64,000 nt of DNA from Nostoc sp. 'Peltigera membranacea cyanobiont' 210A (GTDB taxonomy: Bacteria > Cyanobacteriota > Cyanobacteriia > Cyanobacteriales > Nostocaceae): positions 1 through 64,000 of the forward strand of contig NZ_NOLJ01000017.1 of NCBI RefSeq assembly GCF_002246015.1, given 5' to 3'. The notes beneath the pieces are model-generated. The model did no database searches. It saw nothing but the letters and a program-made list of their open reading frames with translations, and was not told the origin of the DNA. The translations under genes and the position numbers were made by a program. Numbering within the stretch: position 1 is the first letter of the stretch; each line of letters begins with the position of its first letter. This document shows, one piece after another, positions 1 through 64,000 of the stretch.

Positions 1-53
1 TTCTAGATATTAGTTCTGGGTCTGAGCAAGAGGAGGAAGACCCACAAGATTAA
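1..53 (+). CDS. 3' end of an unidentified gene
   Basis: In the third frame the window opens inside an open frame that reads LDISSGSEQEEEDPQD and stops with TAA at 51-53. The tail is acidic. A strong stem-loop followed by T-rich sequence begins nine bases downstream, which supports a real gene ending here. Too little is visible to name the product. Confidence 0.45.
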   Translation, partial: LDISSGSEQEEEDPQD

Positions 54-57
54 GTCC

Positions 58-438
58 CTATATTATTCGCGATGAAACCTCGCGAATAATGTTTCTTTCT
101 TTATTTTTACACATTTGGGATGCTCCCCGCAATACTGCACGCACATAATAAAAATGAGCATTGTTAGGATTTAGTTTAATCGCCTTGTTACAGTCCTCAA
201 TAGCTCTTTTAAAATCTCCTATTTTTCTGCGCTCATAACTTCGCAAAATATAGGCATTAGCATCATTTTTATTTATGCTAATTGCTTGATTATAATCCTC
301 TATTGCTCCTTGAGAGTCCTGTAGCTGACTGCGAATATCACCTCTTTCTTTATAGGCGTTTACATCATTTGGATTTATCTTAATTACCTTAGTCCAATTT
401 GCAACCTCGTTTCTTAAATCATCGTCAAAATCATTCAT
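58..438 (-). CDS. Small TPR-repeat protein
   Basis: A 126-aa protein with about three tetratricopeptide repeats. Two well-formed units contain NDVNAYKERGD...GAIEDYNQAI and NDANAYILRS...RAIEDCNKAIKLNPNN, and a third begins with AHFYYVRAVL. TPRs form helical scaffolds for protein-protein contacts. No catalytic domain, signal peptide or membrane segment is seen. The last 11 or so residues are encoded by the terminator stem-loop of the convergent gene, so the third repeat is cut short and the protein may be a truncated version of a longer TPR protein. Partner unknown. The next gene (coupling protein) is divergent. Confidence 0.7.
   Translation of the reverse strand: MNDFDDDLRNEVANWTKVIKINPNDVNAYKERGDIRSQLQDSQGAIEDYNQAISINKNDANAYILRSYERRKIGDFKRAIEDCNKAIKLNPNNAHFYYVRAVLRGASQMCKNKERNIIREVSSRII
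62..105 (+). terminator. Rho-independent terminator for the gene ending at 53
   Basis: A perfect 10-bp inverted repeat (ATTATTCGCG at 62-71 and CGCGAATAAT at 81-90) encloses a 9-nt loop and is followed by a T-rich run (TTTCTTTCTTTATTTTT). It fits a terminator for the rightward gene ending at 53. It also lies inside the last codons of the leftward TPR gene, so the two 3' ends overlap. Confidence 0.7.
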
Positions 439-572
439 TTGATAATATTACAAGATATGGCACTAGTTACTACTATAGCCCGAAACTCCCATTAATAAAA
501 AATGTCCAAAAGGTCAATACCCTAGCTTTCACTTGGTAGCTAAAATTTCTGTTAAATCCATACTTAACAGCT

Positions 573-2438
573 ATGAACCTTTACCAAAAAAATCTACCAC
601 ACAACCAGATCACTGCTAACTCAACATTAATTGAAGTCTCATCCTTCCAAGCACCTCTGGCTAGCATTGACTTTGGCAAGTTGTTTCAACAGTATAACAA
701 TCCCCAAGGTTGGATGATGGTAGGTGGAATACTGTTCGTTATACTGTTGTTGCAAATCAGTGGTACTGGTAAAGGAAAAATCACCACTGGTAAAGTCTCC
801 GGTATCAGCGAGAAACTAGCAGCAACTAACCTAGCACTCAAGCAAATCAAGGAGTGTAAACACAATAAAGTTACCCTGTGGTCTGGTACTCCTCGCTATT
901 GGGTAAAAGGTAAATGGCGGGGGTTGCTGGCTAACATACAAACTATGCTTGGTGCTGCACCTACAGTTTGGTTTCCCAATGCCGAAAGGGGAACACTGGT
1001 AATAGGTGCGCCTGGGTCTGGTAAAACCTACTCTACCATAGACCGGATGTTAGAAAGTGCGATGCAGCAGGGCTTTCCGATTTTACTCTACGACAAGAAG
1101 GGCGACCAACTAAGACTTCATGCACCCTTAGCAGCCCGTTATGGCTATAAAGTACGAGTATTTGCCCCCGGTGAACCCTTTAGCGGTGTGATCAATCCTT
1201 TGGATTATATGCGTGATGCACGCGATGGGGTAATGGCAGGGGAAATTGGACAAGTGATTAACCGCAATGCTTCCAGTGGTGGTAAAAGTGATGAGTTCTT
1301 TGCTAAAGCCGGGGACTTGTTAGCTAAAGCACTTTTACAGTTAGTTAAGGGTTCACCTTACCCAGATATGGCGATGCTTTATGCGGTGCTGCGGTTGCCA
1401 AAACTGGTGCAACGTCTTGACCATGCGGTACAGTCAAAAAGGTTGGATGAATGGGTGGCGACTTCATTTATTCAATTTTTGAGTGCCAAGGATGCAGAGA
1501 AGACTATTTCGGGGATTTTGACCACAGCAGCAGGTACTTTCTCATCTTTCATTCAAGCTGATTTGCTGAGGGCATTTATAGGGAAATCGGATATTCCCAC
1601 TAAGCTTGAAGGTAGAGAGATGGTGGTGTTCAAGCTAGATGATGAACGTCGTAGTGTGGTTGGGCCTCTGCTGGCGGCTGCAATGCACTTGATGATTGTC
1701 GGTAATTTAAGCCGTCCCCGCAAAGACCCGTTGATTATTTCTTTGGATGAATTGCCATCTATAAAGCTAGACCGACTGCCACAGTGGATTAATGAATATC
1801 GTTCTAATGGTGCTTGCTTTATTCTAGGTATCCAAAGTTTAGAGCAACTTTACGATATTTATGGGGATAAGATGGGAAGTGCGATCGCTTCTGCTTGTAG
1901 TACCCATGTTTTGTTCAATCCTGGTAACTACAAAACGGCTGAGGATTACTCCAAACGCTACGGTGAGAAGGAAGTGCTGATTAAAAATCGTACCACAGGG
2001 CGATCGCTTGGCGGACAAATGAGCCGTTCAATTAGCTGGAGTGAGAATTTGCAAAAAATGCCTGTAATCAGTGCTGACGAAATTTTGAAATTTCCTCAAG
2101 GCAAGTGCGTAATTACTAGTCCAGGTTACAGTTCCGAGGGACAAGCTTCTATTCCCTATCCTTTAATTATTCCCGTGTCCAAAGCCGATGAAAAACGGGC
2201 GCATGATAGTGAGACTCTTTGGGACACACAAGTTAAACCTGCATTGTCAAGTCAGGTAATAATTCCTGATATTAAAACGCTAACACAAGCATTACATGAA
2301 CGGATTGAGTCAGCAGCGCGGATGTTGCCATTACCAGAGGAAGATGTAGCACCTGCACAGGAGTCTAGTAGCAGTGAAACTGATGTTTTAGAAAATTTCC
2401 CAACACGAGTTTATCAAACACCCGGATTGCAAGGATAA
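573..2438 (+). CDS. virD4: Type IV secretion coupling protein, VirD4/TraG family
   Basis: This 621-aa ATPase would link a relaxase-DNA complex to the type IV secretion channel at the inner membrane. One hydrophobic segment near residues 46-62 (WMMVGGILFVILLL) anchors the N-terminus. Walker A is GAPGSGKT at 145-152 and Walker B is LIISLDE at about 387-393, followed by a conserved QSLEQLYDIYG-type stretch, as in TraG/VirD4 proteins. Length is typical for the family. The gene stands apart from the other secretion genes (34.9-46.8 kb, opposite strand), but its family and the cyanobacterial plasmid context suggest one conjugation apparatus. No relaxase is visible in the window. Confidence 0.88.
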   Translation: MNLYQKNLPHNQITANSTLIEVSSFQAPLASIDFGKLFQQYNNPQGWMMVGGILFVILLLQISGTGKGKITTGKVSGISEKLAATNLALKQIKECKHNKVTLWSGTPRYWVKGKWRGLLANIQTMLGAAPTVWFPNAERGTLVIGAPGSGKTYSTIDRMLESAMQQGFPILLYDKKGDQLRLHAPLAARYGYKVRVFAPGEPFSGVINPLDYMRDARDGVMAGEIGQVINRNASSGGKSDEFFAKAGDLLAKALLQLVKGSPYPDMAMLYAVLRLPKLVQRLDHAVQSKRLDEWVATSFIQFLSAKDAEKTISGILTTAAGTFSSFIQADLLRAFIGKSDIPTKLEGREMVVFKLDDERRSVVGPLLAAAMHLMIVGNLSRPRKDPLIISLDELPSIKLDRLPQWINEYRSNGACFILGIQSLEQLYDIYGDKMGSAIASACSTHVLFNPGNYKTAEDYSKRYGEKEVLIKNRTTGRSLGGQMSRSISWSENLQKMPVISADEILKFPQGKCVITSPGYSSEGQASIPYPLIIPVSKADEKRAHDSETLWDTQVKPALSSQVIIPDIKTLTQALHERIESAARMLPLPEEDVAPAQESSSSETDVLENFPTRVYQTPGLQG

Positions 2439-2740
2439 GAGGCTGGTAGCTTTTAATAAGCGAAATATTGTTGGATATCTTGTTGCTCACTGCATAGAAT
2501 CTTCAGTGTTTACTGGTAGATTTTGGCAGCCTTTTTTCACTTTTTTAGGTTGTGTTAACGCTGCTTAACTAAGTGTTATAAGCTGTCGCATCTGTAATTT
2601 TCCAGAGCATTCTAGAGTTACCAATGGTTGCAGACCTAAAAAGTGCAAGTTATACGCGCGATAGCTTACTATTTCAGAAATTGGCAAATGTATTGAAATC
2701 AAAATTTTACAAATTAATGCTGAATCTTCGCAAGACAATA
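2439..2740. other. Convergent intergenic region, no gene seen
   Basis: About 300 bases between two convergent genes. It is AT-rich with several T-runs (TTTTTTCACTTTTTTAGG at about 2530) that could help end transcription, but I see no clear stem-loop. A short open frame on the + strand runs into the next gene antisense and shows no family features, so I do not call it. Confidence 0.5.
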
Positions 2741-3925
2741 TCACCTTTTACCCTTGACTTTTTTCAATGCTGCTTGTCTTACTTCCGCATTGAGCAAATA
2801 GCCAAAACCCACCTTTTCTAAACGCAGCACAAATTCCTCTCGTGTATTGCCCAATTTACTAGCTGTAGCATCCAAATTCCAATTATGCTCTGCTAACTGA
2901 CTCAGCAAATAAACTCGGCGAGTCTGCATTCCTGATAAGCGGTAAGTCTTCAAATACTCCAATTCCCCATTCTCTCGAATAATCGCTTCCCCAATATGAT
3001 TTTCTTCGTTGGGGTTGAGGTCAGTAATAAATCTTTGTAACATAAACGAACCAGCAGTATAGACTTTTTGGGAAATTAACTTGCGTCCTAACAGTCCCTC
3101 GGCCATGAAACCCTGAAACGATGCCCAATCTGAACGCATATTTTGTACTGCTGCTCTCAAAGCTTTTAAATCATCAATTTTTGACTCATCTAAAGATACA
3201 CTCATGGTCAAAGTAGTATCGTGCAGCAACGCGTATTGGTACAATAACTCACCATAGAAATCTTCTAACAAGCTATTGTGCAAAAGTCGATAGTCCTCTG
3301 GTGTCGGTACTACAAAAGCTGATGCTAATGCTTCGGCAACAAATACTAATACTCCAACCTGTCGAGAGTGAATTTCAAATACCCGCAAAGCATCTTCAAG
3401 TCCAGCAATGTAACGTCCACTAAAAGAGCTTTCCATTCGGCTACCCAGCCCATGAGAAAGGGCATACTTGGAATATTCACTCCAGGCAATATCAGGGCCA
3501 GAGAAAAACATTGATAAAAAGCCTTCCATTGCCAAGTGCAGTGGCAAAAATCTCAGTTGATTACTAGATTCCCGCTTCACCATCCGGTGCATTAAGCGGA
3601 CACTGGCGCAACCATAGTTTAGCTGTTTACCATCTGTTTTAAAAAGCTGTCCCCCAAAAGCCCCCACAGGGCTGCCGTCATTAGTCCAAGACAACACTAG
3701 TCCGTGAGGAACATAGGAAAAATATTTCATTCCTGGTGCTGTCATTTCTCCTGCTAAGGAAACAACTGCTAAATCTTCATCGTAGCTACGACGCAGCAAG
3801 CGCAAATCGTTACGTACTTGATGGCGCAATAATGGCACAATCCGCACTGCTCCCCGTATTTGAGAAGGAGCAATTTCTAATCCTTTGAGTGATATGTCTG
3901 CTAACAGATTGCTTTTGGATGCCAT
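2741..3925 (-). CDS. Unrecognised 394-aa protein with a helix-turn-helix-like C-terminus
   Basis: I cannot name this family with confidence. The protein is soluble, with no signal peptide or membrane helix. The N-terminal half is mixed alpha/beta (GEMTAPGMKYFSYVPHGLVL; a glycine-rich VGAFGGQLF stretch). The C-terminal 45 residues (HNWNLDATASKLGNTREEF, then VLRLEKVGFGYLL) look like a Fis-type helix-turn-helix (LDATASKLG...RLEKVGFG). It may belong with the TROVE/vWA gene upstream on the same strand, separated by one unknown gene. Start ATG at 3925 has a leader of about 150 bp before the next gene. Confidence 0.6.
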   Translation of the reverse strand: MASKSNLLADISLKGLEIAPSQIRGAVRIVPLLRHQVRNDLRLLRRSYDEDLAVVSLAGEMTAPGMKYFSYVPHGLVLSWTNDGSPVGAFGGQLFKTDGKQLNYGCASVRLMHRMVKRESSNQLRFLPLHLAMEGFLSMFFSGPDIAWSEYSKYALSHGLGSRMESSFSGRYIAGLEDALRVFEIHSRQVGVLVFVAEALASAFVVPTPEDYRLLHNSLLEDFYGELLYQYALLHDTTLTMSVSLDESKIDDLKALRAAVQNMRSDWASFQGFMAEGLLGRKLISQKVYTAGSFMLQRFITDLNPNEENHIGEAIIRENGELEYLKTYRLSGMQTRRVYLLSQLAEHNWNLDATASKLGNTREEFVLRLEKVGFGYLLNAEVRQAALKKVKGKR

Positions 3926-4077
3926 AGGATGGTGGGTCTATTTTTATTAACTTTAAGCAATACTGTATCTTGAGCAATATCAGTTTCTCTTATGTTGCCC
4001 TGAATCCAGTTTTTTGTCTTTAATATCTACAATTTGATTTTGATAGTGATATTGTATTGAGTGTAGCCATACTAAAC

Positions 4078-4836
4078 CTAACACTTTCCGAACTTTAGTA
4101 ACTTTGATCCACAGCTTATATTACCAGGATTTATTGTTTTGATATTGTTATCCTGCCGCTTCAGATTCCCGATTACTTTAATACTCGCTAGAGATAATGC
4201 TATTTTTAGTAATTCTGTTTTTTGTTCCTCGCTTAATGTTACTGGATATTTCCCATTTACTTTGTCTTTTATCTTCGATTGAATATTTGATGTAAGTAAT
4301 CCTAAATTAAACTCTACTCTATCGCCATTCTGAGAAATTGGCAAAAAAGAATACTCATCTTTGCTATCAAACCATTGCCTACTCACATAGGTATATTTTC
4401 CAGTATGTTGACCAAGAAAAGAGTACTTAAAATGTCTCTCCCATCGCTCAGATTTATTATTTTTATAATCCTGTTGGAACTCTTCAGGTATTCCGTGCTG
4501 GTTATCCGGCCACTTAGCACTATGATCTACAACAAAAACTGTATCTAGCTGAATAGTATTTTCATTGGCAGCATCTCCACTACAGAAAAAAATATATGAG
4601 CCTGCTGTGACATGAGAAGATTTTGATATAGGTTTTCTTCTTAATTGAGTAGCATGACAGTATGAATAAAGCCACCTTTCTGAAAATACGAATGGGTCTT
4701 CATTTCCGCACGGTTCATCCACCCAAACATTACCTTGCCAATCTGTAAGTTTATCATCCATCAAAACCTTAGCTTGGACTTCAGTTTTTTTTCTTGCGTA
4801 GTCAGGATGAAATATTAAATAATGTAGTGGTTTCAT
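4078..4836 (-). CDS. Unrecognised 252-aa protein
   Basis: No family was recognised. The sequence is soluble and rich in aromatic residues, with a central segment (LYSYCHATQLRRKP ... GSYIFFCSGD ... LDTVFVVD) that alternates hydrophobic strands with charged loops. This is loosely reminiscent of the small beta-rich modified-base-handling folds (Nmad/ASCH type), but the similarity is too weak to claim. The C-terminal third is lysine-rich with a helix (EEQKTELLKIALSLASIKV). It sits between the vWA gene and the 394-aa gene on the same strand, with gaps of about 140-150 bp on both sides. Confidence 0.6.
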   Translation of the reverse strand: MKPLHYLIFHPDYARKKTEVQAKVLMDDKLTDWQGNVWVDEPCGNEDPFVFSERWLYSYCHATQLRRKPISKSSHVTAGSYIFFCSGDAANENTIQLDTVFVVDHSAKWPDNQHGIPEEFQQDYKNNKSERWERHFKYSFLGQHTGKYTYVSRQWFDSKDEYSFLPISQNGDRVEFNLGLLTSNIQSKIKDKVNGKYPVTLSEEQKTELLKIALSLASIKVIGNLKRQDNNIKTINPGNISCGSKLLKFGKC

Positions 4837-4979
4837 AAGGAATCTAAATTTAAGTAATCTAACTATTTTATGTTCCGATAATTGTGGGATAAACTTTACA
4901 GAGAATAAATTTTTTGGGCGACAGTATTTTATTTAAGCTATTGAAAATAAATCAATTTAATTGTTGCAAACCCTATACT

Positions 4980-6461
4980 CTACACCCTTAACATTTGCTT
5001 GACTCGCTCTGCTAAATATGCTTCCAGTTCAGCTAAAGACGCAGAACCTTCAGCAAACCGGGCAAAGCCCAACATCGTAGGTAAATCTTCTGCATCTCGT
5101 AATCCTACTGTGGGAATTGCGGGACTCAGGGGGTGTAAAGAAAAGTCATCGGCGTTGTAAACAGGATTGCAATGAATAATGGAAGTTTTTTGTTTCGGGT
5201 CTAAACGATGACGATATACACGTAGAATTTCCGATGCTCCACTGGGGGGATCATTTTCCCAACCATCGGTGACAAGTACTACTAAATCTGCGCCCCAGTC
5301 CAAAGCATCCAGTAGGGGAGTAGCTAGGTCTGTTTGTCCACGAGATAGAATCAGCAGTGGATCGCTGGTTGATGCTGTCCAAAAAGCTTGGTATTCTTGG
5401 GATGCTGCTTTTAGTAAGTAATGAGTAGCTAAAGCTACCCCTAAAGGACGACGATGTTTTTCGGCTGAACCGGAACTGGAGTAGCTGCAATCTAGCACTG
5501 CGGCTACTCGTCCTAGTTTTAGAGGTGATTTTCTTAATGTGAAGGCAGCAGATTTCTCTAATGCTTGGTTTAAGATATCCCACTGCTGTTTGCGAGTATC
5601 TAATGGCAAAGATAGGATATACAGCGCCAAACGAGTTAGGGGGAGACGACCTAAATTAATGTCGATTTCTACTTCTGTGCGGTTGGCTGAACTTTGAAAG
5701 CGCAATTTTTCATTCAAGGTCATTTGCTCTTGAATACGGGATAAAAAGACCTCTCGTTTAATTCCATGTTTCGCTGCTAAACCTTCGGCAACTGTAAAGG
5801 GTAGTTGATAAACTGCTTGAGCACTATAGTGTGCTTGGCGAAATGTCTCGAATAGCTCTGTTTGATAAACTTGCTGTTTCCATTTCCCAAAGAGAAAATT
5901 ACCTAATTCCCCTGGTAGGGTGAGGTGAGCATGGGAGGCTATAGCTCGAAATTTGGAGCGATATTTCACAGCATCAAAGTTGATGTCACGTTTTTGCTGG
6001 AGATAATCACGAGCGATCGCTCTGCTACGACGATTATTGATACTTCTTTTCCGCAATTGTTGCAATACTTCCCAACCTCGTTGTGGTGGTAAGGCTGTTA
6101 ATGCTGCGGCAATTAATGCACCTTCTTCTTGTCGATGTTCAGGGGGTGTATGTTTTCCTGTTGCTAGTAACTTGAGGATAATCTGCGCTTGGTTGAAGTG
6201 GTTAATCCCTGCTGCCAATGTTCGGGTATAGAGTAAGCGGTAATTACCTAAAATATAGTCGTGCAAAAAGTCAATGGATACGCGTTGCCCATAACCATCA
6301 CCATAGAATTCACGCTGTCCTGTGCAGGAAAGGCAGGCATTAATAAACATGACTAAATCTTCCCTTGCCACTTGCTGATGCTGGTTCGCCCGATTAATGT
6401 CCATTGTTGGCATAGTGGCTTTTTTGAAGGGGGTACTGTTTGGGGAATGACGACACGACAA
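4980..6461 (-). CDS. TROVE-like (Ro60-type) RNA-binding protein with C-terminal vWA domain
   Basis: A 493-aa protein whose layout matches bacterial Ro60 relatives: an alpha-helical repeat N-terminal two-thirds followed by a von Willebrand A domain. The helical part includes FINACLSCTGQREFYGDGYG and ALPPQRGWEVLQQLRKRSINN. The vWA domain has a MIDAS-like motif (LDCSYSSSGS, D-x-S-x-S), a conserved threonine (QTDLATPLL) and VTDGWEND. In known relatives the ring binds noncoding Y RNAs and takes part in RNA quality control or repair. Translation may start at an internal ATG (6413), since the first 16 residues look unlike the family. The 230 bp upstream and 140 bp downstream are worth testing for a Y-like RNA. 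Confidence 0.68.
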   Translation of the reverse strand: MSCRHSPNSTPFKKATMPTMDINRANQHQQVAREDLVMFINACLSCTGQREFYGDGYGQRVSIDFLHDYILGNYRLLYTRTLAAGINHFNQAQIILKLLATGKHTPPEHRQEEGALIAAALTALPPQRGWEVLQQLRKRSINNRRSRAIARDYLQQKRDINFDAVKYRSKFRAIASHAHLTLPGELGNFLFGKWKQQVYQTELFETFRQAHYSAQAVYQLPFTVAEGLAAKHGIKREVFLSRIQEQMTLNEKLRFQSSANRTEVEIDINLGRLPLTRLALYILSLPLDTRKQQWDILNQALEKSAAFTLRKSPLKLGRVAAVLDCSYSSSGSAEKHRRPLGVALATHYLLKAASQEYQAFWTASTSDPLLILSRGQTDLATPLLDALDWGADLVVLVTDGWENDPPSGASEILRVYRHRLDPKQKTSIIHCNPVYNADDFSLHPLSPAIPTVGLRDAEDLPTMLGFARFAEGSASLAELEAYLAERVKQMLRV

Positions 6462-6694
6462 GCTAGGATAGCGTTACAGGCTAGGTTCGGAAGTCGCACC
6501 AAAGTCCCGCAAACAGTATTAACGACTATTTTAAGTTCTAGATTAGAAAATAGCTATAGGAATCTGACTTAAATCTTACTAAGTATACTGAGGCTTTAAA
6601 CTCTATAAAGTAAGTCTGCAAATTCATGAGACACGTCCTTAATTTCCCCATATACTGCATAGATAACTTTGACGGCGCTAATAGACAGCAAGTG

Positions 6695-7351
6695 CTATTT
6701 CTCAACATTATTTTGCCATACCTCTTTAAGAAACTTTTTGAACTTTTCTAGAATCAGAGGTAAATCACTATCAATTTCTTGGGTTTGTTGCCCATTTGTA
6801 ATTGAACGAAAGAGACGACGACCTCTACTATCAAAACCAATTTTATCTGCAACTGCCATAAAGATTGAGTAATCTTCTGGTACTGGTAAATCTCCACCTT
6901 TGCGCTGAAGAATCAAAAAGCTGGCGATAATTCCTAATCCACATTCTACCTGAAAGTTTTCTGTAGGTAACTGAATGGAAGCAATTAGCAAAGCCATGTC
7001 TTTTAATAGCCATTGGCGAAAGTGTGCTTGGTTAGATGAAGACAGAATTCCATTAGATACCAAGATACAGACTATTTCACCAGGTTGCAATTGATTTAAA
7101 CACTGTTCTACAAATAAGCACTCTTGTTCTGCTTGGGTTTTCAATTTTGATGTAATAACGTAGCTTCCATCTCCGTGTTGTATCCATTTATAAGCCATCT
7201 CAAATCGGGCTAGTTCTGAATCGGAAGTGAGATTAATTTTGCAATAGGGAGGATTGGCAAGTGCTATAGTAGGCAAGGAAATTGGCAGAGGAGGATTACT
7301 GACACAATTTTGAAATAGTTGTTGCCACTCAGTAATTTTAATTTTTATCAA
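6695..7351 (-). CDS. N6-type DNA methylase, C-terminal half (NPPY motif)
   Basis: A 218-aa protein carrying the adenine-methylase catalytic motif ANPPYCK near residues 32-38, followed by family-like segments (GEIVCILVSNGILSSS, then GLGIIASFLILQRK). It lacks the SAM-binding motif I, which is in the preceding ORF. Translation would start at TTG 7351-7349, overlapping the upstream stop TGA by four bases (TTGA), so the two halves are probably co-translated. The pair could be a natural split enzyme or an old frameshift. No specificity subunit or restriction gene is adjacent, so an orphan methylase is likely if it is active. Confidence 0.7.
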   Translation of the reverse strand: MIKIKITEWQQLFQNCVSNPPLPISLPTIALANPPYCKINLTSDSELARFEMAYKWIQHGDGSYVITSKLKTQAEQECLFVEQCLNQLQPGEIVCILVSNGILSSSNQAHFRQWLLKDMALLIASIQLPTENFQVECGLGIIASFLILQRKGGDLPVPEDYSIFMAVADKIGFDSRGRRLFRSITNGQQTQEIDSDLPLILEKFKKFLKEVWQNNVEK

Positions 7352-8202
7352 AATAAACTTCCTTGCAACATATTTTCTGCTGTAGTATTCTCATATTTGA
7401 TACCATTAATCAGCAAACTATTATTTAGCTTCGGTTTAGGTGCTGATGTGGGATCTTCATATTTTAAATTTGGTCGAATAAAAGAAATTCCCTTCCCAGT
7501 CAGCGTATCTCCGATAACTAAATCTCCACCCAAACTAGGAATAGGCAATGCCAAGTAGGGAGCGTAAAGCATGAAGTTTAAACTTGCTATTTTTATTAGT
7601 AGTGAATCCCACTCCCAGCCTGTCAAGCTGATGGCATAATTGGACATTTCCAATGCTAATCTTCCTGTACCAAGCGCTGGTTCATATATATGAAACGGTG
7701 CTATTGCAGCAGAACTGTCAACTGCTGCAATAGCCATTGTCCTGGCTGTCCAAGTAGGAGTAGGATAGAATTTAGCTCTCGATTGTCCGTAACGATTAGC
7801 AGCCAACAAATTACCGAAGTAATCGAAGGGACAAGAAATCAAAAGCTTCAGTTCCAGTTCTTGAATAAGACGATTACTCGCACCGTTACATCCCTCTGGC
7901 TCATAAGGCAATTTAGCAATGCTGGGATGCCCTAGAGCATAAAGTAACCAGTCAGTGAAATAGGGAATAAATCTGGAAGGACTGCCACATCCACCTGTAG
8001 GAATAGATTGCAGACAGCTTGAGAGCATCAGTAAAACTTGAGGATGTCCTAAGTCTAAAAAGTCAGTTTGTGGTATTTCTTTAGGTAGTTCTCCAGTTTC
8101 CATTGTCCATCGCCATTGCTCCCACCTACCTTGATATTCATCATCTAATTTCAGTAGTTTTGATAATAGCCATCCATGTTTAAAATTTGATTTGAGTACC
8201 AT
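7348..8202 (-). CDS. N6-type DNA methylase, N-terminal half (SAM-binding motif)
   Basis: A 284-aa protein with a SAM-binding motif I-like stretch (YEPALGTGRLALEM), preceded by FYPTPTWTARTMA, as in N6-adenine methylases where (F/Y)xTP precedes motif I. It then reads a motif II/III-like acidic turn (GWEWDSLLI) and DLVIGDTLTGKG, which normally leads into NPPY. Here the chain ends before NPPY, which opens the next ORF instead. The two ORFs overlap by four bases. An ATG start at 8202 lies 48 bp after the preceding gene, so the three genes probably form one operon. Confidence 0.7.
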   Translation of the reverse strand: MVLKSNFKHGWLLSKLLKLDDEYQGRWEQWRWTMETGELPKEIPQTDFLDLGHPQVLLMLSSCLQSIPTGGCGSPSRFIPYFTDWLLYALGHPSIAKLPYEPEGCNGASNRLIQELELKLLISCPFDYFGNLLAANRYGQSRAKFYPTPTWTARTMAIAAVDSSAAIAPFHIYEPALGTGRLALEMSNYAISLTGWEWDSLLIKIASLNFMLYAPYLALPIPSLGGDLVIGDTLTGKGISFIRPNLKYEDPTSAPKPKLNNSLLINGIKYENTTAENMLQGSLF

Positions 8203-8250
8203 TGGTGTTATCTGTAATAAGCATTTGCCAATGGCAGAGGCATTAGCCTC

Positions 8251-8907
8251 TTAAATCTTGACTTCTGGAATAGCTTCTAAATTGACCATTGACGATAACT
8301 CAGGAATGACTATGTTTGATTGTAATTTTTCATCTTGAGGTTTAGTCAGTAGTTTAATTAACCATTTTTCAGTCTGCATCTGCTCCTTTTTATTCCAGCG
8401 TACATTTAATCTTTGGGCTGGTTTAACAGGATGTAATGCTAAAACTACGAGTTGTATTTGGTTAGGAGTAACTGAGTATTGTCTAGCCGTAGTCCACAAC
8501 TTTACCCGATCTTGCCAGCTTAAATGTGGATGGCGTATAGCCCATTCATAAAGCCTGGGAATACCTTGTTTAAATGCTATATTTGTTAATACTTGAATAA
8601 AGTAGTTATCGTCATTAATTGCAAGAGGTGCAATAACTGGATTATCGACTAATAACTTTTTCCGAGATTGAAAAATTTCCGGTGCAAGTTCCTGTATTTG
8701 ATCAACCCACTGAGCAATTTGAGGATAGGCATTTAATAAAGGTTCTACAGTCAGTCCTAAAAATAGTTGTCTCATCACCAAAGAGAAGTTATCTGCAACT
8801 ATAGAGTCAAAGGCAGAGCGATTTGGATGATATTTTTGACTGGGGAATAGGACTTGTTGTTGTGTTTTAGTAATTTGTTGAATATCGGCAAGATTAATTA
8901 CTGGCAT
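8251..8907 (-). CDS. Unrecognised 218-aa protein upstream of the split methylase
   Basis: I start this at the ATG at 8907 (MPVINLADIQQ). The open frame extends further upstream to 9123, but that extension is encoded by an inverted-repeat element and is compositionally unlike a protein. The product is soluble and helical (LLNAYPQIAQWVDQIQELAPEIF, shown in part; PRLYEWAIRHPHLSW; RVKLWTTARQY). No motif identifies a function. It is 48 bp from the methylase gene on the same strand, which suggests a shared transcript and perhaps an accessory role. Confidence 0.6.
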   Translation of the reverse strand: MPVINLADIQQITKTQQQVLFPSQKYHPNRSAFDSIVADNFSLVMRQLFLGLTVEPLLNAYPQIAQWVDQIQELAPEIFQSRKKLLVDNPVIAPLAINDDNYFIQVLTNIAFKQGIPRLYEWAIRHPHLSWQDRVKLWTTARQYSVTPNQIQLVVLALHPVKPAQRLNVRWNKKEQMQTEKWLIKLLTKPQDEKLQSNIVIPELSSMVNLEAIPEVKI

Positions 8908-8995
8908 GGTTGGGAGAATATAACATCTCTCCCATGCAGCGGTAAGCTGCAAATTAATTATACGTACAGCCAAGATACAAGAACTAGCTGTCATT

Positions 8996-9170
8996 TCCAA
9001 TTCGCAATTCGCAATTAATAATACCCCACGCATGAATGCGTTCCGTTGAATATTGATACTACGTGTTTTGTTTCTTTTCATAATTGAAATTAGGGGCTTG
9101 TATCCCAACGGCTTAATTATCAATTACGTCCGCAATTGCGAATTGCGAACTGCGAATTGCGAATTGTTCG
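8996..9170. repeat. MITE-like inverted-repeat element with AATTCGC termini
   Basis: Iterated AATTCGC units at about 8997-9020 (CCAATTCGCAATTCGCAATT) are mirrored by iterated AATTGCG units at about 9132-9168. The two arms enclose about 110 bp that contains no gene. This looks like a small non-autonomous repeat of the kind found in Nostoc intergenic DNA. It has created an artificial upstream extension of the neighbouring open frame. Similar termini flank another element at 57497-57644. Confidence 0.6.
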
Positions 9171-9180
9171 GTCAATACAA

Positions 9181-9519
9181 TCAATCCTCTACTTCCGGCT
9201 CACCAATTGTCTTCTGTGCGCCATGACGAATATGGAGAATTCTCACCGTTGGAACAGGCTGATCTTCAAGAACCGTAAATAGAATACGATAGGTTTGTTT
9301 TCCTTGCCCGTAAAGAAGCTGACGAATTTCTTGACTAAAGAAGGCATCCTCTCGAGCGATTGGACAGCGCCGAGGCATTTCTTGCAGAGAGACGATTGCT
9401 TTAATCAGCCCTTGATACCAGAGTTGGGCGCGTTCATCTGTGGTAAACTGAGAAAAACTTAAGAATGCAGCATCCGCTTCGGCTTTCGCAATGCTAGAGA
9501 AATCAATGCGGTACGTCAT
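9181..9519 (-). CDS. RelE/ParE-family toxin
   Basis: A 112-aa toxin-like protein. Features typical of the fold are visible: a helix pair (SIAKAEADAAFLSF ... ERAQLWYQGLIKAI), then MPRRCPIARED, then beta strands ending in YRILFTV and VRILHIRHGAQ. RelE members cleave ribosome-bound mRNA, while ParE members target gyrase. The RHGA-type C-terminal strand with a conserved arginine and histidine fits either. The start overlaps the antitoxin stop by four bases (ATGA). Such pairs stabilise plasmids. Confidence 0.85.
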   Translation of the reverse strand: MTYRIDFSSIAKAEADAAFLSFSQFTTDERAQLWYQGLIKAIVSLQEMPRRCPIAREDAFFSQEIRQLLYGQGKQTYRILFTVLEDQPVPTVRILHIRHGAQKTIGEPEVED

Positions 9520-9770
9520 GCTTCAAGAGACAATCCATATTTCTGATTTTGTTCAGCAATGAAGTCCTCTAAACTCGAAAACTGTCCTTGCTCAAAATCA
9601 TCAAGCCCACGTTGGATTCCCTTTAAAGCCTCAAAAAAATCTTGATCGTCCAAACTCAGTCCTAAAGTCAGCACCGCTAGCGCCATTTGCGAAATATCTT
9701 GTCCAGTACTTTCAGCACGCTGTCGCAGCAGTGCCTCAACTTTCGGTGGCAGATCAAGTGTAATGGACAT
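9516..9770 (-). CDS. Antitoxin of the RelE/ParE pair
   Basis: I place the start at ATG 9770, giving 84 aa beginning MSITLDLPPKVEALLRQRAE. A longer frame to 9869 reads unlike protein and crosses the promoter. The N-terminus (SITLDLPPKVEALLRQRA, then DISQMALAVLT) has the strand-helix-helix shape of ribbon-helix-helix or plasmid-stability antitoxins, and the acidic C-terminus (DDFEQGQFSSLEDFIAEQ) would wrap the toxin. It precedes the toxin with a four-base overlap, the usual order. The RHH part probably autorepresses the operon. Confidence 0.8.
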   Translation of the reverse strand: MSITLDLPPKVEALLRQRAESTGQDISQMALAVLTLGLSLDDQDFFEALKGIQRGLDDFEQGQFSSLEDFIAEQNQKYGLSLEA

Positions 9771-9800
9771 TGTGAGTTTTCCGAGCGTGATACTGGTTTT

Positions 9801-9806
9801 ATTATA
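9801..9806 (-). promoter_or_regulatory. -10 box of the toxin-antitoxin operon
   Basis: A perfect TATAAT on the minus strand, about 31 bp upstream of the antitoxin ATG at 9770. No consensus -35 box is visible at the expected distance, which fits an activator-independent cyanobacterial type 2 promoter. Its position inside the longer version of the reading frame supports the shorter start. Confidence 0.5.
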
Positions 9807-9929
9807 GCGATGCCTGCTCTGGGCTATTCGGTGTCGCACCTCATAGATTGGGTAAAGCGGACTGCTCAAGTATCGATTTAATCGGGCGATCGCAGACTTG
9901 GAGGCAGTGATAGAGTATCTGGGACATTG

Positions 9930-9986
9930 ACACTCTCTTGACTGCGAAACTAACGCAAGCGCTCGGTTTCACAGTCAGGAGAGTGT
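9930..9986 (-). terminator. Long hairpin at the 3' end of the helicase gene
   Basis: A 21-bp stem (9930-9950 with 9966-9986) has only two non-Watson-Crick positions, both G-T, and a 15-nt loop. It touches the stop codon of the helicase gene. There is no T-run after it on the minus strand, so it may act as a Rho-independent-like barrier, an mRNA 3' stabiliser, or be a small palindromic repeat. Confidence 0.55.
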
Positions 9987-12574
9987 TAAACATCAGGTGT
10001 AGCGATCGCATCTAACAACAGTAATCCCATTTGCTTTAATAAAGCAGTGTTACCATCAGGGCAACCATGTTGAATTAGGCACTTGGCACAGCCAGTATCA
10101 CAATTACAATCCTGTGCGATCGCCTTAGCAGCACTAGCAAGTTTTGGCAAATGCTTAAACACAGCTTCAGCCGCACCATTACCACCATCACTGGTATCAT
10201 AGAAATAGCCTGTGTAATTGTTATTTTCCCCTAACTCCTTCACTACTGTAAAATTCACCTGTTTTAGATCAACTCTAGCCACCAGCTGCAACGCTCTCAT
10301 AATTTGATGCCCAAAGCTGTGGATAGCAATCAAGGTACTGGAATATTCCCACAACTGTTGATAGCCCGGTGGAATCGGTTCTCCACTGCGGGTTAAATTG
10401 GTTCTAGTTTCTTTGGCATTGTGCTGGAGGTATTCCCGCGCACTTGAGTTAATCGCTACTTTGACCATTGGTGCTGAAAATTGAGTACGGAAAGGCTGCT
10501 CAAATTTTTCTTCTGACAGGGTTTTCACAATTACAGCTTTGCGTGTGAGTTTGCTACAAAGCGGACAACGATGTTCTTTAGGTAGCAGCTCTTTGTAGTT
10601 AAGACACCGCTTGTTCAAACAAGTCTGCTCATAGATTTGGGTCATTAAACTGTAACCACTGGTAATGTGTTTAACTTCACCAAAACTAAGTTCCAGGGTT
10701 AAGTATTCCTGACAGTCATCAACTTCACTGACTTGAGAAAACAGCAATGGTAACTTCACCCGATCAGTTAGCACTGTTAGGCTACTGGTTTCTGATTCCG
10801 TAACTGCAACTGTAAACAGTGAGCTATCTGCTGTCTGTTTTAAAATTGCTTGCTTGCTGTTCAAGTCAAGGGAGATGCACTGATAAGTCAGCATTCGTCC
10901 ATTGGCATCTTGTCGTTTGTAGATGGCTTGGGGATGGACTTCTCGGTGAGCAATATCTTCTGAGATTTCCTCTAGTTCTTCCCCAGATTCTGCATCTACT
11001 AGCTTGATGGTAGTTTGGGATAAGCCACCCCGAAAGTTAACATCTTTATGGGGATAACCCTTTGCCCACAATCCATTACGACCTTTATTTAGATGCCCTT
11101 GGGCTAACAGGAGTTTTGCTACCTCGTAAGCTGCTGTGCCAAAGTAGTGCTTTATTTTATTAGTAGGAATACCAGTTTCTGCGGCTGCACACATCAAATG
11201 TTTAGCAGCAAAGATGGGATATTCGTCATTAAAGAATACTTCCTCAGCTTCTGGCGATACCAGCATTTCTGGATGTTCTGCTACATAGCAGTCAATGGGA
11301 TTGAGAGCATTGGGAAGCAGCACTGTCAGTCCAGACTGAGAACGTCCGGCGCGGCCACTGCGTTGCTGGTATGCCATTTTGGAACCAGGCCAGCCACGCA
11401 AAATGCAACATTCTAATTCTGGTAGGTCAATTCCAGCTTCTAATGCTTCTGTGGCAATAATCCACTTGATCGTGCCAGACTGGAGTTGGTCAACTACTTC
11501 TGCCCGACGCTCAGAAGTTATGCCACTGTAGAAGGCGGCTACTTGGTTTGATTTGAGTAATTCTGTTAGTTCCCGCACGCTGCGACGGGAGTTACAAAAG
11601 GCGATACCTGATTTACCTTGATTGAGCAAAAATTGAATAATCCGAGCGGTATCACCAGTCAAATTGTAACTGGGCTGAGTGATAATTATTTGTCTAGATG
11701 GTGAAGCGGCTCCACTTTTGCGAATCCAAATTAGGGGTTTGGGGTTGAGTTTAGTTGGTTTTAAACCGGAGATTTTCAGAGCCAGTTGTTTAGGATTACC
11801 ACAAGTGGCACTCAGGAAGATAAATTGCAGTTTCTTGGAGTCACCACCGTAATGATCTACTGCTAGTTTAATGCGACGAATCAGCCAGGACATATTTGCG
11901 CCATAGCTGCCTGATAGGGTGTGAGCTTCGTCAAGCAGTATATAGCGTAATCGCTGATAAAAGTTTGCCCAATGCGCGGATTTCCAGGCTTGCTTGAGTT
12001 GAAAGTGGATTAATTCTGGAGTGACACCTAAAATATGCGGTTCACTCTTGAGGATTTGTTCTCGTTTTTCTGATTTGACATCTCCCGTGATCATTGCCAG
12101 TATAGGTCTGGATTGTGTTGGTATGGTAGAGAGTAGTTCAGAGATTTTGTGGAACTGGTCTAGCGCCAATGCTCGTAGTCCATAAAATGCTAATGCTCGA
12201 TGTTCTTGATTTATACAACCTTCCAGAATGGCGGGGTATGTGCTGAGAGTTTTGCCACTGGCTGTGGGAGAGGTGAGGATTAAACTTTTACCTTGTCTAA
12301 TTGCTTGTAAGGCTTGAAGTTGGTGAGAGTAAAGTTGGGTGATTCCTAATGATTGAAGTGCTTTAATTAATTTATTTGGTAGGTCATTAGGGATATTTTT
12401 CAGATTAGGTTCTATGGCAGGGATAGTCTGTTGCCAGAGTAAATCTTCACCTAGAAATTCAGCAATATCTGTTGGTTCAGTAGGATGGTTATTTGAGTTG
12501 GAATATTCTGTAATGGGTGTACTAGGTGGTGTCCAAAAGCTTTGTAGCAGGGCATTATAGTTGGGCGTGGTCAT
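9986..12574 (-). CDS. MrfA/Hrq1-like SF2 helicase with C-terminal zinc-binding DUF1998 region
   Basis: An 862-aa ATP-dependent helicase. A Q-like motif (YSHQLQALQAI) is followed by Walker A TSPTASGKT near 101-109, DEAH box LLDEAH, SAT motif (IFLSATCGNP) and motif VI QQRSGRAGR. The C-terminal region has a zinc-ribbon-like set (CLNKRC ... CPLC) and the four-cysteine signature CNCDTGCAKCLIQHGCP that marks the MrfA/DUF1998 helicases. Bacterial MrfA acts with MrfB in mitomycin-lesion repair, and DUF1998 helicases also occur in phage-defence loci. No MrfB exonuclease is adjacent. The gene is divergent from the DUF4238 gene. Confidence 0.85.
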   Translation of the reverse strand: MTTPNYNALLQSFWTPPSTPITEYSNSNNHPTEPTDIAEFLGEDLLWQQTIPAIEPNLKNIPNDLPNKLIKALQSLGITQLYSHQLQALQAIRQGKSLILTSPTASGKTLSTYPAILEGCINQEHRALAFYGLRALALDQFHKISELLSTIPTQSRPILAMITGDVKSEKREQILKSEPHILGVTPELIHFQLKQAWKSAHWANFYQRLRYILLDEAHTLSGSYGANMSWLIRRIKLAVDHYGGDSKKLQFIFLSATCGNPKQLALKISGLKPTKLNPKPLIWIRKSGAASPSRQIIITQPSYNLTGDTARIIQFLLNQGKSGIAFCNSRRSVRELTELLKSNQVAAFYSGITSERRAEVVDQLQSGTIKWIIATEALEAGIDLPELECCILRGWPGSKMAYQQRSGRAGRSQSGLTVLLPNALNPIDCYVAEHPEMLVSPEAEEVFFNDEYPIFAAKHLMCAAAETGIPTNKIKHYFGTAAYEVAKLLLAQGHLNKGRNGLWAKGYPHKDVNFRGGLSQTTIKLVDAESGEELEEISEDIAHREVHPQAIYKRQDANGRMLTYQCISLDLNSKQAILKQTADSSLFTVAVTESETSSLTVLTDRVKLPLLFSQVSEVDDCQEYLTLELSFGEVKHITSGYSLMTQIYEQTCLNKRCLNYKELLPKEHRCPLCSKLTRKAVIVKTLSEEKFEQPFRTQFSAPMVKVAINSSAREYLQHNAKETRTNLTRSGEPIPPGYQQLWEYSSTLIAIHSFGHQIMRALQLVARVDLKQVNFTVVKELGENNNYTGYFYDTSDGGNGAAEAVFKHLPKLASAAKAIAQDCNCDTGCAKCLIQHGCPDGNTALLKQMGLLLLDAIATPDV

Positions 12575-12742
12575 AGTCGTAGTCTTCGCTCACTGCCCTA
12601 AAAAATCCCCCACTGGGGGAGTGATACTAAATTAGGATAATTAGTACGGAATTTGCGGTAAAAAATTGCGGTTAACACAATATCAACTAGTTAATTACCA
12701 TCTAAAATAGGAAAACTAAAATTACACACGCAAATATTATAA

Positions 12743-13843
12743 ATGAGTCAACAAATAACTAAAAATCAACACTATATACCTCAGTTTCTTCTCAATCACT
12801 TTGGTTATGATGTCAAGAAAATAAAAAAGATTAACATATTTGATATGACTAGAGGTACTGTGAGATACAACCAAGCAGTGAAGGAAGTGTTTTCACAAAA
12901 TTACTTCTATGACAAAGATAATTCAGTTGAAAACTTACTTTGTAATCATATTGAAGCTCCTGTTGCTGTAGTTATAAATAAAATTGTCAATGGGCAATTT
13001 AGCATATCAAAAGAAGATACCCCGACACTACTCAGGTTTATTTCAGTCCTTTTATTCCGTACACCTGAAGCAAGAAAAAAAACACTTTCATTTATCGACT
13101 CTTTCTTTAATTCAGTATTTGAAAAATTGTTAAGCTTAAACGGTTATGACACAAATGATCCGGGTAAAGTATTGATAGATGCAAGTAATCTAGTTTCTCT
13201 GATAACTATACAAGGAATAATTGACGCTGGATTTTTGGTGGATCTGGATTTTCACATAATCCAAAATAACACTACATCCGAGTTTTGTATATCAGATCAT
13301 CCTGCTTTTATGTATAACTGGTTTTATAAAGATTTAGATCATCCAGCTATAACTAGCTTGACTGCACGAGGCTTACAAATTTTCCTGCCATTATCGCCAA
13401 AATTATTAATTTGCTTATATGATCCAGAGGTCTACAAATATGGCAATAAGAATTCAGCTATAACCACTATTAATAGTGCAGATGATATTACGATACTTAA
13501 CTCATTTCAGATTATGAGTGCAGAATCAATAATAGGTTTTCGTGAAAAAAATAGTGAGGCTGGTTTAAAAGAGCTTTATAGAAAATATAAAAATGTAAAA
13601 ATATATGAGCACGAAAGTTATATAGTAGAAGAAAAACATATTGAAAATGGAGAGCTTAAAACCATTCATCTTACACTTACCAAACAAACTAAACTTTCAA
13701 AGATGCCTTCATTTGTGAAAATAAAGAAAAAATCTAAAAATGATACTTTTAATTTTTGTGAAAGAAACCCTACTCTTTCTGCCCTTCACCAAAATTATAG
13801 AGAGCAGGTTTTAAAGGAGAAAAGAAACGTTGTTAATTTATAA
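12743..13843 (+). CDS. DUF4238 family protein
   Basis: A 366-aa protein with the family hallmark near the N-terminus, NQHYIPQFLLNHF, followed by VFSQNYFYDKDNSVEN and EFCISDHPAF. DUF4238 proteins are widespread in bacteria, often as isolated accessory genes. Their activity is not established to my knowledge. The lysine-rich C-terminus (VKIKKKSKND) may bind nucleic acid. The coding sequence is more AT-rich than its neighbours, which suggests recent acquisition. It is transcribed divergently from the helicase across a 168-bp AT-rich gap. Confidence 0.8.
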   Translation: MSQQITKNQHYIPQFLLNHFGYDVKKIKKINIFDMTRGTVRYNQAVKEVFSQNYFYDKDNSVENLLCNHIEAPVAVVINKIVNGQFSISKEDTPTLLRFISVLLFRTPEARKKTLSFIDSFFNSVFEKLLSLNGYDTNDPGKVLIDASNLVSLITIQGIIDAGFLVDLDFHIIQNNTTSEFCISDHPAFMYNWFYKDLDHPAITSLTARGLQIFLPLSPKLLICLYDPEVYKYGNKNSAITTINSADDITILNSFQIMSAESIIGFREKNSEAGLKELYRKYKNVKIYEHESYIVEEKHIENGELKTIHLTLTKQTKLSKMPSFVKIKKKSKNDTFNFCERNPTLSALHQNYREQVLKEKRNVVNL

Positions 13844-14060
13844 AATAAGTTAGCAATTTGTGGGTTGAATCTATCACTAATCGTTCCTTAACCGAGATGT
13901 ATCGGGATTTTAATACTTAGATAAATAAGTCTCAAATAAGCATGGTTGTTTCAGTTTAAATACTGTAAATATTTAGGACAAAGATTGTGTTATAAACATC
14001 TTAAGCAAATTCTAATTTTGTTACTACCAATTAAAATTGAGTATTAAATGCGACTACAGC

Positions 14061-14300
14061 ATGAGATGAAACGACGTTTACTATAATTGCAGTGCTTACA
14101 GCCATCATGGTATCGACTGTGGTGATGGTACGGTCATCCACTACACGAACAGTCAGAGAAACATCTCCCGTGTTTCTCGGGCTTACTTCACATCTGGAAT
14201 AACAGTATTGGTAAAAGAGTATGGTCAGTGCGACACACCAGATATTATCATTTGGCATCTTGAAAGCAGATTAGGAGAAAAGGAATCTAATCGCCCTTAA
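14061..14300 (+). pseudogene. Remnant of an LRAT-domain (NlpC/P60-like) gene
   Basis: The frame reads M-R-stop-NDVYYNCSAYSHHGIDCGDG and continues with TVIHYTNSQRNISRVSRAYF, then VLVKEYGQCDTPD and AESRLGE-like residues. This matches LRAT-domain proteins common in cyanobacteria, in which HHGI.CGDG.VIHY holds the catalytic histidine. Codon 3 is TGA where a glycine codon (GGA) would be expected, and the frame ends before the catalytic NCEHF cysteine segment. It is therefore a dead 5' fragment. Confidence 0.65.
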
Positions 14301-14344
14301 CCAAGGGTATGCAATACTTACTGGTAATAAGGATTCAAACAAGT

Positions 14345-14577
14345 ATGACAGTATTTCAAACCACATTTGAACTTCCTAACTGGATATTACAAGGCTTAGA
14401 CAATGGAGAATATATAAGAATTGGCGGCGTTTTGAAGCTTATCTACTAGAAGTGCAACTTATCCAACAACATGGGATGAGTTTTCAAGACTGGCTTGAAT
14501 TAGCCTCTCATACAAAAGCTCAACAGCATGAGTTACAAACTATATATATTATTCCCTTACAACCACTTAATCTATAG
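14345..14577 (+). pseudogene. Decayed small ORF(s), conserved-hypothetical remnant
   Basis: From ATG 14345 a 34-aa frame reads MTVFQTTFELPNWILQGLDN, then GEYIRIGG, resembling the start of small cyanobacterial proteins of unknown function that begin with an FETTFELP-like stretch. It stops at 14449. A second frame (14422-14577) reads WRRFEAYLLEVQLIQQHG, then MSFQDWLELASHT. The break between the two frames suggests either a frameshift or a junction of two decayed genes. Confidence 0.4.
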
Positions 14578-14757
14578 CGATGTAACTATTTTTATATGGA
14601 TATAAAGTTTGCCTACTGCTAGGCATTCCTAATGAAGTTGCGGATAAGGACTTTAATTACGTATTTGGCGGCACAGATGTAAGAGGCTGAGGCTTTGGAT
14701 TTAGAGATTAAAATAGAGTTAGCAAAGGTAGGGTTTACTTGATTAGGAGATTCTCTT

Positions 14758-14982
14758 ATGAATTTACAAGAAATTATTAATTCTATTGAAAGTTTACCCA
14801 CAGAAGAACGGGACTATTTGTTTGAGTTTCTCCGTAAAAAAAAGGAGGAATCAAGAGGGGATAATTTTTGGGAAGGATTACAAAAATTTAGAAAAGTAAT
14901 CCAAAGCGAGGGAATTATCTTTAATGATGATGATTTCGCTGACTTACGAGATCGCAGTGTGGGAAGAGAAATTGATCTATGA
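14758..14982 (+). CDS. VapB-like antitoxin (orphan)
   Basis: A 74-aa helical, charged protein (IINSIESLPTEERDYLFEFL, then RKKKEES) of the type that precedes PIN-domain toxins in cyanobacteria. Its stop codon TGA overlaps an ATG (ATGA, 14979-14982) that begins MSLKYLLDT, the typical start of a VapC toxin. The toxin is destroyed after ten codons, so the antitoxin appears to be an orphan. A purine-rich GGAGATT stands 7-10 bases before its ATG. Confidence 0.6.
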   Translation: MNLQEIINSIESLPTEERDYLFEFLRKKKEESRGDNFWEGLQKFRKVIQSEGIIFNDDDFADLRDRSVGREIDL

Positions 14983-15058
14983 GCTTGAAATACTTACTTG
15001 ATACCACGTGAAATTTATGTTAGATACTAATATAATTATTAGTGAATTTGGATTTTAG
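14979..15058 (+). pseudogene. VapC (PIN-domain toxin) 5' remnant
   Basis: ATG at 14979 gives MSLKYLLDTT then TGA. A second frame from 15017 gives MLDTNIIISEFGF then TAG. Both halves match the conserved PIN start (LLDTN.I.SE, with the catalytic first aspartate). It looks as if the first strand was locally duplicated or reshuffled and the remaining 120 or so residues were lost. Confidence 0.6.
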
Positions 15059-15113
15059 ACTGAAATCAAATATACAATCCAAAATCCAAAACTCTCAGTC
15101 AACTTTATGTTGA

Positions 15114-16097
15114 TTAAGTTAACTTAAATAACCTGCTAACACTAAGAATTATTAACAGTAAATCCTTACTTGACGCTCGATGACTCGCTACCGCTCCGCT
15201 ATCAGTACCCCTCTTAATAGACATCTCCAAATCCAGCATCATAGTTACTGCCTTAGTTAAAGCATTAATGCTTGTATTTGCTACCTCCTGACGCAAATAG
15301 TAAATGCGATTAGGATTACTGATACTGCACAGTTGAGCTAATTCACTATCTTTCTTAATCCCAGAAACGATCGCAGACTTAACCCACAGCCAAGTTCTAA
15401 ACTGGGTTAGGAGAGTAGCAATAATCACCATTAATGGTTCCGATCGTGACAGTAAATCATCTAGCAGGTGCAAAACTTGATTACTTTCTCCTTGGCGAAT
15501 AGCAGATGCCAGTTGTAGGCTATTCTGAGTTTGACATGGCACTAACTCTTTTACTTCTGCAAGTTCAAGTTGTCTGCCAATACTATAGATATACAGTTTG
15601 CGTAACTCTGTCGCTGCACGGGTCATGTCGTTACCAATTGCTTCTGCTAGATATTCCACCGCATTCTTTGACAATACCAGCTTGATTTTTTTAGCCTGAG
15701 TACTGATCGCTTTCTCAATTAAATCAGTACGCCAAGGTGGTATCAATGGAAACTCAAACAACTTGGCATACTTAGCAAGATGTTTGTAAATCTTCAGCCG
15801 CTTATCTACATTGGTGGCGACAAACACCAAAATTGTGAATTCAGGCACTTGAACAAGCTGCTGCAAAGTTTCTAACTCAGTATCACCCCACTGCTTGAGG
15901 TGGCAATTTTCCACAATCACCAGTTTTTTACCACCAGTCAGGGAACGAGTGCGAGCTACGCTGATAGCTTGGTCAAGGCGATCGGCTGGAAATCGGTGAT
16001 AGCAAAGTGTGAGCCATTGAGCATCAATCTCTGCTTTGTATTGATTTAGCTGTTCCTGGATGGCGTGTTGGTCGTCACCTGTCAGCAAGACAATCAT
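15114..16097 (-). CDS. holA: DNA polymerase III delta subunit (clamp loader)
   Basis: A 327-aa protein with the HolA layout: N-terminal MIVLLTGDDQHAIQEQLNQY (start GDD-like strand), GGKKLVIVENCHLKQ, FTILVFVATNVDKRLKIYK, a lid region with EAIGNDMTRAATELRKL (conserved GNDM...EL.KL), and a C-terminal helical collar (SEPLMVIIATLLTQFRTWL). Delta opens the beta clamp during loading. The start overlaps the dnaX stop by four bases, so the two loader subunits are co-translated. The C-terminal segment (TDSGAVASHRAS) could carry a small repeat-derived stretch. The sequence is probably divergent from the chromosomal copy. Confidence 0.88.
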   Translation of the reverse strand: MIVLLTGDDQHAIQEQLNQYKAEIDAQWLTLCYHRFPADRLDQAISVARTRSLTGGKKLVIVENCHLKQWGDTELETLQQLVQVPEFTILVFVATNVDKRLKIYKHLAKYAKLFEFPLIPPWRTDLIEKAISTQAKKIKLVLSKNAVEYLAEAIGNDMTRAATELRKLYIYSIGRQLELAEVKELVPCQTQNSLQLASAIRQGESNQVLHLLDDLLSRSEPLMVIIATLLTQFRTWLWVKSAIVSGIKKDSELAQLCSISNPNRIYYLRQEVANTSINALTKAVTMMLDLEMSIKRGTDSGAVASHRASSKDLLLIILSVSRLFKLT

Positions 16098-17590
16098 GCT
16101 TTTACCCTCCCATTACTGCTCTTGTTGGCAGTTTTAATTAACACAGTCATTGGTTGTTGACTTTGGATAGCTCGTTGCAGCATTTTAGCGATCGCCTCTT
16201 TACTACTTTCAAACTTATTCAAGTAAGCTGGTGTAACCTCTAAAATTGCCTTGTCACCTTGCAATTTAACAAGATTTGCATGAGCCAACAGCTTTTGATT
16301 GCTGGGTTTAGCTGTATCTATCACAGAAAGCCAAATTTGAGCCAGGTTAGTAGTCTGGGCTGCAACTGCTGGTAACAATTTGTCATCTACAGGTTTAGCT
16401 GTCACCTTGTTTGTAGTGTATACTCCAACTGTTGGTAGCAACTTGCCGTCATGGACAGGTTTAGCAGTTAGCGTCTTGGTTGCACTGACAGGCAATAAAC
16501 TGGGTATCAGGTTCAGTAAGCAAACTTCTAGCCACACAGCAGCATTTACTGTGTACCGCAGATAGTTTTCTGCTTTTTGTAACTCTGCTAGAGACAAGTT
16601 AAGCGTCTCGAAATTCCAGTGATTTGCTAAAACCTTGAGTTGAGCATAGCTAACACAACCAGTCAGCAGGGATTGCTCTTTGGGTGCAGACTTGATAATC
16701 AGTAAATCTCGGTATGTTTGCAGTAAGTTAGAGAGAATCAATTTGGGCGTTTTACCAGAATCTACTAAAACTCTTGCTACTTGCAGCAAGTTAAAGGTGT
16801 TGTTGGTGGATATTGCCTGTAAAATTGACATTAATTCTGTTTCTGTCACACCACCAGCGATTTCCATGACATGATTAGCAGTGATATCTTCATCTAAAAG
16901 ACTCACCTGACCCAGTAATTGCAGTGCATCCCGCAATCCACCATCGCTGAGTTTTGCGATCGCTGTCAGTGCCTCCTCATCAATAGAAATAGATTCTGCA
17001 TCTGCTACAATACCGAGGTGCTGCACAATTGCCTGAACAGACAAAGTGCGGAAATTAAACACCTGACAACGGCTGACAATGGTAGGTAACACCTTGTGCA
17101 GTTCTGTTGTGCAGAGAATGAAAACAACATGAGGTGGCGGTTCTTCAATACACTTGAGTAAAGCATTGAAGGCGTTACCGGTTAGACAATGGCACTCATC
17201 GAGAATAAAAATTCGGTAACGTCCTGCAACAGGTGCTAAGGTACTCCGCTCAATTAAAGCACGGGCATCATCTACACCATTATTAGAAGCAGCATCAATT
17301 TCACTGACATCTAGGCTATTACTGGTTTCAATTGAACGGCAGGATTGACAAATACCACAAGGTTGGTCAGTTGGTTTTTTAGTGTTGAGGCAATTGAGGG
17401 ATTTAGCAAATATCCGAGCAGTTGAGGTTTTACCTGTGCCTCTAGAACCTGTAAACAAATAAGCTGGTGCAATTTGCAGGTATTTGACAGCATTAGTCAG
17501 AGCAGTTTTGATGTAGGGCTGTCCAACTAATTCGGCTATTGTCTGGGGTCTATATTTTTGATGTAGGGCGACTGTAGACATAGGATTCAT
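16094..17590 (-). CDS. dnaX: DNA polymerase III gamma/tau subunit (clamp loader ATPase)
   Basis: A 498-aa clamp-loader ATPase. The N-terminus is LHQKYRPQTIAELVGQPYIK, Walker A GSRGTGKTS lies near residue 50, four zinc-binding cysteines follow (LNCLN...CGICQSC), Walker B is FILDECHC, and the sensor/arginine-finger motif is IVSRCQVF. Domain III follows, then a short low-complexity linker with repeated TAKPV.D.KLLP units (about 375-410) and a compact C-terminal domain. That tail is shorter than in full tau proteins. It forms an operon with holA. No delta-prime or DNA polymerase gene is in the window. Confidence 0.92.
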   Translation of the reverse strand: MNPMSTVALHQKYRPQTIAELVGQPYIKTALTNAVKYLQIAPAYLFTGSRGTGKTSTARIFAKSLNCLNTKKPTDQPCGICQSCRSIETSNSLDVSEIDAASNNGVDDARALIERSTLAPVAGRYRIFILDECHCLTGNAFNALLKCIEEPPPHVVFILCTTELHKVLPTIVSRCQVFNFRTLSVQAIVQHLGIVADAESISIDEEALTAIAKLSDGGLRDALQLLGQVSLLDEDITANHVMEIAGGVTETELMSILQAISTNNTFNLLQVARVLVDSGKTPKLILSNLLQTYRDLLIIKSAPKEQSLLTGCVSYAQLKVLANHWNFETLNLSLAELQKAENYLRYTVNAAVWLEVCLLNLIPSLLPVSATKTLTAKPVHDGKLLPTVGVYTTNKVTAKPVDDKLLPAVAAQTTNLAQIWLSVIDTAKPSNQKLLAHANLVKLQGDKAILEVTPAYLNKFESSKEAIAKMLQRAIQSQQPMTVLIKTANKSSNGRVKA

Positions 17591-17823
17591 TAACCTTAAT
17601 TTGTCGCCCTTACCCCTGTTAAGGGGGTGTAATTTTGAATCCTAAATAGGCTGATTTGCTAAATTACAGTAAGATTTACCGATACCAGAAGTTGAGTACA
17701 CCTAATTATTTAAACGTTGAAACAGGTGGAGAAGTTTATGGAATTTACAACCGAGCTATAGTAATTTTAAAATTCATATCCTCGGCTCATAAAACGCTAA
17801 TTTTATCTTTTTTACCTGCCTCC

Positions 17824-18177
17824 TTAAGCAGTAGCGAATTCTGTTAAACCTCGTTTACTGGGATGATGGAAACCCAAAACAATATCGGCTTGGGGTATTC
17901 CGGCTGATAGCAAATCATCAACAACGCATAAATTAGTTGCATCTTCTTCCACCCAAACTTTGCCGTTTTTAATGCAGAGATAGATGATAATATACTGTAT
18001 CTGCTTTTTGTCATCCCAGCCAAACCTAAACCAAAGATATTGATCTCTTGTTTCATCAAAAGCCAAGCGATCGCTTACTTCAACTTCCGCATCTTTTATA
18101 ACTTGAGCATTAGTAGTTTCGTAATACTCACTCAATATTTTCTTGATAGCATTGCGGTATTGCTCTAGCTTATCCAT
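17824..18177 (-). CDS. xisI: XisI family protein
   Basis: A 117-aa protein matching the XisI family: MDKLEQYRNAIKKILSEYY, then DQYLWFRFGWDDKKQI, then LCIKNGKVWVEEDATN and AGIPQADIVLGFHHPSKR. In heterocystous cyanobacteria XisI is one of the factors needed with XisH and the XisF recombinase for fdxN-element excision. The family is far more widespread than that element, so its general role is open. It overlaps the xisH reading frame by 13 bp, the usual xisH-xisI arrangement. Confidence 0.88.
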   Translation of the reverse strand: MDKLEQYRNAIKKILSEYYETTNAQVIKDAEVEVSDRLAFDETRDQYLWFRFGWDDKKQIQYIIIYLCIKNGKVWVEEDATNLCVVDDLLSAGIPQADIVLGFHHPSKRGLTEFATA

Positions 18178-18582
18178 TGCCGAATTTCCTCCTTTTCTGT
18201 ATTTACAACTATTAACAACAGGTTGTTTTCATTAATGACTGCTTGTACAGATTTACGTTGAAAAAAGTTCTCATAGACAACATCATCAACAGCTAAATAA
18301 AGTTTATATTCTGGCTCAGTAAGTTGAATTAGTTTCCGATAGACTATGTATTGTCCCAGGGCCGGCGTGAAAATCATACATCATCGATTTGCCGACAAAG
18401 CTCTTGATTTCTACAACAATCTTCTGTCCCTGGCGTTCTGCGGCGATTGGTTTTTCTGCTGCTAGGTCGGCGTAGAGTTCAGCATCTTCATATTTGATAA
18501 AGTAAGGATCATCTGTGATAGTCCAACCGTCTTTTATCAATGCGTTCTTGACTTCATTATGGTATATGTCTCTTGCTGGCAT
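18165..18582 (-). pseudogene. xisH: xisH with a frameshift
   Basis: Two overlapping frames together rebuild one XisH protein. The first (18316-18582) gives MPARDIYHNEVKNALIKDGW and the nuclease-like core QGQKIVVEIKSFVGKSMMYD. The second (18165-18377) continues ALGQYIVYRKLIQL and YLAVDDVVYENFF to the normal C-terminus. The switch falls near 18358-18368, where CACGCCGGCCCTGG has one base more than needed for HAALGQY. XisH has a restriction-endonuclease-like fold, and the ExK residues are upstream of the break. It may be a recent pseudogene or a sequencing error. Confidence 0.75.
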
Positions 18583-18903
18583 GGTGGAACTATTGAGTAA
18601 TACTCTGATTGTAAAGTGTTTACCATATTGGGTAACGATTAGATTCTAAAACATACTTTTCTCTCTTTCTTTCTTGCACCCTGCTATGCTTCCTTTTTTC
18701 TTGATAAAACTGGATAACTTTGGTATTTTGGCGGCAAATAGTCGGATATCTACCGCCAAAATGCACAGTTTCTATTTGTCAAAATCGAGGATTTTCGTTC
18801 ATGTTGTCCAGTTTTGTCCAGAGTTCCTCAAATCCCCGTCTAAAATAAACACCACTCGTATCCAAAACACCCTACAAAACTTCAAGTTTCCGATTAACAT
18901 TTA
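18583..18903. other. Intergenic region with one inverted repeat
   Basis: No gene seen. A perfect 9-bp inverted repeat (TTTTGGCGG at 18726-18734, CCGCCAAAA at 18753-18761) with an 18-nt spacer lies about 140 bp past the dnaN stop. It lacks a following T-run, so it may be a protein-binding site or a weak terminator. The rest is AT-rich. Confidence 0.45.
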
Positions 18904-20358
18904 TTAAGCATTTAGAGTGTACAGTGGCAATAAGAATTGACGCATTTCCATTTGCAGTTCTGGATTTGGTCTATCTCCATAAGGAACCAACATGGCAGGA
19001 TGATCTGATTGTTGTAAGTGCATTTTGATAGCAGAACTGGGAATTGCCTTGGCTGCTTCTACTAAATACTTGAGGTTAAACTGGATATTCAATGACATTT
19101 CTGATGGTAGATGAGCAGCAATAACCTGATCGCCTTTGCCAAACTCCCGTTCAATTGATAATCGTAACTGCTGCAAAGCTCCATCAAACTGTAAGTAAAT
19201 ACCTTTCTCTTTTTTATCTGTTAACACAGCTAACCGTTCTAATGCTTTGACTAAGAATGCTTTTTCTAGGATTACTTCTCGGTCAAAGCTAAATCTTGCC
19301 AATAGCTGTTCGCAGTCAGGGTAAGTTCCTTCGAGACATTGACATCTGAGGATAATATCTTGCCAAGCAAAACCCAAGCGATTACTTTGGGCATCATACA
19401 ACAGATTAATGAATTCGACAGAATCATCCAAGTTACGCGCTAGTTCCTTGAGGACTCGACCGGGAATAGTAAATTGTATTATCTCTTCAGATTCTACTTG
19501 TTTGCGGGGTTTTCTACCAATTCCTTGAGTTGAAAGTTCAGTGGTTGCAACTCGATGCCCATCAGTACCAATAAACTTTAACTTCTCCTGTGCAAGTTGG
19601 ATATGAACTCCGGTCAAGATATATTTATTTTCATCAGTGCTGACAGCATAAATCACACCTTTCAAACCATCTTTGAAAACTTTTGTTGGCAGAGGAATGG
19701 GAGTAGCATCAATTGTAGAACTAGGTGGAAAGTCTTCAGCACTAATGCCTCTAATTTCATATTTTCCATCAGCATCAGATAAACCCAGAGAGCAGATTTT
19801 TGTTTGCTTATCCTCATCAATAAGCTGTATAATCTGAGTCTGACTACTGAGGGTAATATTACCATTAGGGCAATGCTTAACTATCTCAAATAGCATTTCT
19901 ACTGGCACAGTAATTTCACCCTTGAGCAACACCTGGGCTTCAAAACTTGCCTGAATTGTTAATGCTAAATCAGTAACAGTTAAATGTATCTGTTGTGTTT
20001 CGATATCTGCAATGATTAGAGCATTAGCAAGAATCGGATGGGTAGGTTTAGCTGGGGTAGCACAACTAACTAAAGAGAGTGCATCGTGAAATTTAGTTTG
20101 TGAGCAGATTACCTCCATTCCTGATTCTATAAGTGGTTGAGAGTTTAACTCTGATTTGGCAGAACGTTTATTAGTACGCTTATTTGAGATAGACTCAGTT
20201 GAAGTATCAGTATCTGGAGATGTAGATTTTTTCTTTTTACCTGTAGATATTTCTGGGATATTTGCTGATATTTCATTTTCGCCTTTAGGAGTAGCTACAC
20301 TTGTTTGTTTTGTCTGATTGGCAGGCTTTACCCTTTGTTTCGATGCTGTTTGAGTCAT
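18904..20358 (-). CDS. dnaN: DNA polymerase III beta sliding clamp with long N-terminal extension
   Basis: A 484-aa protein. From about residue 80 it is a full beta clamp: MEVICSQTKFHDALSLVSCA, GEITVPVEMLFEIVKHCPN, the second-domain AVSTDENKYILTGVHIQL and FIGTDGHRVATTEL, and the typical C-terminus PELQMEMRQFLLPLYTLNA (a variant of the usual MPMRL ending). The first 80 residues are a Ser/Thr/Lys-rich disordered tail (KKKKSTSPDTDTSTES) not found in ordinary clamps. Full length is favoured because the tail is open and there is no ribosome site at the inner ATG. With dnaX and holA nearby it suggests plasmid-borne processivity factors. Confidence 0.9.
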   Translation of the reverse strand: MTQTASKQRVKPANQTKQTSVATPKGENEISANIPEISTGKKKKSTSPDTDTSTESISNKRTNKRSAKSELNSQPLIESGMEVICSQTKFHDALSLVSCATPAKPTHPILANALIIADIETQQIHLTVTDLALTIQASFEAQVLLKGEITVPVEMLFEIVKHCPNGNITLSSQTQIIQLIDEDKQTKICSLGLSDADGKYEIRGISAEDFPPSSTIDATPIPLPTKVFKDGLKGVIYAVSTDENKYILTGVHIQLAQEKLKFIGTDGHRVATTELSTQGIGRKPRKQVESEEIIQFTIPGRVLKELARNLDDSVEFINLLYDAQSNRLGFAWQDIILRCQCLEGTYPDCEQLLARFSFDREVILEKAFLVKALERLAVLTDKKEKGIYLQFDGALQQLRLSIEREFGKGDQVIAAHLPSEMSLNIQFNLKYLVEAAKAIPSSAIKMHLQQSDHPAMLVPYGDRPNPELQMEMRQFLLPLYTLNA

Positions 20359-20561
20359 GATAATTTATTTCTGGTTGCGTCATTGTTAGAAAGGTGACTG
20401 CGATAGCAGAAAATAAAGAATGTGAAGTTTTGAATCAGATGCTTTTACTCTGTGAGACATACGGAAGTTTACTGATATATCCCATTTAACGGCTCTCAGA
20501 TAAGCCTTTATTCTAATCGTAGCTTTCGGAGTATCCGGCTCCGCTCCTGAATTATTAAGTT

Positions 20562-21113
20562 CTACAAATGCCTCCAAAAGTTCTTTCCAATGCTTTTTAA
20601 ACTGATAACTTTGCTGTTATTAGCAGATTCTTCTGTAGTGTTATCAGCCAGTACAGAATCAGTTTCCAACAAAGAGTTCAGCAGTGATAGTTGATGCTCA
20701 ACATCTGCCACATCGCGGTATATTCGAGACGGGTCTATTTTCATTCCTAAAGGTGTAGGAACGATTTTTAAATATTGGTTTAAGGCCTGTAGATAATTTC
20801 TATTGGCAAATTGTCTTTGTGCTACATAAGGGCGCAAAATCTCCAGTAATTGGATAGCTCTTTTGATTTCTAGAGAATCAGAAGTACTATCAATTTGAGG
20901 TTGGCTTTCTCGGTAGCCTTTCATTTTCTTCTCAGCCACGAGATTGTGGAATTTAGAAACGGCTTGTTGAGCATTACCGAAAGAGTGAACTTTTTGCTGA
21001 GATTTGTAGCCTACCCTACCCCACTCAACAGTTAGATTGCTTTGCTCAACTTTTGCACTCCAGAATTTGTTACTGTTCTGAGCCGCATTTACAAATATTA
21101 AGTAAACTTCCAT
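20562..21113 (-). CDS. WGR-domain protein
   Basis: I start at the inner ATG 21113 (MEVYLIFVNAAQNSNKFWSA); an upstream ATG at 21152 adds 13 residues with no family likeness. Residues 5-70 form a WGR domain (KFWSAKVEQSNLTVEWGRVG, then FGNAQQAVSKFHNLVAEKKM, GY), the nucleic-acid-binding module of PARPs and several bacterial proteins. The remaining part is helical and carries no ADP-ribosyltransferase. A role as a DNA-end or nick binding accessory is inference. It lies 100 bp downstream of the Ycf46-like gene on the same strand. Confidence 0.75.
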   Translation of the reverse strand: MEVYLIFVNAAQNSNKFWSAKVEQSNLTVEWGRVGYKSQQKVHSFGNAQQAVSKFHNLVAEKKMKGYRESQPQIDSTSDSLEIKRAIQLLEILRPYVAQRQFANRNYLQALNQYLKIVPTPLGMKIDPSRIYRDVADVEHQLSLLNSLLETDSVLADNTTEESANNSKVISLKSIGKNFWRHL

Positions 21114-21217
21114 ATTTTTGACATAATTTAGAGTAAAGTATTGCCATGTCAAATGAATATCTCAACAACAGATGTTCATTTGACAAAAGCTTCAAATCAT
21201 TACTAATTTGGGAATAC

Positions 21218-22834
21218 CTAATTAGTACGGAACCTAGAAGTACGAAGACCTTTCTTAGACACCTGCACAGGACTGGAAGCTGGTCGCGCAATCTTTGACC
21301 AAGACTGCATCCGCTCAACAGCAGCAGCATCTTGAACCGCTAAAGGGGTGATGTTTAGCTGGCAATTTTCTAAATCAGCCAGTGTGACCTGCTGAGGTCT
21401 TCCTTCATCGAAAGCCAGTAGTGCTGCTTCTGATGCCAGGGTTTCCAACTCAGCACCACTAAATTTGTCAGTAGCAGCAGCGATCGCCTCTAAATATTCC
21501 TGTGGAACTTCTATACCAAACCGTTCTAAGTGAATCTTGAGAATCTGGCAACGTTCCAACTCAGTAGGCAGGTCAACGAAGAAATTTTCATCAAACCGCC
21601 CTTTCCGCTTAAACTCAATAGGCAGCGCTGTTGGGTCATTACAGGTTGCCACCACAAACACCCCCGCCGTACATTCAGACATGAAAGTGAGGATATTTCC
21701 CAGAATCCTTTGTGAGACTCCAGAGGTATCGCCATTAGCTGAAAGTGCTTTCTCGACTTCATCAATCCACAAAATACAGGGTGCGATCGCTTCAGCAGTC
21801 TTGAGTGCGCGGCGGACATTGCCCTCAGATTCTCCCACCAGGCTACCAAGCATCGAGGCAATGTCTAATTGCAGCAGTGGAAGATTGAGTATGGTTGCAA
21901 TGTTCTTTGCTACTATCGATTTACCCGTCCCTGGTGGCCCTGCTAGTAACACACCTTTAGGTTGGGGTAGATTTAGCGATCGCGCTTCTTGGGAAAATAA
22001 CCGGCTGCGGCGTTGCAACCAATCCCGCAATAAATCCAAACCACCAAAGGGTATGGTCGCTGATTTACCCAATTCGATACCCATTTGAGCGAGTAGGCGG
22101 GTTTTGTATTCGACAACCAAAGGGATGACCGTAGTATCAATTACTATACCTTTAGAAGTTAATCGCTCTTTAACAGTCAGCCGCAGAAAGTCGCTAATTT
22201 CCTCCAGCGTCAAGCCTAAAGCTGCCCTTGCCAAGGTTTCTTTATCTTCAGTGGTGAGAGATACGGTAAAAGTTACCTCTTGCTCACTGGCAGATTCTTG
22301 CAAGTATAGTAAATATGATTCTAAGTGGTCTTGAATTTGCTCAATGCTGGGCAAAGGAACTTCACAGCAAGGAATTAGTCTCAGCAGGGATTCGTGCAGT
22401 TGAATGTTTTGACCTAAAAATACAATTCGCTTTTCAGTCGGTTTGAGGCGATGGTACAAATTTTTTACTCTGGTGAGGATTTCCCAACTCAATTGCAGGG
22501 AGTTTCTACCCACAAAAGGGTGAACATCTCCCAGGATAAAAACTCCATTACTACCAAAATTATTGATGTACTCGAACACATATATTAAAGGGTCTATGTT
22601 ATGAGGCTTTTTATACGTCTCGACTGATTTGAATACCAGTCCACCGTCGTCAGCAATCAGACATTGCTCCAAGCCGGAAACTCCCAAATTCCAGAAGTAT
22701 ACAGGACTGTTAAGTTTGTCCATCACTTCAGTAGTTAACCACTGAATGATAGTGGCTTCTTCGGGGGACAGAACATCTATTGCCACGATGGGTATTTGAG
22801 AGTCAATGGTGGTAATCAGGTTTGATAGTTTCAT
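21218..22834 (-). CDS. ycf46: Ycf46-like AAA+ ATPase
   Basis: A 538-aa protein of the Ycf46 family, found in cyanobacteria and some plastids. The N-terminal domain (about 1-190) is family-specific (IYVFEYINNFGSNGVFILGD, LKPTEKRIVFLGQNI). The AAA+ core has GVLLAGPPGTGKSIVAKNI (Walker A 299-306), ILWIDEVEKAL, sensor ATCNDPTALP and the KRKGRFDENFFVDLPT arginine finger. The family has been linked to photosynthesis/CO2 regulation, but its biochemical role is unclear. The start overlaps the preceding small gene by four bases, so it is translationally coupled to the DUF1257-DUF2997 operon. Confidence 0.88.
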   Translation of the reverse strand: MKLSNLITTIDSQIPIVAIDVLSPEEATIIQWLTTEVMDKLNSPVYFWNLGVSGLEQCLIADDGGLVFKSVETYKKPHNIDPLIYVFEYINNFGSNGVFILGDVHPFVGRNSLQLSWEILTRVKNLYHRLKPTEKRIVFLGQNIQLHESLLRLIPCCEVPLPSIEQIQDHLESYLLYLQESASEQEVTFTVSLTTEDKETLARAALGLTLEEISDFLRLTVKERLTSKGIVIDTTVIPLVVEYKTRLLAQMGIELGKSATIPFGGLDLLRDWLQRRSRLFSQEARSLNLPQPKGVLLAGPPGTGKSIVAKNIATILNLPLLQLDIASMLGSLVGESEGNVRRALKTAEAIAPCILWIDEVEKALSANGDTSGVSQRILGNILTFMSECTAGVFVVATCNDPTALPIEFKRKGRFDENFFVDLPTELERCQILKIHLERFGIEVPQEYLEAIAAATDKFSGAELETLASEAALLAFDEGRPQQVTLADLENCQLNITPLAVQDAAAVERMQSWSKIARPASSPVQVSKKGLRTSRFRTN

Positions 22835-23088
22835 TGTTGCGAATTTTGATCGGGTACGGGAGAAAGTTTTTCGTGAGTGGTAACAAGATGCACGACTACT
22901 TCGTAAACTTCGGCATCGCCGTTAAACACTTCAGCAACTCCAGAAGAATTTGGATGAGCAATGGCGGAAATTAGGGCATTGACTAAAGCGCACAGTCCCC
23001 CGGCATTTCCTTTGATAATTACTGGTTCCCGCGCTCCTTTTGAGGGATAAATATGGAGCATCGGATAATCTTCAGGTAGTTCACTCAT
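22831..23088 (-). CDS. Small protein of the Ycf46 operon
   Basis: An 85-aa protein (MSELPEDYPMLHIYPSKGAR, then EPVIIKGNAGGLCALVNALI) not assigned to a named family. It is soluble with a glycine-rich turn and a helix with small residues (LCALVNALISAIAH). It overlaps the ycf46 start by four bases and lies 45 bp after DUF2997, so it is expected to be co-expressed with them. It may be a subunit or regulator of the ATPase. Confidence 0.7.
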   Translation of the reverse strand: MSELPEDYPMLHIYPSKGAREPVIIKGNAGGLCALVNALISAIAHPNSSGVAEVFNGDAEVYEVVVHLVTTHEKLSPVPDQNSQQ

Positions 23089-23133
23089 AGAAAAATTGTG
23101 CGGGGGGATTTTCCTCGTTCCCCCATCGAATGT

Positions 23134-23340
23134 TTATTGGTGCAGTCGTTGTTGATGAGTAATGATGCTACGAAGCTGTTGCTGAGATTCTGGTTTGTAA
23201 GTGCGATCGCCTTGCACTATACCCAGAGCTTCCTCAAAGGGTTGGGTTGCTTCTAGGCACGACAATCCCTCAAATCCCTCGGCTTCTATTTTCACTTCAC
23301 CTGTAGCAGTGTCAAAATGTATCAAGATTGCCCGTTCCAT
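23134..23340 (-). CDS. DUF2997 family protein
   Basis: A 68-aa protein with the family pattern: an N-terminal strand pair (AILIHFDTATGEVKIEAEGF), then the conserved GLSCLEATQPFEEALG and a C-terminal helical tail. DUF2997 genes accompany DUF1257 (Ycf35) genes in cyanobacteria. No enzymatic motif is visible. It begins three bases after the DUF1257 stop. Confidence 0.82.
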   Translation of the reverse strand: MERAILIHFDTATGEVKIEAEGFEGLSCLEATQPFEEALGIVQGDRTYKPESQQQLRSIITHQQRLHQ

Positions 23341-23343
23341 AAA

Positions 23344-23790
23344 TTATCTCCGAACTTGTTGAGTTTGCTGGTGTGCTGAAAATGCAAGACGCAGGGTATG
23401 TACCTGACCGTTGGTTTCTTCTGTGATGGTGCATTCTCCCAGATGTTCTTGTAACTGGGCTGCTTTAGCGCGAACCATCTTCTGTCCGTAGGCTTGTATT
23501 AGGGTGTGCGAAAAGAAGTCTTCTCCTAGTCGGGGTACAGTTTCATAGGCATCATGGATGAGTTGATACACCCCTGCCTCCTGATCCCACTTAAACCCGA
23601 TATCTGCGCGGACACTTAAACTACGGCCAGGGACAACAATCTCAGCAATTTGTCCTTGGGAGTCGTCGTAATAACCTCTCAGGGATTGTGGTTTTTCATA
23701 AACTTGAACGGTAAGCTGCAAATCTTGTAGAGCTTGTACTAAACATTCACGGTTAGTTAGTTTTGTAGTGACAGTTGAAAAATGTGACAT
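23344..23790 (-). CDS. ycf35: DUF1257 / Ycf35 family protein
   Basis: A 148-aa protein starting MSHFSTVTTKLTNRECLVQA, the family signature, followed by LRGYYDDSQGQIAEIVVPG and ADIGFKWDQEAGVYQLIHDA. Ycf35 is encoded in red-algal plastids and cyanobacteria. Its function is not established. This is the first gene of a tight operon with DUF2997, the 85-aa gene and ycf46. Chromosomal copies of this set are normal in cyanobacteria, so a second set on a mobile element is notable. Confidence 0.88.
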   Translation of the reverse strand: MSHFSTVTTKLTNRECLVQALQDLQLTVQVYEKPQSLRGYYDDSQGQIAEIVVPGRSLSVRADIGFKWDQEAGVYQLIHDAYETVPRLGEDFFSHTLIQAYGQKMVRAKAAQLQEHLGECTITEETNGQVHTLRLAFSAHQQTQQVRR

Positions 23791-24032
23791 TTCCTACCTC
23801 TAAATACTGTGGACTGGTAAATTAATGCGAACAGTGGTGATAGACAAGGAAGCAAAAAGTTCCTACCTATCACTTCCCCTCTTAGTTCCGTAGCAAGCTT
23901 GGGAAGTGTAGGCGTATTGTCTTCCTCTACAACGCCACTTGCTTACTGCTGTGGAAACCCGTCCACCGCAGTGGCTCCCCCACACCTCGTTTTCGATCAA
24001 CGACGATACAGACACGTTCTCGATTGTTTTTT
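23791..24032. repeat. Leader/intergenic region with a dispersed-repeat remnant
   Basis: Between the DUF1257 start and the next gene on the same strand. On the minus strand the stretch at about 23945-23995 contains GGGGGAGCCACTGCGGTGG followed by ACGGGTTTCC, close to a palindromic repeat scattered in Nostoc genomes. A further GC-richer part (GAAGTG motifs near 23875 and 23910) may fold. No reading frame is seen. Confidence 0.4.
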
Positions 24033-25109
24033 CTAACGAAGTTTGAGAGACATCGCTGTAGCTCTGGTTAATCCCATGCCTTCATCACTTGCTAATCGTT
24101 GAAGATGGCGTTGTTCATCCAGAAGCTTGGAGCAAATTTCATCCATTTTTTCCTGTAACTGAGAACGCCCTTGTGAATCCAGCTTTTTGGCATCCACAGA
24201 AGCGTTTTCGAGAACATTTTCTAGATGAGCCATCATTTGTCCAAGGCTGCTACCTGCTTCAAAACTGGCGTTAGCCAAAAGCATTTGGACTTTTTTGAAA
24301 TGGCGTTCCATCTTCTTCTTGAAGTTGACTGGCTTGCGTCCTGGTTCCCAATTGCTCAAATCTTCGAGCAACTGGGCTGCTAGTTGCTCACCTCCTGCGA
24401 TCGCTGATTCTCTCAGTGTTTGTTCTAAATTTCTGTCATACTGTTCGATAAACCGAGTTATTTGCCCTAAGCATTCAGCTTGTTTCTCTGACAATTGTTC
24501 ACTGATAGCGGGAATAATGACAGGACGACCAATTACGACTTGTAAATAGTCCTCTAGTTCCTCTAAACAGGGAAAAGCTTTGGCTAAGTTCTGCTTAACT
24601 TCTTGTTGTTGTTCTACAGATAACTGCCAAGCATTGAGTGAGAGAAATTTGTCAATACGTTCTTGATAGTCGGTGTACCCCTTTTCATACTCTTCTTTCA
24701 GTTGAGTGCGTAAAACAGGTGCAATATTATCTCGAATTCCGATTAGTTGATTCCAGACCAAGGGCGCTAAGTCTATAGAACAAATCCAATCACCATTGTC
24801 ATAATTCATCCATTCTTGGACTGAAGCAATTTCTTGCCTTAATTGGTTTGCTGCTTCGTCTAAAGCTTTGAAAACTTTGATGCCCTTTAAACCAACTTCT
24901 GAGGTTGTAACCTTCACTAAGTCAGATTCTTGTTCATCTTGAGAATATTTGAGAACATCTGTCCATTTGGGAGCATTACTCTTGGTTGTCTTCTTTAACT
25001 GAATCTTGAAACGGATGCGAGTTTTATTCAACTTAGAGATGTTATATCTTTCAACAACAGCGTCTTTTAGAAAGGTTTTGCTTGAATTGGTAATCACTGA
25101 TTGTACCAC
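24033..25109 (-). CDS. Unrecognised helical 358-aa protein
   Basis: Soluble and almost wholly helical with several long charged helices (QEVKQNLAKAFPCLEELEDY; GGEQLAAQLLEDLSNWEPGR; DEQRHLQRLASDEG). The N-terminal third has a strand-rich segment around KTRIRFKIQLKK. It is loosely similar in style to DUF3150-type plasmid and phage proteins that sit beside AAA+ ATPases, but I cannot confirm this. A Ycf46-like ATPase remnant lies upstream on the opposite strand and an intact one downstream, so partnership with such an ATPase is possible. Confidence 0.65.
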   Translation of the reverse strand: MVQSVITNSSKTFLKDAVVERYNISKLNKTRIRFKIQLKKTTKSNAPKWTDVLKYSQDEQESDLVKVTTSEVGLKGIKVFKALDEAANQLRQEIASVQEWMNYDNGDWICSIDLAPLVWNQLIGIRDNIAPVLRTQLKEEYEKGYTDYQERIDKFLSLNAWQLSVEQQQEVKQNLAKAFPCLEELEDYLQVVIGRPVIIPAISEQLSEKQAECLGQITRFIEQYDRNLEQTLRESAIAGGEQLAAQLLEDLSNWEPGRKPVNFKKKMERHFKKVQMLLANASFEAGSSLGQMMAHLENVLENASVDAKKLDSQGRSQLQEKMDEICSKLLDEQRHLQRLASDEGMGLTRATAMSLKLR

Positions 25110-25204
25110 ATTTACTAGGAAGAATAATGTTTTTCACCTCAGTAAAATAAAGCGTCAGCTTTACCTGTTCGCCACTAAATTGGGCTATGATTTTTGTGAT
25201 TTCA

Positions 25205-25535
25205 ACTTTGAGTTTGCCGCAACGGCAAGGTTAATGTTGAAGGTGTCCTCCTAGTGGGAATTCAAGGAACTGGGAAATCCTTGTCTGCGAAAACTATTGC
25301 CCATGAGTGGCGTTTACCTCTGTTGCGATTGGATGTGAGACGGTTATTTGGGGGAATTAATTGTCGGTGAAAGCGAAAGTCGTATCCGCCAAATGATTCA
25401 ACTATCAGAGGCGATCGCTCCCTCCCTGTGTTTTGTGGATGGATGAAGTAGATAAAGCCTTTGCGAACATTAGCAGTGGATTTGATGGAGACTCTGGGAC
25501 ATCGAGGCGGGTGTTTGGAACGTTAATCACCTTTT
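25205..25535 (+). pseudogene. Decayed Ycf46-like AAA+ ATPase fragment
   Basis: Read across at least three frame changes the DNA encodes [89 protein letters not shown] and TSRRVFGTLITF. This follows the Walker A to post-Walker B core of Ycf46-type ATPases. Single-base shifts occur near 25352 (GGGGGAATTAATTG) and 25437 (GTGGATGGATGAAG). Both ends of the gene are missing. Confidence 0.72.
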
Positions 25536-25761
25536 TCTTGCCAAGTTTTTGCACCATTATTCCGCTACAAGGTCAAGATTACAGGATTTCCACTCTTCTC
25601 TAGTAAGTTTTTCCACGCTAGGATATTCGCGAACCACTCCGCCTTTTCCACATCCCGTGAAAAGTCAGAGGAGTAGACAGACCCCAAGACAGCAGATAGA
25701 CTTGCAGTTTAAAGCTAAAAAACAATTGATTTTGTGAAAAATGTTGTAGAGGGGTAAGCTT

Positions 25762-26088
25762 GTGAAGCGTATCGTAGAATTTCCTTTAGAAAGCGAAAGC
25801 GGCGATTTCATTCTTGTGGAGGTGGATGAGCCTGGGCCAACTGATGATCGTATTGGTTTGCGAGATGAGATGATTCAAACAGCTAAAAAAACTTTTGAGT
25901 CTGCTCTGGAACAAGTTAAGCCCATAGCCAATGCCATTATGACTAAAGTAAATAGTCTCAATCAGCCTGCGGACGAAGTAGAAGTCAAGTTTGGCATCAA
26001 AATGAGTGCAGAACTTGGAGCAGTCATCGCTTCTGGCAATGGCGAAGTTAATTATGAAGTTACTTTAAAGTGGAAGCGGGAGCCATAA
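25762..26088 (+). CDS. Trypco1 / CU044_2847-family small protein
   Basis: A 108-aa protein with the trypsin-co-occurring domain: an N-terminal strand (MKRIVEFPLESESGDFILVE), a central helix (KTFESALEQVKPIANAIMTK) and C-terminal FGIKMSAELGAVIASGNGEV. Members are encoded next to trypsin-like proteases or NTPases in predicted conflict systems. Start is GTG 25762, with AGAGGGG seven or so bases upstream. Only one base separates its stop from the next ATG, so the two genes are one translational unit. Its likely job is to regulate, or be cleaved by, the partner protease. That is inference. Confidence 0.82.
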   Translation: MKRIVEFPLESESGDFILVEVDEPGPTDDRIGLRDEMIQTAKKTFESALEQVKPIANAIMTKVNSLNQPADEVEVKFGIKMSAELGAVIASGNGEVNYEVTLKWKREP

Positions 26089-26089
26089 G

Positions 26090-29000
26090 ATGCCCACACC
26101 CCTAGAGTCATCAGTTGTCAGGATTTACTCAAAATATGACAAGGTTGTTGGTGCTGGCTTTTTAGTTTCCGAAAAATATATCCTGACATGCGCCCATGTG
26201 GTAGCAGATGCTCTAGGAATTGCCAGAAACACTGTTGAAATGCCTAATGCAGAAATCCACTTGGATTTTCCTTTATTAGCGGCGCAACAACTGTTCACAG
26301 CCAAGATAGTATTTTGGCGACCTGTTAATCCTAATGAGTTTGCTGAAGATATTGCGGCATTGGAATTAGAAAGCTCTCCTCCTAATACTGCTCAACCAGC
26401 ACCATTAGTAGCTTCAGAAAACTTATGGGGGCATCCTTTCCGAGTTTTGGGTTTTCCAAAGAACCAGCCCAATGGAGTTTGGGCTGCTGGTAAAATTAGA
26501 GCCGGACTTGCCAATGGTTGGGTGCAAGTCGAGGGTACAAAACAACAAGGTTACGCATTAGAGCCTGGTTTCAGTGGTGCGCCAATATGGGATGAGCAGC
26601 TACAGGGTGTAGCAGGAATGGCAGTAGCGGCGGAAATGGAGCGAGCGACAGCCAAAGCGGCGTTTATTATTCCTACTCAAGTGCTGATTACAGCATGGTT
26701 AGAGTTGAGCGAGCAAGTTCCTGTAACGACACCAGGCATTGACATTAAAAAATGCAAACAAGATTGGGGACTAGCACAAAATATTTATAGTTTCTATGGA
26801 CGTACTGAGGAAATCTCCACTTTAAAACACTGGATCATTGAAGAAGAGAAACCATGTCAATTAGTCTTGTTGCTGGGCATAGGTGGGATCGGAAAAACGA
26901 GCTTATCATTGAAGCTAGCACGAGATATTCAAGATGAGTTTGAATATGTCTTTTGGCGTTCATTATTGAATGCTCCATTAAGTTCAGATATCTTTTCAGA
27001 TTTAATCAATTTTATATCCGATCAGAAGAAAACTGGTTTATCAGACACTGTAGATGAACAAATAACTCAGTTGATTACTTATTTGCAGCAGCATCGTTGC
27101 TTGCTAATACTTGACAATTTAGATGCAGTCCTAGACAGCAGTAATCAATCCCGGTTTCAAGAGGGGTATGAAGGTTATGGGAAGTTTTTATCAAAAGTCG
27201 GTGAAGTTACCCATAAGAGTTGCTTGCTGTTGACTAGCCGTGAAAAACCTCCGGAAGTTGTGAAGTTGGAAAGAGGAGAAAAAGGACTAACTCGCACGTA
27301 TAGTTTAAGTGGCTTGAACTATTCAGACAGTCAGGAAATATTCATTGGCATCGGTTCCTTTGCTGGTTCAAACGAAGAATGGAAGGAAATAATTGAGTTT
27401 TATAGCGGCAATCCTTTGGCTCTAGAGCTTGCTGCCAAGCATATTACCGAAGTATATTCGGGCGACATTTCTGATTTTTTGAAACAAGGAAAACAGGTAT
27501 TTGGTGAAGTAAATGATTTATTAGATTGGCATTTTCAACGTTTATCAGACAAAGAGCAAGAGATAATGTACTGGTTAGCAATCAACCGTGAGCCAGTTTC
27601 ACTTTCAGAGCTAATAGAAGATATTTTTGCATCCAAAAGCGTCAAAGATGAAATTCCTTCAATTCTACAAGTCTTACAGCGAAGATTTCCTCTCGTGAAA
27701 AGTCAAAAGCATTTTTCATTGCAGCCTGTGCTTATTGAGTATTTAAGCGCTCGCTTAGTTAAATGTGTATATAAAGAGATTAATGAAGAAGAAACAATAT
27801 TACTATTAAATAGGCATGCACTCATTAAAGCATCTACAAAAGATTATGTCAGGGAAGCTCAAATTCGCTTTATTATTAAGCCTATTGTCGAGGAATTTTT
27901 TTATAATGATGATAAAAAATTTGAAGATCAGCTATTTAAATTAGTATCAAAATTGAAAAGGGAAGAACTGCCTCAGCGAGGTTATTTGGGTGGAAATATT
28001 CTTAATTTACTTTGTCATATAGGTACTGATTTGAGCGGCCGTGATTTTTCATGCCTAAAACTTTGGCAGGTATATTTGTCAGACGCAAATTTGAAAGACG
28101 TAAACTTAGCTCATTCCGACTTATCTAAATCCTCTTTCGCAGAAACCTTTAGTAGTATCTTAGCAATAGCTTTTAGTCCAGATGGAGTATCGCTTGCCAC
28201 TACTGACCCCAACGAAATCCACTTGTGGAGAATTTCTGACGGTCAAAACTTAATGACCTATAAAGGACATGTAGGCTGGATCTGGAGTGTCGCTTTCAGT
28301 TCAGATGGAAAGATTTTAGCTAGTGGAGGTGAGGATTGTACAATAAAGCTATGGGATGTCAATAATGGTCAACTCCTCAGAACGTTACAAGAGCACAAAG
28401 ATTTCGTTCGCTTTCTTACCTTCAGTCCAGATGAAAAGATTTTAGCAAGCAGTAGCGACGATCTGACAATAAAGTTATGGAATACTAACACTGGTGAATG
28501 TTTGAACACAATTCAAGCCCATGCTGATTGGATTTGGTGTGTCGTGTTCAGCCCAGATGGTCAAACTCTTGCTACTGGCAGTGATGATCAAATGGTAAAG
28601 CTGTGGGATGTTAAAACTGGTCGTTGCATAATAACTCTTCAAGAACACAGTGATTTTGTACGGTCAGTAGCATTTAGTCCTGATGGGTCTAAGCTTATTA
28701 GTGGTAGTGGAGATAAAACAATTAGATTATGGGACATTAAAACTGGTGAATGTTTAAAAGTATTTGAGGGGCACAGTGGCTCTGTCTGGCGTGTTGCCTT
28801 TAGCCCGGATGGTCAAATTATTGCTAGTGGAAGTGATGATAAAACAGTGAAGTTATGGGATATTAACACTGGAGATTGCACCAAAACACTACAAGGATAC
28901 AAAGGGAGAGTTGGTTCTGTTGCCTTTAGTCCCCCCGATGGTCAAACTCTTGCTACTGGCAGTGATGACCAAACGGTAAAACTTTGGGATGTTAAGACTG

Positions 29001-30013
29001 GTCAATGCTGGAAAACGCTAAAGGGATCTACTCATTGGATATATTCAGTTGCATGTAGCTCCAATGCTGGTATGTTAGCTAGTAGTGGAGAAGATAGACT
29101 TGTCAGGCTATGGAACGTTGAAACTGGTGAATGTATCAAAATCTTTACAGGGCATACAAATCGAGTTTGGTCTGTTGCATTTAGCCCTCGTAATGATGTT
29201 CTAGCTAGCAGTGGTAGTGAAGATAAAACAGTGAAGTTATGGGATATTGCAACTGAGCGTTGTCTGAAAACATTCCAGGGGCATAAGGATTGGGTTTGGT
29301 CTGTCGCGTTTAGTCCAGATGGTCAAACTCTTGCAAGTGCTAGTGACGACAAAACAGTCAAACTATGGGACGTTAATACTGGTCAATGCATCAGAACTTT
29401 TGAAGGACATACCAACTGCTTGGCTTCAGTAGACTTTAGCCCTAATGGCAAGCTCATTGCTAGTGGCGGTGGAGATCAAGTCGTGAGGCTTTGGAATATC
29501 AACGAAGGAAAGTGTTGCGGAATTTTGGAAGGACATACTAGTCTAATTTGGTCTGTTAGATTTAGCCCTAATAATCAAATGGTTGCTAGTGGTAGTCAAG
29601 ACCAAACTATAAAGCTATGGAACATTGAAACGCAACAGTGTATTAGAACATTGAAGGAGCACTCTAATTGGGTATGTGCAGTTGCATTCAGTCCAGATAA
29701 TACAACTTTTGCCAGTGGTAGTGAAGACCAGACAGTAAAAATATGGAATATTGAAACTGGTCAATGCATTAAGACTTTTGAAGGACATACTGGCCGAGTT
29801 TGGTCTGTCATATTCAGTCCAGATGCGAAGACTTTATTTAGTGGTAGTCAAGATGGAACAATTAGAGTCTGGGATATTAATCAAAGTGAATGTATAAGAA
29901 CACTAAGGGTTAGCCGACCTTATGAAAGAATGAATATAACAGGAATTACTGGCTTAACAGAGGCACAGAAAGGAACACTAAAAATTTTAGGGGCAGTAGA
30001 GGATGAAAAATGA
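26090..30013 (+). CDS. Trypsin-like protease / NB-ARC NTPase / WD40 fusion
   Basis: A 1307-aa three-part protein. Residues 1-200 are a trypsin-fold peptidase with an apparent complete triad: H36 (LTCAHVV), D87 (EDIAALEL) and S162 (PGFSGAPI). Residues 225-600 are a STAND/NB-ARC NTPase with Walker A GIGGIGKT (263-270), CLLILDNLDAVL and GNPLALELAAKH. A short pentapeptide-like linker (LSGRDFSCLKLWQVYLSDAN) follows. The C-terminus has 14 WD40 repeats, enough for two seven-bladed propellers. Such proteins are expected to sense a ligand with the propellers, oligomerise through NTP and switch on the protease. It is partnered with the Trypco1 gene. The role in immunity or regulated death is inference. 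Confidence 0.88.
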   Translation: MPTPLESSVVRIYSKYDKVVGAGFLVSEKYILTCAHVVADALGIARNTVEMPNAEIHLDFPLLAAQQLFTAKIVFWRPVNPNEFAEDIAALELESSPPNTAQPAPLVASENLWGHPFRVLGFPKNQPNGVWAAGKIRAGLANGWVQVEGTKQQGYALEPGFSGAPIWDEQLQGVAGMAVAAEMERATAKAAFIIPTQVLITAWLELSEQVPVTTPGIDIKKCKQDWGLAQNIYSFYGRTEEISTLKHWIIEEEKPCQLVLLLGIGGIGKTSLSLKLARDIQDEFEYVFWRSLLNAPLSSDIFSDLINFISDQKKTGLSDTVDEQITQLITYLQQHRCLLILDNLDAVLDSSNQSRFQEGYEGYGKFLSKVGEVTHKSCLLLTSREKPPEVVKLERGEKGLTRTYSLSGLNYSDSQEIFIGIGSFAGSNEEWKEIIEFYSGNPLALELAAKHITEVYSGDISDFLKQGKQVFGEVNDLLDWHFQRLSDKEQEIMYWLAINREPVSLSELIEDIFASKSVKDEIPSILQVLQRRFPLVKSQKHFSLQPVLIEYLSARLVKCVYKEINEEETILLLNRHALIKASTKDYVREAQIRFIIKPIVEEFFYNDDKKFEDQLFKLVSKLKREELPQRGYLGGNILNLLCHIGTDLSGRDFSCLKLWQVYLSDANLKDVNLAHSDLSKSSFAETFSSILAIAFSPDGVSLATTDPNEIHLWRISDGQNLMTYKGHVGWIWSVAFSSDGKILASGGEDCTIKLWDVNNGQLLRTLQEHKDFVRFLTFSPDEKILASSSDDLTIKLWNTNTGECLNTIQAHADWIWCVVFSPDGQTLATGSDDQMVKLWDVKTGRCIITLQEHSDFVRSVAFSPDGSKLISGSGDKTIRLWDIKTGECLKVFEGHSGSVWRVAFSPDGQIIASGSDDKTVKLWDINTGDCTKTLQGYKGRVGSVAFSPPDGQTLATGSDDQTVKLWDVKTGQCWKTLKGSTHWIYSVACSSNAGMLASSGEDRLVRLWNVETGECIKIFTGHTNRVWSVAFSPRNDVLASSGSEDKTVKLWDIATERCLKTFQGHKDWVWSVAFSPDGQTLASASDDKTVKLWDVNTGQCIRTFEGHTNCLASVDFSPNGKLIASGGGDQVVRLWNINEGKCCGILEGHTSLIWSVRFSPNNQMVASGSQDQTIKLWNIETQQCIRTLKEHSNWVCAVAFSPDNTTFASGSEDQTVKIWNIETGQCIKTFEGHTGRVWSVIFSPDAKTLFSGSQDGTIRVWDINQSECIRTLRVSRPYERMNITGITGLTEAQKGTLKILGAVEDEK

Positions 30014-30325
30014 GTAAGTCATCAATTTTGGGAAGAGCTAAGATACTGTTGGCAAATACAATACACATTTGTATTTTTACGTATTACGCAAGGCTCAAAC
30101 CTTCAATCTGTGGTTAAGGATGCTTGCAGGCGATTTATTCTCTCGCGTCGAGACTTGTAAACTCTAATATATAACAGTTACATGAATTGTAATAGCAAAT
30201 CTCAGGAACATCGTCATCAGTTTTCGTGTTGGGTGTAGGAACCCCGACTTCTCTAATAAATCAGGGTTCTCGCTATTCACGAATGATTAATCGGAATTTT
30301 GTGTCGAGATTCCCATACACCATTG
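30014..30325. other. Convergent intergenic region with a hairpin
   Basis: No gene seen. A hairpin (GAACCCCGA at 30239-30247 with TCAGGGTTC at 30261-30269) resembles the AACCCC...GGGGTT repeats common between Nostoc genes. It could serve as terminator or simply be a dispersed repeat. It lies about 60 bp past the end of the leftward helicase gene's 3' side and 225 bp past the rightward gene. Confidence 0.5.
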
Positions 30326-31774
30326 TCACCGGATAACTAATATCCGTTGTCTAGCCCGTGAGCTAGAAACATAGTACAAACGATTAAACTCTCTAATCTT
30401 TGCCAGGACTGCCTTACTGTCATCTCCTCGTTCTGGATAAAGTCGCTTACTCAAATCTTTACCATCAATACCCGCTTCTAAGAAAGTGCTACCTTGGCTA
30501 TTGTGAACAGTTAATGCAAAGCAGTTTCTGATGTTGGCAAACTGCTCTGAATGTTTGTAGTACTGCTTCCACAGAAAGGGATTACGCTTGGCACTTCTGA
30601 GTAAGCGTTTGGTTTCTTGGTCAAATTGTTTTTGCTCATCTTCATGCAGAACATAGATTTGACGCACAATCCCTTCATCTGTCTCTACCTTTAACCTCCA
30701 AGTATCATAGTTGTTGTAACGATCCCCAAAGACATCTAAAACAGTAAACTCTGTAGATGTAGAAAGAATCGTAGTTTTACCATCAGGAGCCATCACAGGA
30801 TCTCTGGTGATTAATCTCTCTCCAGGAATAAAGCGATTGATATTTTCACCATATAAATGTGTGCGAATCTGCTGATTGTAAAAGTCAACTTGAGTATTAG
30901 TCCAGGATAAAATTCGGAAACAATCTGGGTTTTGAGCAAATTCTCTCTTCATCTTTTTGCAGGCATAATGCAGCAAAGTTTGACGTTTAACCATCAGCGC
31001 CCCATTACTTTTATCAGGCAGATATTTGGCATAAGGCTCAAAAGGAAACTTGCTCTTGGTGACTGCATAGCGAGAAGCAGTGACAAACTCTAATAAGGGA
31101 CTACCAGTTCCTTGACGCACAACTTGAGTCAATACTGCTTTATCTGGCACTTGAAAACTAGGGGATTTTCCTTCATTAACTGGATTTAACTGTGCTGGAT
31201 CGCCCATGAGAATAATTTTGATTTTTGTCCAGGTGGATGATTGGTTAGCAACATCCTCAATCCAGCGCCAGAGTTGTTTGCCAATCATGGAACATTCATC
31301 AATAAAGACAACATCAAATAGATTGATGTAAGAAGGCCCTGTTTGGTCAAGTACTTTCTCTTTACCTCTAGTTACCATACCCAGTCCTAACAACTGGTGA
31401 ATGGTAAAGAATTCTACCCCAGTTACGCCATTTTCTGCCGCCATACGTTGCAGCACACCTACAGCTTTATTAGTGGGTGCAGTCAGTACAACTCGCTTAC
31501 CCGTAGCGACAAGAACTTTAACTAGTTGGAAAACAATAGTTGACTTGCCAGTTCCAGCATAGCCAACCAGCAGAAATAAAGCAGCCATCACGGTTGGCTG
31601 TATAAATGTCCACATTGCATCTAAAGCTTTTTGCTGCTGCTGGGTGAGTTGAAATGGAAAAGAACCTGTTGCAGCGAAAGTAGGAAGTGTTTGGATCATC
31701 ATCGCTTCGCTAATTCTATTAATTGATCCACTCAATGCAGCGATAGCTGTTGGTTTTACTTCTCCGAAAAACAA
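30326..31774 (-). CDS. SF1B (RecD2/Dda-like) DNA helicase
   Basis: A 482-aa helicase. LTQQQQKALDAMW opens the core, then Walker A VGYAGTGKSTIV, TAPTNKAV, DEcsM box VVFIDECSMIG, ILMGDPAQLNPVNEG (motif III), the SH3-like insertion with ERLITRDPVMAPDGK, and the C-terminal FALTVHNSQGSTF and LYYVSSSRARQRILVI. This is the compact RecD2/Dda group that moves 5' to 3' and works at forks and stalled complexes. The annotated start is TTG 31774; an ATG pair at 31702/31699 is a plausible alternative. A role in plasmid replication or recombination fits the nearby clamp genes. Confidence 0.85.
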   Translation of the reverse strand: MFFGEVKPTAIAALSGSINRISEAMMIQTLPTFAATGSFPFQLTQQQQKALDAMWTFIQPTVMAALFLLVGYAGTGKSTIVFQLVKVLVATGKRVVLTAPTNKAVGVLQRMAAENGVTGVEFFTIHQLLGLGMVTRGKEKVLDQTGPSYINLFDVVFIDECSMIGKQLWRWIEDVANQSSTWTKIKIILMGDPAQLNPVNEGKSPSFQVPDKAVLTQVVRQGTGSPLLEFVTASRYAVTKSKFPFEPYAKYLPDKSNGALMVKRQTLLHYACKKMKREFAQNPDCFRILSWTNTQVDFYNQQIRTHLYGENINRFIPGERLITRDPVMAPDGKTTILSTSTEFTVLDVFGDRYNNYDTWRLKVETDEGIVRQIYVLHEDEQKQFDQETKRLLRSAKRNPFLWKQYYKHSEQFANIRNCFALTVHNSQGSTFLEAGIDGKDLSKRLYPERGDDSKAVLAKIREFNRLYYVSSSRARQRILVIR

Positions 31775-32098
31775 TACTCCTTCTGGTTTGAGGAATATAT
31801 GTTTCTATATCCATTCGGTATCATCAGCAATCAATATATTAAAAGTTTTTTAACATTCAGATGATTTAGTTAAATCTGGAGTTGCACATATATATTTTTC
31901 GATGAAGGTAAATATCCCCATCTTAAAATTATGGCTACTCGGAAATCCTACTTTAATTCTTGTCATTACAAATTTTCGCGCTTATCACCATACATTAGAC
32001 CTAGTAAATCTTACTACGCATTAATACGTGTTTTAATATACCGAAAACTCTAATATACTGAAAATAGTTTTTAGCGTAGGCGTGGCCCGCCGTAGACA
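31775..32098. other. Divergent intergenic region
   Basis: AT-rich DNA between the helicase and the histidine kinase. No gene seen. At 32071-32100 lies a dispersed repeat (AGCGTAGGCGTGGCCCGCCG, then TAGACATTGCT), a Nostocales type that recurs near 48730. It sits immediately upstream of the kinase and extends its frame artificially. Confidence 0.5.
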
Positions 32099-32146
32099 TT
32101 GCTCGTTTTTTATCCGGCCTCACTTTGGAGCGTTGCTCCCATCTCT

Positions 32147-34846
32147 ATGTTATTTATCAAACAAAAATACCTGCCCTACGGGATTGGATTTTTCAGTGTG
32201 GGAGTAACCTTGCTAGTAAAGCTGGGACTAGAGCATCTAACCGGAATTACAAGTTCTTTCAGCTTGTGGCTAATTGCGATCGCTATAAGTACTTGGTACG
32301 GTAGTATCATTTCAGGATTGACATCAGTGTTTTTGGCTGCTTTAGCTAGTCATTACTTTTTTACAAACCCATCTTCTACTCTCGATAGTCTGGAATTTGT
32401 ATTATTTGTTATCGAGGGTCTATTAATCAGTGCGCTAACTGCTAACTTCCAGTCAAGTAAACAGCAGTCTGATACTGATAAAACAGAAGCCCAAATCAAT
32501 CTAAAAGATTTATTACAGAGTCAGCGTTCACTTCGTCAAGGTGAAGAACTATACCGAACATTAACCCAAAATCTACCCAATGGAGTAGTTTTTCTCTTTG
32601 ATCGAGATATGCGCTTTATGGGTGCTGAGGGTACAGAACTGCAAATCTTTGGTTTACCAAAAGAAGAGTTCCAAGGTAAAACGCTGCACGAAACTGTTCT
32701 CCCTGAAACTTACGAACTGATAGAACCAGCTTACCGTAGTACCTTACAGGGTACTCCAATGTGTATTGAAATCCCTTATAACAATCAAGTTTATCTAGTA
32801 CAAACTTTTCCAGTCAAAGATGAAAATAGCAAAATTCTGACTGGCTTGGCAATCTTCCAAAACGTCACGAACCGCAAACAAGCAGAAGCAAAAATTATCA
32901 AGTTAAACCAAGCTTTAAATCGACGAGTTAAAGAACTACAAACTTTATTAGAGGTGATTCCAACTGGCATTGGCATTGCAGAAGATCCAGAATGCCGAAC
33001 TATTCGAGCTAATCCGGCTCTTGCCAAACTACTTGGCATACCTATTGACGCAAATGCCTCTCTCAGCGCTCCTAATGATGAACGTCCAACTAACTTTAAA
33101 GTTTACCAGTCAGGCAGAGAACTAGCTCCAGAAGAACTAGCTATGCAATATGCTACCACTCATGGTGTGGAAATACTGGATTCTGAGATTGAGGTGGTTC
33201 GTAATGATGGTGTGAGAATTAATCTGTCGCAGTATGCTGCCCCTTTATTTGATGAAGATGGAAAAGTGCGGGGGTGTGTAAGTGTATTTCTAGATATTAC
33301 CCAGCGCAACCAGGCAGAAAGAAAATTGCAAGCTGCTAGAGATCAGTTGCAGACTGTATTGGAGGCTGTACCTGGAATTGTATCTTGGGTCAGTTCCGAT
33401 TTGTGCTATCTAGGTGTCAATAAGCACTTAGCTGATAGTTTTAATTTGTCTCCCGAAGCTTTTGTTGGTCAGGATATTGGTTTCTTAGCTAACGGTAATG
33501 GGTTTCGTGAGTTCGTGCAAAATTTCTTTGCTGGAGATGAATCTGAAGCATTATATGAGTTGAAATCCATAAGCGCAGATCGTAGTTATTTAATTGTGGC
33601 TCAAAAATATGACCAGAACAGAGCCGCATTTTTAATCGGTATTGATATCACCGAACAAAAGCGTGTAGAAGAAGAACTGAGACAAAAGACTGAGGAACTG
33701 GCAGAAATAAATCGAGTAAAGGATGAATTCGTCGCTGTCTTGTCTCATGAGTTGCGTACTCCCATGCATAATCTCCACGGCTGGGCGCAACTATTGCTAA
33801 CTGAATCTGAGATGGATGAAGCACTAAAAGTTGAGGGACTGGAAACGATTGAGCGGAATGCCCGTCTGCAAGTTCGCTTAATTGACGATTTGCTGGATCT
33901 GGCTAGGATGCAGAAGGGCGAGATGAATTTGGAAATCGAACCTGTTGATCTAGCAAGTGTAATTCGGTCAGCAGCAGATACTATTCGATTGTCAGCCCAA
34001 ACAAAGGGCATTCAAATTCAGTTACATCTTGATACTAGTGTGTCCAACGTTTTAGGTGATGCCATTCGTTTACAACAAGTGGTTTGGAATTTGCTTTCAA
34101 ATGCAATCAAGTTTAGTTCCAAGAATCAAAGTGTAGAGGTCAGGTTGGAACAAGTTGAGTCTCAAGCTCAGATTACTGTTATCGATCAAGGGAGGGGCAT
34201 AGAAGCAGAATTTATACCATTCGTCTTTGAACGGTTTAGTCAGCGTGACGCTTCAACTACTCGTTCTGCTGGTGGATTAGGGCTAGGACTTGCGATCGCT
34301 CTCACAATTGTAGAACTCCACAATGGCAATATTACAGCAGCCAGTGCGGGATTCGGCAAGGGTTCGACATTTACGGTGAGACTACCTATCGTAACAATGA
34401 CAACGCAGTTGAGTAATGAGGAACTAGTAGTAGGAGAATTGCTGCATGGTAATCAGAAAATTACCCAATTGCAGAACTTGTGCATTCTGGTTGTGGATGA
34501 CGATGCAGATGCTCGGATGTTAATGCAGACTGTTCTCCAAAGCGTCGGGGCAGATGTATCAGTGGCAGCATCAGTAAAAGAAGCATTGGCACTTTTAGAA
34601 CAGCAATCGCCCGCTCTACTGATTAGTGATATCAGTATGCCAGATGAGGATGGCTTTACCTTGATTCGTCAGGTTCGCTCCCGCACTATGGAGAAAGGGG
34701 GACAAATTCCAGCGATCGCTCTCACTGCTTTTGCTGAAGCCAAAAATGAGCAACGTATTTTAAAAGCAGGGTTTCAACTTTTTATTACCAAGCCAATTGA
34801 TCGAACGGAACTCGTGGACAAGATTATTGAGGTGTTAAAAACTTGA
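32147..34846 (+). CDS. Hybrid sensor histidine kinase with PAS domains and C-terminal receiver
   Basis: About 899 aa from ATG 32147; the open frame extends back to a TTG at 32099, but that part is encoded by a dispersed repeat. Order: a membrane region of about four helices resembling DUF4118 (SFSLWLIAIAISTWYGSIIS), three PAS domains (about 145-265, 280-405, 410-515), HisKA (EFVAVLSHELRTPMHNLHGW), HATPase (VVWNLLSNAIKFSS ... GLGLGLAIALTI) and a receiver (LVVDDDADARM ... ISDISMPDEDGF ... FITKPID). It would sense a signal at the membrane and phosphorylate its own receiver. It stands alone, so the target is unknown. Confidence 0.88.
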   Translation: MLFIKQKYLPYGIGFFSVGVTLLVKLGLEHLTGITSSFSLWLIAIAISTWYGSIISGLTSVFLAALASHYFFTNPSSTLDSLEFVLFVIEGLLISALTANFQSSKQQSDTDKTEAQINLKDLLQSQRSLRQGEELYRTLTQNLPNGVVFLFDRDMRFMGAEGTELQIFGLPKEEFQGKTLHETVLPETYELIEPAYRSTLQGTPMCIEIPYNNQVYLVQTFPVKDENSKILTGLAIFQNVTNRKQAEAKIIKLNQALNRRVKELQTLLEVIPTGIGIAEDPECRTIRANPALAKLLGIPIDANASLSAPNDERPTNFKVYQSGRELAPEELAMQYATTHGVEILDSEIEVVRNDGVRINLSQYAAPLFDEDGKVRGCVSVFLDITQRNQAERKLQAARDQLQTVLEAVPGIVSWVSSDLCYLGVNKHLADSFNLSPEAFVGQDIGFLANGNGFREFVQNFFAGDESEALYELKSISADRSYLIVAQKYDQNRAAFLIGIDITEQKRVEEELRQKTEELAEINRVKDEFVAVLSHELRTPMHNLHGWAQLLLTESEMDEALKVEGLETIERNARLQVRLIDDLLDLARMQKGEMNLEIEPVDLASVIRSAADTIRLSAQTKGIQIQLHLDTSVSNVLGDAIRLQQVVWNLLSNAIKFSSKNQSVEVRLEQVESQAQITVIDQGRGIEAEFIPFVFERFSQRDASTTRSAGGLGLGLAIALTIVELHNGNITAASAGFGKGSTFTVRLPIVTMTTQLSNEELVVGELLHGNQKITQLQNLCILVVDDDADARMLMQTVLQSVGADVSVAASVKEALALLEQQSPALLISDISMPDEDGFTLIRQVRSRTMEKGGQIPAIALTAFAEAKNEQRILKAGFQLFITKPIDRTELVDKIIEVLKT

Positions 34847-34887
34847 TCAAATGTCAATTCCTTTCTATTTTAACCAGTGCATCACCT

Positions 34888-35703
34888 CTAGCGTTGCTGT
34901 CCTAGTCTGAGTAGGCGGTCATTTAAGGCGATTCTTCCTAATTCAGAAATAACCTCAACTGGAACACCAACAGATGTAGCTGCTTCTGGGATTGTTACTC
35001 TGCTATTTCGCAACAGGGATAAAACTTGCTGCACTTTAGGAACAACTGGATCGCTTTTGTTGGTGTAACCCCGATTAATAGCAATTCTCAGCCCGGTTTC
35101 AATATCATCTACTCTCGCTCTGCGATTTTTATCTATTAATAGTGTCTGTTGTCCAGCGATTGCGCTACTTTCAGAAGCTGTTCGGCGTCTACGTGCAGTA
35201 CCGAAGCCTATCGGAGACGCTGCGCGTAGCTTGCTTCCCTGTAGGGGTACGACGACCGCATTTGCAATCTGAATACCAACATACCCAGTGTTTCTACGTA
35301 CTGTAACGATATCGAAGTTGTAGAGTCGTTTTTGTCCCGTTTTGTCTACAGTTTGGACAAGTAAGTTAGTAATGGCAGTAGTGGTAGCCCCTGGAAACTT
35401 TAACGGTTGGATTGCCCTCAGAAAGATGGTTGTAGCGCGTCCGCTTTTTAAATCTGTATCTGTGGTGTAGACCAGTCGCGAAGGGTCTGCTACCAAAATG
35501 TAGGCGATCGCCTCGTCGGTTTGAGTGAAGCTAATAGGTGTAGCACGTCCTGGAGTAATTTGAACCTGAATTCTATTGCTTGTAGCCATATCCCGTTCAA
35601 TCAAGCGATATGCAGGAGTTTGTGCTTGTGCATATACAACAGGTATCGTGACCCCAAACAGTATTGTGGTGCTAGTAATAACAAGAGTGGCAAATAGTTT
35701 CAT
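34888..35703 (-). CDS. Periplasmic VirB9/TraK-like conjugation protein
   Basis: A 271-aa secreted protein: signal peptide (LFATLVITSTTILFGVTIPV, cleavage near VYAQA), then a beta-rich domain IQVQITPGRATPISFTQTDE with VLVADPSRLV-like strands, similar in layout to TraK/VirB9 N-terminal domains that ring the outer-membrane core. It ends the secretion operon, downstream of virB10, where a VirB9-like subunit is expected. Residues about 152-167 are encoded by a dispersed repeat inserted in frame (LQGSKLRAASPIGFGTA). The assignment rests on context plus weak fold likeness. Confidence 0.55.
   Translation of the reverse strand: MKLFATLVITSTTILFGVTIPVVYAQAQTPAYRLIERDMATSNRIQVQITPGRATPISFTQTDEAIAYILVADPSRLVYTTDTDLKSGRATTIFLRAIQPLKFPGATTTAITNLLVQTVDKTGQKRLYNFDIVTVRRNTGYVGIQIANAVVVPLQGSKLRAASPIGFGTARRRRTASESSAIAGQQTLLIDKNRRARVDDIETGLRIAINRGYTNKSDPVVPKVQQVLSLLRNSRVTIPEAATSVGVPVEVISELGRIALNDRLLRLGQQR
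35204..35250. repeat. Dispersed repeat inserted in frame in the VirB9/TraK-like gene
   Basis: The stretch CGGAGACGCTGCGCGTAGCT followed by TGCTTCCC belongs to a Nostocales repeat family usually found between genes. Here it lies within the coding region without breaking the frame. It encodes an arginine/glycine-rich linker between the two halves of the protein. Confidence 0.6.
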
Positions 35704-35974
35704 ACCAATTTTTAATTTTGGACTAGAAGTTTTGACTTATAGGCTGTTCCAGTAATCTCAAATATTAAGTTGTAGAACGTTCAGTTTGTATCTATTCAAT
35801 AGCCAGGATGCTGTATATGAATTGATTCCAATTTGTTTGAATTTTAAGCATTGGTGAATCAGGGAATGATTTCGTCCAATTTGGAAAGAATTTTCAATGG
35901 TTTCAACCGCCAATTCATCCCGCATTTATGCAACGCCGAATTTTAAATTGCTGACTACCCGCACCAAATAGGTA

Positions 35975-37609
35975 TCATCTTTCAACTTTCAAAAAACTAT
36001 TGACGACAACCGAGACTTCTGTACCTTCAGGTAAAAACTGGATATTTGGACGTTCTAGTAATTCTTGCACTGCTTGGTCAGAGCGTCTAGACAGACGTTC
36101 ACTGACTGGACTAAAAAAGCCTTCCAGCGCCGCCGCCCAAATCTGAGGATTAGAGTTACTAGTAATAGTACTTTGGTTAAAAGTGCCACTAGAAACAACA
36201 GTGCTAGATTGAGTGCGGGGCTGATTCACTATGCTTCCCACCTTACCCAAACTACTGAGTAATCCAACTAATAAATCTTGTTGGGCAATATCTGTCCCCA
36301 CATCATTCAGCTTTTTAGCAATTAACGGTTGCTGTCCTCGACCGCGAATTAACAGAGTCTCAGCCGGAATGGTTTCCTGTTTAACTGTGCCTTGGGAGTC
36401 AGGGTAAATAAGCGCAATCGCACTAGCAGATACCAAGTTATTCTTTTTACCTACTGCCACTGTTTTCGTTACTAAAACAGTACCAGCCGGGAGTGCCACC
36501 GTGCCGTCTGTGGCTGTGAGAGGTTTGGTTAACTCGATAGCAAAGCGATCGCTCTGATTATTCCCTCCCTGATCCCAAATCATCGGCATGATAATTCTAC
36601 CTGGGACAGATGTACCCAGCGCTACCTCTTTAGTTTCATTGACATTGAGATTGGTTGTAGCTACAGGGGTGCGATTGAGGATACCTACCATTCCTGGAGT
36701 CAAGTTATCAGTTTTACTGTCAGTGCTTTTGGAGCCAATTAAAACTGTTTGAATACCAGGGTCTTCAGGAGTGGAAATGGATGTCCTAGCTGTTGGTTTC
36801 AAGCCTGTTAGAGTTTGAGTGTTAACAGCAACTTCTGACTGAGTTTCAGCTACTTTAGAGTTACCGATTTGCGACTGTCCCAGGCTAGCTAGTTGGCTCC
36901 ACTGCTGGAAAGGATCGACATTACTTTCAGGCTGTCGTATTGGTGTTGAAGCTTGATAACTAACAGGATTGGGAGAAATATACCGCACTACTGGGGGCGC
37001 AGGTTGAGAAATTCTTACAGGAGTTATTGGTGTTATGCGTGATGCAGGAGTTGTGCGCGGTGAAAAAGTCTGAGGAGGTCGAGATGGCGTTGCTTTGGGT
37101 TTATTTTGTAGAGTTGGACTTGGGGATTTAGCCGCAACAGGTTCTACTTTGAGTTGTTGCCGTTGGTCTTGAAACGCTAATCTGCTTTTCAGTTCGGCAG
37201 ATTCATCTAAAACTGGTTCGCCTTTTGGAGATGTAGTAGGAGTTTGAACTACTTGTTTGACAGGAGGTTTCGGTTGGAGAAATCCAAACCAGATCAGTGC
37301 TACAGAGCCAATAACTATTCCCACTAAGGCAACTACTGAACCTAGTCTAACACTAGGTTTTTCTGCTAACGGTCGCTCTACCGCTCCTTCTGCATCTTGT
37401 TTCAAGCGATATTCTTCGGAAATGAGGTGATTTGCGGTAGGGTTATAACCTGCCAACAACTGCTCCTCTTCAGGGCTGATATCATCATCAGCAACCAAAG
37501 TGGCTTGGTTAGAGCGATGATTGCCGTTAGTACTGTTGAATTCCGGCGAAGAATCACCAGAGTTCTCGTTTAGGTAGTCAAATTCATGATTTTGATTTGA
37601 ATTGGTCAT
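35975..37609 (-). CDS. virB10: VirB10/TrbI-family conjugation protein
   Basis: A 544-aa bitopic protein: cytoplasmic N-terminus, one membrane helix (about 90-110, VVALVGIVIGSVALIWFGFL), a long proline-rich periplasmic linker (about 115-240, TPSRPPQTFSPRTTPASRIT) and a C-terminal VirB10 domain (LGTSVPGRIIMPMIWDQGGN, ALPAGTVLVTKTVAV, EGTEVSVVVNSFLKV). VirB10 spans the envelope and transmits ATP energy to the outer-membrane pore. It sits between the virB8-like and virB9-like genes, 17 bp after virB8. Confidence 0.82.
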   Translation of the reverse strand: MTNSNQNHEFDYLNENSGDSSPEFNSTNGNHRSNQATLVADDDISPEEEQLLAGYNPTANHLISEEYRLKQDAEGAVERPLAEKPSVRLGSVVALVGIVIGSVALIWFGFLQPKPPVKQVVQTPTTSPKGEPVLDESAELKSRLAFQDQRQQLKVEPVAAKSPSPTLQNKPKATPSRPPQTFSPRTTPASRITPITPVRISQPAPPVVRYISPNPVSYQASTPIRQPESNVDPFQQWSQLASLGQSQIGNSKVAETQSEVAVNTQTLTGLKPTARTSISTPEDPGIQTVLIGSKSTDSKTDNLTPGMVGILNRTPVATTNLNVNETKEVALGTSVPGRIIMPMIWDQGGNNQSDRFAIELTKPLTATDGTVALPAGTVLVTKTVAVGKKNNLVSASAIALIYPDSQGTVKQETIPAETLLIRGRGQQPLIAKKLNDVGTDIAQQDLLVGLLSSLGKVGSIVNQPRTQSSTVVSSGTFNQSTITSNSNPQIWAAALEGFFSPVSERLSRRSDQAVQELLERPNIQFLPEGTEVSVVVNSFLKVER

Positions 37610-37626
37610 AATTCTACCCTTTTCCT

Positions 37627-38358
37627 TTAGCGTCGTTGCTGAGAATTAAACTCAACCATCTTGGTAATTTGCAGTCCAGACGATCGCACTTCATAAATTT
37701 TCTGTTCTACCAGGGGGGCATCTTTACCTAAAGGAGATCGGGGAATCTCCACTGCTTGGATGGTAAATGTGCGGTTAAAAGGAATACGCTCATCTCTACC
37801 AGTAGTGCGGTCAACTAAGATGCGGGTAGCAATCATGTCTATTTCCCATTCCCCAGGTCGTACTGCTCTCGGTTCTGACAGATAGGAAATAATAGTGGTG
37901 CTACGCAGCTGACCTGAAAAGAAGCTAGTAGGAACTAATTCGGCAATCTTTGGTAGAGAAGCTTTGGCAAATTCCGGTTCTAGCAGCAGGGAAGCAAACC
38001 AAGTATTTGTGGGAATCCGCCCATTTCTACCAACTTGAATGCCTTGGTCTGGTTGATTAGTGCCAGTGAGTTTGTCATCCCAGTTAAATGTTAGGGTTGT
38101 CCAGTCACTAACTACTTTTTGAATTACAGCTGGATAACGCCAGTTGCGGTCTTGCTCAGAAATGTAGATTGTCTCACCATTTACCAACTGGGCAAAAGTC
38201 GTCTTGCGATCGGCAATTTTATTGACCCTGAAAGCGGTGAATAGAGTCAACAAAAATATCAGACCGTTAAATGCAGTTAGGCAGATAAAGCAAACAGCTA
38301 GAAGGTTTTTGGCTTCTGGAAGCAATGGAGCTTGAAGTCGTTTAATTTGCAGAGTCAT
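37627..38358 (-). CDS. VirB8/TraE-like inner-membrane protein
   Basis: A 243-aa protein with one N-terminal membrane helix (NLLAVCFICLTAFNGLIFLL) and a periplasmic domain with NTF2-like features (WEIDMIATRILVDRTTGRDE, PFNRTFTIQAVEIPR). This is the size and layout of VirB8/TraE scaffold subunits. It lies between virB6 and virB10, as in many type IV systems. Direct sequence identity to VirB8 is weak, so context carries the call. Confidence 0.6.
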   Translation of the reverse strand: MTLQIKRLQAPLLPEAKNLLAVCFICLTAFNGLIFLLTLFTAFRVNKIADRKTTFAQLVNGETIYISEQDRNWRYPAVIQKVVSDWTTLTFNWDDKLTGTNQPDQGIQVGRNGRIPTNTWFASLLLEPEFAKASLPKIAELVPTSFFSGQLRSTTIISYLSEPRAVRPGEWEIDMIATRILVDRTTGRDERIPFNRTFTIQAVEIPRSPLGKDAPLVEQKIYEVRSSGLQITKMVEFNSQQRR

Positions 38359-38517
38359 ACCAAATTGGTATAAGTAGTATTGTTTGAAAATCCACCGAAC
38401 AGCCTTGTGTTAAAGGTTTTTAATTCGTCTTGGAAAGTTATGATGCCTGTCTTGAAAATAGGGACTAGGGACTGGGGACTTTCCGCAAAATCCAAAATCT
38501 AAAATCCAAAATTGGTA
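38359..38517. other. Intergenic gap within the secretion operon
   Basis: Contains the tandem A-rich motif AAAATCCAAAATCTAAAATC at about 38489-38515 and a GGGACTAGGGACTGGGGACT stretch, both common filler repeats in Nostoc intergenic DNA. The same motif appears at 15070-15090. The gap may separate two transcripts of the secretion genes. Confidence 0.45.
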
Positions 38518-39651
38518 TTACCCCCTACGGAGTAGAGCAATACTGGTTGCAGTTCCAATGGCACTGCTAAAAATATCGATTAAGCCTTTGACATTGGCAG
38601 AAATGCCGTTATAAATAGCCATTCCCCCACCTCCAGCTATCAATACCGCCAAAACTGGTGCAAAGATGCTTAGGAAACATAAAAATGCTACATCAGATGC
38701 TAATTCAGCACCAGACTTCACCAGGACGACGGCTGCTAAACCTACTAAAATGTTGTAACCAAGTTGAACACCAAACAACGAAATAAACCCTGTCAGCCAC
38801 GCCCAAATAGGACGACCTTGTAATGGCAGCAAAGATAAACCAACTGCGATCGGTGCAAATAATGCTGTTAGCAACAGAGCAGCTTCCAAAATATTTACAA
38901 AGCCCCATTGCAGGGCATACAGGATAAAGCGAATAATGGGGATGGCAGTATCTCGAAACACACTACCTGGATCGTTGGCAAACTGAACAGCAGTACCGAT
39001 TTGACCAGGCAAAGTTCTATTCCAGAGAAAACTAGCAAAATCTCGTAGTGGTTGGAGTGGAGATTTAGCTTGCTCTTCAGCTTTGGTAACAATTGCCTGT
39101 GCTTGGGCTTGCTTTGAGTTCCAGCATTCAACTAACTCTGTACCGACTTTTCCTTGACATTCGCTATAGAGGTTTTCTAGCTGTTGTCTAGCGATACTGC
39201 TAATTGCCACATTGGTAATAGCATCTCGAAATGTTAGTTCACCAACTTGAAGCTGAAGAACGCTTTGCACTTGGTTGTAAGCGAAGCCTCGGATAACAGT
39301 AATTGTCTTCGCCAGCATATTGCCGTTGGCCCCCAAGAAAATCATAATCACGAAGGGCCAAACAAAGATTGATGCCAGTTCTGACCATGATTGCTTTTCA
39401 ATGATTTCCTTACCAGTGGTTAGCGCCACAAATAATATGCTGGCGGCTCCCAAGGTGATGCCCAATTTAATCAAGCCAATCCATAATGCTGAACCGAGCG
39501 GATCTAAAGTAATTAGCCAGACGGTATTCCACGACTCAACTGTGGCGCGAGAAAGTTCTAAAGAACTGGAGATAATTTCTAAGGCATCAGATTCTCCGCC
39601 TGTTACTGGAAATGATTGAGCAATAATGTGCATCATGAGTGTCGAAATCAA
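38518..39651 (-). CDS. virB6: VirB6/TrbL-like polytopic membrane protein
   Basis: A 377-aa protein with about six or seven membrane segments (for example LGSALWIGLIKLGITLGAAS; LASIFVWPFVIMIFLGANGN; ILEAALLLTALFAPIAVGLS; LCFLSIFAPVLAVLIAGGG). A soluble, glutamine-rich, partly helical loop lies between (about 140-215). VirB6/TrbL proteins form the inner-membrane part of the DNA channel. It begins two bases after the virB5-like gene. The C-terminal glycine-rich GGGGMAIYNGI is typical of this group. Confidence 0.72.
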   Translation of the reverse strand: MISTLMMHIIAQSFPVTGGESDALEIISSSLELSRATVESWNTVWLITLDPLGSALWIGLIKLGITLGAASILFVALTTGKEIIEKQSWSELASIFVWPFVIMIFLGANGNMLAKTITVIRGFAYNQVQSVLQLQVGELTFRDAITNVAISSIARQQLENLYSECQGKVGTELVECWNSKQAQAQAIVTKAEEQAKSPLQPLRDFASFLWNRTLPGQIGTAVQFANDPGSVFRDTAIPIIRFILYALQWGFVNILEAALLLTALFAPIAVGLSLLPLQGRPIWAWLTGFISLFGVQLGYNILVGLAAVVLVKSGAELASDVAFLCFLSIFAPVLAVLIAGGGGMAIYNGISANVKGLIDIFSSAIGTATSIALLRRG

Positions 39652-39653
39652 AG

Positions 39654-40472
39654 CTACTGCTTGTCAGAACCAAGGGTAATGCCACCAGGCATGATCAATA
39701 AGCCCGCCTGTTGAGTGGCAGCATTGCCTGCGGCAACACTCTTACGGCGATCGGCAGTATTGATGGCTGAAAGTTCCTTGGCTGTTTGAGCGGTTAAGGT
39801 GTTACTCAATGCCCTGTCAATGCGTGCTTGCTGGGCTTCAATAAGCATCCGCTCGTTGACGCGACTGGTAAGGGCAGTCTGTTGGGATAGGTTTTGCAAA
39901 ATCTGTTGGGTGACATCTAAATTTTGGGATTCCTCACCCAAGCTGACGTTTTCTTGAGTATCTTGTTGAGTAGCTTGCTTAATTTGAGCCATCTGACTTT
40001 GGGCTGTTTGGCTCAAAGTAGCCTGATTAGCGATCTCTGTGGCAACTGTTCTAGTAGCATATTTACCAAGGTCTTCACGGATACCATAAGAGCTTTGACC
40101 ATTGGTTTTGTTCTCCAAAGTTTCAGACAGCACGGCACCAGGATCGTTGTTGGCAGAACCGTTCATGATTCCTGCCAAAACTTTGTTTAAATCTGGAATT
40201 TGAATTGCACCCAAGGCAGAATTGAGCAGATTGCCAAGAGGATTAAATAGGTCATTTTGAGCGAAATTTTTGACATCTCCCACAAAATCATTGATTTGAG
40301 ATGCTGTGTCTGCGGTGAAAATACCACTACCAGTAGTTTTGTTACTAACAGCAGCAGCTACTGGATCTCGACCGTTGTCTTGAGTGCGAGCAAGGGCTGG
40401 ACTGGCGATAGAACCAAGTGACAAAATTAGAATCGGTGCTATCAATCTGATAGAGGTAAGTTTAGATTTCAT
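39654..40472 (-). CDS. Secreted VirB5/TrbJ-like protein
   Basis: A 272-aa protein with a signal peptide (LIAPILILSLGSIASPALA, cleavage before RTQDN) and a mature chain of amphipathic, glutamine/alanine-rich helices (QSQMAQIKQATQQDTQENVS; TALTSRVNERMLIEAQQARI). Its helical, secreted character and position between virB4 and virB6 match VirB5/TrbJ minor pilus subunits. Primary-sequence evidence alone would not suffice. Confidence 0.6.
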   Translation of the reverse strand: MKSKLTSIRLIAPILILSLGSIASPALARTQDNGRDPVAAAVSNKTTGSGIFTADTASQINDFVGDVKNFAQNDLFNPLGNLLNSALGAIQIPDLNKVLAGIMNGSANNDPGAVLSETLENKTNGQSSYGIREDLGKYATRTVATEIANQATLSQTAQSQMAQIKQATQQDTQENVSLGEESQNLDVTQQILQNLSQQTALTSRVNERMLIEAQQARIDRALSNTLTAQTAKELSAINTADRRKSVAAGNAATQQAGLLIMPGGITLGSDKQ

Positions 40473-40505
40473 GATTCACCTTCCTTAATGCAGTTTTTAG
40501 ATATA

Positions 40506-43500
40506 TCAACTTGCAATCAGGCTACTTTCAGCCTGTTGGCCATCGTTATTCTCTGAGCGATCGCCTTCTTCTTGCAGAGATGCTCCGCTTTGGTTAAGCC
40601 TGTCCGCAGGACTTACGGTTGGGCGTAGCCAATCGCGCAATGCTGTGGTTTGATGTATCTCTTGACCAATATGCTTAAAGCCTCTGTTTTCCTTCAAAGC
40701 CGGAATGTAAGCATCTGTAAACGCTCTCAGTCCTAACAGATTGCCTTTAGCGGTATCTGGATACTGAGCCATCACCCGTTCTCGTGCTTCCCGTTCATCC
40801 TGGTTATTGGCAACACTGGCCAGCATCATCTCTCCAGGGTAAAAGCGGGTACGCCAGAATCTACCACCTGTTTCTACTAGCCAGCAGGAATAAAGGTCGC
40901 TGGTACGGGGCAAGAATGCTTCAGTCGCATTTTGACTGATAATATTGACGGGATAGCCCAGATACTGTTGGAAAGAAGCAATACCGCTACTGGTAATACG
41001 TCCGGTAATCCGATAGGTCATGTTCTGCATAATTTGAGCGCCTGTCGAACACTCACAAATGGTATCCGGGTCTTGGGACATCAGCAGAACAGCAATGCCT
41101 TCTTTCCTTCCCGTGGCACAGGTTTCGCCTATAATCTGGGCAAAGCCATCTTTACGTAAAAGCACTGAAAGCTCATCGCCAATAAACAAACTCTTGGGAT
41201 GGGATAGAGCATTACGGATACAGGCACTATGGGCGTTAATTGCCATTAAGTAAGCATCCTGTTCGTTACTCAATCCACTGAGGGCAAAGAATTTAATCGC
41301 CGGTAATGGGGAAAAAGTGCTGGGACGAGCGATCGCTTTGCCCAACCTAGATGCTAGTAAAGCACTAACCTGATTTTGGATTTGGTTAAGTGCCTGTCGG
41401 TCAATCTCTTCAAAGGATCTGAGATTGAGACGTTCTCTAGTGCAGAACTTGACGAAATCTGGTAGCGTGGGTATCTGCTGCCATTCTGGTGAAAGCCAGC
41501 CCATCTCAAAGGCTCGGTTGTAGCGAGTAATAATTTCTGGGTCTTTTAAAAATACGTCCAAAGCTTTGACTAGTAAGGCATCAACCCGTTGAGCTAGATG
41601 GGGGTTTTCAACTTTACCCATTGCGATCGCTGTTAATGCTTTGCGAATAAAGTCCTTCCAAGACTCCATGCGCCGTTCCCGTTCTGACTTGTCGAAGCGT
41701 CGCAAATCTGGGGGTTCCAGTAGGTTACTGCTGCCACTGGAAATATCGTAATATGCTCCTTGCTCGCCCAAAAGCTCAATCGCAGTTTTGAAAGTGCTGT
41801 TACCACTAGCAGAGATATCCATACCAACAACGGGAATATTGTTCGCTAATGCCTCTAGAGCAAAGCGCCATCCCAAAACGCTCTTTCCTGAGCCAGAAGT
41901 ACCTGTAATTAGAGCGCGTCCAATCTGTTGGTGAAATAAGTCAACATAAATAGGCTTGCCACCACGACTGGTAAGGAATTCTACACCTTGTTTATCAATG
42001 TCCTTGGGGACAGTTAGGGGCATAATCCCAGACACAGTACGGGTATCTAAAGTTATTCTGCGTTCGCTGAGATTGCCTCCGTGTAGCAACCATTTGCAGG
42101 TAATCGGCAGGGTTTGCAGCCAAATTTCCCAAGCAATATTACGCTCTCGAATTACTTTGGCAGTCTCAAAACTGTTAGCCAATAAGTTGCAAGCGTGGGT
42201 TAACTCTTGGGCACTGTGACGATAAACTAGAAATACAGGCGCACAGTGCAACGCTTTCGTCCCTTCATAGAGTCGTCGTTGGGCTTCAAAGGATTCCTCC
42301 TGTTTGATTTCCGCTCCAACGTCCCGTCCTTGTCCTTTGGTTATAGCTAAAGTGCGGGCTGTTTTGGATTGTTTTGCCTGACGTGCCAGGTTGTCTTGGA
42401 TTAAGAAGTCGTTGCTGCGGCTGATTTCAACCCAAGCTTCTGTATCGTGGACGTAGCTGTAAGCAAGAATTTTCCAAACCCACTTTAGCTGCTCTTGGGC
42501 ATTAGACCAACCGACGGGGGGATCTGTTACAACCATGACTCCACAAACCTTGCTTTTACCTGTCAAGTAAACTCGGTCATTATCTCCCCGATGTTCGGGA
42601 CAAGCAGAACGTCCCTGTTGTCCTTCAATCAGTAATGTACAGATGTGCTTATCGGTGGTTAGGGTTTCTGTTAACTCCAGTCCCGTCTCAGTCTCCTTCA
42701 GTGTAATGACTTGGGGAATAGGAGGTGCTGCACCCTCATTAAATCGATTCCAAAGCCACTGCCACAAATCTGTAGCATTGCAAGGTGTTACTTCTAAGCC
42801 AATTTTGGTATTGAGCAGCAATTCCCACTGGATAAATCCTTGCTGAAACCCTTGCAGTAATAGCTTTTTGAAAAACTCCTCTTGGTAAATGCGTTTGTTC
42901 CCTGTAATCAGTTCAACTGCCCAAGAGCCAAATTTTCTGAATTTTTCAATCAGTCCACCTACAAAATCCTTTTGCTGTGAACCAGCTTCATCATCGCTCG
43001 TCCAAGTACAGAAGGCAATTTGATTCCAGATTTGGCGAGAACCTGCTTCCTTGAGTTGTTCCACCCGCAATTGCTCGTTGCGAAGCAGCACAGAAACTGG
43101 TTTCAAGTGGCAATCATCTGCTAAGGCAGTAAGTGGGGTTTGGCGTTTATGAGGGACTCCCCTGGTAGAGTCTGTCCGCAGGGGATATGACTCAGTATCA
43201 TCACTATAACAGCCTGTACAAAAAGTAATTTTTTCACCGGGAGGTAGTTCTTTCAAACCCTCTTCGATAGAGTGGGCAAATTCGCTGACCTCATTTTCAT
43301 GCAGTATGTCATGCAGTCCAGCGATGCGAAACCCAAACACGAGTTGATACTGAGAGTTGCCTTTATCTAATAACAAGGCAGCCACTTCACGATCATCTTT
43401 CTTAATTTCTGCAATACAGCAGATGTTTACCTCATTTTGGAAAGGCATGAGCTTACTTTTGCCTCCATATTGATTCGGTACAATCAGTGGCTTGAATCGG

Positions 43501-43853
43501 ATTTGTACTTGCGAGTCTGCGTAACGCCGACGCACCCACCAGGGTCGATATTCGGGAATCGGTGAGATGTAAATGCTGTTACTATTGCACCACTCTGTTC
43601 CCGGTGGATTACGCCATCGATCTAAAAACTGATGGGGCTGTTTGCCTGTGAGAATCCACCAACTGATAATTAGCCAGAAGGAGGTGGCAAAGAACCAACC
43701 CATACCCAAACTGAGTAAACCATTGGTGAGAACATAGCAAACTACAATGATGGCAATCCAAGGAAGTAGCTGTTCAGCCGGAATTGGCCCAATGCTGGCT
43801 TGCTTGCCTAGAATCTGATTGACTTTGATGAATTCTCGATTGTCTTGTGCCAT
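40506..43853 (-). CDS. virB4: VirB4/TraC-family conjugation ATPase with VirB3-like N-terminus
   Basis: A 1115-aa protein, longer than the usual 800 residues. The first 90 residues hold two membrane helices (LLPWIAIIVVCYVLTNGLLS, WFFATSFWLIISWWIL) of VirB3 type, which implies a natural VirB3-VirB4 fusion. The ATPase part has Walker A GTSGSGKS at 651-658, Walker B SLFIGDELSVLL, and ATGRKEGIAVLLMSQDPDTI. VirB4 powers pilus assembly and substrate transfer. Near the C-terminus (about 1075-1090) an in-frame dispersed repeat encodes RPTVSPADRLNQSGAS. No VirB11 is visible, as in F-like systems. Confidence 0.9.
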   Translation of the reverse strand: MAQDNREFIKVNQILGKQASIGPIPAEQLLPWIAIIVVCYVLTNGLLSLGMGWFFATSFWLIISWWILTGKQPHQFLDRWRNPPGTEWCNSNSIYISPIPEYRPWWVRRRYADSQVQIRFKPLIVPNQYGGKSKLMPFQNEVNICCIAEIKKDDREVAALLLDKGNSQYQLVFGFRIAGLHDILHENEVSEFAHSIEEGLKELPPGEKITFCTGCYSDDTESYPLRTDSTRGVPHKRQTPLTALADDCHLKPVSVLLRNEQLRVEQLKEAGSRQIWNQIAFCTWTSDDEAGSQQKDFVGGLIEKFRKFGSWAVELITGNKRIYQEEFFKKLLLQGFQQGFIQWELLLNTKIGLEVTPCNATDLWQWLWNRFNEGAAPPIPQVITLKETETGLELTETLTTDKHICTLLIEGQQGRSACPEHRGDNDRVYLTGKSKVCGVMVVTDPPVGWSNAQEQLKWVWKILAYSYVHDTEAWVEISRSNDFLIQDNLARQAKQSKTARTLAITKGQGRDVGAEIKQEESFEAQRRLYEGTKALHCAPVFLVYRHSAQELTHACNLLANSFETAKVIRERNIAWEIWLQTLPITCKWLLHGGNLSERRITLDTRTVSGIMPLTVPKDIDKQGVEFLTSRGGKPIYVDLFHQQIGRALITGTSGSGKSVLGWRFALEALANNIPVVGMDISASGNSTFKTAIELLGEQGAYYDISSGSSNLLEPPDLRRFDKSERERRMESWKDFIRKALTAIAMGKVENPHLAQRVDALLVKALDVFLKDPEIITRYNRAFEMGWLSPEWQQIPTLPDFVKFCTRERLNLRSFEEIDRQALNQIQNQVSALLASRLGKAIARPSTFSPLPAIKFFALSGLSNEQDAYLMAINAHSACIRNALSHPKSLFIGDELSVLLRKDGFAQIIGETCATGRKEGIAVLLMSQDPDTICECSTGAQIMQNMTYRITGRITSSGIASFQQYLGYPVNIISQNATEAFLPRTSDLYSCWLVETGGRFWRTRFYPGEMMLASVANNQDEREARERVMAQYPDTAKGNLLGLRAFTDAYIPALKENRGFKHIGQEIHQTTALRDWLRPTVSPADRLNQSGASLQEEGDRSENNDGQQAESSLIAS
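40588..40632. repeat. Dispersed repeat in frame near the virB4 3' end
   Basis: AAGCCTGTCCGCAGGACTTA and adjacent GGGCGTAGCC match the repeat inside the polymerase-like gene at 53301-53361 (GAGCCTGTCCGCACGACTTA). It adds about 15 residues to the C-terminal tail without breaking the frame. A shorter partial match (CTGTCCGCAGGGG) occurs at about 43171. Confidence 0.55.
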
Positions 43854-44059
43854 ATTTTTGTAATTCTCTGGTGCTGCATTAGTAGTCAGTCAACCAAGAA
43901 GTGACAAGTGAAGATAAGGGGGAGAATAGGACTTTTCTTCTTGTCAATAATCTCTCAAAGTTGTCTAGACCAACTATGCTCATCCCCCACTGATGAATTC
44001 TGACGAATGTTTTCTGACTTCTGAATTCTTATTTAATGGGTATAAAATTCAAGTTGGGT

Positions 44060-44695
44060 TTACCTGATGGCTGATGTTGTTCCTGCGCCATTACCGACAA
44101 ATATGAAAGTGATGACATCAATGGCAATTACGATGGAGAACGCTAAACCAACTTGAGTAACAATCGGTCGCCAGTCGTTACCTTGCTGGGCTTGGTTATA
44201 GGCAAATAGAGAAGCAGCAGCAACCAGCAGCAAGAATGCACCTCGGATGAGGTTAAATGTCAAACCAACAACGTTGGCATCCAAAGTGCTAGTGGAACCG
44301 CCTCCTGCTTGGGAACTTTGTTGAGCTAAATTGTTGAAGAAGCTTTCCAACCCGCTTAAGAAAATAGCTTGGGCTGGAGTTGTAAAGGTATCGAGTAAAG
44401 CGGTAACAGTGATAATGGCGGCAACAATATGCCAGAAGCGAATTTTTCTACCTAAATACTTTTCTAAAATTGGTACTGTGCGAATTACATACCCAATACT
44501 CAAGAAAACAATGGTGGCACATCCCAAAATAGTGACGAATATGGGTTTGGTAGCTAACAAATAAATTCCAATCGCAAGACATAGTAAAATGAAAAGTAAG
44601 TCAGTGCGGTTAATTTTCAGGTTTCTCAAGTTGGTTGAAAATTTACGAGATGACAGCAGTTTTAACTGAGAAATGTGAGATTTTGTGTTGTTCAT
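44060..44695 (-). CDS. Putative VirB2-like pilin precursor
   Basis: A 211-aa membrane protein. An N-terminal domain with two or three hydrophobic helices (DLLFILLCLAIGIYLLATKP) is followed by a signal-like segment ending in TTPAQAIFLSG, then a short soluble stretch rich in Ser/Gly/Gln and two further membrane helices (LIRGAFLLLVAAASLFAYNQ; GLAFSIVIAIDVITFIFVGN). The last 95 residues look like VirB2/TrbC pilin after an AQA-type cleavage. It lies immediately upstream of virB4, where pilin genes normally sit. Confidence rests on topology and order. Confidence 0.55.
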   Translation of the reverse strand: MNNTKSHISQLKLLSSRKFSTNLRNLKINRTDLLFILLCLAIGIYLLATKPIFVTILGCATIVFLSIGYVIRTVPILEKYLGRKIRFWHIVAAIITVTALLDTFTTPAQAIFLSGLESFFNNLAQQSSQAGGGSTSTLDANVVGLTFNLIRGAFLLLVAAASLFAYNQAQQGNDWRPIVTQVGLAFSIVIAIDVITFIFVGNGAGTTSAIR

Positions 44696-44717
44696 TTTTC
44701 TGTTCTCGTTTGTAGAA

Positions 44718-46763
44718 TTAAACTTGCATTTCTGGTTTGCTGGCTTTTCTTTGAGTTTGTTTCTGGCGTTGCCTTGCAGTATCTTTATCAGTCTGGGCTT
44801 GGGTAGAGGGAGCTGATTGCTGATTGTCCAGTAGCGTTTCTATCTCACGCAGGGGGATGCTACACTGCAAAATCTCTGGGGGCTGCCCTGGTACTAAAAC
44901 GGCATCAAGCACTTGTTCATCGTTACGATTAGGGTTAAATCCTTGAAGTAGGCGTGTACCATTGGGCAGTTTTACTACTTCAAACTCGTACTTGACTTTG
45001 CCCTTTTCAGTCCAGGTGAATGTCGGTTCATCGTTGCTGTTAAATCGATTAGGTAGTTGTTCTTGGAATTTTTGAATCAATGCTTGGGTACTGGCTTTGA
45101 GAGCGTATTCTTCTTTCGACTGTGGCAGTTTGCAGATGCCCGTTTTTTCATCAGGGGTGAGATTGTCTTGTGCGATCGCCCACTGTCCCTGAGTGCGAGT
45201 ACCAGCAAAGAGTGTTTCACCTTGGGTATTTTCTAAAGCGATGGCTACGCCCGCCGCAGGCATCGCTACCTGCTTGTCCTGTGGTTCTACCCATAAAGTT
45301 TTGTTACTGGAAATGGCGATACCTGCTTGGGGTGATTGGTCAAATAACTCACCAGCAACTTTGGCAAATCCAACTAAAGCATCGGCACAGGCAGCTTGTT
45401 GTTGCTGTGCTTGGCGTTTCGTCAGATGTTCTAAAATGTCAACGTCTGCTGGTGGCTGGTTAGCAGAGTTAGGTTGGACAATATCTGCATCAGTTTCTGA
45501 CTCGACAACAGTAGAATTATTCTGTGGTGCTGCCATCTGTTTTTCCAATCGGCTAATTACCATTTCTAAACGGTCAAGTCGCTTGGAAAGAACTTTCAGG
45601 TAGGCTTCAATTTGGTCAAGCTGTTCGCTGACGCTGGCATCCTTATTTAATTCAAATGGTTGAGATTGGTATTTGGGGTCTATTTGCGAACCAAGATTGT
45701 CTACTTTCGAGCCAATTTTGGTAGCAGCTACAGCCAGTGGATTGTCTGTGACTGATTCTTCAGATACAGTTTGAAAATCTTGAGACTTTTGAGACTCTGG
45801 TGAGTCCGGCTTTGCTTCTTGCAAGCGACTGGCTATGTTATCTACGCGGTCATTCTGCTGTTGCAGTTCTTTGAGAATTCGTTCAAGCCGCTTGGAATCA
45901 GCTTCGGCTGCTAGCTGTTCCAAAACTCCCTGTCCTACCGCAATTCCCAGAGATGCCAGTTGTCCTGTTAAGCCTGCCAAATTCACCCCATTCACTTCTC
46001 GTCCGTTGGTGGCAGCTGTGGCACTTAAACGCGAAGCTTCGTCTAGAGGCTCTCTGGATTTGGAGTTTTTGGCAGCAGTTTTATTGGTCTTAGCCCTGTC
46101 CTGAGTTTTAGGTTGTGTTTTAGGCTGAGAATTACTTTGGGTTTTAGTTGAAGTTTTGGCTTGAGTTTTAGTTTGGGCTGCGCTAACACGACTAACAGAT
46201 GGGTCGTCTTCTTCACCTAAGTCATCTAGGTCGTCTAGTTTAGTGTTGAAATCATCATTTAATAGGTCGTCTAGTTCGTTGTTTGTATCATCTATTTCTT
46301 CATTTTCTTCATCTAAATCGAGCAGGTCATCTTCTAATTCATCATCGAGATCGTCTAGTTCTGTTTCAGCAAAACCGCAAATTTCAGCAATGTTAGAAGG
46401 GGTGAAGTAGTTTTCATCTTTGCTGGTAATTCCTTCGAGGTTTTTAATCAGGTATTTGCCACTGGTTCTGTGGTTGGGATCATTAGTGAGGTAGAAGCGA
46501 TAGCCTCTAATCTCGTCATCATCCCCACCTCCAACACAGAGTTCTACTGTGATGGGGGCTTTACCCGATTCCTGGCTGTAGTTTTCTACATAGGCTTTAA
46601 AGTCTTCGTGGGACTGGATAGAATCATCTTGAATTGAGGATGCGATCGCTTTATCCAATGTGTTTTCAATATGGCGGAGTTTGCGGCGATCTGTCAGGTT
46701 TTCCCATGAGCGATTTTGAGAATTTTGTCTTTGCTTAGGTTTGGTCAGTGTTTTGGTAGCCAT
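44718..46763 (-). CDS. Large acidic, coiled-coil plasmid protein (possible relaxase-accessory domain)
   Basis: A 681-aa soluble protein opening the secretion run. The N-terminal 100 residues (RRKLRHIENTLDKAIASS, then DFKAYVENYSQESGKAPITV) have the look of the small domain that follows the catalytic part of cyanobacterial relaxases. It is followed by an extreme acidic block (about 130-195, DDLDDELEDDLLDLDEENEE), a KTQ/TKTQ-rich linker, coiled coils (LDRLEMVISRLEKQM) and a compact C-terminal domain (FEVVKLPNGTRLLQGFNPNR). There is no relaxase active site, so a role in relaxosome assembly is only a guess. Confidence 0.6.
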   Translation of the reverse strand: MATKTLTKPKQRQNSQNRSWENLTDRRKLRHIENTLDKAIASSIQDDSIQSHEDFKAYVENYSQESGKAPITVELCVGGGDDDEIRGYRFYLTNDPNHRTSGKYLIKNLEGITSKDENYFTPSNIAEICGFAETELDDLDDELEDDLLDLDEENEEIDDTNNELDDLLNDDFNTKLDDLDDLGEEDDPSVSRVSAAQTKTQAKTSTKTQSNSQPKTQPKTQDRAKTNKTAAKNSKSREPLDEASRLSATAATNGREVNGVNLAGLTGQLASLGIAVGQGVLEQLAAEADSKRLERILKELQQQNDRVDNIASRLQEAKPDSPESQKSQDFQTVSEESVTDNPLAVAATKIGSKVDNLGSQIDPKYQSQPFELNKDASVSEQLDQIEAYLKVLSKRLDRLEMVISRLEKQMAAPQNNSTVVESETDADIVQPNSANQPPADVDILEHLTKRQAQQQQAACADALVGFAKVAGELFDQSPQAGIAISSNKTLWVEPQDKQVAMPAAGVAIALENTQGETLFAGTRTQGQWAIAQDNLTPDEKTGICKLPQSKEEYALKASTQALIQKFQEQLPNRFNSNDEPTFTWTEKGKVKYEFEVVKLPNGTRLLQGFNPNRNDEQVLDAVLVPGQPPEILQCSIPLREIETLLDNQQSAPSTQAQTDKDTARQRQKQTQRKASKPEMQV

Positions 46764-46925
46764 AGGTACTCAAAGCTGATTGCCTTAGCAGTTAACCTAA
46801 CAAGACTTGATTTAAAAACAGCTAGACCAAATGGCGATTTATAAGTTGTCCAGTTGGCTAATGTTGACAGTTAGCAGTTTTATGAACAAATATCCTCTTA
46901 AGGATTAAGAAATTTGCGCCTATCC

Positions 46926-46955
46926 TATAATGTTCTAGTAAACTTTACTAGAACA
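46926..46955 (+). promoter_or_regulatory. -10 box and palindromic operator before the GIY-YIG-like gene
   Basis: TATAAT at 46926-46931 abuts a perfect 12-bp palindrome (TGTTCTAGTAAA at 46931-46942, one central base, TTTACTAGAACA at 46944-46955). Overlap with the expected transcription start suggests a repressor site. A near-identical palindrome lies just past the 3' end of the gene (47888-47912). Confidence 0.65.
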
Positions 46956-46979
46956 ATTTAGTCTACTACCAACTGTGAA

Positions 46980-47858
46980 ATGAACAGTACAACACAACCA
47001 TTACCACCCCCAGGTGGGATTGATCCTCTCTCACTACCATCTGTCTCATTAGGAAATCGGGCGACACTTCCAGCAGTGCCAGCAGTCTACTTCTGCATAG
47101 AGGCAGACAACAAAATACTGTATATAGATTCCACACTCAATCTAAATCAAAAGTGGATTGCCAATAGTCAATACAGTCATCTCGCGGCGATGTCCGATGT
47201 TCGGATCGCTTGGTTGTTAGTAGATGAGCCTGAAAACTTGGAAGGTATAAAACAAGCCATGATTGAGTATTGGGAACCAACACTTAATGACTGGCGCTAC
47301 AAACTACAGCTGATTCAAGATTTAACTATCGACGGGTGGCATGATTTCCAAAAGGTGAACTTGGAAATTTGGGCTATGTACAGAGATGCTGTGATGCCCA
47401 CGCCTGCACCTGAAAATATTGCTGCTGCTTACCGAAATGAAATTAGAAATAAGGCGCAAGAATTTAGAAAGGTCAAGTCTCAGGAGCGCCGCCAACGACT
47501 TGATCAGCTGCGGGCTGAGGTACGAGAACTAGAGAGCAGTGGATTTGTACCCCCAGCTGGTTGCTACCTCAGCACTTACAAAGTGAAAAAACTCTATGGC
47601 TGCTATGAATACTGGAAATTGTGGAGTCATTACCCAGTGTTCCCGGCAAAAATGAACGACAAGCAAAAAGCGTTCTGGTTAAGCCAGGGCAAGGACTACC
47701 AGAAAAGCGGCAAGGTTAAAACCATGCATCTAGGGAAGCCTGACACCTTGGCATACAACGTAGCAATACAAGGGTTAGCAACTCGTAGGCGTATTGAGGC
47801 ATTGCAGCGAGAAATTGAAGTGCTGCTATGGAGTTTCGACGATGAGAGCAAGGAATAA
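46980..47858 (+). CDS. GIY-YIG-like protein with divergent active site
   Basis: A 292-aa protein. Residues 32-105 follow the GIY-YIG fold: VPAVYFCIEADNKILYIDST (GIY becomes AVY, YIG becomes YID), NLNQKW (catalytic arginine replaced by lysine), YSHLAAM, and IKQAMIEYWEPTLN with the conserved glutamate. Intact cyanobacterial relatives have YIG and R. The rest is a charged coiled coil (RRQRLDQLRAEVRELESSGF) and a C-terminal region rich in Tyr/Trp/Lys (YGCYEYWKLWSHYP). Nuclease activity is doubtful and DNA binding likely. Flanking palindromes suggest autoregulation or mobility. Confidence 0.65.
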   Translation: MNSTTQPLPPPGGIDPLSLPSVSLGNRATLPAVPAVYFCIEADNKILYIDSTLNLNQKWIANSQYSHLAAMSDVRIAWLLVDEPENLEGIKQAMIEYWEPTLNDWRYKLQLIQDLTIDGWHDFQKVNLEIWAMYRDAVMPTPAPENIAAAYRNEIRNKAQEFRKVKSQERRQRLDQLRAEVRELESSGFVPPAGCYLSTYKVKKLYGCYEYWKLWSHYPVFPAKMNDKQKAFWLSQGKDYQKSGKVKTMHLGKPDTLAYNVAIQGLATRRRIEALQREIEVLLWSFDDESKE

Positions 47859-47871
47859 AGATAAACCTAAC

Positions 47872-47918
47872 CCATATTGTTCTAGATTGTTCTAGTAAGC
47901 TTTACTAGAACAATATGG
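47872..47918. repeat. Second palindrome with extra half-site
   Basis: A 13-bp palindrome (ATTGTTCTAGTAA at 47886-47898, three-base centre, TTACTAGAACAAT at 47902-47914) lies in the gap between convergent genes. A further half-site, CCATATTGTTCTAG, precedes it directly. It is 24 of 25 bases identical to the palindrome at 46931-46955. It could act as hairpin terminator, operator or recombination site. Confidence 0.65.
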
Positions 47919-47950
47919 GAAGGCGCACACCAAGAAAAGCGATGTCTTTG

Positions 47951-48000
47951 TCGTTGGTGCAGCCTCTCGTAGAGAAGTGCGGGCTACGCCTACACAAGTA
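47951..48000. repeat. Dispersed GCGGGCTACGCC repeat
   Basis: GTTGGTGCAGCCTCTCGTAG followed by AGAAGTGCGGGCTACGCC is a Nostocales-type dispersed repeat. Its GTGCGGGCTACGCCTAC core recurs at about 58946-58968. It ends next to the stop codon of the leftward 64-aa gene. Confidence 0.55.
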
Positions 48001-48195
48001 CTACTCAGAATTATCTACATTTAATTTGACTTTGAAATATTGTCGCTTTAGCTTCGAGTCGCCACGATTTGCATACTGGTTAGATTTTTCAAAAATGGTT
48101 ATCAGTCCGCGTTTCTCCATTTCCTTAAAAAACCACTCCCATCTGGCCAAGTCTTCTGGTGTAGCAGTAAATCGCAAATCGTTAATTTCACCCAT
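48001..48195 (-). CDS. Small protein encoded downstream of the RHH gene
   Basis: A 64-aa protein from ATG 48195 (MGEINDLRFTATPEDLARWE, then WFFKEMEKRGLI). A slightly upstream ATG at 48204 is possible. It overlaps the 3' end of the RHH gene by eight bases, so both are probably translated from one mRNA. The sequence is helix then strand (TIFEKSNQYANRGDSKLKRQ), of no recognised family. A co-regulator or partition-accessory function is conceivable, but nothing in the sequence shows it. Confidence 0.5.
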   Translation of the reverse strand: MGEINDLRFTATPEDLARWEWFFKEMEKRGLITIFEKSNQYANRGDSKLKRQYFKVKLNVDNSE

Positions 48196-48667
48196 CAGCA
48201 TCACCCCATTTGACTGTATCTAAGAACTCAATAGCATCACTTCCCCAGGTGTCCCAAACTCTGTTTCCTGGTTCACAGTCTTCTTCCCATCCTTGTCTAG
48301 ACTGTCTAGCCTGACTATCTTCACCTACTGCTAAAGTAGGAGGGTCAAGAACATCCAAACGAGATTCAATCAGAGCGATCGCTGCTGCAAGAGTTGCAAT
48401 CTGATCTCTGTCCTTCCTAATTTCCCCCATTAAGCCTATCTGACTATTAGCTATACGCCGTTTCAACTCATCCACCTCTACATTGCTAATAGTTGGTTTA
48501 GCTTGGGTAGATTGAATAAGCAAAGGAACTGTTAGACGATTCTTTAACGCATCCAACACAAATTCTTTAAGAGAAATACGCTCATCCTGCGCTCGTGCCT
48601 TTACAGCCTCAAGTAGTTCTTTCTCGCCCTCTCCATCAAATTTGATGTTTAATTGTGGTCGGCTCAT
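48188..48667 (-). CDS. Ribbon-helix-helix-like DNA-binding protein
   Basis: A 159-aa protein. The N-terminus reads QLNIKFDGEGEKELLEAVKA, then RISLKEFVLDALKNRL: a short strand followed by two helices, as in RHH (CopG/Arc/ParG) proteins. A coiled-coil segment (ELKRRIANSQIGLMGEIRKD, then IATLAAAIALIESRL) follows, then an acidic tail. Two perfect tandem GACTAGACTT repeats directly before the ATG are a likely operator for it. Such proteins control plasmid copy number, partition or a small operon. No ParA is nearby. Confidence 0.6.
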   Translation of the reverse strand: MSRPQLNIKFDGEGEKELLEAVKARAQDERISLKEFVLDALKNRLTVPLLIQSTQAKPTISNVEVDELKRRIANSQIGLMGEIRKDRDQIATLAAAIALIESRLDVLDPPTLAVGEDSQARQSRQGWEEDCEPGNRVWDTWGSDAIEFLDTVKWGDADG

Positions 48668-48692
48668 GACTAGACTTGACTAGACTTGTCTA
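48668..48692 (-). promoter_or_regulatory. Tandem 10-bp repeats upstream of the RHH gene
   Basis: GACTAGACTT occurs twice head-to-tail (48668-48677, 48678-48687) and is followed by GTCTAC, a partial inverted copy. The array touches the start codon, an arrangement typical of RHH autorepression. A related TTGTCTAGACTGTCTAG stretch lies inside the same gene at about 48294. Confidence 0.55.
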
Positions 48693-48723
48693 CCCAATAA
48701 TAGAACAAACTGCTTACTTTTTG

Positions 48724-48765
48724 TCCCTCTCCGTAGGCGCAGCCTGCCGTAGGCATCGCTCGTCT
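48724..48765. repeat. Dispersed repeat CCGTAGGCGCAGCCTGCCG
   Basis: A copy of the Nostocales GGCGCAGCC/GGCATCGC type repeat, related to the one at 32071-32100. No gene is present here. Confidence 0.5.
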
Positions 48766-48826
48766 CAATTATGCTTCTTGGGTTAGAGATGGCGAAGCTA
48801 TCATGAAGTGCAAACTAAACTGTTTT

Positions 48827-48974
48827 GATAGAATTGCATTTCTCCACCAGGTCGATAACGCTAGATGTTCACTCCGCCAAAATAGCCGAAAATCAATCTT
48901 CTGATTTTGATACATTTCATTGATAGGATTAGAATAAAGACTGTTTTTAGGATCAAAGCTTTCGGTAGAGTAGC
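48827..48974 (-). pseudogene. Truncated duplicate of the gene at 50086-50502
   Basis: This 148-bp stretch is closely similar to 50225-50373 (for example GATAGAATTGCA.TTCTCCACC, GCTAGATGTTCAC, CAAAATAGCCG.AAATCAA, ATAGGATTAGAATAA, CTTTCGGTA.AGTAG). It corresponds to the central part of the 138-aa protein and has no start or stop of its own. It is a dead partial copy in the same orientation, about 1.4 kb away. Confidence 0.85.
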
Positions 48975-49012
48975 TGTGTTTCTTAAGTTTATTAGCTATA
49001 GTAAGGAATTAT

Positions 49013-49318
49013 ATGGATATGCTAGATGATCTTTATATACTAGATGAAAATCAACAGCCTATTGCTCCAACAACTCTTGAGCAGTGGTCTAAGTGGCGAA
49101 AAGATGATAATAATCTACAAGTAGATTTAAGTGTTTTTTCTTGGGGAAAAGTTTCTACAATCTTTTTAGGAAAGGATTACTCAAATTTCCCTAATCAAGA
49201 GCCACAGCTTTTTGAAACTATGGTTTTTGGAGGTGAACACAATGGTCAATTCAGGAGATATTCAACTTGGGAGCAAGCAGTACAAGGACATAAAGAAGTT
49301 TGTATGTTAGTTAGTTAA
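49013..49318 (+). CDS. Conserved hypothetical protein, phage/plasmid type
   Basis: A 101-aa protein (LYILDENQQPIAPTTLEQWS, VSTIFLGKDYSNF, LFETMVFGGEHNGQFRRYST, WEQAVQGHKEVC). The pattern VST.FLG.D...LFETM.FGG...RY.TW..A..GH is shared by many small proteins of phages and plasmids with no known function. AAGGA stands six bases before the ATG. The gene is isolated and on the opposite strand to its right-hand neighbours. Confidence 0.75.
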   Translation: MDMLDDLYILDENQQPIAPTTLEQWSKWRKDDNNLQVDLSVFSWGKVSTIFLGKDYSNFPNQEPQLFETMVFGGEHNGQFRRYSTWEQAVQGHKEVCMLVS

Positions 49319-49345
49319 GGCTATCGGGGAAAAAGAATCCTAAGA

Positions 49346-49702
49346 TTAAAAGGAAATACGTTTAAATTCCCAAACTAACATCGGCCACTCATAACCATCA
49401 GAATCAACTACAGTTATGTACCATCTAAAAGAGGCTGTATACCTCTTTAATTCCATTGACTTAACTAACATATTATCTTCATCAGTAGTATCGTATCTAT
49501 GACCGACTTTAATTAAATCACCTTCTCTTGTAATGGGCACTTCACATTCATAAAAAACAATGCCTCCATCGTCACCTATGGCAACGGGGAAAACATCAGG
49601 CGAAAAGGGATAAGCAATAACATACTGTTCTTGTTTTTCGGTTAGCTCAATACCACATTCTTTAACAATCTTCCGAGCTATTTCCGAGCGGTTCATGGTC
49701 AA
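49346..49702 (-). CDS. Unrecognised 118-aa protein
   Basis: A compact soluble protein (RKIVKECGIELTEKQEQYVI, VAIGDDGGIVFYECEVPITR, FRWYITVVDSDGYEWPML). The mix of beta strands and acidic turns recalls small immunity-type or SMI1-like proteins, but no family can be fixed. It is one of three short same-strand genes (49346-50502) separated by gaps of 30-70 bp, possibly a small accessory cluster. Confidence 0.55.
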   Translation of the reverse strand: MTMNRSEIARKIVKECGIELTEKQEQYVIAYPFSPDVFPVAIGDDGGIVFYECEVPITREGDLIKVGHRYDTTDEDNMLVKSMELKRYTASFRWYITVVDSDGYEWPMLVWEFKRISF

Positions 49703-49773
49703 AATTAATATTTATTAAGTGTCTGTGTCGGTGGTCAAAAGCTTATTGTTTATTTTATAAAAGAGGTAATAAA

Positions 49774-50052
49774 TTAATCAAGTGTTAAATAATCAGAAAT
49801 TTCTGTCTGTTCTAACTCACTTAAAAAGCCAGCTAATGCAAATGGACATTTACAACTTAGCTCTTGTTCTATAAAATCAGCATTTAGGTGATATTCTAGG
49901 CACACAATCTCAAAAATATCTTCAGTGGTTAATTCTAGATTTTCATCTAATTCCACTATCCGCGTTTCTATTAATTGAATTAGCTCTTTAATAGAGAAGT
50001 AAATTTTTATTTTGTCAGAGATTATTAGCTGATTTATTTTAGCAACTATCAT
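49774..50052 (-). CDS. Unrecognised 92-aa acidic protein
   Basis: A helical acidic protein (IYFSIKELIQLIETRIVELD, ENLELTTEDIFEIVCLEYHL, CPFALAGFLSELEQTEISDY). No family was recognised. The low GC content and acidic charge resemble immunity proteins or antitoxins. It lies 33 bp after the 138-aa gene on the same strand, so it is probably co-transcribed with it. Confidence 0.55.
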   Translation of the reverse strand: MIVAKINQLIISDKIKIYFSIKELIQLIETRIVELDENLELTTEDIFEIVCLEYHLNADFIEQELSCKCPFALAGFLSELEQTEISDYLTLD

Positions 50053-50085
50053 TTTTAACTCTGCTCTTCTTTTTAAACGTAATCT

Positions 50086-50502
50086 TCAAATAGGAAAATA
50101 CTGTTGTAATATTGGGTACAAAGAATTAGCAATTGCCTCAAACTTATCACCGTCTGGATAGGGACGAGAAATTTCCTCCGCATCTTCATTCAACCACACT
50201 TGCCGTATGGGAGTGTACTCAAGCGATAGAATTGCAGTTCTCCACCAACCCGATAAGGCTAGATGTTCACCAGACCAAAATAGCCGGAAATCAACCTTAT
50301 TATTTCGATAAGCTTCACTAATAGGATTAGAATAAGGACGATTTTTCGGATTAAAACTTTCGGTAAAGTAGCCTTGAAAATCAATTGTTATAAAACCTTT
50401 TTCAATTTCTGCTGTTAATTTAAAGCGAGAGTTTGGATAACGAGCAGATAATATTTTGGCGGCGGCTAATTCAACTTCTATAGGTAAAGTAGATAAACTC
50501 AT
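50086..50502 (-). CDS. Unrecognised 138-aa protein with a decayed paralog nearby
   Basis: A soluble protein (IEVELAAAKILSARYPNSRF, FITIDFQGYFTESF, KVDFRLFWSGEHLALSGWWR, IRQVWLNEDAEEISRPYPDG). No named family. A 148-bp piece of a close paralog is found at 48827-48974, which shows that this small cluster has been duplicated and partly lost. First gene of a possible three-gene unit. Confidence 0.6.
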   Translation of the reverse strand: MSLSTLPIEVELAAAKILSARYPNSRFKLTAEIEKGFITIDFQGYFTESFNPKNRPYSNPISEAYRNNKVDFRLFWSGEHLALSGWWRTAILSLEYTPIRQVWLNEDAEEISRPYPDGDKFEAIANSLYPILQQYFPI

Positions 50503-50718
50503 TAATTAATAATTTCCTTGAATACCGATGCAAACATCAATAGACTTGTCCACAAAAGATAAAAAGCTTACTGTGAAAGAGTTCCAGGAACTATAATTGC
50601 AATAAAACACGGATTATGGCTGAACGTAAAAATAAGGGTTTAGGGATGAAAATATCAGAATTATGAAAAGTTTTGAGAAACATAGGCTTCTAAAAAGGTC
50701 AATCTAAAGGCTGATAGT

Positions 50719-51135
50719 TCAAATATTATGACTTAGTATAAATGAAGCATTTAGATGCAGTCGAACCAATCCACATACTGCCATCATCACCTGACTATAA
50801 CGATGTAGAGCTAAACGAAATCTATCACTAGCTACTCTAAAAGTCTTGACCCTACAAATGAGATGTTCAACACCAATTCTTCTAGATGATAATTTTTTAT
50901 TATCTTCTTTTTGAATCTCTGAAAGTTCGGCTTTTTTGGGCTTCTTCAAAGGTGTGGTAATCAATTTTTCTCCTATATAAGCTTTATCCCCTAAAAATCT
51001 TTGTTTGGCATCTAGATGTTGGCGATTATTCCTAAATAATGTAATATCGCTTATTTTCCCTAATTGTCCAATGCAAATATCCACTATATCTTGACCACCT
51101 GGCAATACTATAAATTGATTTTTTAATGTGTGCAT
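50719..51135 (-). CDS. Transposase, C-terminal frame (DDE_Tnp_4 region)
   Basis: A 138-aa frame from MHTLKNQFIVLPGGQDIVDI through FRNNRQHLDAKQRFLGDKAY (second catalytic aspartate in GDKAY) and KKLSSRRIGVEHLICRVKTF (catalytic glutamate in VEH) to VCGLVRLHL. These are DDE_Tnp_4 landmarks. It can only act as a fusion with the upstream frame. The +1 frame is closed by a TAA just upstream of CGACCAGGGGAC, so either programmed frameshifting or an inactivating mutation applies. Confidence 0.78.
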   Translation of the reverse strand: MHTLKNQFIVLPGGQDIVDICIGQLGKISDITLFRNNRQHLDAKQRFLGDKAYIGEKLITTPLKKPKKAELSEIQKEDNKKLSSRRIGVEHLICRVKTFRVASDRFRLALHRYSQVMMAVCGLVRLHLNASFILSHNI

Positions 51136-51640
51136 TTTCTTCTTGCCTGAATAATATTTTTTTTGCTCTTGATAGTCCCCTGGTCGTTAAGATAGCTTGC
51201 TCTGCACTATCTACTAGCAATTCATACTCACACAGGTTTTTACATAATTCTTGATATTTTTTATCATCATTTTTTACTTCTTCCACTTGGGATGCAGGTA
51301 AAATTTCTCTGAGGATTTTTACCCAATAATTAAATGTATTATTTGCTTTTGTTCTCGACACATCAAACAGTAATCCCAGAATCTCAAATGTTGGCTTCTG
51401 TCTTAGGTATACTAAGCATAGACATACCCCCTCCGCCGATGTCATTTCTGCTTTACGTCCTCCTCCAGCAGCAATTAACCTAATTTTCCTTTCTTCCATT
51501 TCTGCTTTTTTCTCTAGATGCTTTTTTTCTGCTAATGTTACTAATACAATAAAGTCTTCATATTTTATTCCAATTAATCGCTTTGATTCATCGGGATATA
51601 ATTTATTCTCTCTAAAGGGCTTGTCATTATTAATACGCAT
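51032..51640 (-). CDS. Transposase, N-terminal frame (HTH region)
   Basis: A 202-aa frame with the helix-turn-helix start of IS5-type DDE transposases (LIGIKYEDFIVLVTLAEKKH, GGGRKAEMTSAEGVCLCLVY, LLFDVSRTKANNTFNYWVKI, and YELLVDSAEQAI, where the aspartate is probably the first catalytic residue). After DSAEQAI the frame departs from the family. The true continuation RPGDYQEQKKYYSGKKKMHT is in the +1 frame. The two frames overlap by about 100 bp, so a full enzyme would need frameshifting. Confidence 0.75.
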   Translation of the reverse strand: MRINNDKPFRENKLYPDESKRLIGIKYEDFIVLVTLAEKKHLEKKAEMEERKIRLIAAGGGRKAEMTSAEGVCLCLVYLRQKPTFEILGLLFDVSRTKANNTFNYWVKILREILPASQVEEVKNDDKKYQELCKNLCEYELLVDSAEQAILTTRGLSRAKKILFRQEENAHIKKSIYSIARWSRYSGYLHWTIRENKRYYII

Positions 51641-51789
51641 AATTACATTTATTCCGTTTATTTTCTCACAAAATTTATTTTAAAGATAGGTCTATTGAAA
51701 AGCTGATACAAGTGATAAAAACTATCTGTTATTTATGGATAGGCTTACACTGCAATCAGGCAAATAGGCAACTCCAATTCTAATGATAA

Positions 51790-51925
51790 GTTTGATAAAT
51801 TCATAGATATTTTTTGCTGCCAACTCATAACCACATTAGGGACACCTTAGCTGAGTTTTCCCAGGCTTAACATCTTCAATTGAAACTAAGGTTTTTTCTA
51901 GAGCAACGCCATACCTAAACCATAT
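51790..51925 (-). pseudogene. Remnant of a CoiA-like zinc-binding gene start
   Basis: The minus strand reads I-WFRYGVALEKTLVSIEDVKP, then GKTQLRCP-stop-CGYELAAKN. This resembles the start of cyanobacterial CoiA-like proteins (MW.RY..., PSGKT.LKCPYCG..L.AK). The start ATG has become ATA and the codon between CP and CG is TAA. The rest is absent. The rest of the 51706-52119 gap shows no gene. Confidence 0.45.
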
Positions 51926-52119
51926 CTGCAAATATCCTTTATTTGATACACCATTCTTATGGGCTTTACTTCGGTTTGAAAATATCTTTAATATATCAAA
52001 TAAAAGCTAGTCTAAAATCAATAGTTTTTAAGAAAAATTCTTATTGGATTTCAAAGTTAATCGTAAATTTATAAAAGCGCCTATACTATTTTACGCATTT
52101 AAATAATTTTTTTACCACT

Positions 52120-55100
52120 TTAGTTCAGCTCTATATCCTGACTGCTAATATGGTGTCCATTATGTGATAACTCATGTTTTCTGTGAGGTGATCGTTCCCT
52201 CTCTAAAATCATCGCTTCTAGCTCACTGGCACGTTTTTCTGAAAGTGGAAATATCTCCTCACCCGTCTGGAGATTACCTCGACAAATCGTCCGCTTACCT
52301 TCATTTCTGACAATAAAATCACCACTGGGTTGCACATAAGCAGTCCAATGGCTACCAATTTTAAACTGCTCAATTTCATTACTTGCAGATTGATTGGCTT
52401 GTCGCTGTTCGTAGGTAGTAGCGATCGCCCCTACCAAATTATCAAACATTTCTTTACGCCAAAGTTCACGGTGAATGGCTCGGAATTGCCCAGCAGTATC
52501 TAATTTTGGTTCTGATTCCGGTAATGGAACTTCTGGCAGATTGATTGACTCAGGATTAACCTTGAGGATAATACTAGAGCCATCTGGTTGCAAAGTAGCT
52601 GCAAATGTCGCACCAATCGGCAGTTTCGGACTGTCGGGAGCAAAAGTGCCTAAATTCTTGCCATCAATCTGTAATATCGGTGTACCGTTGTAACGATAAT
52701 GCTCTGGGTGTGATTCGGGTAACTCAAAAACTCCTACTTCCAGAGTAACGCTGCGCTTTTTCCATTGCTTACTAGCAAAGTTTTCATTGGCGAAGTCGTT
52801 GTATTTGATACCCAACACTTTAATTTCATCAAACTGAAAATCTTGAAGCTGCTGACATACTTCTTCTGTAAACAGGTTATATGCCAAAGCACCAACACCT
52901 GAATCCTGACGTGATGTTGCCCAACTATGATCTGCTGGCGGGATAATTCTCAAATCCTTCGGAATATTAAGTTCATCTAAATCGTTAATGTTTTCGCCAA
53001 ATTTAGCAGCTAATTTATCAACTACTTTGGGGGATAAGTCTTTCAAAGCAAATTCAATCAGAGGTAATTGAGGATGAATAGTGGCATCAAATTTAATTCC
53101 CTTTTGTTCTAAAGATTCTTTCCATTTAATAGCACCTGCACCGAAAGGAACACTCAAAACATAAATATCCTGTGGTAATGCAACACTTGGCAGTTCATAA
53201 TCGTTCTGAAACGAAAACGTAATTTCCATCTGTTCTGCCAGCTTTAAACAGTCTTTGCGATGCCGATCTAATTCTGGACGGGTGTGTTGTGTGTGCCACA
53301 GCGCTGCCGCGCCTTCTCTGCGAGACGCTACGCATTGACTGAGCCTGTCCGCACGACTTACAAACCTCTCTTCTGGACTGGTGAATAATTCATCAATTTC
53401 CGCCCGATAGCTTTCGTAGAGCTTCCCTAGTTCCTCATTAAAGGCTTCCCTGTCATCTCCCACCCGTTCCTTAATCTGGTCTCTAGCTTGCTGAAACCTT
53501 GTTTTCAGTTCGTCGGCCCATTCCAAGGCATCTACAGATAGCGTCTCTTTGGGAAACAGGTAGCGAAACTCATGCCTATCTCTGCTGCGAATGCGTGTTG
53601 GTTCCCACAAAGGATTGACTACAACTCTTGCAATCACGTTGATTGAGCCGGGAGCATCCGCAGGCATGGCAAAGGAGCGATAAAGCCGTTCATCTTTCTT
53701 AAAGTCAAAGAAGTAACTGGGGTGAGACTCTGACCATTTTTTGGCATCGGCGAGTAAATTTTCTCCACCTATTTCCTTGATATCTTCCAATCTTTCTGCA
53801 CTTTTGGGCGAATCTACCTCAACCTGAAGTGCCTGAAATAGACGGTTTAGTAGCTTCCTTTGTCGTTTTTCAAATCGCTCGATATTCTCACTGTTTTGGG
53901 GCATTGATGACTGTACACGTCCAATGTTTGTTGCTACCAGCCCTACTTTATTTTGACTGCTGGCAGCAGCAATCTCTGCTAAATTTTTGTATTTTAAGTT
54001 GCCTTCTTTATCTGTAATTTGCGTATACGCCAGCTTAGGGCGTTGTTTAACTGGCTCAAATCTTCCCGGTTCACCTGCGCGGAGAGTTTCTTGGGCAATA
54101 TTAGGTAGTTTACTGGCAGAACTGACCATTAATTGGTCGCCGTCAAAATCGGCTTGGTGGTATTCCTCGGCATCCTTGGGGTGAATCCAAACTACGTTGC
54201 GAGTTTTCCTCAATTCTGGATCGTGGATATTTTGGTAGAGGCGGATGTTGTCTGAGTTGACGATGGGGTAACGGGTGAGAATGACATCTCCTTCTGGTAG
54301 ATGAGGTACACAGATTGTGCCACGAGTTAGGCGATCGCATGGCATTGCCATACCCGAATTATGGTTATATCCTCCCTTAATCGCTAAGTCACGCCATTGA
54401 TTGGCTATGTAATCGGTGGCAAATTTGCGAAATTTGGGGGTTTCAATCAATTGACCATATTTATCGCTGCGTAATAGGGAAATCCAACGAGATTCCTGTG
54501 CTTGGTTGTTAGCATTACTCTCAATTTCGTTAAAAGCTTCTTCTGATTGCTCTTGCTGCGATCGCTGTTGTTTGTCATATTGTTGAATGATATATTTTGC
54601 CAACACCAAGGGATTGCGCTGCAACTCGGCAAGTTCTCTAGTTTTTTCTTCGGTGGGTTTGCTCAAATCTTGTTTGACTGCTTCTTCTGAGTACCAAATG
54701 GTAAATTGCCAACTATTATCGTAGCTGGTAGCTTTGGCGTTACCTCGATTCCCGATAACCGCTTGGGGAAACTCATAGTCACCGCAGGGTATTAAGTTTT
54801 TGAGTTCCGACTTTTTAATGCCTTTAATTGAGGAACGATCCATAATAATGTCGTAGCCTTGGGCATCAGTCAAATTGGCATCGGGTAGGAAAGTACCTTT
54901 GGATAAGAAACTGGTTTTTGGGCACTGGGAATTATCTGGTTCAGCCCAATTACTTCTCCAGGCAAACCGAAATTGGAATGGACAATTCCCTTCTCCTCCC
55001 AATTGTTTGGCAAGTTGAGGCGAAATCTTGCCGTGACAGTCTCCTGTTTTATAATGAGCATACTGCGGATCTTCAAAGTCCACAATTTTAACTCGCAGCC

Positions 55101-55545
55101 CTGTAAAAGTTTCTGAGCCTTTGTAGCAATTGCTAACTAGTAAAGAACCATAGCGACAGGCAGTATCCGGTTCTGTAGCGAATAAGCGTCTAATTTTTTT
55201 ATGCAGTGAACCATCAGCAAAGTAATAACTATTGCCAGAACTGAAAGCTAACTTGCGTCGGATTCCATCCTGAAAGGTTCTTTGTCTTAAATGGTTGGCA
55301 TCTGGATTTTTACTGTCAATTTTAACCAGTAGTAGAGATTGTAAATCTTCTGCTTCAAACATCTGTTCGAGCAGAGAATTTTTAATGATTTCTGGTTCAG
55401 ATAAATATCTTCCCTTACCATTGTTATACGACCCATCAAAGATAGGTATACTCAGACCAGAACCTTCTAAGACTCTAGTGGTTAAATCCATTACCAATAA
55501 TCTATTAGATAGCTTATCTAGCAAGCATGAGACTCCAATATTCAC
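52120..55545 (-). CDS. Single-chain two-barrel RNA polymerase-like protein (RdRP/YonO-type core)
   Basis: A 1141-aa protein. Residues 463-474 (YHQADFDGDQLM) match the universal Mg-binding loop of RNA polymerase beta-prime (NADFDGDQM), with D466, D468 and D470. It ends a second barrel, EGDVILTRYPIVNSDNIRLY (419-438) and NVVWIHPKDAEEY. Upstream, GDCHGKISPQLAKQL (168-182), CPFQFRFAW, K216 (LSKGTFLPD) and YDIIMDRSSIKG (231-242) fit the first, beta-like barrel. After the catalytic loop, NKVGLVATNIGRVQ and LFQALQVEVDSPKSAE parallel the GLI.NA and AVD.PKTG segments of cellular RNA-dependent RNA polymerases. The C-terminal 400 residues are unassigned. A dispersed repeat encodes residues about 729-749 in frame. 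Template type is unknown. Confidence 0.78.
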   Translation of the reverse strand: MNIGVSCLLDKLSNRLLVMDLTTRVLEGSGLSIPIFDGSYNNGKGRYLSEPEIIKNSLLEQMFEAEDLQSLLLVKIDSKNPDANHLRQRTFQDGIRRKLAFSSGNSYYFADGSLHKKIRRLFATEPDTACRYGSLLVSNCYKGSETFTGLRVKIVDFEDPQYAHYKTGDCHGKISPQLAKQLGGEGNCPFQFRFAWRSNWAEPDNSQCPKTSFLSKGTFLPDANLTDAQGYDIIMDRSSIKGIKKSELKNLIPCGDYEFPQAVIGNRGNAKATSYDNSWQFTIWYSEEAVKQDLSKPTEEKTRELAELQRNPLVLAKYIIQQYDKQQRSQQEQSEEAFNEIESNANNQAQESRWISLLRSDKYGQLIETPKFRKFATDYIANQWRDLAIKGGYNHNSGMAMPCDRLTRGTICVPHLPEGDVILTRYPIVNSDNIRLYQNIHDPELRKTRNVVWIHPKDAEEYHQADFDGDQLMVSSASKLPNIAQETLRAGEPGRFEPVKQRPKLAYTQITDKEGNLKYKNLAEIAAASSQNKVGLVATNIGRVQSSMPQNSENIERFEKRQRKLLNRLFQALQVEVDSPKSAERLEDIKEIGGENLLADAKKWSESHPSYFFDFKKDERLYRSFAMPADAPGSINVIARVVVNPLWEPTRIRSRDRHEFRYLFPKETLSVDALEWADELKTRFQQARDQIKERVGDDREAFNEELGKLYESYRAEIDELFTSPEERFVSRADRLSQCVASRREGAAALWHTQHTRPELDRHRKDCLKLAEQMEITFSFQNDYELPSVALPQDIYVLSVPFGAGAIKWKESLEQKGIKFDATIHPQLPLIEFALKDLSPKVVDKLAAKFGENINDLDELNIPKDLRIIPPADHSWATSRQDSGVGALAYNLFTEEVCQQLQDFQFDEIKVLGIKYNDFANENFASKQWKKRSVTLEVGVFELPESHPEHYRYNGTPILQIDGKNLGTFAPDSPKLPIGATFAATLQPDGSSIILKVNPESINLPEVPLPESEPKLDTAGQFRAIHRELWRKEMFDNLVGAIATTYEQRQANQSASNEIEQFKIGSHWTAYVQPSGDFIVRNEGKRTICRGNLQTGEEIFPLSEKRASELEAMILERERSPHRKHELSHNGHHISSQDIELN
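53301..53361. repeat. Dispersed repeat inserted in frame in the polymerase-like gene
   Basis: GCGCTGCCGCGCCTTCTCTG, CGAGACGCTACGCATTGACT and GAGCCTGTCCGCACGACTTA form a Nostocales repeat, related to the one near the virB4 3' end. It encodes roughly SRADRLSQCVASRREGAAAL and keeps the frame. This indicates a surface-exposed, tolerant site in the protein. Confidence 0.65.
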
Positions 55546-55743
55546 CTTGGCACGAAATTACACTCGATAAAATCATCCAAGTGGATAATTTACTGATTTC
55601 ATGGCAGACGGTATTTTATACGGTATTAGCTCTGCTAGCAGACTCCCAAGAAAGTTAAATAGTTGAACAGTGCTTTTAATCGTATTATCATTGTTCCACT
55701 GTGTTACTGAGGCTACACAATTTTGAAGCTACCACTAGATTTT

Positions 55744-56070
55744 ATGAATAAAAGAATTCAACGGCTAGAAGATGGTTTATTAGTAATGCTTTATGACGAT
55801 GACGCAGATTCACCAGGAGATGAGTTGATCACTCCTTCTGATGATATATCCCAAGATGAACATTACCCTGAATATGCTCATCTCAAACCTGGTGAAAGCA
55901 TAATAATTAAGAAAAATCCTATCAAACCTACATCAGGTTTTTATTATCCAAGTGGATATGAAGATTTAGATGAATTTCTCAATAGCGATCCTGGAGCAAT
56001 TGATAGACTAGGTGATGAAAGTTCAACTACTCGTGGTTGGCGACCACCTGAACCCGATGAATCTTGGTAA
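55744..56070 (+). CDS. Unrecognised acidic 108-aa protein
   Basis: Start at ATG 55744 (MNKRIQRLEDGLLVMLYDDD); a TTG 21 bases upstream is an alternative. The protein is strongly acidic and proline-rich at the end (LGDESSTTRGWRPPEPDESW), with YPEYAHLKPGESIIIKKNPI in the middle. No family. It is divergent from the polymerase-like gene across about 200 bp, so they may share a regulatory region. Confidence 0.55.
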   Translation: MNKRIQRLEDGLLVMLYDDDADSPGDELITPSDDISQDEHYPEYAHLKPGESIIIKKNPIKPTSGFYYPSGYEDLDEFLNSDPGAIDRLGDESSTTRGWRPPEPDESW

Positions 56071-56198
56071 AACTTCCCTTAAGAGGCACGCATTAATAAG
56101 TTACCTTTTTGAATAAATGAAAACCTTGATTATCAGTTTTTTTGATAAAGTAGGTAGTTATTTCAGTGTAAATCCTTAAGCTCGATTTCCCAAACTTT

Positions 56199-57338
56199 TT
56201 ATGCTGATAACATTTTTAAATAAGCTGTTTGTACAGGTAAATAAACTGTAAAAATACTGCCTTTTCCTACAGTCGATGAAACAGAGATATTCCCTTGATG
56301 GGCTTCAACAATTTGACGGGATAAATATAATCCTAAACCGTTTCCTCGACGTTGATGCTTACCCTGTCGAAAGCGATCAAATAAGAGTAATTGTTCTTCT
56401 GGATTCATGCCAATACCTGTATCCTCTACTTCAATCGTTACCCCTTGAACAGTGGAATTGAGGCGAACTTCTACTGACCCAGCATCGCTGAAGCGAATGG
56501 CGTTACCAACTAAGTTAGTGAGAAGTCGGCGTAGTTCCAGGCGATCGCCTTTAACTCTAACGAAAGAAGCTTCAGTACCCTTTGTCAAGACAGCTTTGAG
56601 AGTTAAATGTTTAACATCAGCCAAAGGCATTAGTTCTTGCACTACCTGCTGACATAATTCCCACAGATCAACCACAAAGAAATCCAACGTTTTGCCTCCA
56701 GCTTCATACTGGTAAACTTCTAACAAGGTATCGACCATTGACAACAAAGTTTGGTTACTCTGAGCCATTTGTTCTAAAGATTCACGCATTGCTGATAAGG
56801 TATTGCCAAAAACACCTCTTTGTAGCAACTTTAGGAATTGGTCAGCAGCTATCAATGGAGTTCGCAGGTCGTGAGTGAGACGAGTCACAAAATCTTCCCG
56901 TCGCTGAATGAGGAATAGTTGTTCATCCATACTGTGTTTTAGTCTCAGCAAAGCCCGCACCCTGGCCAGTAATTCCTTCTTATCTACAGGCTTGCGAATA
57001 AATTCATCTGCACCTGCATCTAAACCTTTGACGACACTTGATTTTTCAGAACCTGTCACCAGCAAAATTGGGATAAAAGGTAAGTTTGAGTTGTGCTTAA
57101 TTTGCCGGGTAACTTCATAGCCATCCATATCCGGCATCACTACATCAAGCACTACCAAATCGGGAGGATATTCGGCAATTTTTACCAATGCTTCAGCACC
57201 ACTGTCGGCTATGATCACGTTGTATCCCTTCAGTTTTAAGGTGACTTGCAGTAAGCGGAGGCTGTCAGCTGAGTCATCCACCAGCAGAATTCTTTGGTTT
57301 CTTTGTTCTGAAGTTATATTCCAAGATAAAGTGTTCAT
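56199..57338 (-). CDS. Response regulator-histidine kinase hybrid
   Basis: A 379-aa soluble signalling protein: N-terminal receiver (RILLVDDSADSLRLLQVTLK; phospho-acceptor in VVLDVVMPDMDGYEV; FIRKPVD), then HisKA (VTRLTHDLRTPLIAADQFLK, phospho-histidine in THDLRTP) and HATPase (LTNLVGNAIRFSDAGSVEVR; GNGLGLYLSRQIVEAHQGNI). It lacks membrane segments. This order suits an intermediate in a phosphorelay. The NarL-type regulator about 740 bp away, divergently transcribed, is a candidate partner. Confidence 0.88.
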   Translation of the reverse strand: MNTLSWNITSEQRNQRILLVDDSADSLRLLQVTLKLKGYNVIIADSGAEALVKIAEYPPDLVVLDVVMPDMDGYEVTRQIKHNSNLPFIPILLVTGSEKSSVVKGLDAGADEFIRKPVDKKELLARVRALLRLKHSMDEQLFLIQRREDFVTRLTHDLRTPLIAADQFLKLLQRGVFGNTLSAMRESLEQMAQSNQTLLSMVDTLLEVYQYEAGGKTLDFFVVDLWELCQQVVQELMPLADVKHLTLKAVLTKGTEASFVRVKGDRLELRRLLTNLVGNAIRFSDAGSVEVRLNSTVQGVTIEVEDTGIGMNPEEQLLLFDRFRQGKHQRRGNGLGLYLSRQIVEAHQGNISVSSTVGKGSIFTVYLPVQTAYLKMLSA

Positions 57339-58075
57339 AAAACGCCTTTGATAAACCTAATTTCTTTTGAGTAGAGAAAAAGAGTAATAAAGCTAAATTT
57401 CGTTGTCAAAAGTGTATTTTCAAGCGCCATGCTAACCACTACGCAGCGATGAAGATTCATCAGATTTTTCTAAAACTCAAGGCACTGGTAAATATAATTA
57501 CTAATTCGTAATACTCGCCTCCGACAAGAAGCAAACTACGTAATTGGTAATTAAGAAACTGGTTATAGTCTCCCATCTCTACAGGTCACAACCTTATGAT
57601 TGAGGTCTAAATTCCCATGCATAACGTAATTACGAATTGTTAATCTGGCTATGTTATGTGTAAGAGCCAGGGTTCTCGCTTAAAAATAAGCTACATCCTC
57701 CTCTAAGTGTGATGTGGACACAAGTCAGAATAAACTGTATTGGTTTCAGTTTAACTTCAGTGCTTTTATATTTTTTTATACTTTAGGAAGATTTTTTCAG
57801 AGAATTTTCAGATTAAAAGATGTCCATTTTGAACACTGGAGCTTTTTCAACAGCTAGTTGAGATATGTAGCCATTGATATATGAACTTTTCAGCCAATAC
57901 TGTAAAAACTACTGGTTTCAACCTGGATGAGGTTTAATAACATTGAAATGCCACTTTGCATCTCAAGAGCCACATTTTGGCTAAATAGCTAAAATTTTTC
58001 GTCCAATGGAGTAATCCTTTCCTTGAAACCATATTCGACAGTTAAAAAAGTATAGTTACCAAGCTGCTGAGGTAA
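57339..58075. other. Long divergent intergenic region
   Basis: About 740 bp with no credible gene. It contains the inverted-repeat element at 57497-57644 and AT-rich stretches (TTATATTTTTTTATACTTT near 57765) that probably hold promoters for the divergent kinase and regulator genes. I see no structured RNA that I can name. Confidence 0.5.
57497..57644. repeat. MITE-like inverted-repeat element
   Basis: ATTACTAATTCGTAAT (57497-57512) is mirrored by ATTACGAATTGTTAAT (57629-57644), with one mismatch and a spacer of about 116 bp without coding capacity. It has the same general design as the element at 8996-9170, with AATTCG-type arms. Confidence 0.5.
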
Positions 58076-58078
58076 ATG

Positions 58079-58798
58079 ATGGTAGATATTCGAGTAGCAA
58101 TTATTGAAGACCACAGCTTAACGCGGATTGGGATGCGTAGTTCTCTCAACGAGCAAGAAGGTATTCAAGTCGTGGGTGATGAAGCTACAGCCTCCAATGG
58201 GTTGAAACTGCTCCAAAGTACAAAACCAGACATAGCAATCATCGATATTGGCTTGCCTGATAGAGACGGAATATGGCTGGTGCAGCAGTTTCGGGAATCT
58301 TTAGTGTCGGAAACTGCTGCACAGACTAAAGTAATGATGCTCACTTCCTTTGCCAAAGAGCAGATGGTACTGGCAGCGTTTGCAGCCGGGGCAGACTCTT
58401 ACTGTGTGAAGACAATTAAGTTCGAGTTGTTGTTGGAAGCACTGCATATCACCCATGAAGGTCAGTCTTGGATTGATCCAGCGATCGCTCGCATTGTTCT
58501 CAAGCATACTCGTCAAGGAGTGGCTGCTGCGGTAAAACCGAATGCTACTCAAACGGTGACGATCTCTGCAATTGACCCAGAGCAAGCAAGCATTCTGCAA
58601 GCAGATCCACTGACAAAACGGGAACTGGAAGTCTTGGAGTTAATTGTCCAAGGCTATAGCAATAACGAAATTGCCCAGAAACTCTATCTCAGCTTGGGAA
58701 GTGTAAAAGTATATGTGCGTGGGGTTTTGAACAAGCTTTGTGCAAGCGATCGCACTCAAGCAGCTGTATTAGCGTTGCGGGCTGGTTTGCTTAATTGA
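58079..58798 (+). CDS. NarL/FixJ-type response regulator
   Basis: A 239-aa regulator; I prefer the second of two adjacent ATGs (58079) because GAGG lies six bases before it. The receiver has VAIIEDHSLTRIGMRSSLNE, phospho-acceptor in IAIIDIGLPDRDGIW, and MMLTSFAKEQ and CVKTIKFE (K of the KxxF/P region). The C-terminal LuxR helix-turn-helix reads LTKRELEVLELIVQGYSNNE, IAQKLYLSLGSVKVYVRGVL. It probably activates or represses transcription upon phosphorylation. Partner kinase candidates lie at 56199 and 32147. Confidence 0.9.
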   Translation: MVDIRVAIIEDHSLTRIGMRSSLNEQEGIQVVGDEATASNGLKLLQSTKPDIAIIDIGLPDRDGIWLVQQFRESLVSETAAQTKVMMLTSFAKEQMVLAAFAAGADSYCVKTIKFELLLEALHITHEGQSWIDPAIARIVLKHTRQGVAAAVKPNATQTVTISAIDPEQASILQADPLTKRELEVLELIVQGYSNNEIAQKLYLSLGSVKVYVRGVLNKLCASDRTQAAVLALRAGLLN

Positions 58799-58884
58799 AG
58801 TCACTGTACAGAAGCTGCTGTACAGTGCTTGATTGTTAACTTGAGAGGGGAGCGATGTCTACGACGGTCACTGAGCTTTGTTGT

Positions 58885-58972
58885 ACCACTTCCCTACGGG
58901 ACGCTACGCAAATGTGGAAGCAAGCTACGCGCAGCGTCTCGTGGAGAAATGCGGGCTACGCCTACGCGCAGG
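58885..58972. repeat. Composite dispersed repeat overlapping the ThiF gene end
   Basis: TCCCTACGGGACGCTACGCA, GCAAGCTACGCGCAGCGTCT and GTGGAGAAATGCGGGCTACG, then CCTACGCGCAGG make up a long Nostocales repeat with several inverted arms. Its right end supplies the final codons and stop (CGCGTAG on the minus strand) of the ThiF-like gene. Confidence 0.65.
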
Positions 58973-59870
58973 ATTGACCGAGGAGAATCGTCTGCATAAT
59001 ACTAACTTGCGTTGTATACAAGGATTTTCCGCTACCACTCTCTAAGTCAAAATAAGTAGCAAATCGTCGTAGTTTTCCCGTCGTCAATTGCAGCAAATAA
59101 TCAAATGCTTCCGCAGCAACTCGCTGGTTAATGCTCAAGGATTGGCTATTGAGCAAAGCCATTTGTTCACAGGACAAGTTGTTGTTTGGCAACTCTTCTA
59201 GTTGTGAAACCAGTAGATCGGGTTGCTGTATAGTTGGCGCAGGTAAGCGAAAGCAGCCTAAAGCCTCGAAATCATAGTCATTGGGGTTAGTAGACAGATG
59301 AGAACCTAATAGTACCTGACCACTACGCTTGGAGTTACCGCAATCCAAATGCCAAATGTGAGGCGCAGAGCGATGAGTGTTGTGCTGAAGTACTTGGGTA
59401 ATTGACTCTCTGGCTTTGGCATTGTCTACGCAAGCAGTGACAACAATTAGGGTATTGTAACTGGGGACAATCCATTGGGGTTGGAAAGGTTGAGCGATCG
59501 CTGTAACTTCCATCTTCCAAGCCAGGGAGTAGCGCAGTGCCAGAGTTTTGGCTTTGTTGAATCCGATTTCTGCATCACAGAAGCACTGGCGTAAAACGTT
59601 AGCTGACTCAACACGATCCGGGTCAACAAAGTAGAGTTTCACCTGTTTACCTTGCTGAGAAAGAACTCTACCTAACCGAACCAAAGAAGGAGCCAACCAA
59701 GAACCAGTACCGCCGCACCCAACTAGCCACAGTTCTATCTTCGAGTAGTTGACAGTCACGACAGGAGAAGCATTTGCCAAATCAAGATTTAGCTCCATAG
59801 TACGGTTGGTTAAGTTGATACAGGTATTGGTGAGGGGACAAGCATTTGCTAAATTGAAATTCACCTCCAT
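58962..59870 (-). CDS. PRTRC system ThiF family protein
   Basis: A 302-aa E1-like adenylation-fold protein. The NAD/ATP-binding glycine loop is ELWLVGCGGTGSWLAPSLVR, followed by KLYFVDPDRVESANVLRQCF (acidic residue and arginine of the ThiF fold), QCFCDAEIGFNKAKTLALRY and IVVTACVDNAKARE. The N-terminus has a doubled segment (MEVNFNLANACP, MELNLDLANASP), so the start may be the second ATG. The gene overlaps the protein A stop by ten bases. The last codons derive from a dispersed repeat. PRTRC cassettes are plasmid-borne; their role is unknown. Confidence 0.85.
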   Translation of the reverse strand: MEVNFNLANACPLTNTCINLTNRTMELNLDLANASPVVTVNYSKIELWLVGCGGTGSWLAPSLVRLGRVLSQQGKQVKLYFVDPDRVESANVLRQCFCDAEIGFNKAKTLALRYSLAWKMEVTAIAQPFQPQWIVPSYNTLIVVTACVDNAKARESITQVLQHNTHRSAPHIWHLDCGNSKRSGQVLLGSHLSTNPNDYDFEALGCFRLPAPTIQQPDLLVSQLEELPNNNLSCEQMALLNSQSLSINQRVAAEAFDYLLQLTTGKLRRFATYFDLESGSGKSLYTTQVSIMQTILLGQSCA

Positions 59871-60553
59871 AGCTTCTCCATCACATTTACAGGCGGTACA
59901 TCGGTACTGTAAAATTTACAGCCAGATGAAAGTGAGACATCAACCATAAAAAAGTCTCGGTCAATTTCAAATACTGCTCTAGCAGGTACATCCCAACAGT
60001 GGCGAAACAGTCCAACCCGTAATTTAATCTCTGGTTTCAGGGTATTAACTCTACCTAGTACTCCATAGATGCGAAAGCCAGATTCATCAGCATTATCGGT
60101 GGTAGAGAAAAAGGCAGGTAAGGAACCGTGGGAATGGATGTCTACAGCCGCTTTCTGGTGGGAAGAGTCACTCCCAGAATCAGTTGGCTGGCAGCTAGTT
60201 GGAGTTTGAATTTGCTCTGGGACTTGTAAATCCCAGCCTGCATCAGTACAGTGGAGGTGAAAGAGAATTTCATGAAATTGATTGCCAGCTTGATAACTCG
60301 ACCGCCACATTTCTAGTAGTAGCGGTTTGGGAATTAAGGGAGTGATTTTGAGATAAGGTGTTAGGTGAGGTAGCCCTTTGATAGTTTGGGAACACAAGCA
60401 AATAGGCATTAATACCTCTATGCCAGGACGAATGGCTCTAGCAAAGATGCCATTTCCGGCATAAAGGTACTCTAGTCCACTGCTGGTGTGTGTTGGCAGA
60501 GATGAAGTTGTGACAAGTTTGTAACCAATAATACCTTCAAGCAATGAGTTCAT
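59861..60553 (-). CDS. PRTRC system protein A (Mov34/JAB-like)
   Basis: About 230 aa from ATG 60553 (MNSLLEGIIGYKLVTTSSLP); upstream codons overlap protein B. The JAMM metalloprotease-like motif is visible: VDIHSHGSLPAFFSTTDNAD (H-x-H ... S-x-x-D), then ESGFRIYGVLGRV. Earlier, LEYLYAGNGIFARAIRP and FHEILFHLHC are PRTRC-A landmarks. JAMM enzymes remove ubiquitin-like modifiers, so its pairing with a ThiF/E1-like partner suggests a modifier-like chemistry. It is translationally coupled to both neighbours. Confidence 0.85.
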   Translation of the reverse strand: MNSLLEGIIGYKLVTTSSLPTHTSSGLEYLYAGNGIFARAIRPGIEVLMPICLCSQTIKGLPHLTPYLKITPLIPKPLLLEMWRSSYQAGNQFHEILFHLHCTDAGWDLQVPEQIQTPTSCQPTDSGSDSSHQKAAVDIHSHGSLPAFFSTTDNADESGFRIYGVLGRVNTLKPEIKLRVGLFRHCWDVPARAVFEIDRDFFMVDVSLSSGCKFYSTDVPPVNVMEKLWR

Positions 60554-61295
60554 CGAGGATTTCCTGCACAAGCATAGCGACACTTTTCTGATTGCCGATA
60601 GGCACAAGGTCAGATACAGGATAGGTTGAACGTCTGCATCTTCTGTGCAGTTTTAGAAGTTGGTGGCGAACATCCTTGTGGTATTTTTGTGATTTACTTA
60701 TTGTTAAATGGTTGGTGAAAATACTGGAAATAAACAAATTCCAAGCATGGTTAATTGATACACCATTAGCAGCAGGTGGTTCGTTCACTCCCCAGCAAAC
60801 CTGTCCAGAACTGTAGACATTGGGTAGTGGCACATGAAAGGCTGGTGCTTGAGGAGTAAACTCATGTTCTTGAATTGCCCAAACCCAATATTTTAATCCC
60901 TTGCCCACAAAAACTATTGCAGGTAGCGGAACGGTTAAAGATCCAAGTTCATCGCAATTGATTGTATGAGTGGCTGGTGAGATAAATTTTACCAAATATG
61001 TGTCTGTACTGCCCGTACCCCAGCGCACAATTCCTGGTTCCATCCAACCAGTATCAATTGGTTCATTGCTAAAAGCAATTCTCAGGGCTGCCGGTGAGAT
61101 ACATTTGTAAATATGAGCATCGGCAATTTCTTTGTCTCGGTGGTGGAAGATGTAAATGCCATCCAAAAACAGCAATTCTGCTTGAATTACTGGAGATTTT
61201 CGGGGAGGGTCTGCCAAAATTGCTCGTAGAATCTCGCTGGATACAATTGCTGTGGATGTAACGTCGATTAACGTGGTTTCAATGCTTGTTTCCAT
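60537..61295 (-). CDS. PRTRC system protein B
   Basis: About 252 aa from ATG 61295 (METSIETTLIDVTSTAIVSS). Landmarks: GWMEPGIVRWGTGSTDTYLV, LTVPLPAIVFVGKGLKYWVW, FHVPLPNVYSSGQVCWGVNE and WNLFISSIFTNHL (W...FF.S.FT-H type). These match the PRTRC-B layout, whose biochemical function is unknown. It overlaps protein F by about 28 bases and protein A by about 17, so the cassette is one polycistron. Confidence 0.78.
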   Translation of the reverse strand: METSIETTLIDVTSTAIVSSEILRAILADPPRKSPVIQAELLFLDGIYIFHHRDKEIADAHIYKCISPAALRIAFSNEPIDTGWMEPGIVRWGTGSTDTYLVKFISPATHTINCDELGSLTVPLPAIVFVGKGLKYWVWAIQEHEFTPQAPAFHVPLPNVYSSGQVCWGVNEPPAANGVSINHAWNLFISSIFTNHLTISKSQKYHKDVRHQLLKLHRRCRRSTYPVSDLVPIGNQKSVAMLVQEILDELIA

Positions 61296-62092
61296 AGTTT
61301 TAGTAGGATTTGAGCATGAGGTTTTAAGTCTGCTTCTAGCCAATCAATTAAGTTGGCTGCACAGTTCAGCATTCGGTTTGCTTGCTGCCATTTTCTGGTG
61401 AGCAAATCAATAGATGCTTTTGACCAAGGTAAAGAGGCGCAGTCAGGTTGGTAGTAATAATCGTCTGCGTACTCATCCAACCAAAGGTTTTTAGTTTCAT
61501 GATCTAGCAGCTTTAAAGTTAAAGGCAGAAACTTTAAAGGATTATCTAAGTGATGACACTGGCGTTTCAGTTGTTTTTGGTCAATTTCGTCTGGGTGGTC
61601 GATGTCACTGTACGTAATTTCGTAAATTGCAAATTCACTATCAAACCAATCGCTACCTTCTGGGTATATGTCATCGAGCCAACGGCGACTGTCATGGCTA
61701 AAGGGTAAAAGTAGTTGCCAACCATCTTTGAGATGTTCAATTTCTCCATCCATTGTCCAGTCAATACCCATTGGGGTAATAGGAATGCTATGCAATCTTT
61801 GTTCGTAGGCTGTTTCTACAGTCCAGTGGGATAACGGAAATAGATGAGTGTAAATCAGTACAATGAATTCCAGTTCTCTGGGACTATGGCAATCTATATC
61901 TGTAGGTGGGTAAATAGTCGCTTGGCTGGCTTTCCATTCGGTAGGGAAGTAGTGCTGATACAGTGCTAGTAAGGAGTAAATGTTTAGTTGGGTTTCCAAA
62001 TAATCGAGTGATTCTGTGGCATCTAAGGTAAATTGGCACTGATAAAGACTATAAATTGCCTCTGCCATACTGAGGGGTACGAGGTGAGACAT
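61268..62092 (-). CDS. PRTRC system protein F-like
   Basis: A 274-aa soluble protein, rich in Trp/Asp (DGWQLLLPFSHDSRRWLDDI, WLDEYADDYYYQPDCASLPW, RKWQQANRMLNCAANLIDWL). It precedes protein B with overlapping ends, as protein F does in PRTRC cassettes. Motif-level evidence is thin; position and size decide the call. Start ATG 62092. Confidence 0.6.
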   Translation of the reverse strand: MSHLVPLSMAEAIYSLYQCQFTLDATESLDYLETQLNIYSLLALYQHYFPTEWKASQATIYPPTDIDCHSPRELEFIVLIYTHLFPLSHWTVETAYEQRLHSIPITPMGIDWTMDGEIEHLKDGWQLLLPFSHDSRRWLDDIYPEGSDWFDSEFAIYEITYSDIDHPDEIDQKQLKRQCHHLDNPLKFLPLTLKLLDHETKNLWLDEYADDYYYQPDCASLPWSKASIDLLTRKWQQANRMLNCAANLIDWLEADLKPHAQILLKLWKQALKPR

Positions 62093-62238
62093 ACTTTCTA
62101 CAACTCGCTATTATGGGGGTTGGAATTAAAGAAGAGATGCAGGTAGGGTGTGGGGTCTACTTCAGTCGAAATGCAAACTGCTGTAATTTGGACAATAATT
62201 TACCCCTCAAGTCAATTTCCAACTCCTTTTGTTAGCAT

Positions 62239-62676
62239 TCAAAAACCTTCAGGGATAAGGCTAGATGTGGGAGTGCAGGCTGTTAGGGATTTTAGGGTTT
62301 GGTTGAGTGACTCAGAAAATTCTGTCCCAGATGCGATCGCTTCTTCAATCTGGACTGATAGTTGTCCTGCATTTTGCCAGTCAATTCCAGTGATGATCTG
62401 ACGTTGACGCATTTGGTAGCACATTTGGACTGCGGGGTTGATTTCTTCAGGAGCCATTATCAAGCAATCTAGAGAAGAAGTACCTTTTTTACCGGGCTTC
62501 TTGATGATGCGAATGGGTTCTCCTGGTTGACGCTCAATGTCTGCGTTTGCCAGTTCAGCACAAAGAGGAGTAAAGGCATCCCGTAGTAATTGGTCATTAA
62601 TGGCGATCGCTTCTGGAATCCAGTGCTGTTGACCTTCGTAGATAACAAGTAATTTGTTACTATTTGTAGTAGTCAT
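62239..62676 (-). CDS. PRTRC system protein C-like
   Basis: A 145-aa protein. The N-terminal 70 residues (KLLVIYEGQQHWIPEAIAIN, DQLLRDAFTPLCAELANADI, PGEPIRIIKKPGKKG) follow the PRTRC-C pattern of a short ubiquitin-like or beta-grasp-sized domain ending in G-x-KG. A C-terminal helical extension of about 70 residues (NPAVQMCYQMRQRQIITGID) is not typical of the family and may be a lineage-specific addition. It lies five bases after protein E. Confidence 0.65.
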   Translation of the reverse strand: MTTTNSNKLLVIYEGQQHWIPEAIAINDQLLRDAFTPLCAELANADIERQPGEPIRIIKKPGKKGTSSLDCLIMAPEEINPAVQMCYQMRQRQIITGIDWQNAGQLSVQIEEAIASGTEFSESLNQTLKSLTACTPTSSLIPEGF

Positions 62677-62681
62677 GGCAT

Positions 62682-63326
62682 TTAAAACAGTGAGATTTGC
62701 GTAGTATTACTGGCTAATTTAGTAGTATCTGAGCTAGCAGTTTCAGTGCGTACTGGAGTCTGGGTAGTGGGCGGTTTATTGGTTTTGACAGCTTTAGTCT
62801 GGGCTATATTCCGGCGAATTTGGCGATTGGGAAAATCGGCTTTGAGTTCGTCCAGTAGTTGAACAATTGCAGGTGGAAAATCACCGAGTTCTTCTTGATT
62901 GAGCATGGTAACTACAGGGAAATCACCGTGACTGCTAGCAGCAATCATTACAGGTCTATCTCCTGTTTGTTGTGTAGGTAGTAAAGTGATGACGATTTGA
63001 ACTTTGCATTGCTCGAAAATAAATGGTTCTAGTTGATTTACCTTGTTGGTAGCAGATGTTTCTATGTCATCGTCATCTAACTGATGAGAGTCGATTTCAT
63101 CTTCGGCGTAGCTATTTTCATCACTTACTGGTTCTAAAAGTTGTAAAAAGTTAGCTTTACCTGCACGCAAACGTTCCCTGTCAAATAGCAATCCTAAAGC
63201 TTGGAATTGTTCTTCAGCAGTGGTTTTTCCCTGTTGTTCTGAAATGTAAGATTTTAAGATTTCAGATGTAACAGTGAGGTTGGCTTTGACAATGGCCTGT
63301 TCTGGTGTTAGCCATTTTGTAGTCAT
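62682..63326 (-). CDS. PRTRC system protein E-like
   Basis: A 214-aa protein and first gene of the cassette. The N-terminus is helical (EQAIVKANLTVTSEILKSYI), then an acidic linker (DEIDSHQLDDDDIETSATNK), and a domain with QIVITLLPTQQTGDRPVMIA, FPVVTMLNQEELGDFPPAIV, like PRTRC-E (rP...l...G..P......pp.l). The C-terminus is Thr/Ser-rich and disordered. A HIP1-poor, AT-rich gap upstream should hold the operon promoter. Confidence 0.6.
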   Translation of the reverse strand: MTTKWLTPEQAIVKANLTVTSEILKSYISEQQGKTTAEEQFQALGLLFDRERLRAGKANFLQLLEPVSDENSYAEDEIDSHQLDDDDIETSATNKVNQLEPFIFEQCKVQIVITLLPTQQTGDRPVMIAASSHGDFPVVTMLNQEELGDFPPAIVQLLDELKADFPNRQIRRNIAQTKAVKTNKPPTTQTPVRTETASSDTTKLASNTTQISLF

Positions 63327-63449
63327 AGCTTTTTTGGCCTTGTTAACTGGTGTGCAAGCAGTTGTGGCGGTAGCCAGAAGTAGAAACTGTTTTTGAGACT
63401 ACGGTACTGCTAGACTAAAACATATCCCCTTTGCTTTTTTTCGGGAGCC

Positions 63450-64000
63450 ATGTCTACGGTAATTACCCAATCCCTGACTTTGGAGGAGTTTCTCAAGCTA
63501 CCAGAAACCAAGCCTGCAAGCATTTACATTAATGGTGCAATTATTCAAAAACCAATGCCAAAAGGGAAGCATAGCCGATTACAGTTAAGGCTATGCAACA
63601 GTATTAATGATGTTGTCGAAAGCGTGCATATTGCTTATGCCTTTCCAGAACTGCGCTGTAGTTTTGGTATCCGGTCAGTAGTACCTGATGTAGCGGTTTT
63701 CAACTGGTCGCGTATTCCCTTTGCTGCTGATGGGGAAGCACCCAACGATTTTCTGCTTCCTCCAGACTGGACAATTGAAATTCTTTCTCCCGAACAAAGT
63801 TCAAATCGAGTCACAGGCAATATTCTCTATTGCTTAGATCATGGTTGCCAATTAGGTTGGTTAATAGACCCAGAAGATCGTTCAATTTTGGTCTTCCGTC
63901 CAAATCAGCAACCAGAACTTTTACAGGGTGATGAGCGTTTGCCAGTGTTAGCCGGGATAAACTTGGAGTTAACTGTAGCTCAGGTGTTTGGTTGGCTAAA
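63450..64000 (+). CDS. Uma2-family (DUF820) putative endonuclease, partial at window edge
   Basis: From ATG 63450 the frame is open to the window end (about 183 codons): MSTVITQSLTLEEFLKLPET, KGKHSRLQLRLCNSINDVVE, ELRCSFGIRSVVPDVAVFNW, PPDWTIEILSPEQSSNRVTG and DHGCQLGWLIDPEDRSILVF. SVVPDVAV and IEILSP-like acidic residues plus GWLIDPE match the PD-(D/E)XK-like Uma2 family, which is very expanded in filamentous cyanobacteria. Its role is unproven. GGGAG stands about six bases before the ATG. Confidence 0.85.
   Translation, partial: MSTVITQSLTLEEFLKLPETKPASIYINGAIIQKPMPKGKHSRLQLRLCNSINDVVESVHIAYAFPELRCSFGIRSVVPDVAVFNWSRIPFAADGEAPNDFLLPPDWTIEILSPEQSSNRVTGNILYCLDHGCQLGWLIDPEDRSILVFRPNQQPELLQGDERLPVLAGINLELTVAQVFGWL

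What the first reader, a model, noticed from the sequence alone, without database searches (positions are those of the whole stretch)
25762..30013. Trypco1 plus trypsin-NB-ARC-WD40 conflict system
A one-base spacing joins a CU044_2847-type small protein to a 1307-residue protein with intact protease triad (H36, D87, S162), NTPase loop and 14 WD40 repeats. The design resembles STAND-type immune sensors whose effector is a protease. WD repeats show high mutual identity, a hallmark of fast diversification.
Basis: partly seen in the sequence, partly recalled or inferred. Interest (0 to 1): 0.65.

Follow-up and report, generated by a model that had tools for sequence, protein, structure and literature searches.

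The report
Swappable protease module on immune sensor
A cyanobacterium carries a two-gene unit in which a small partner protein sits just ahead of a protease that is fused to an immune-type switch and sensor; relatives carry the same protease unit joined to quite different sensors, and the small partner has a conserved spot where such proteases are known to cut.

Summary
The anatomy is confirmed: a Trypco1 gene (25762-26088), one spacer base, then a 1307-residue trypsin/HtrA-NB-ARC-14xWD40 protein (26090-30013) with H36, D87 and S162 invariant in 29 of 29 aligned relatives. High WD-repeat identity is not: mean 46.5%, rank 13 of 28 WD40 ORFs, against a published 85% criterion. Trypco1 plus trypsin behaves as an exchangeable module: joined to NB-ARC-WD40 here, elsewhere to TIR-AAA_35, nSTAND1 or VMAP, with the swap at about nt 26660-26720. 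I read it as a protease-tipped STAND sensor that works like AVAST type I (Avs1b), with Trypco1 in place of the upstream pro-nuclease. Trypco1 lies upstream of 80 of 88 related trypsin ORFs, 68 of them within 23 nt. At the site of window I31-G32 an aligned [IV][GAS] step occurs in 44 of 50 trypsin-paired Trypco1, then in 14 of 17 of a second set, against 5 of 13 there without a detected trypsin. A related defence trypsin (HamA) is reported to cut just after Ile, so I predict a cut at I31|G32; this is inference. A separate Trypco1 clade sits head-to-head with caspase genes; five scanned encode caspase-nSTAND1. New variant of a known kind.

The parts
25748..25754 (+). Shine-Dalgarno-like AGAGGGG ahead of the GTG start; homology with the G002 module begins at 25719
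   Evidence: sequence read; blastn boundary. That it is a ribosome site is inference
25762..26088 (+). Trypco1 (CU044_2847 family) gene, 108 aa; model is beta-beta-helix-beta-beta, low to moderate confidence
   Evidence: PF19493 93.2 bits, NF041216 84.8 bits; AF2 pLDDT 63, pTM 0.43
25852..25857 (+). codons I31-G32 at the end of the linker: predicted cut site of the partner protease
   Evidence: aligned [IV][GAS] in 44 of 50 trypsin-paired rows and 14 of 17 of a second set; cleavage itself is inference from PMC12799240. The closest relative, G025, has Phe-Gly here
26090..26704 (+). N-terminal trypsin/HtrA-like protease domain (aa 1-205); triad codons 26195-26197 (H36), 26348-26350 (D87), 26573-26575 (S162)
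   Evidence: Trypsin_2 58.3 bits; triad in 29 of 29; fold Z up to 21.6
26658..26720 (+). exchange junction between protease module and payload
   Evidence: best single breakpoint 26658 against G025; homology to the modules of G002 and G054 ends at 26720 and 26676
26753..28009 (+). STAND (NB-ARC) switch region, aa 222-640; P-loop 26876-26905, LLILDN 27101-27118
   Evidence: NB-ARC 42.0 bits; motifs; only two sequence matches among solved structures at E 0.01: plant NLRs NRC4 (E 1.1e-4) and RPP13-like protein 4 (E 0.0063; this is ZAR1, name recalled)
28058..28138 (+). short pentapeptide-repeat-like linker between STAND and propellers
   Evidence: Pentapeptide PF00805 19.8 bits, just under the cut-off of 20.2
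28109..29878 (+). 14 WD40 blades (probably two seven-bladed propellers), presumed ligand sensor
   Evidence: motif count and spacing, Pfam WD40 13 stretches; mean blade identity 46.5%

Best explanation
A bacterial NLR-like (STAND) sensor with a protease at its tip and a dedicated small partner. Proposed cycle: the two WD40 propellers bind a trigger (probably invader-made; unknown); the NB-ARC switch exchanges nucleotide and oligomerises; clustering activates the N-terminal HtrA-like protease; the protease cuts co-translated Trypco1 at the end of its linker, predicted I31|G32, removing the N-terminal beta hairpin and freeing the helix-hairpin part, which acts or signals towards cell death or dormancy. 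Trypco1 plus protease is one inherited module that is plugged onto different sensors, so one effector output is reused with many inputs. Shown here: domain anatomy, intact triad, tight gene coupling, module exchange, the conserved linker step. Inferred: oligomerisation, cleavage, toxicity, defence.
For: Anatomy and triad. Trypco1 upstream of 80 of 88 related trypsin ORFs, with 68 of the 80 gaps between -23 and +22 nt, and correlated divergence (Mantel r 0.87, 69 pairs, largest of 2000 permutations 0.18). Same module with TIR-AAA_35, nSTAND1, VMAP, NB-ARC-WD40 or an EAD9 tail. Separate histories: the window module is as close to the module of plasmid pNsp_e, which has another payload (93.0% nt), as to that of G025 (93.3%), yet window and G025 payloads differ at only 48 of 3306 sites against 63 of 982 in the module (Fisher 6e-15). 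The protease domain matches PADLOC models RT-Protease (29 of 29), LmuA (29 of 29) and Avs1b (21 of 29). PMC12799240 (passages, the abstract among them) reports that a trypsin fused to HamA cuts the upstream partner just after conserved Ile in disordered insertions, once HamA oligomerises, and that the AVAST protease cuts its partner next to Ile. Aligned [IV][GAS] at window I31-G32: 44 of 50 rows of the first set with a residue there; in the second set 14 of 17 trypsin-paired against 5 of 13 others. Step anywhere in the linker: 47 of 51 (composition shuffles 29.0; none of 5000 as high), second set 16 of 17 (9.0; none of 5000).
Against: No experiment, no trigger known, and no defence gene recognised among the five flanking ORFs scanned. 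The step was noticed after looking; shuffles ignore kinship. The closest relative, G025, with the same architecture, has Phe-Gly at the predicted site, and five other first-set rows and three second-set rows also miss. Counted anywhere in the linker, 11 of 12 second-set Trypco1 without a detected trypsin also have the step (shuffle mean 7.9). The step could be a structural helix cap or an inhibitor loop. Trypco1 has no known enzymatic or pore fold, its model is weak (pLDDT 63), and no fold match reaches E 0.001. In the trypsin domain dN/dS against G025 is near 0.8, compatible with relaxed as well as with adaptive change. In the nSTAND1 subset (n 17) trypsin also correlates with its payload (r 0.90 against 0.95 with Trypco1), so exchange is not constant.
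Confidence: 0.45

Rival explanations
1. Trypco1 is an inhibitor or chaperone-like antitoxin that holds the protease off; the linker [IV][GAS] step is a reactive-site loop lodged in the active site, and sensor activation displaces it. The protease acts on other cell proteins.
For: Co-translation upstream of the protease, in the order usual for an antitoxin (the usual order is recalled); the same linker step fits an inhibitor loop as well as a substrate; a small protein with no enzymatic signature.
Against: By analogy, the upstream partners of related defence proteases are substrates (PMC12799240). No inhibitor fold stood out among the Foldseek matches shown, though on a weak model.
Confidence: 0.25
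2. Trypco1 is a scaffold or adaptor that joins the protease to further components, as the literature labels it; no cleavage.
For: PMC10907252 calls Trypco1 an adapter domain (passages). In one cluster of 23 trypsin ORFs, 22 end in a tail of 76-80 residues instead of a large payload; it is EAD9 in the one scanned (L107), and L037 has an EAD9 protein next door.
Against: In the window the protease is already fused to its switch, so no adaptor is needed, yet Trypco1 is kept. The linker step is conserved in the window's phylum and in a mostly Streptomyces-family set.
Confidence: 0.2
3. The protein is a housekeeping or developmental STAND regulator (for example of differentiation or proteostasis), not a conflict system.
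For: NB-ARC matches are many in the own genome (22, with 150 of 196 candidates scored), and 54 of 59 genomes (own included) match the trypsin-STAND half, in the rows listed mostly by its STAND part, so the chassis is common in these genomes.
Against: The protease module is patchy (26 of 386 sampled genomes of the phylum at E 1e-15, own included), exchanged between payloads, and its close kin lies on a plasmid just after a recombinase gene, with a toxin-antitoxin pair about 2.5 kb further up.
Confidence: 0.1

Closest known systems
AVAST type I (Avs1a nuclease / Avs1b trypsin-STAND) and other nuclease-protease pairs (Hachiman HamM-HamA, Lamassu, DRT); PMC12799240, passages read, the abstract among them
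   Same: [quoted passage not shown] separate partner gene immediately upstream; pair moved between unrelated chassis; a parallel with caspases
   Different: upstream partner there is an MBL-fold pro-nuclease, here Trypco1; sensor here is NB-ARC-WD40; cleavage and defence not tested here; WD40 and Trypco are not mentioned in that text
VMAP (MoxR-vWA) ternary conflict systems, in which Trypco1 was named; PMC7159879, abstract, sections 22, 30, 31 and passages read
   Same: Trypco1 gene next to a trypsin-like peptidase
   Different: no VMAP, MoxR or vWA domain in the five flanking ORFs scanned or in the protein's first 690 residues; the protease is fused to NB-ARC-WD40
STAND sensors with N-terminal effectors (nSTAND1 and others) in PMC8195603, passages read
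   Same: central STAND NTPase whose N-terminal slot takes peptidases (trypsin or caspase) or EADs
   Different: the passage on nSTAND1 concerns systems centred on FGS (lectin-like) domains; Trypco1 is not mentioned in that text
Fungal HNWD/NWD receptors with highly conserved WD repeats; PMC4986451, passages read
   Same: NOD-like switch plus WD40 sensor
   Different: repeats about 85% identical there, 46.5% here; no sign of concerted repeat evolution here beyond one possible short tract
APAF-1 apoptosome (as described in PMC7159879)
   Same: AP-ATPase (NB-ARC) plus WD40 repeats leading to protease activation
   Different: protease fused in cis, and a serine rather than a cysteine protease

Membership tests
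Trypco1 (PF19493 / CU044_2847 family) | score over curated cut-off | tested here: met
   93.2 against 24.6 bits; 84.8 against 23
Trypco1 (PF19493 / CU044_2847 family) | gene neighbours a trypsin-like peptidase | tested here: met
   one base upstream of the trypsin ORF
STAND NTPase (NB-ARC/AP-ATPase) | NB-ARC profile and P-loop, repeat sensor C-terminal | tested here: met
   NB-ARC 42.0 bits; GIGGIGKT, LLILDN; WD40
STAND NTPase (NB-ARC/AP-ATPase) | NTP-driven oligomerisation | not testable with these tools
   needs biochemistry
VMAP/MoxR-vWA ternary system | VMAP-C, MoxR and vWA components in the locus | tested here: not met
   Pfam at E 0.1 on five flanking ORFs and the protein's parts 1-210, 211-410 and 411-690: none. 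Other ORFs of the window were not scanned. VMAP-C was found in the three trypsin proteins scanned from the VMAP-like cluster of relatives
AVAST type I / nuclease-protease pair | trypsin-like protease fused N-terminal to a STAND protein | tested here: met
   Avs1b model E 2e-4 on the window's protease domain
AVAST type I / nuclease-protease pair | MBL-fold nuclease gene immediately upstream | tested here: not met
   the upstream gene is Trypco1; the four ORFs scanned further upstream (24033-25109, 23344-23790, 22831-23088, 21218-22834) match no MBL profile
AVAST type I / nuclease-protease pair | anti-phage activity by cleavage of the partner | not testable with these tools
   predicted site I31|G32 only
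Hypervariable WD40 NLR (HNWD type) | WD repeats about 85% or more identical within the protein | tested here: not met
   mean 46.5%, maximum 71%
S1/HtrA-like serine protease | His-Asp-Ser triad and fold | tested here: met
   atom distances were not available

The most novel reading that the evidence does not exclude
Trypco1 is a new class of protease-gated pro-effector: a small protein cut in its linker by the protease tip of STAND sensors, with one clade matched to HtrA-like trypsins (cut after Ile/Val) and a separate clade, divergently encoded, matched to caspases (basic residue ahead of a small or acidic one), so that both prokaryotic protease-STAND families converge on the same output protein.
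Probability: 0.3. Interest if true: 0.82.

Novelty: new variant of a known kind. Interest (0 to 1): 0.55.

Why it matters
Trypco1 was named in 2020 for its co-occurrence with trypsin; my two searches for it listed two papers, and the passages I saw show no tested function. The work here gives it a testable role with a named residue pair, links it to the experimentally shown protease-activated defence logic of Hachiman and AVAST, shows the protease module moving between sensors, and reveals a caspase-paired clade. If right, one small output protein serves two families of bacterial immune proteases, a parallel to caspase cascades in animals.

Tried and rejected
WD40 hypervariability: rejected as above. 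Gene conversion between blades: the only hint is one cluster of 9 differences around blade 9, where the G025 allele matches blade 14 at 7 of 9 sites and the window allele at 0 of 9; picked after looking, not pursued. A joint trypsin-STAND alignment (A2) was misaligned (NB-ARC rows laid on the trypsin region) and not used for folding; so trypsin and Trypco1 were folded apart, and the STAND and WD40 parts were not folded. Trypco1 fold search: 128 matches at E up to 10, none at 0.001, several to beta-hairpin pore-formers at noise level on a weak model; not used. Pfam at E 0.01 named no N-terminal domain ahead of the NTPase in four NB-ARC-WD40 proteins of relatives and the own genome; they look HTH-like to me by eye, untested. 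PADLOC has no match for the window's Trypco1 at E 0.01. Of the 8 trypsin ORFs without Trypco1 upstream, some of them cut off by a locus end, I looked around two loci, L122 and L129, for a substitute partner and saw none that I could name; no profile was run on those ORFs.

Rows dropped before counts: L132-L159 (28 of 78 loci, weak trypsin matches) were left out. One search used 84 loci, a few of them the same place twice (for example L037 and L186). Of 88 trypsin ORFs, the 5 with under 60 residues of payload were left out of the clustering. One search used 106 loci; the Trypco1 of G025 in L043 was left out of it. One search used 100 of 108 domains (70 aa or more). One search used 51 and 13 non-redundant linkers (90% filter; linkers under 8 residues dropped, among them most of a short-linker subclade). 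One search used 30 non-redundant rows of 35. One search counted 50 of 56 first-set rows, those with a residue at the site.
Full report
WHAT IS THERE. The small ORF is Trypco1 (93.2 bits against a cut-off of 24.6; CU044_2847 family). The large one reads Trypsin_2 (58.3 bits), NB-ARC (42.0 bits), a short pentapeptide-like linker just below cut-off, then 14 WD40 blades. H36, D87 and S162 are present and invariant in the 29 sequences aligned. The AF2 model of the protease domain has pLDDT 86; VIA-align gives Z 21.6 to Deg9, 21.4 to Deg2 and 20-21 to AlgW, DegS, HtrA1 and the glutamyl endopeptidase Esp. Coordinates of the model were not available, so triad distances were not measured. Residue 156, six before S162, is Ala rather than the Asp that marks Arg/Lys-specific trypsins (that marker is recalled); the fold kin are HtrA-like.

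WD40 CLAIM. Blades were aligned with a profile made from the window's own blades and compared with the WD40 ORFs in loci then held (500 aa or more, at least 6 blades): the window's mean pairwise identity is 46.5% (maximum 71%), rank 13 of 28. Dyrka and colleagues define high internal conservation as 85% over at least 100 residues (PMC4986451, passages). High-identity arrays do exist nearby: two WD40 ORFs with caspase-like starts in the same genome have mean 81% and 77% (L039). Between the window and its closest relative, G025, propeller 1 differs at 3 of 852 nt, the NB-ARC core at 7 of 534, the rest of the STAND region at 11 of 720, propeller 2 at 23 of 897 and the trypsin domain at 38 of 615. 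So the protease, not the sensor, is the fast part, although the second propeller changes more than the switch.

A MODULE THAT MOVES. In G025 the same architecture lies in the same surroundings (three flanking blocks at 96-97% nt). Yet the Trypco1-trypsin stretch differs at 63 of 982 sites and the rest at 48 of 3306 (Fisher 6e-15), with the best single breakpoint at window nt 26658. In G002 homology to the window stops at 26720, in G054 at 26676. Beyond that G002 carries TIR-AAA_35, and G054 a payload 60-62% identical to two nSTAND1 proteins with a C-terminal part that looks like a propeller by eye. The window module is 93.0% identical to the one on plasmid pNsp_e of Nostoc sp. ATCC 53789, whose payload is annotated AAA-like and begins with a TIR-like stretch by eye, and 93.3% to that of G025, which shares the window's payload. 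So module and payload have separate histories. The TIR-AAA_35 payload in turn sits on a far-diverged trypsin in the window's own genome (80% payload identity, 23% in the protease; L040). Clustering of 83 payload-bearing trypsin ORFs gave 23 nSTAND1-like, 23 in a cluster where 22 have only a short tail, 21 VMAP-like, 3 TIR-AAA_35, 1 AAA_35, 2 NB-ARC-WD40 (window and G025), 2 from one locus of which the one scanned has SIR2, and 8 others. These classes rest on blastp clusters; Pfam was run on six of the first cluster, one of the second, three of the third and two of the TIR-AAA_35 group. An NB-ARC-WD40 protein also occurs with a caspase at its tip and an alpha/beta-hydrolase-like gene beside it (L051; the hydrolase hits are below cut-off), the pairing that PMC7159879 describes for caspases.

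TRYPCO1 AS THE PROTEASE'S PARTNER. Of 88 related trypsin ORFs, 80 have Trypco1 upstream, 68 of these with gaps of -23 to +22 nt; pairwise identities correlate (Mantel r 0.87, 69 pairs, largest of 2000 permutations 0.18). PMC12799240 (passages, the abstract among them) describes an equal layout: an MBL pro-nuclease gene upstream of a trypsin fused to a Hachiman, AVAST or Lamassu protein; the Hachiman protease cuts after conserved isoleucines in disordered insertions once it oligomerises; a caspase version (canu) exists. The window's protease domain and its relatives match PADLOC models LmuA and RT-Protease (29 of 29 each) and Avs1b (21 of 29). I therefore looked for an Ile/Val step in Trypco1. 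At the column of window I31, where the low-confidence linker meets the helix, 44 of 50 first-set trypsin-paired rows have Ile/Val followed by Gly/Ala/Ser. A second set, mostly from the family of a Streptomyces genome, has it in 14 of 17 trypsin-paired rows, and in 5 of 13 rows without a detected trypsin. Two of the 17 are not independent (L262, L295; both have the step), leaving 12 of 15. Counted anywhere in the linker the step is in 47 of 51 (shuffle mean 29.0, none of 5000 as high) and 16 of 17 (9.0, none of 5000), and R[IV][GAS] in 31 of 51 (2.7) and 8 of 17 (1.4).

AGAINST THIS. The pattern was found after looking; shuffles ignore kinship; trypsins more than about 1.5 kb away or unlike the profile would be missed in the second set. 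Anywhere in the linker, 11 of 12 second-set rows without a detected trypsin also have the step. G025, the only other protein with the window's architecture found here, has Phe-Gly at the site.

A CASPASE-PAIRED CLADE. Of 59 genomes searched, own included, 42 have Trypco1. Of 108 domains in 106 loci, 47 have a trypsin immediately downstream on the same strand; 50 lie near a caspase-like ORF on the opposite strand, 49 of them head-to-head at about 80-550 nt; 11 have neither. In a tree of 100 of them the 47 caspase-paired and the 47 trypsin-paired rows fall on two sides (1 change when the 'none' rows are left out; SH-aLRT 91, below the starred level; quick method, few columns). Five of five caspase partners scanned are caspase-nSTAND1. 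The window's genome has 7 caspase-family matches and 6 Trypco1; 2 of the 7 face a Trypco1, and the other 4 Trypco1 precede a trypsin. Linkers of 13 caspase-paired Trypco1 show no [IV][GAS] excess (7 of 13, shuffle mean 6.1) but more [KR]G than shuffles (6 of 13 against 1.9; 13 of 5000 as high). Basic P1 preference of prokaryotic caspases is recalled, not tested. PMC10907252 already notes Trypco1/2 and caspase-like genes near one another at some loci (passages). Searches listed two papers that name Trypco1, neither with a tested function in the passages I saw.

MECHANISM. Most likely: WD40 senses, NB-ARC clusters, the protease tip wakes and cuts Trypco1 at I31|G32. Shown: parts, coupling, exchange, conserved step. 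Inferred: everything that happens in the cell. Rivals: inhibitor loop, adaptor, non-defence regulator.

VERDICT. A member of the broad, published class of protease-bearing STAND conflict proteins, in a rare combination, with a swappable Trypco1-protease module; a new variant of a known kind. The interest lies mainly in the testable role for Trypco1.

Noticed in passing
L038, L039 and 47 further loci (own genome and relatives): Trypco1 genes beside caspase-like genes on the opposite strand, nearly all head-to-head, forming a clade separate from trypsin-paired Trypco1; the five caspase partners scanned carry nSTAND1.
   Followed up: partly
L039:7273-10461 and 12046-16209 (same genome, contig C23): Two WD40 ORFs with caspase-like starts on either side of a Trypco1, with 81% and 77% mean blade identity: candidates for repeat-driven diversification. 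The first is not among the genome's 7 caspase-family matches, so its caspase part may be decayed.
   Followed up: no
L295 (plasmid pNsp_e, Nostoc sp. ATCC 53789) 8001-10539: Near relative of the window's Trypco1-trypsin module on a plasmid, just after a recombinase gene, followed by an amidase gene.
   Followed up: partly
window 25423-25636: Stretch absent from G025; read by eye it holds a fragment of an AAA-ATPase-like gene on the + strand, perhaps a decayed copy related to the ORF at 21218-22834.
   Followed up: no
window 24033-25109, - strand: 358-aa ORF with a sub-threshold EAD1 match (19.2 against 24.2 bits, 30 residues); shorter in G025.
   Followed up: no
L051:4225-9728 (relative G052): Caspase-NB-ARC-WD40 protein with an alpha/beta-hydrolase-like gene directly upstream: a like chassis with the other protease.
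   Followed up: partly
L037:5089-12315 (same genome, contig C3): Trypco1, a trypsin whose tail clusters with that of L107 (EAD9), an EAD9 protein, a STAND-like NTPase and a radical SAM gene in a row.
   Followed up: no
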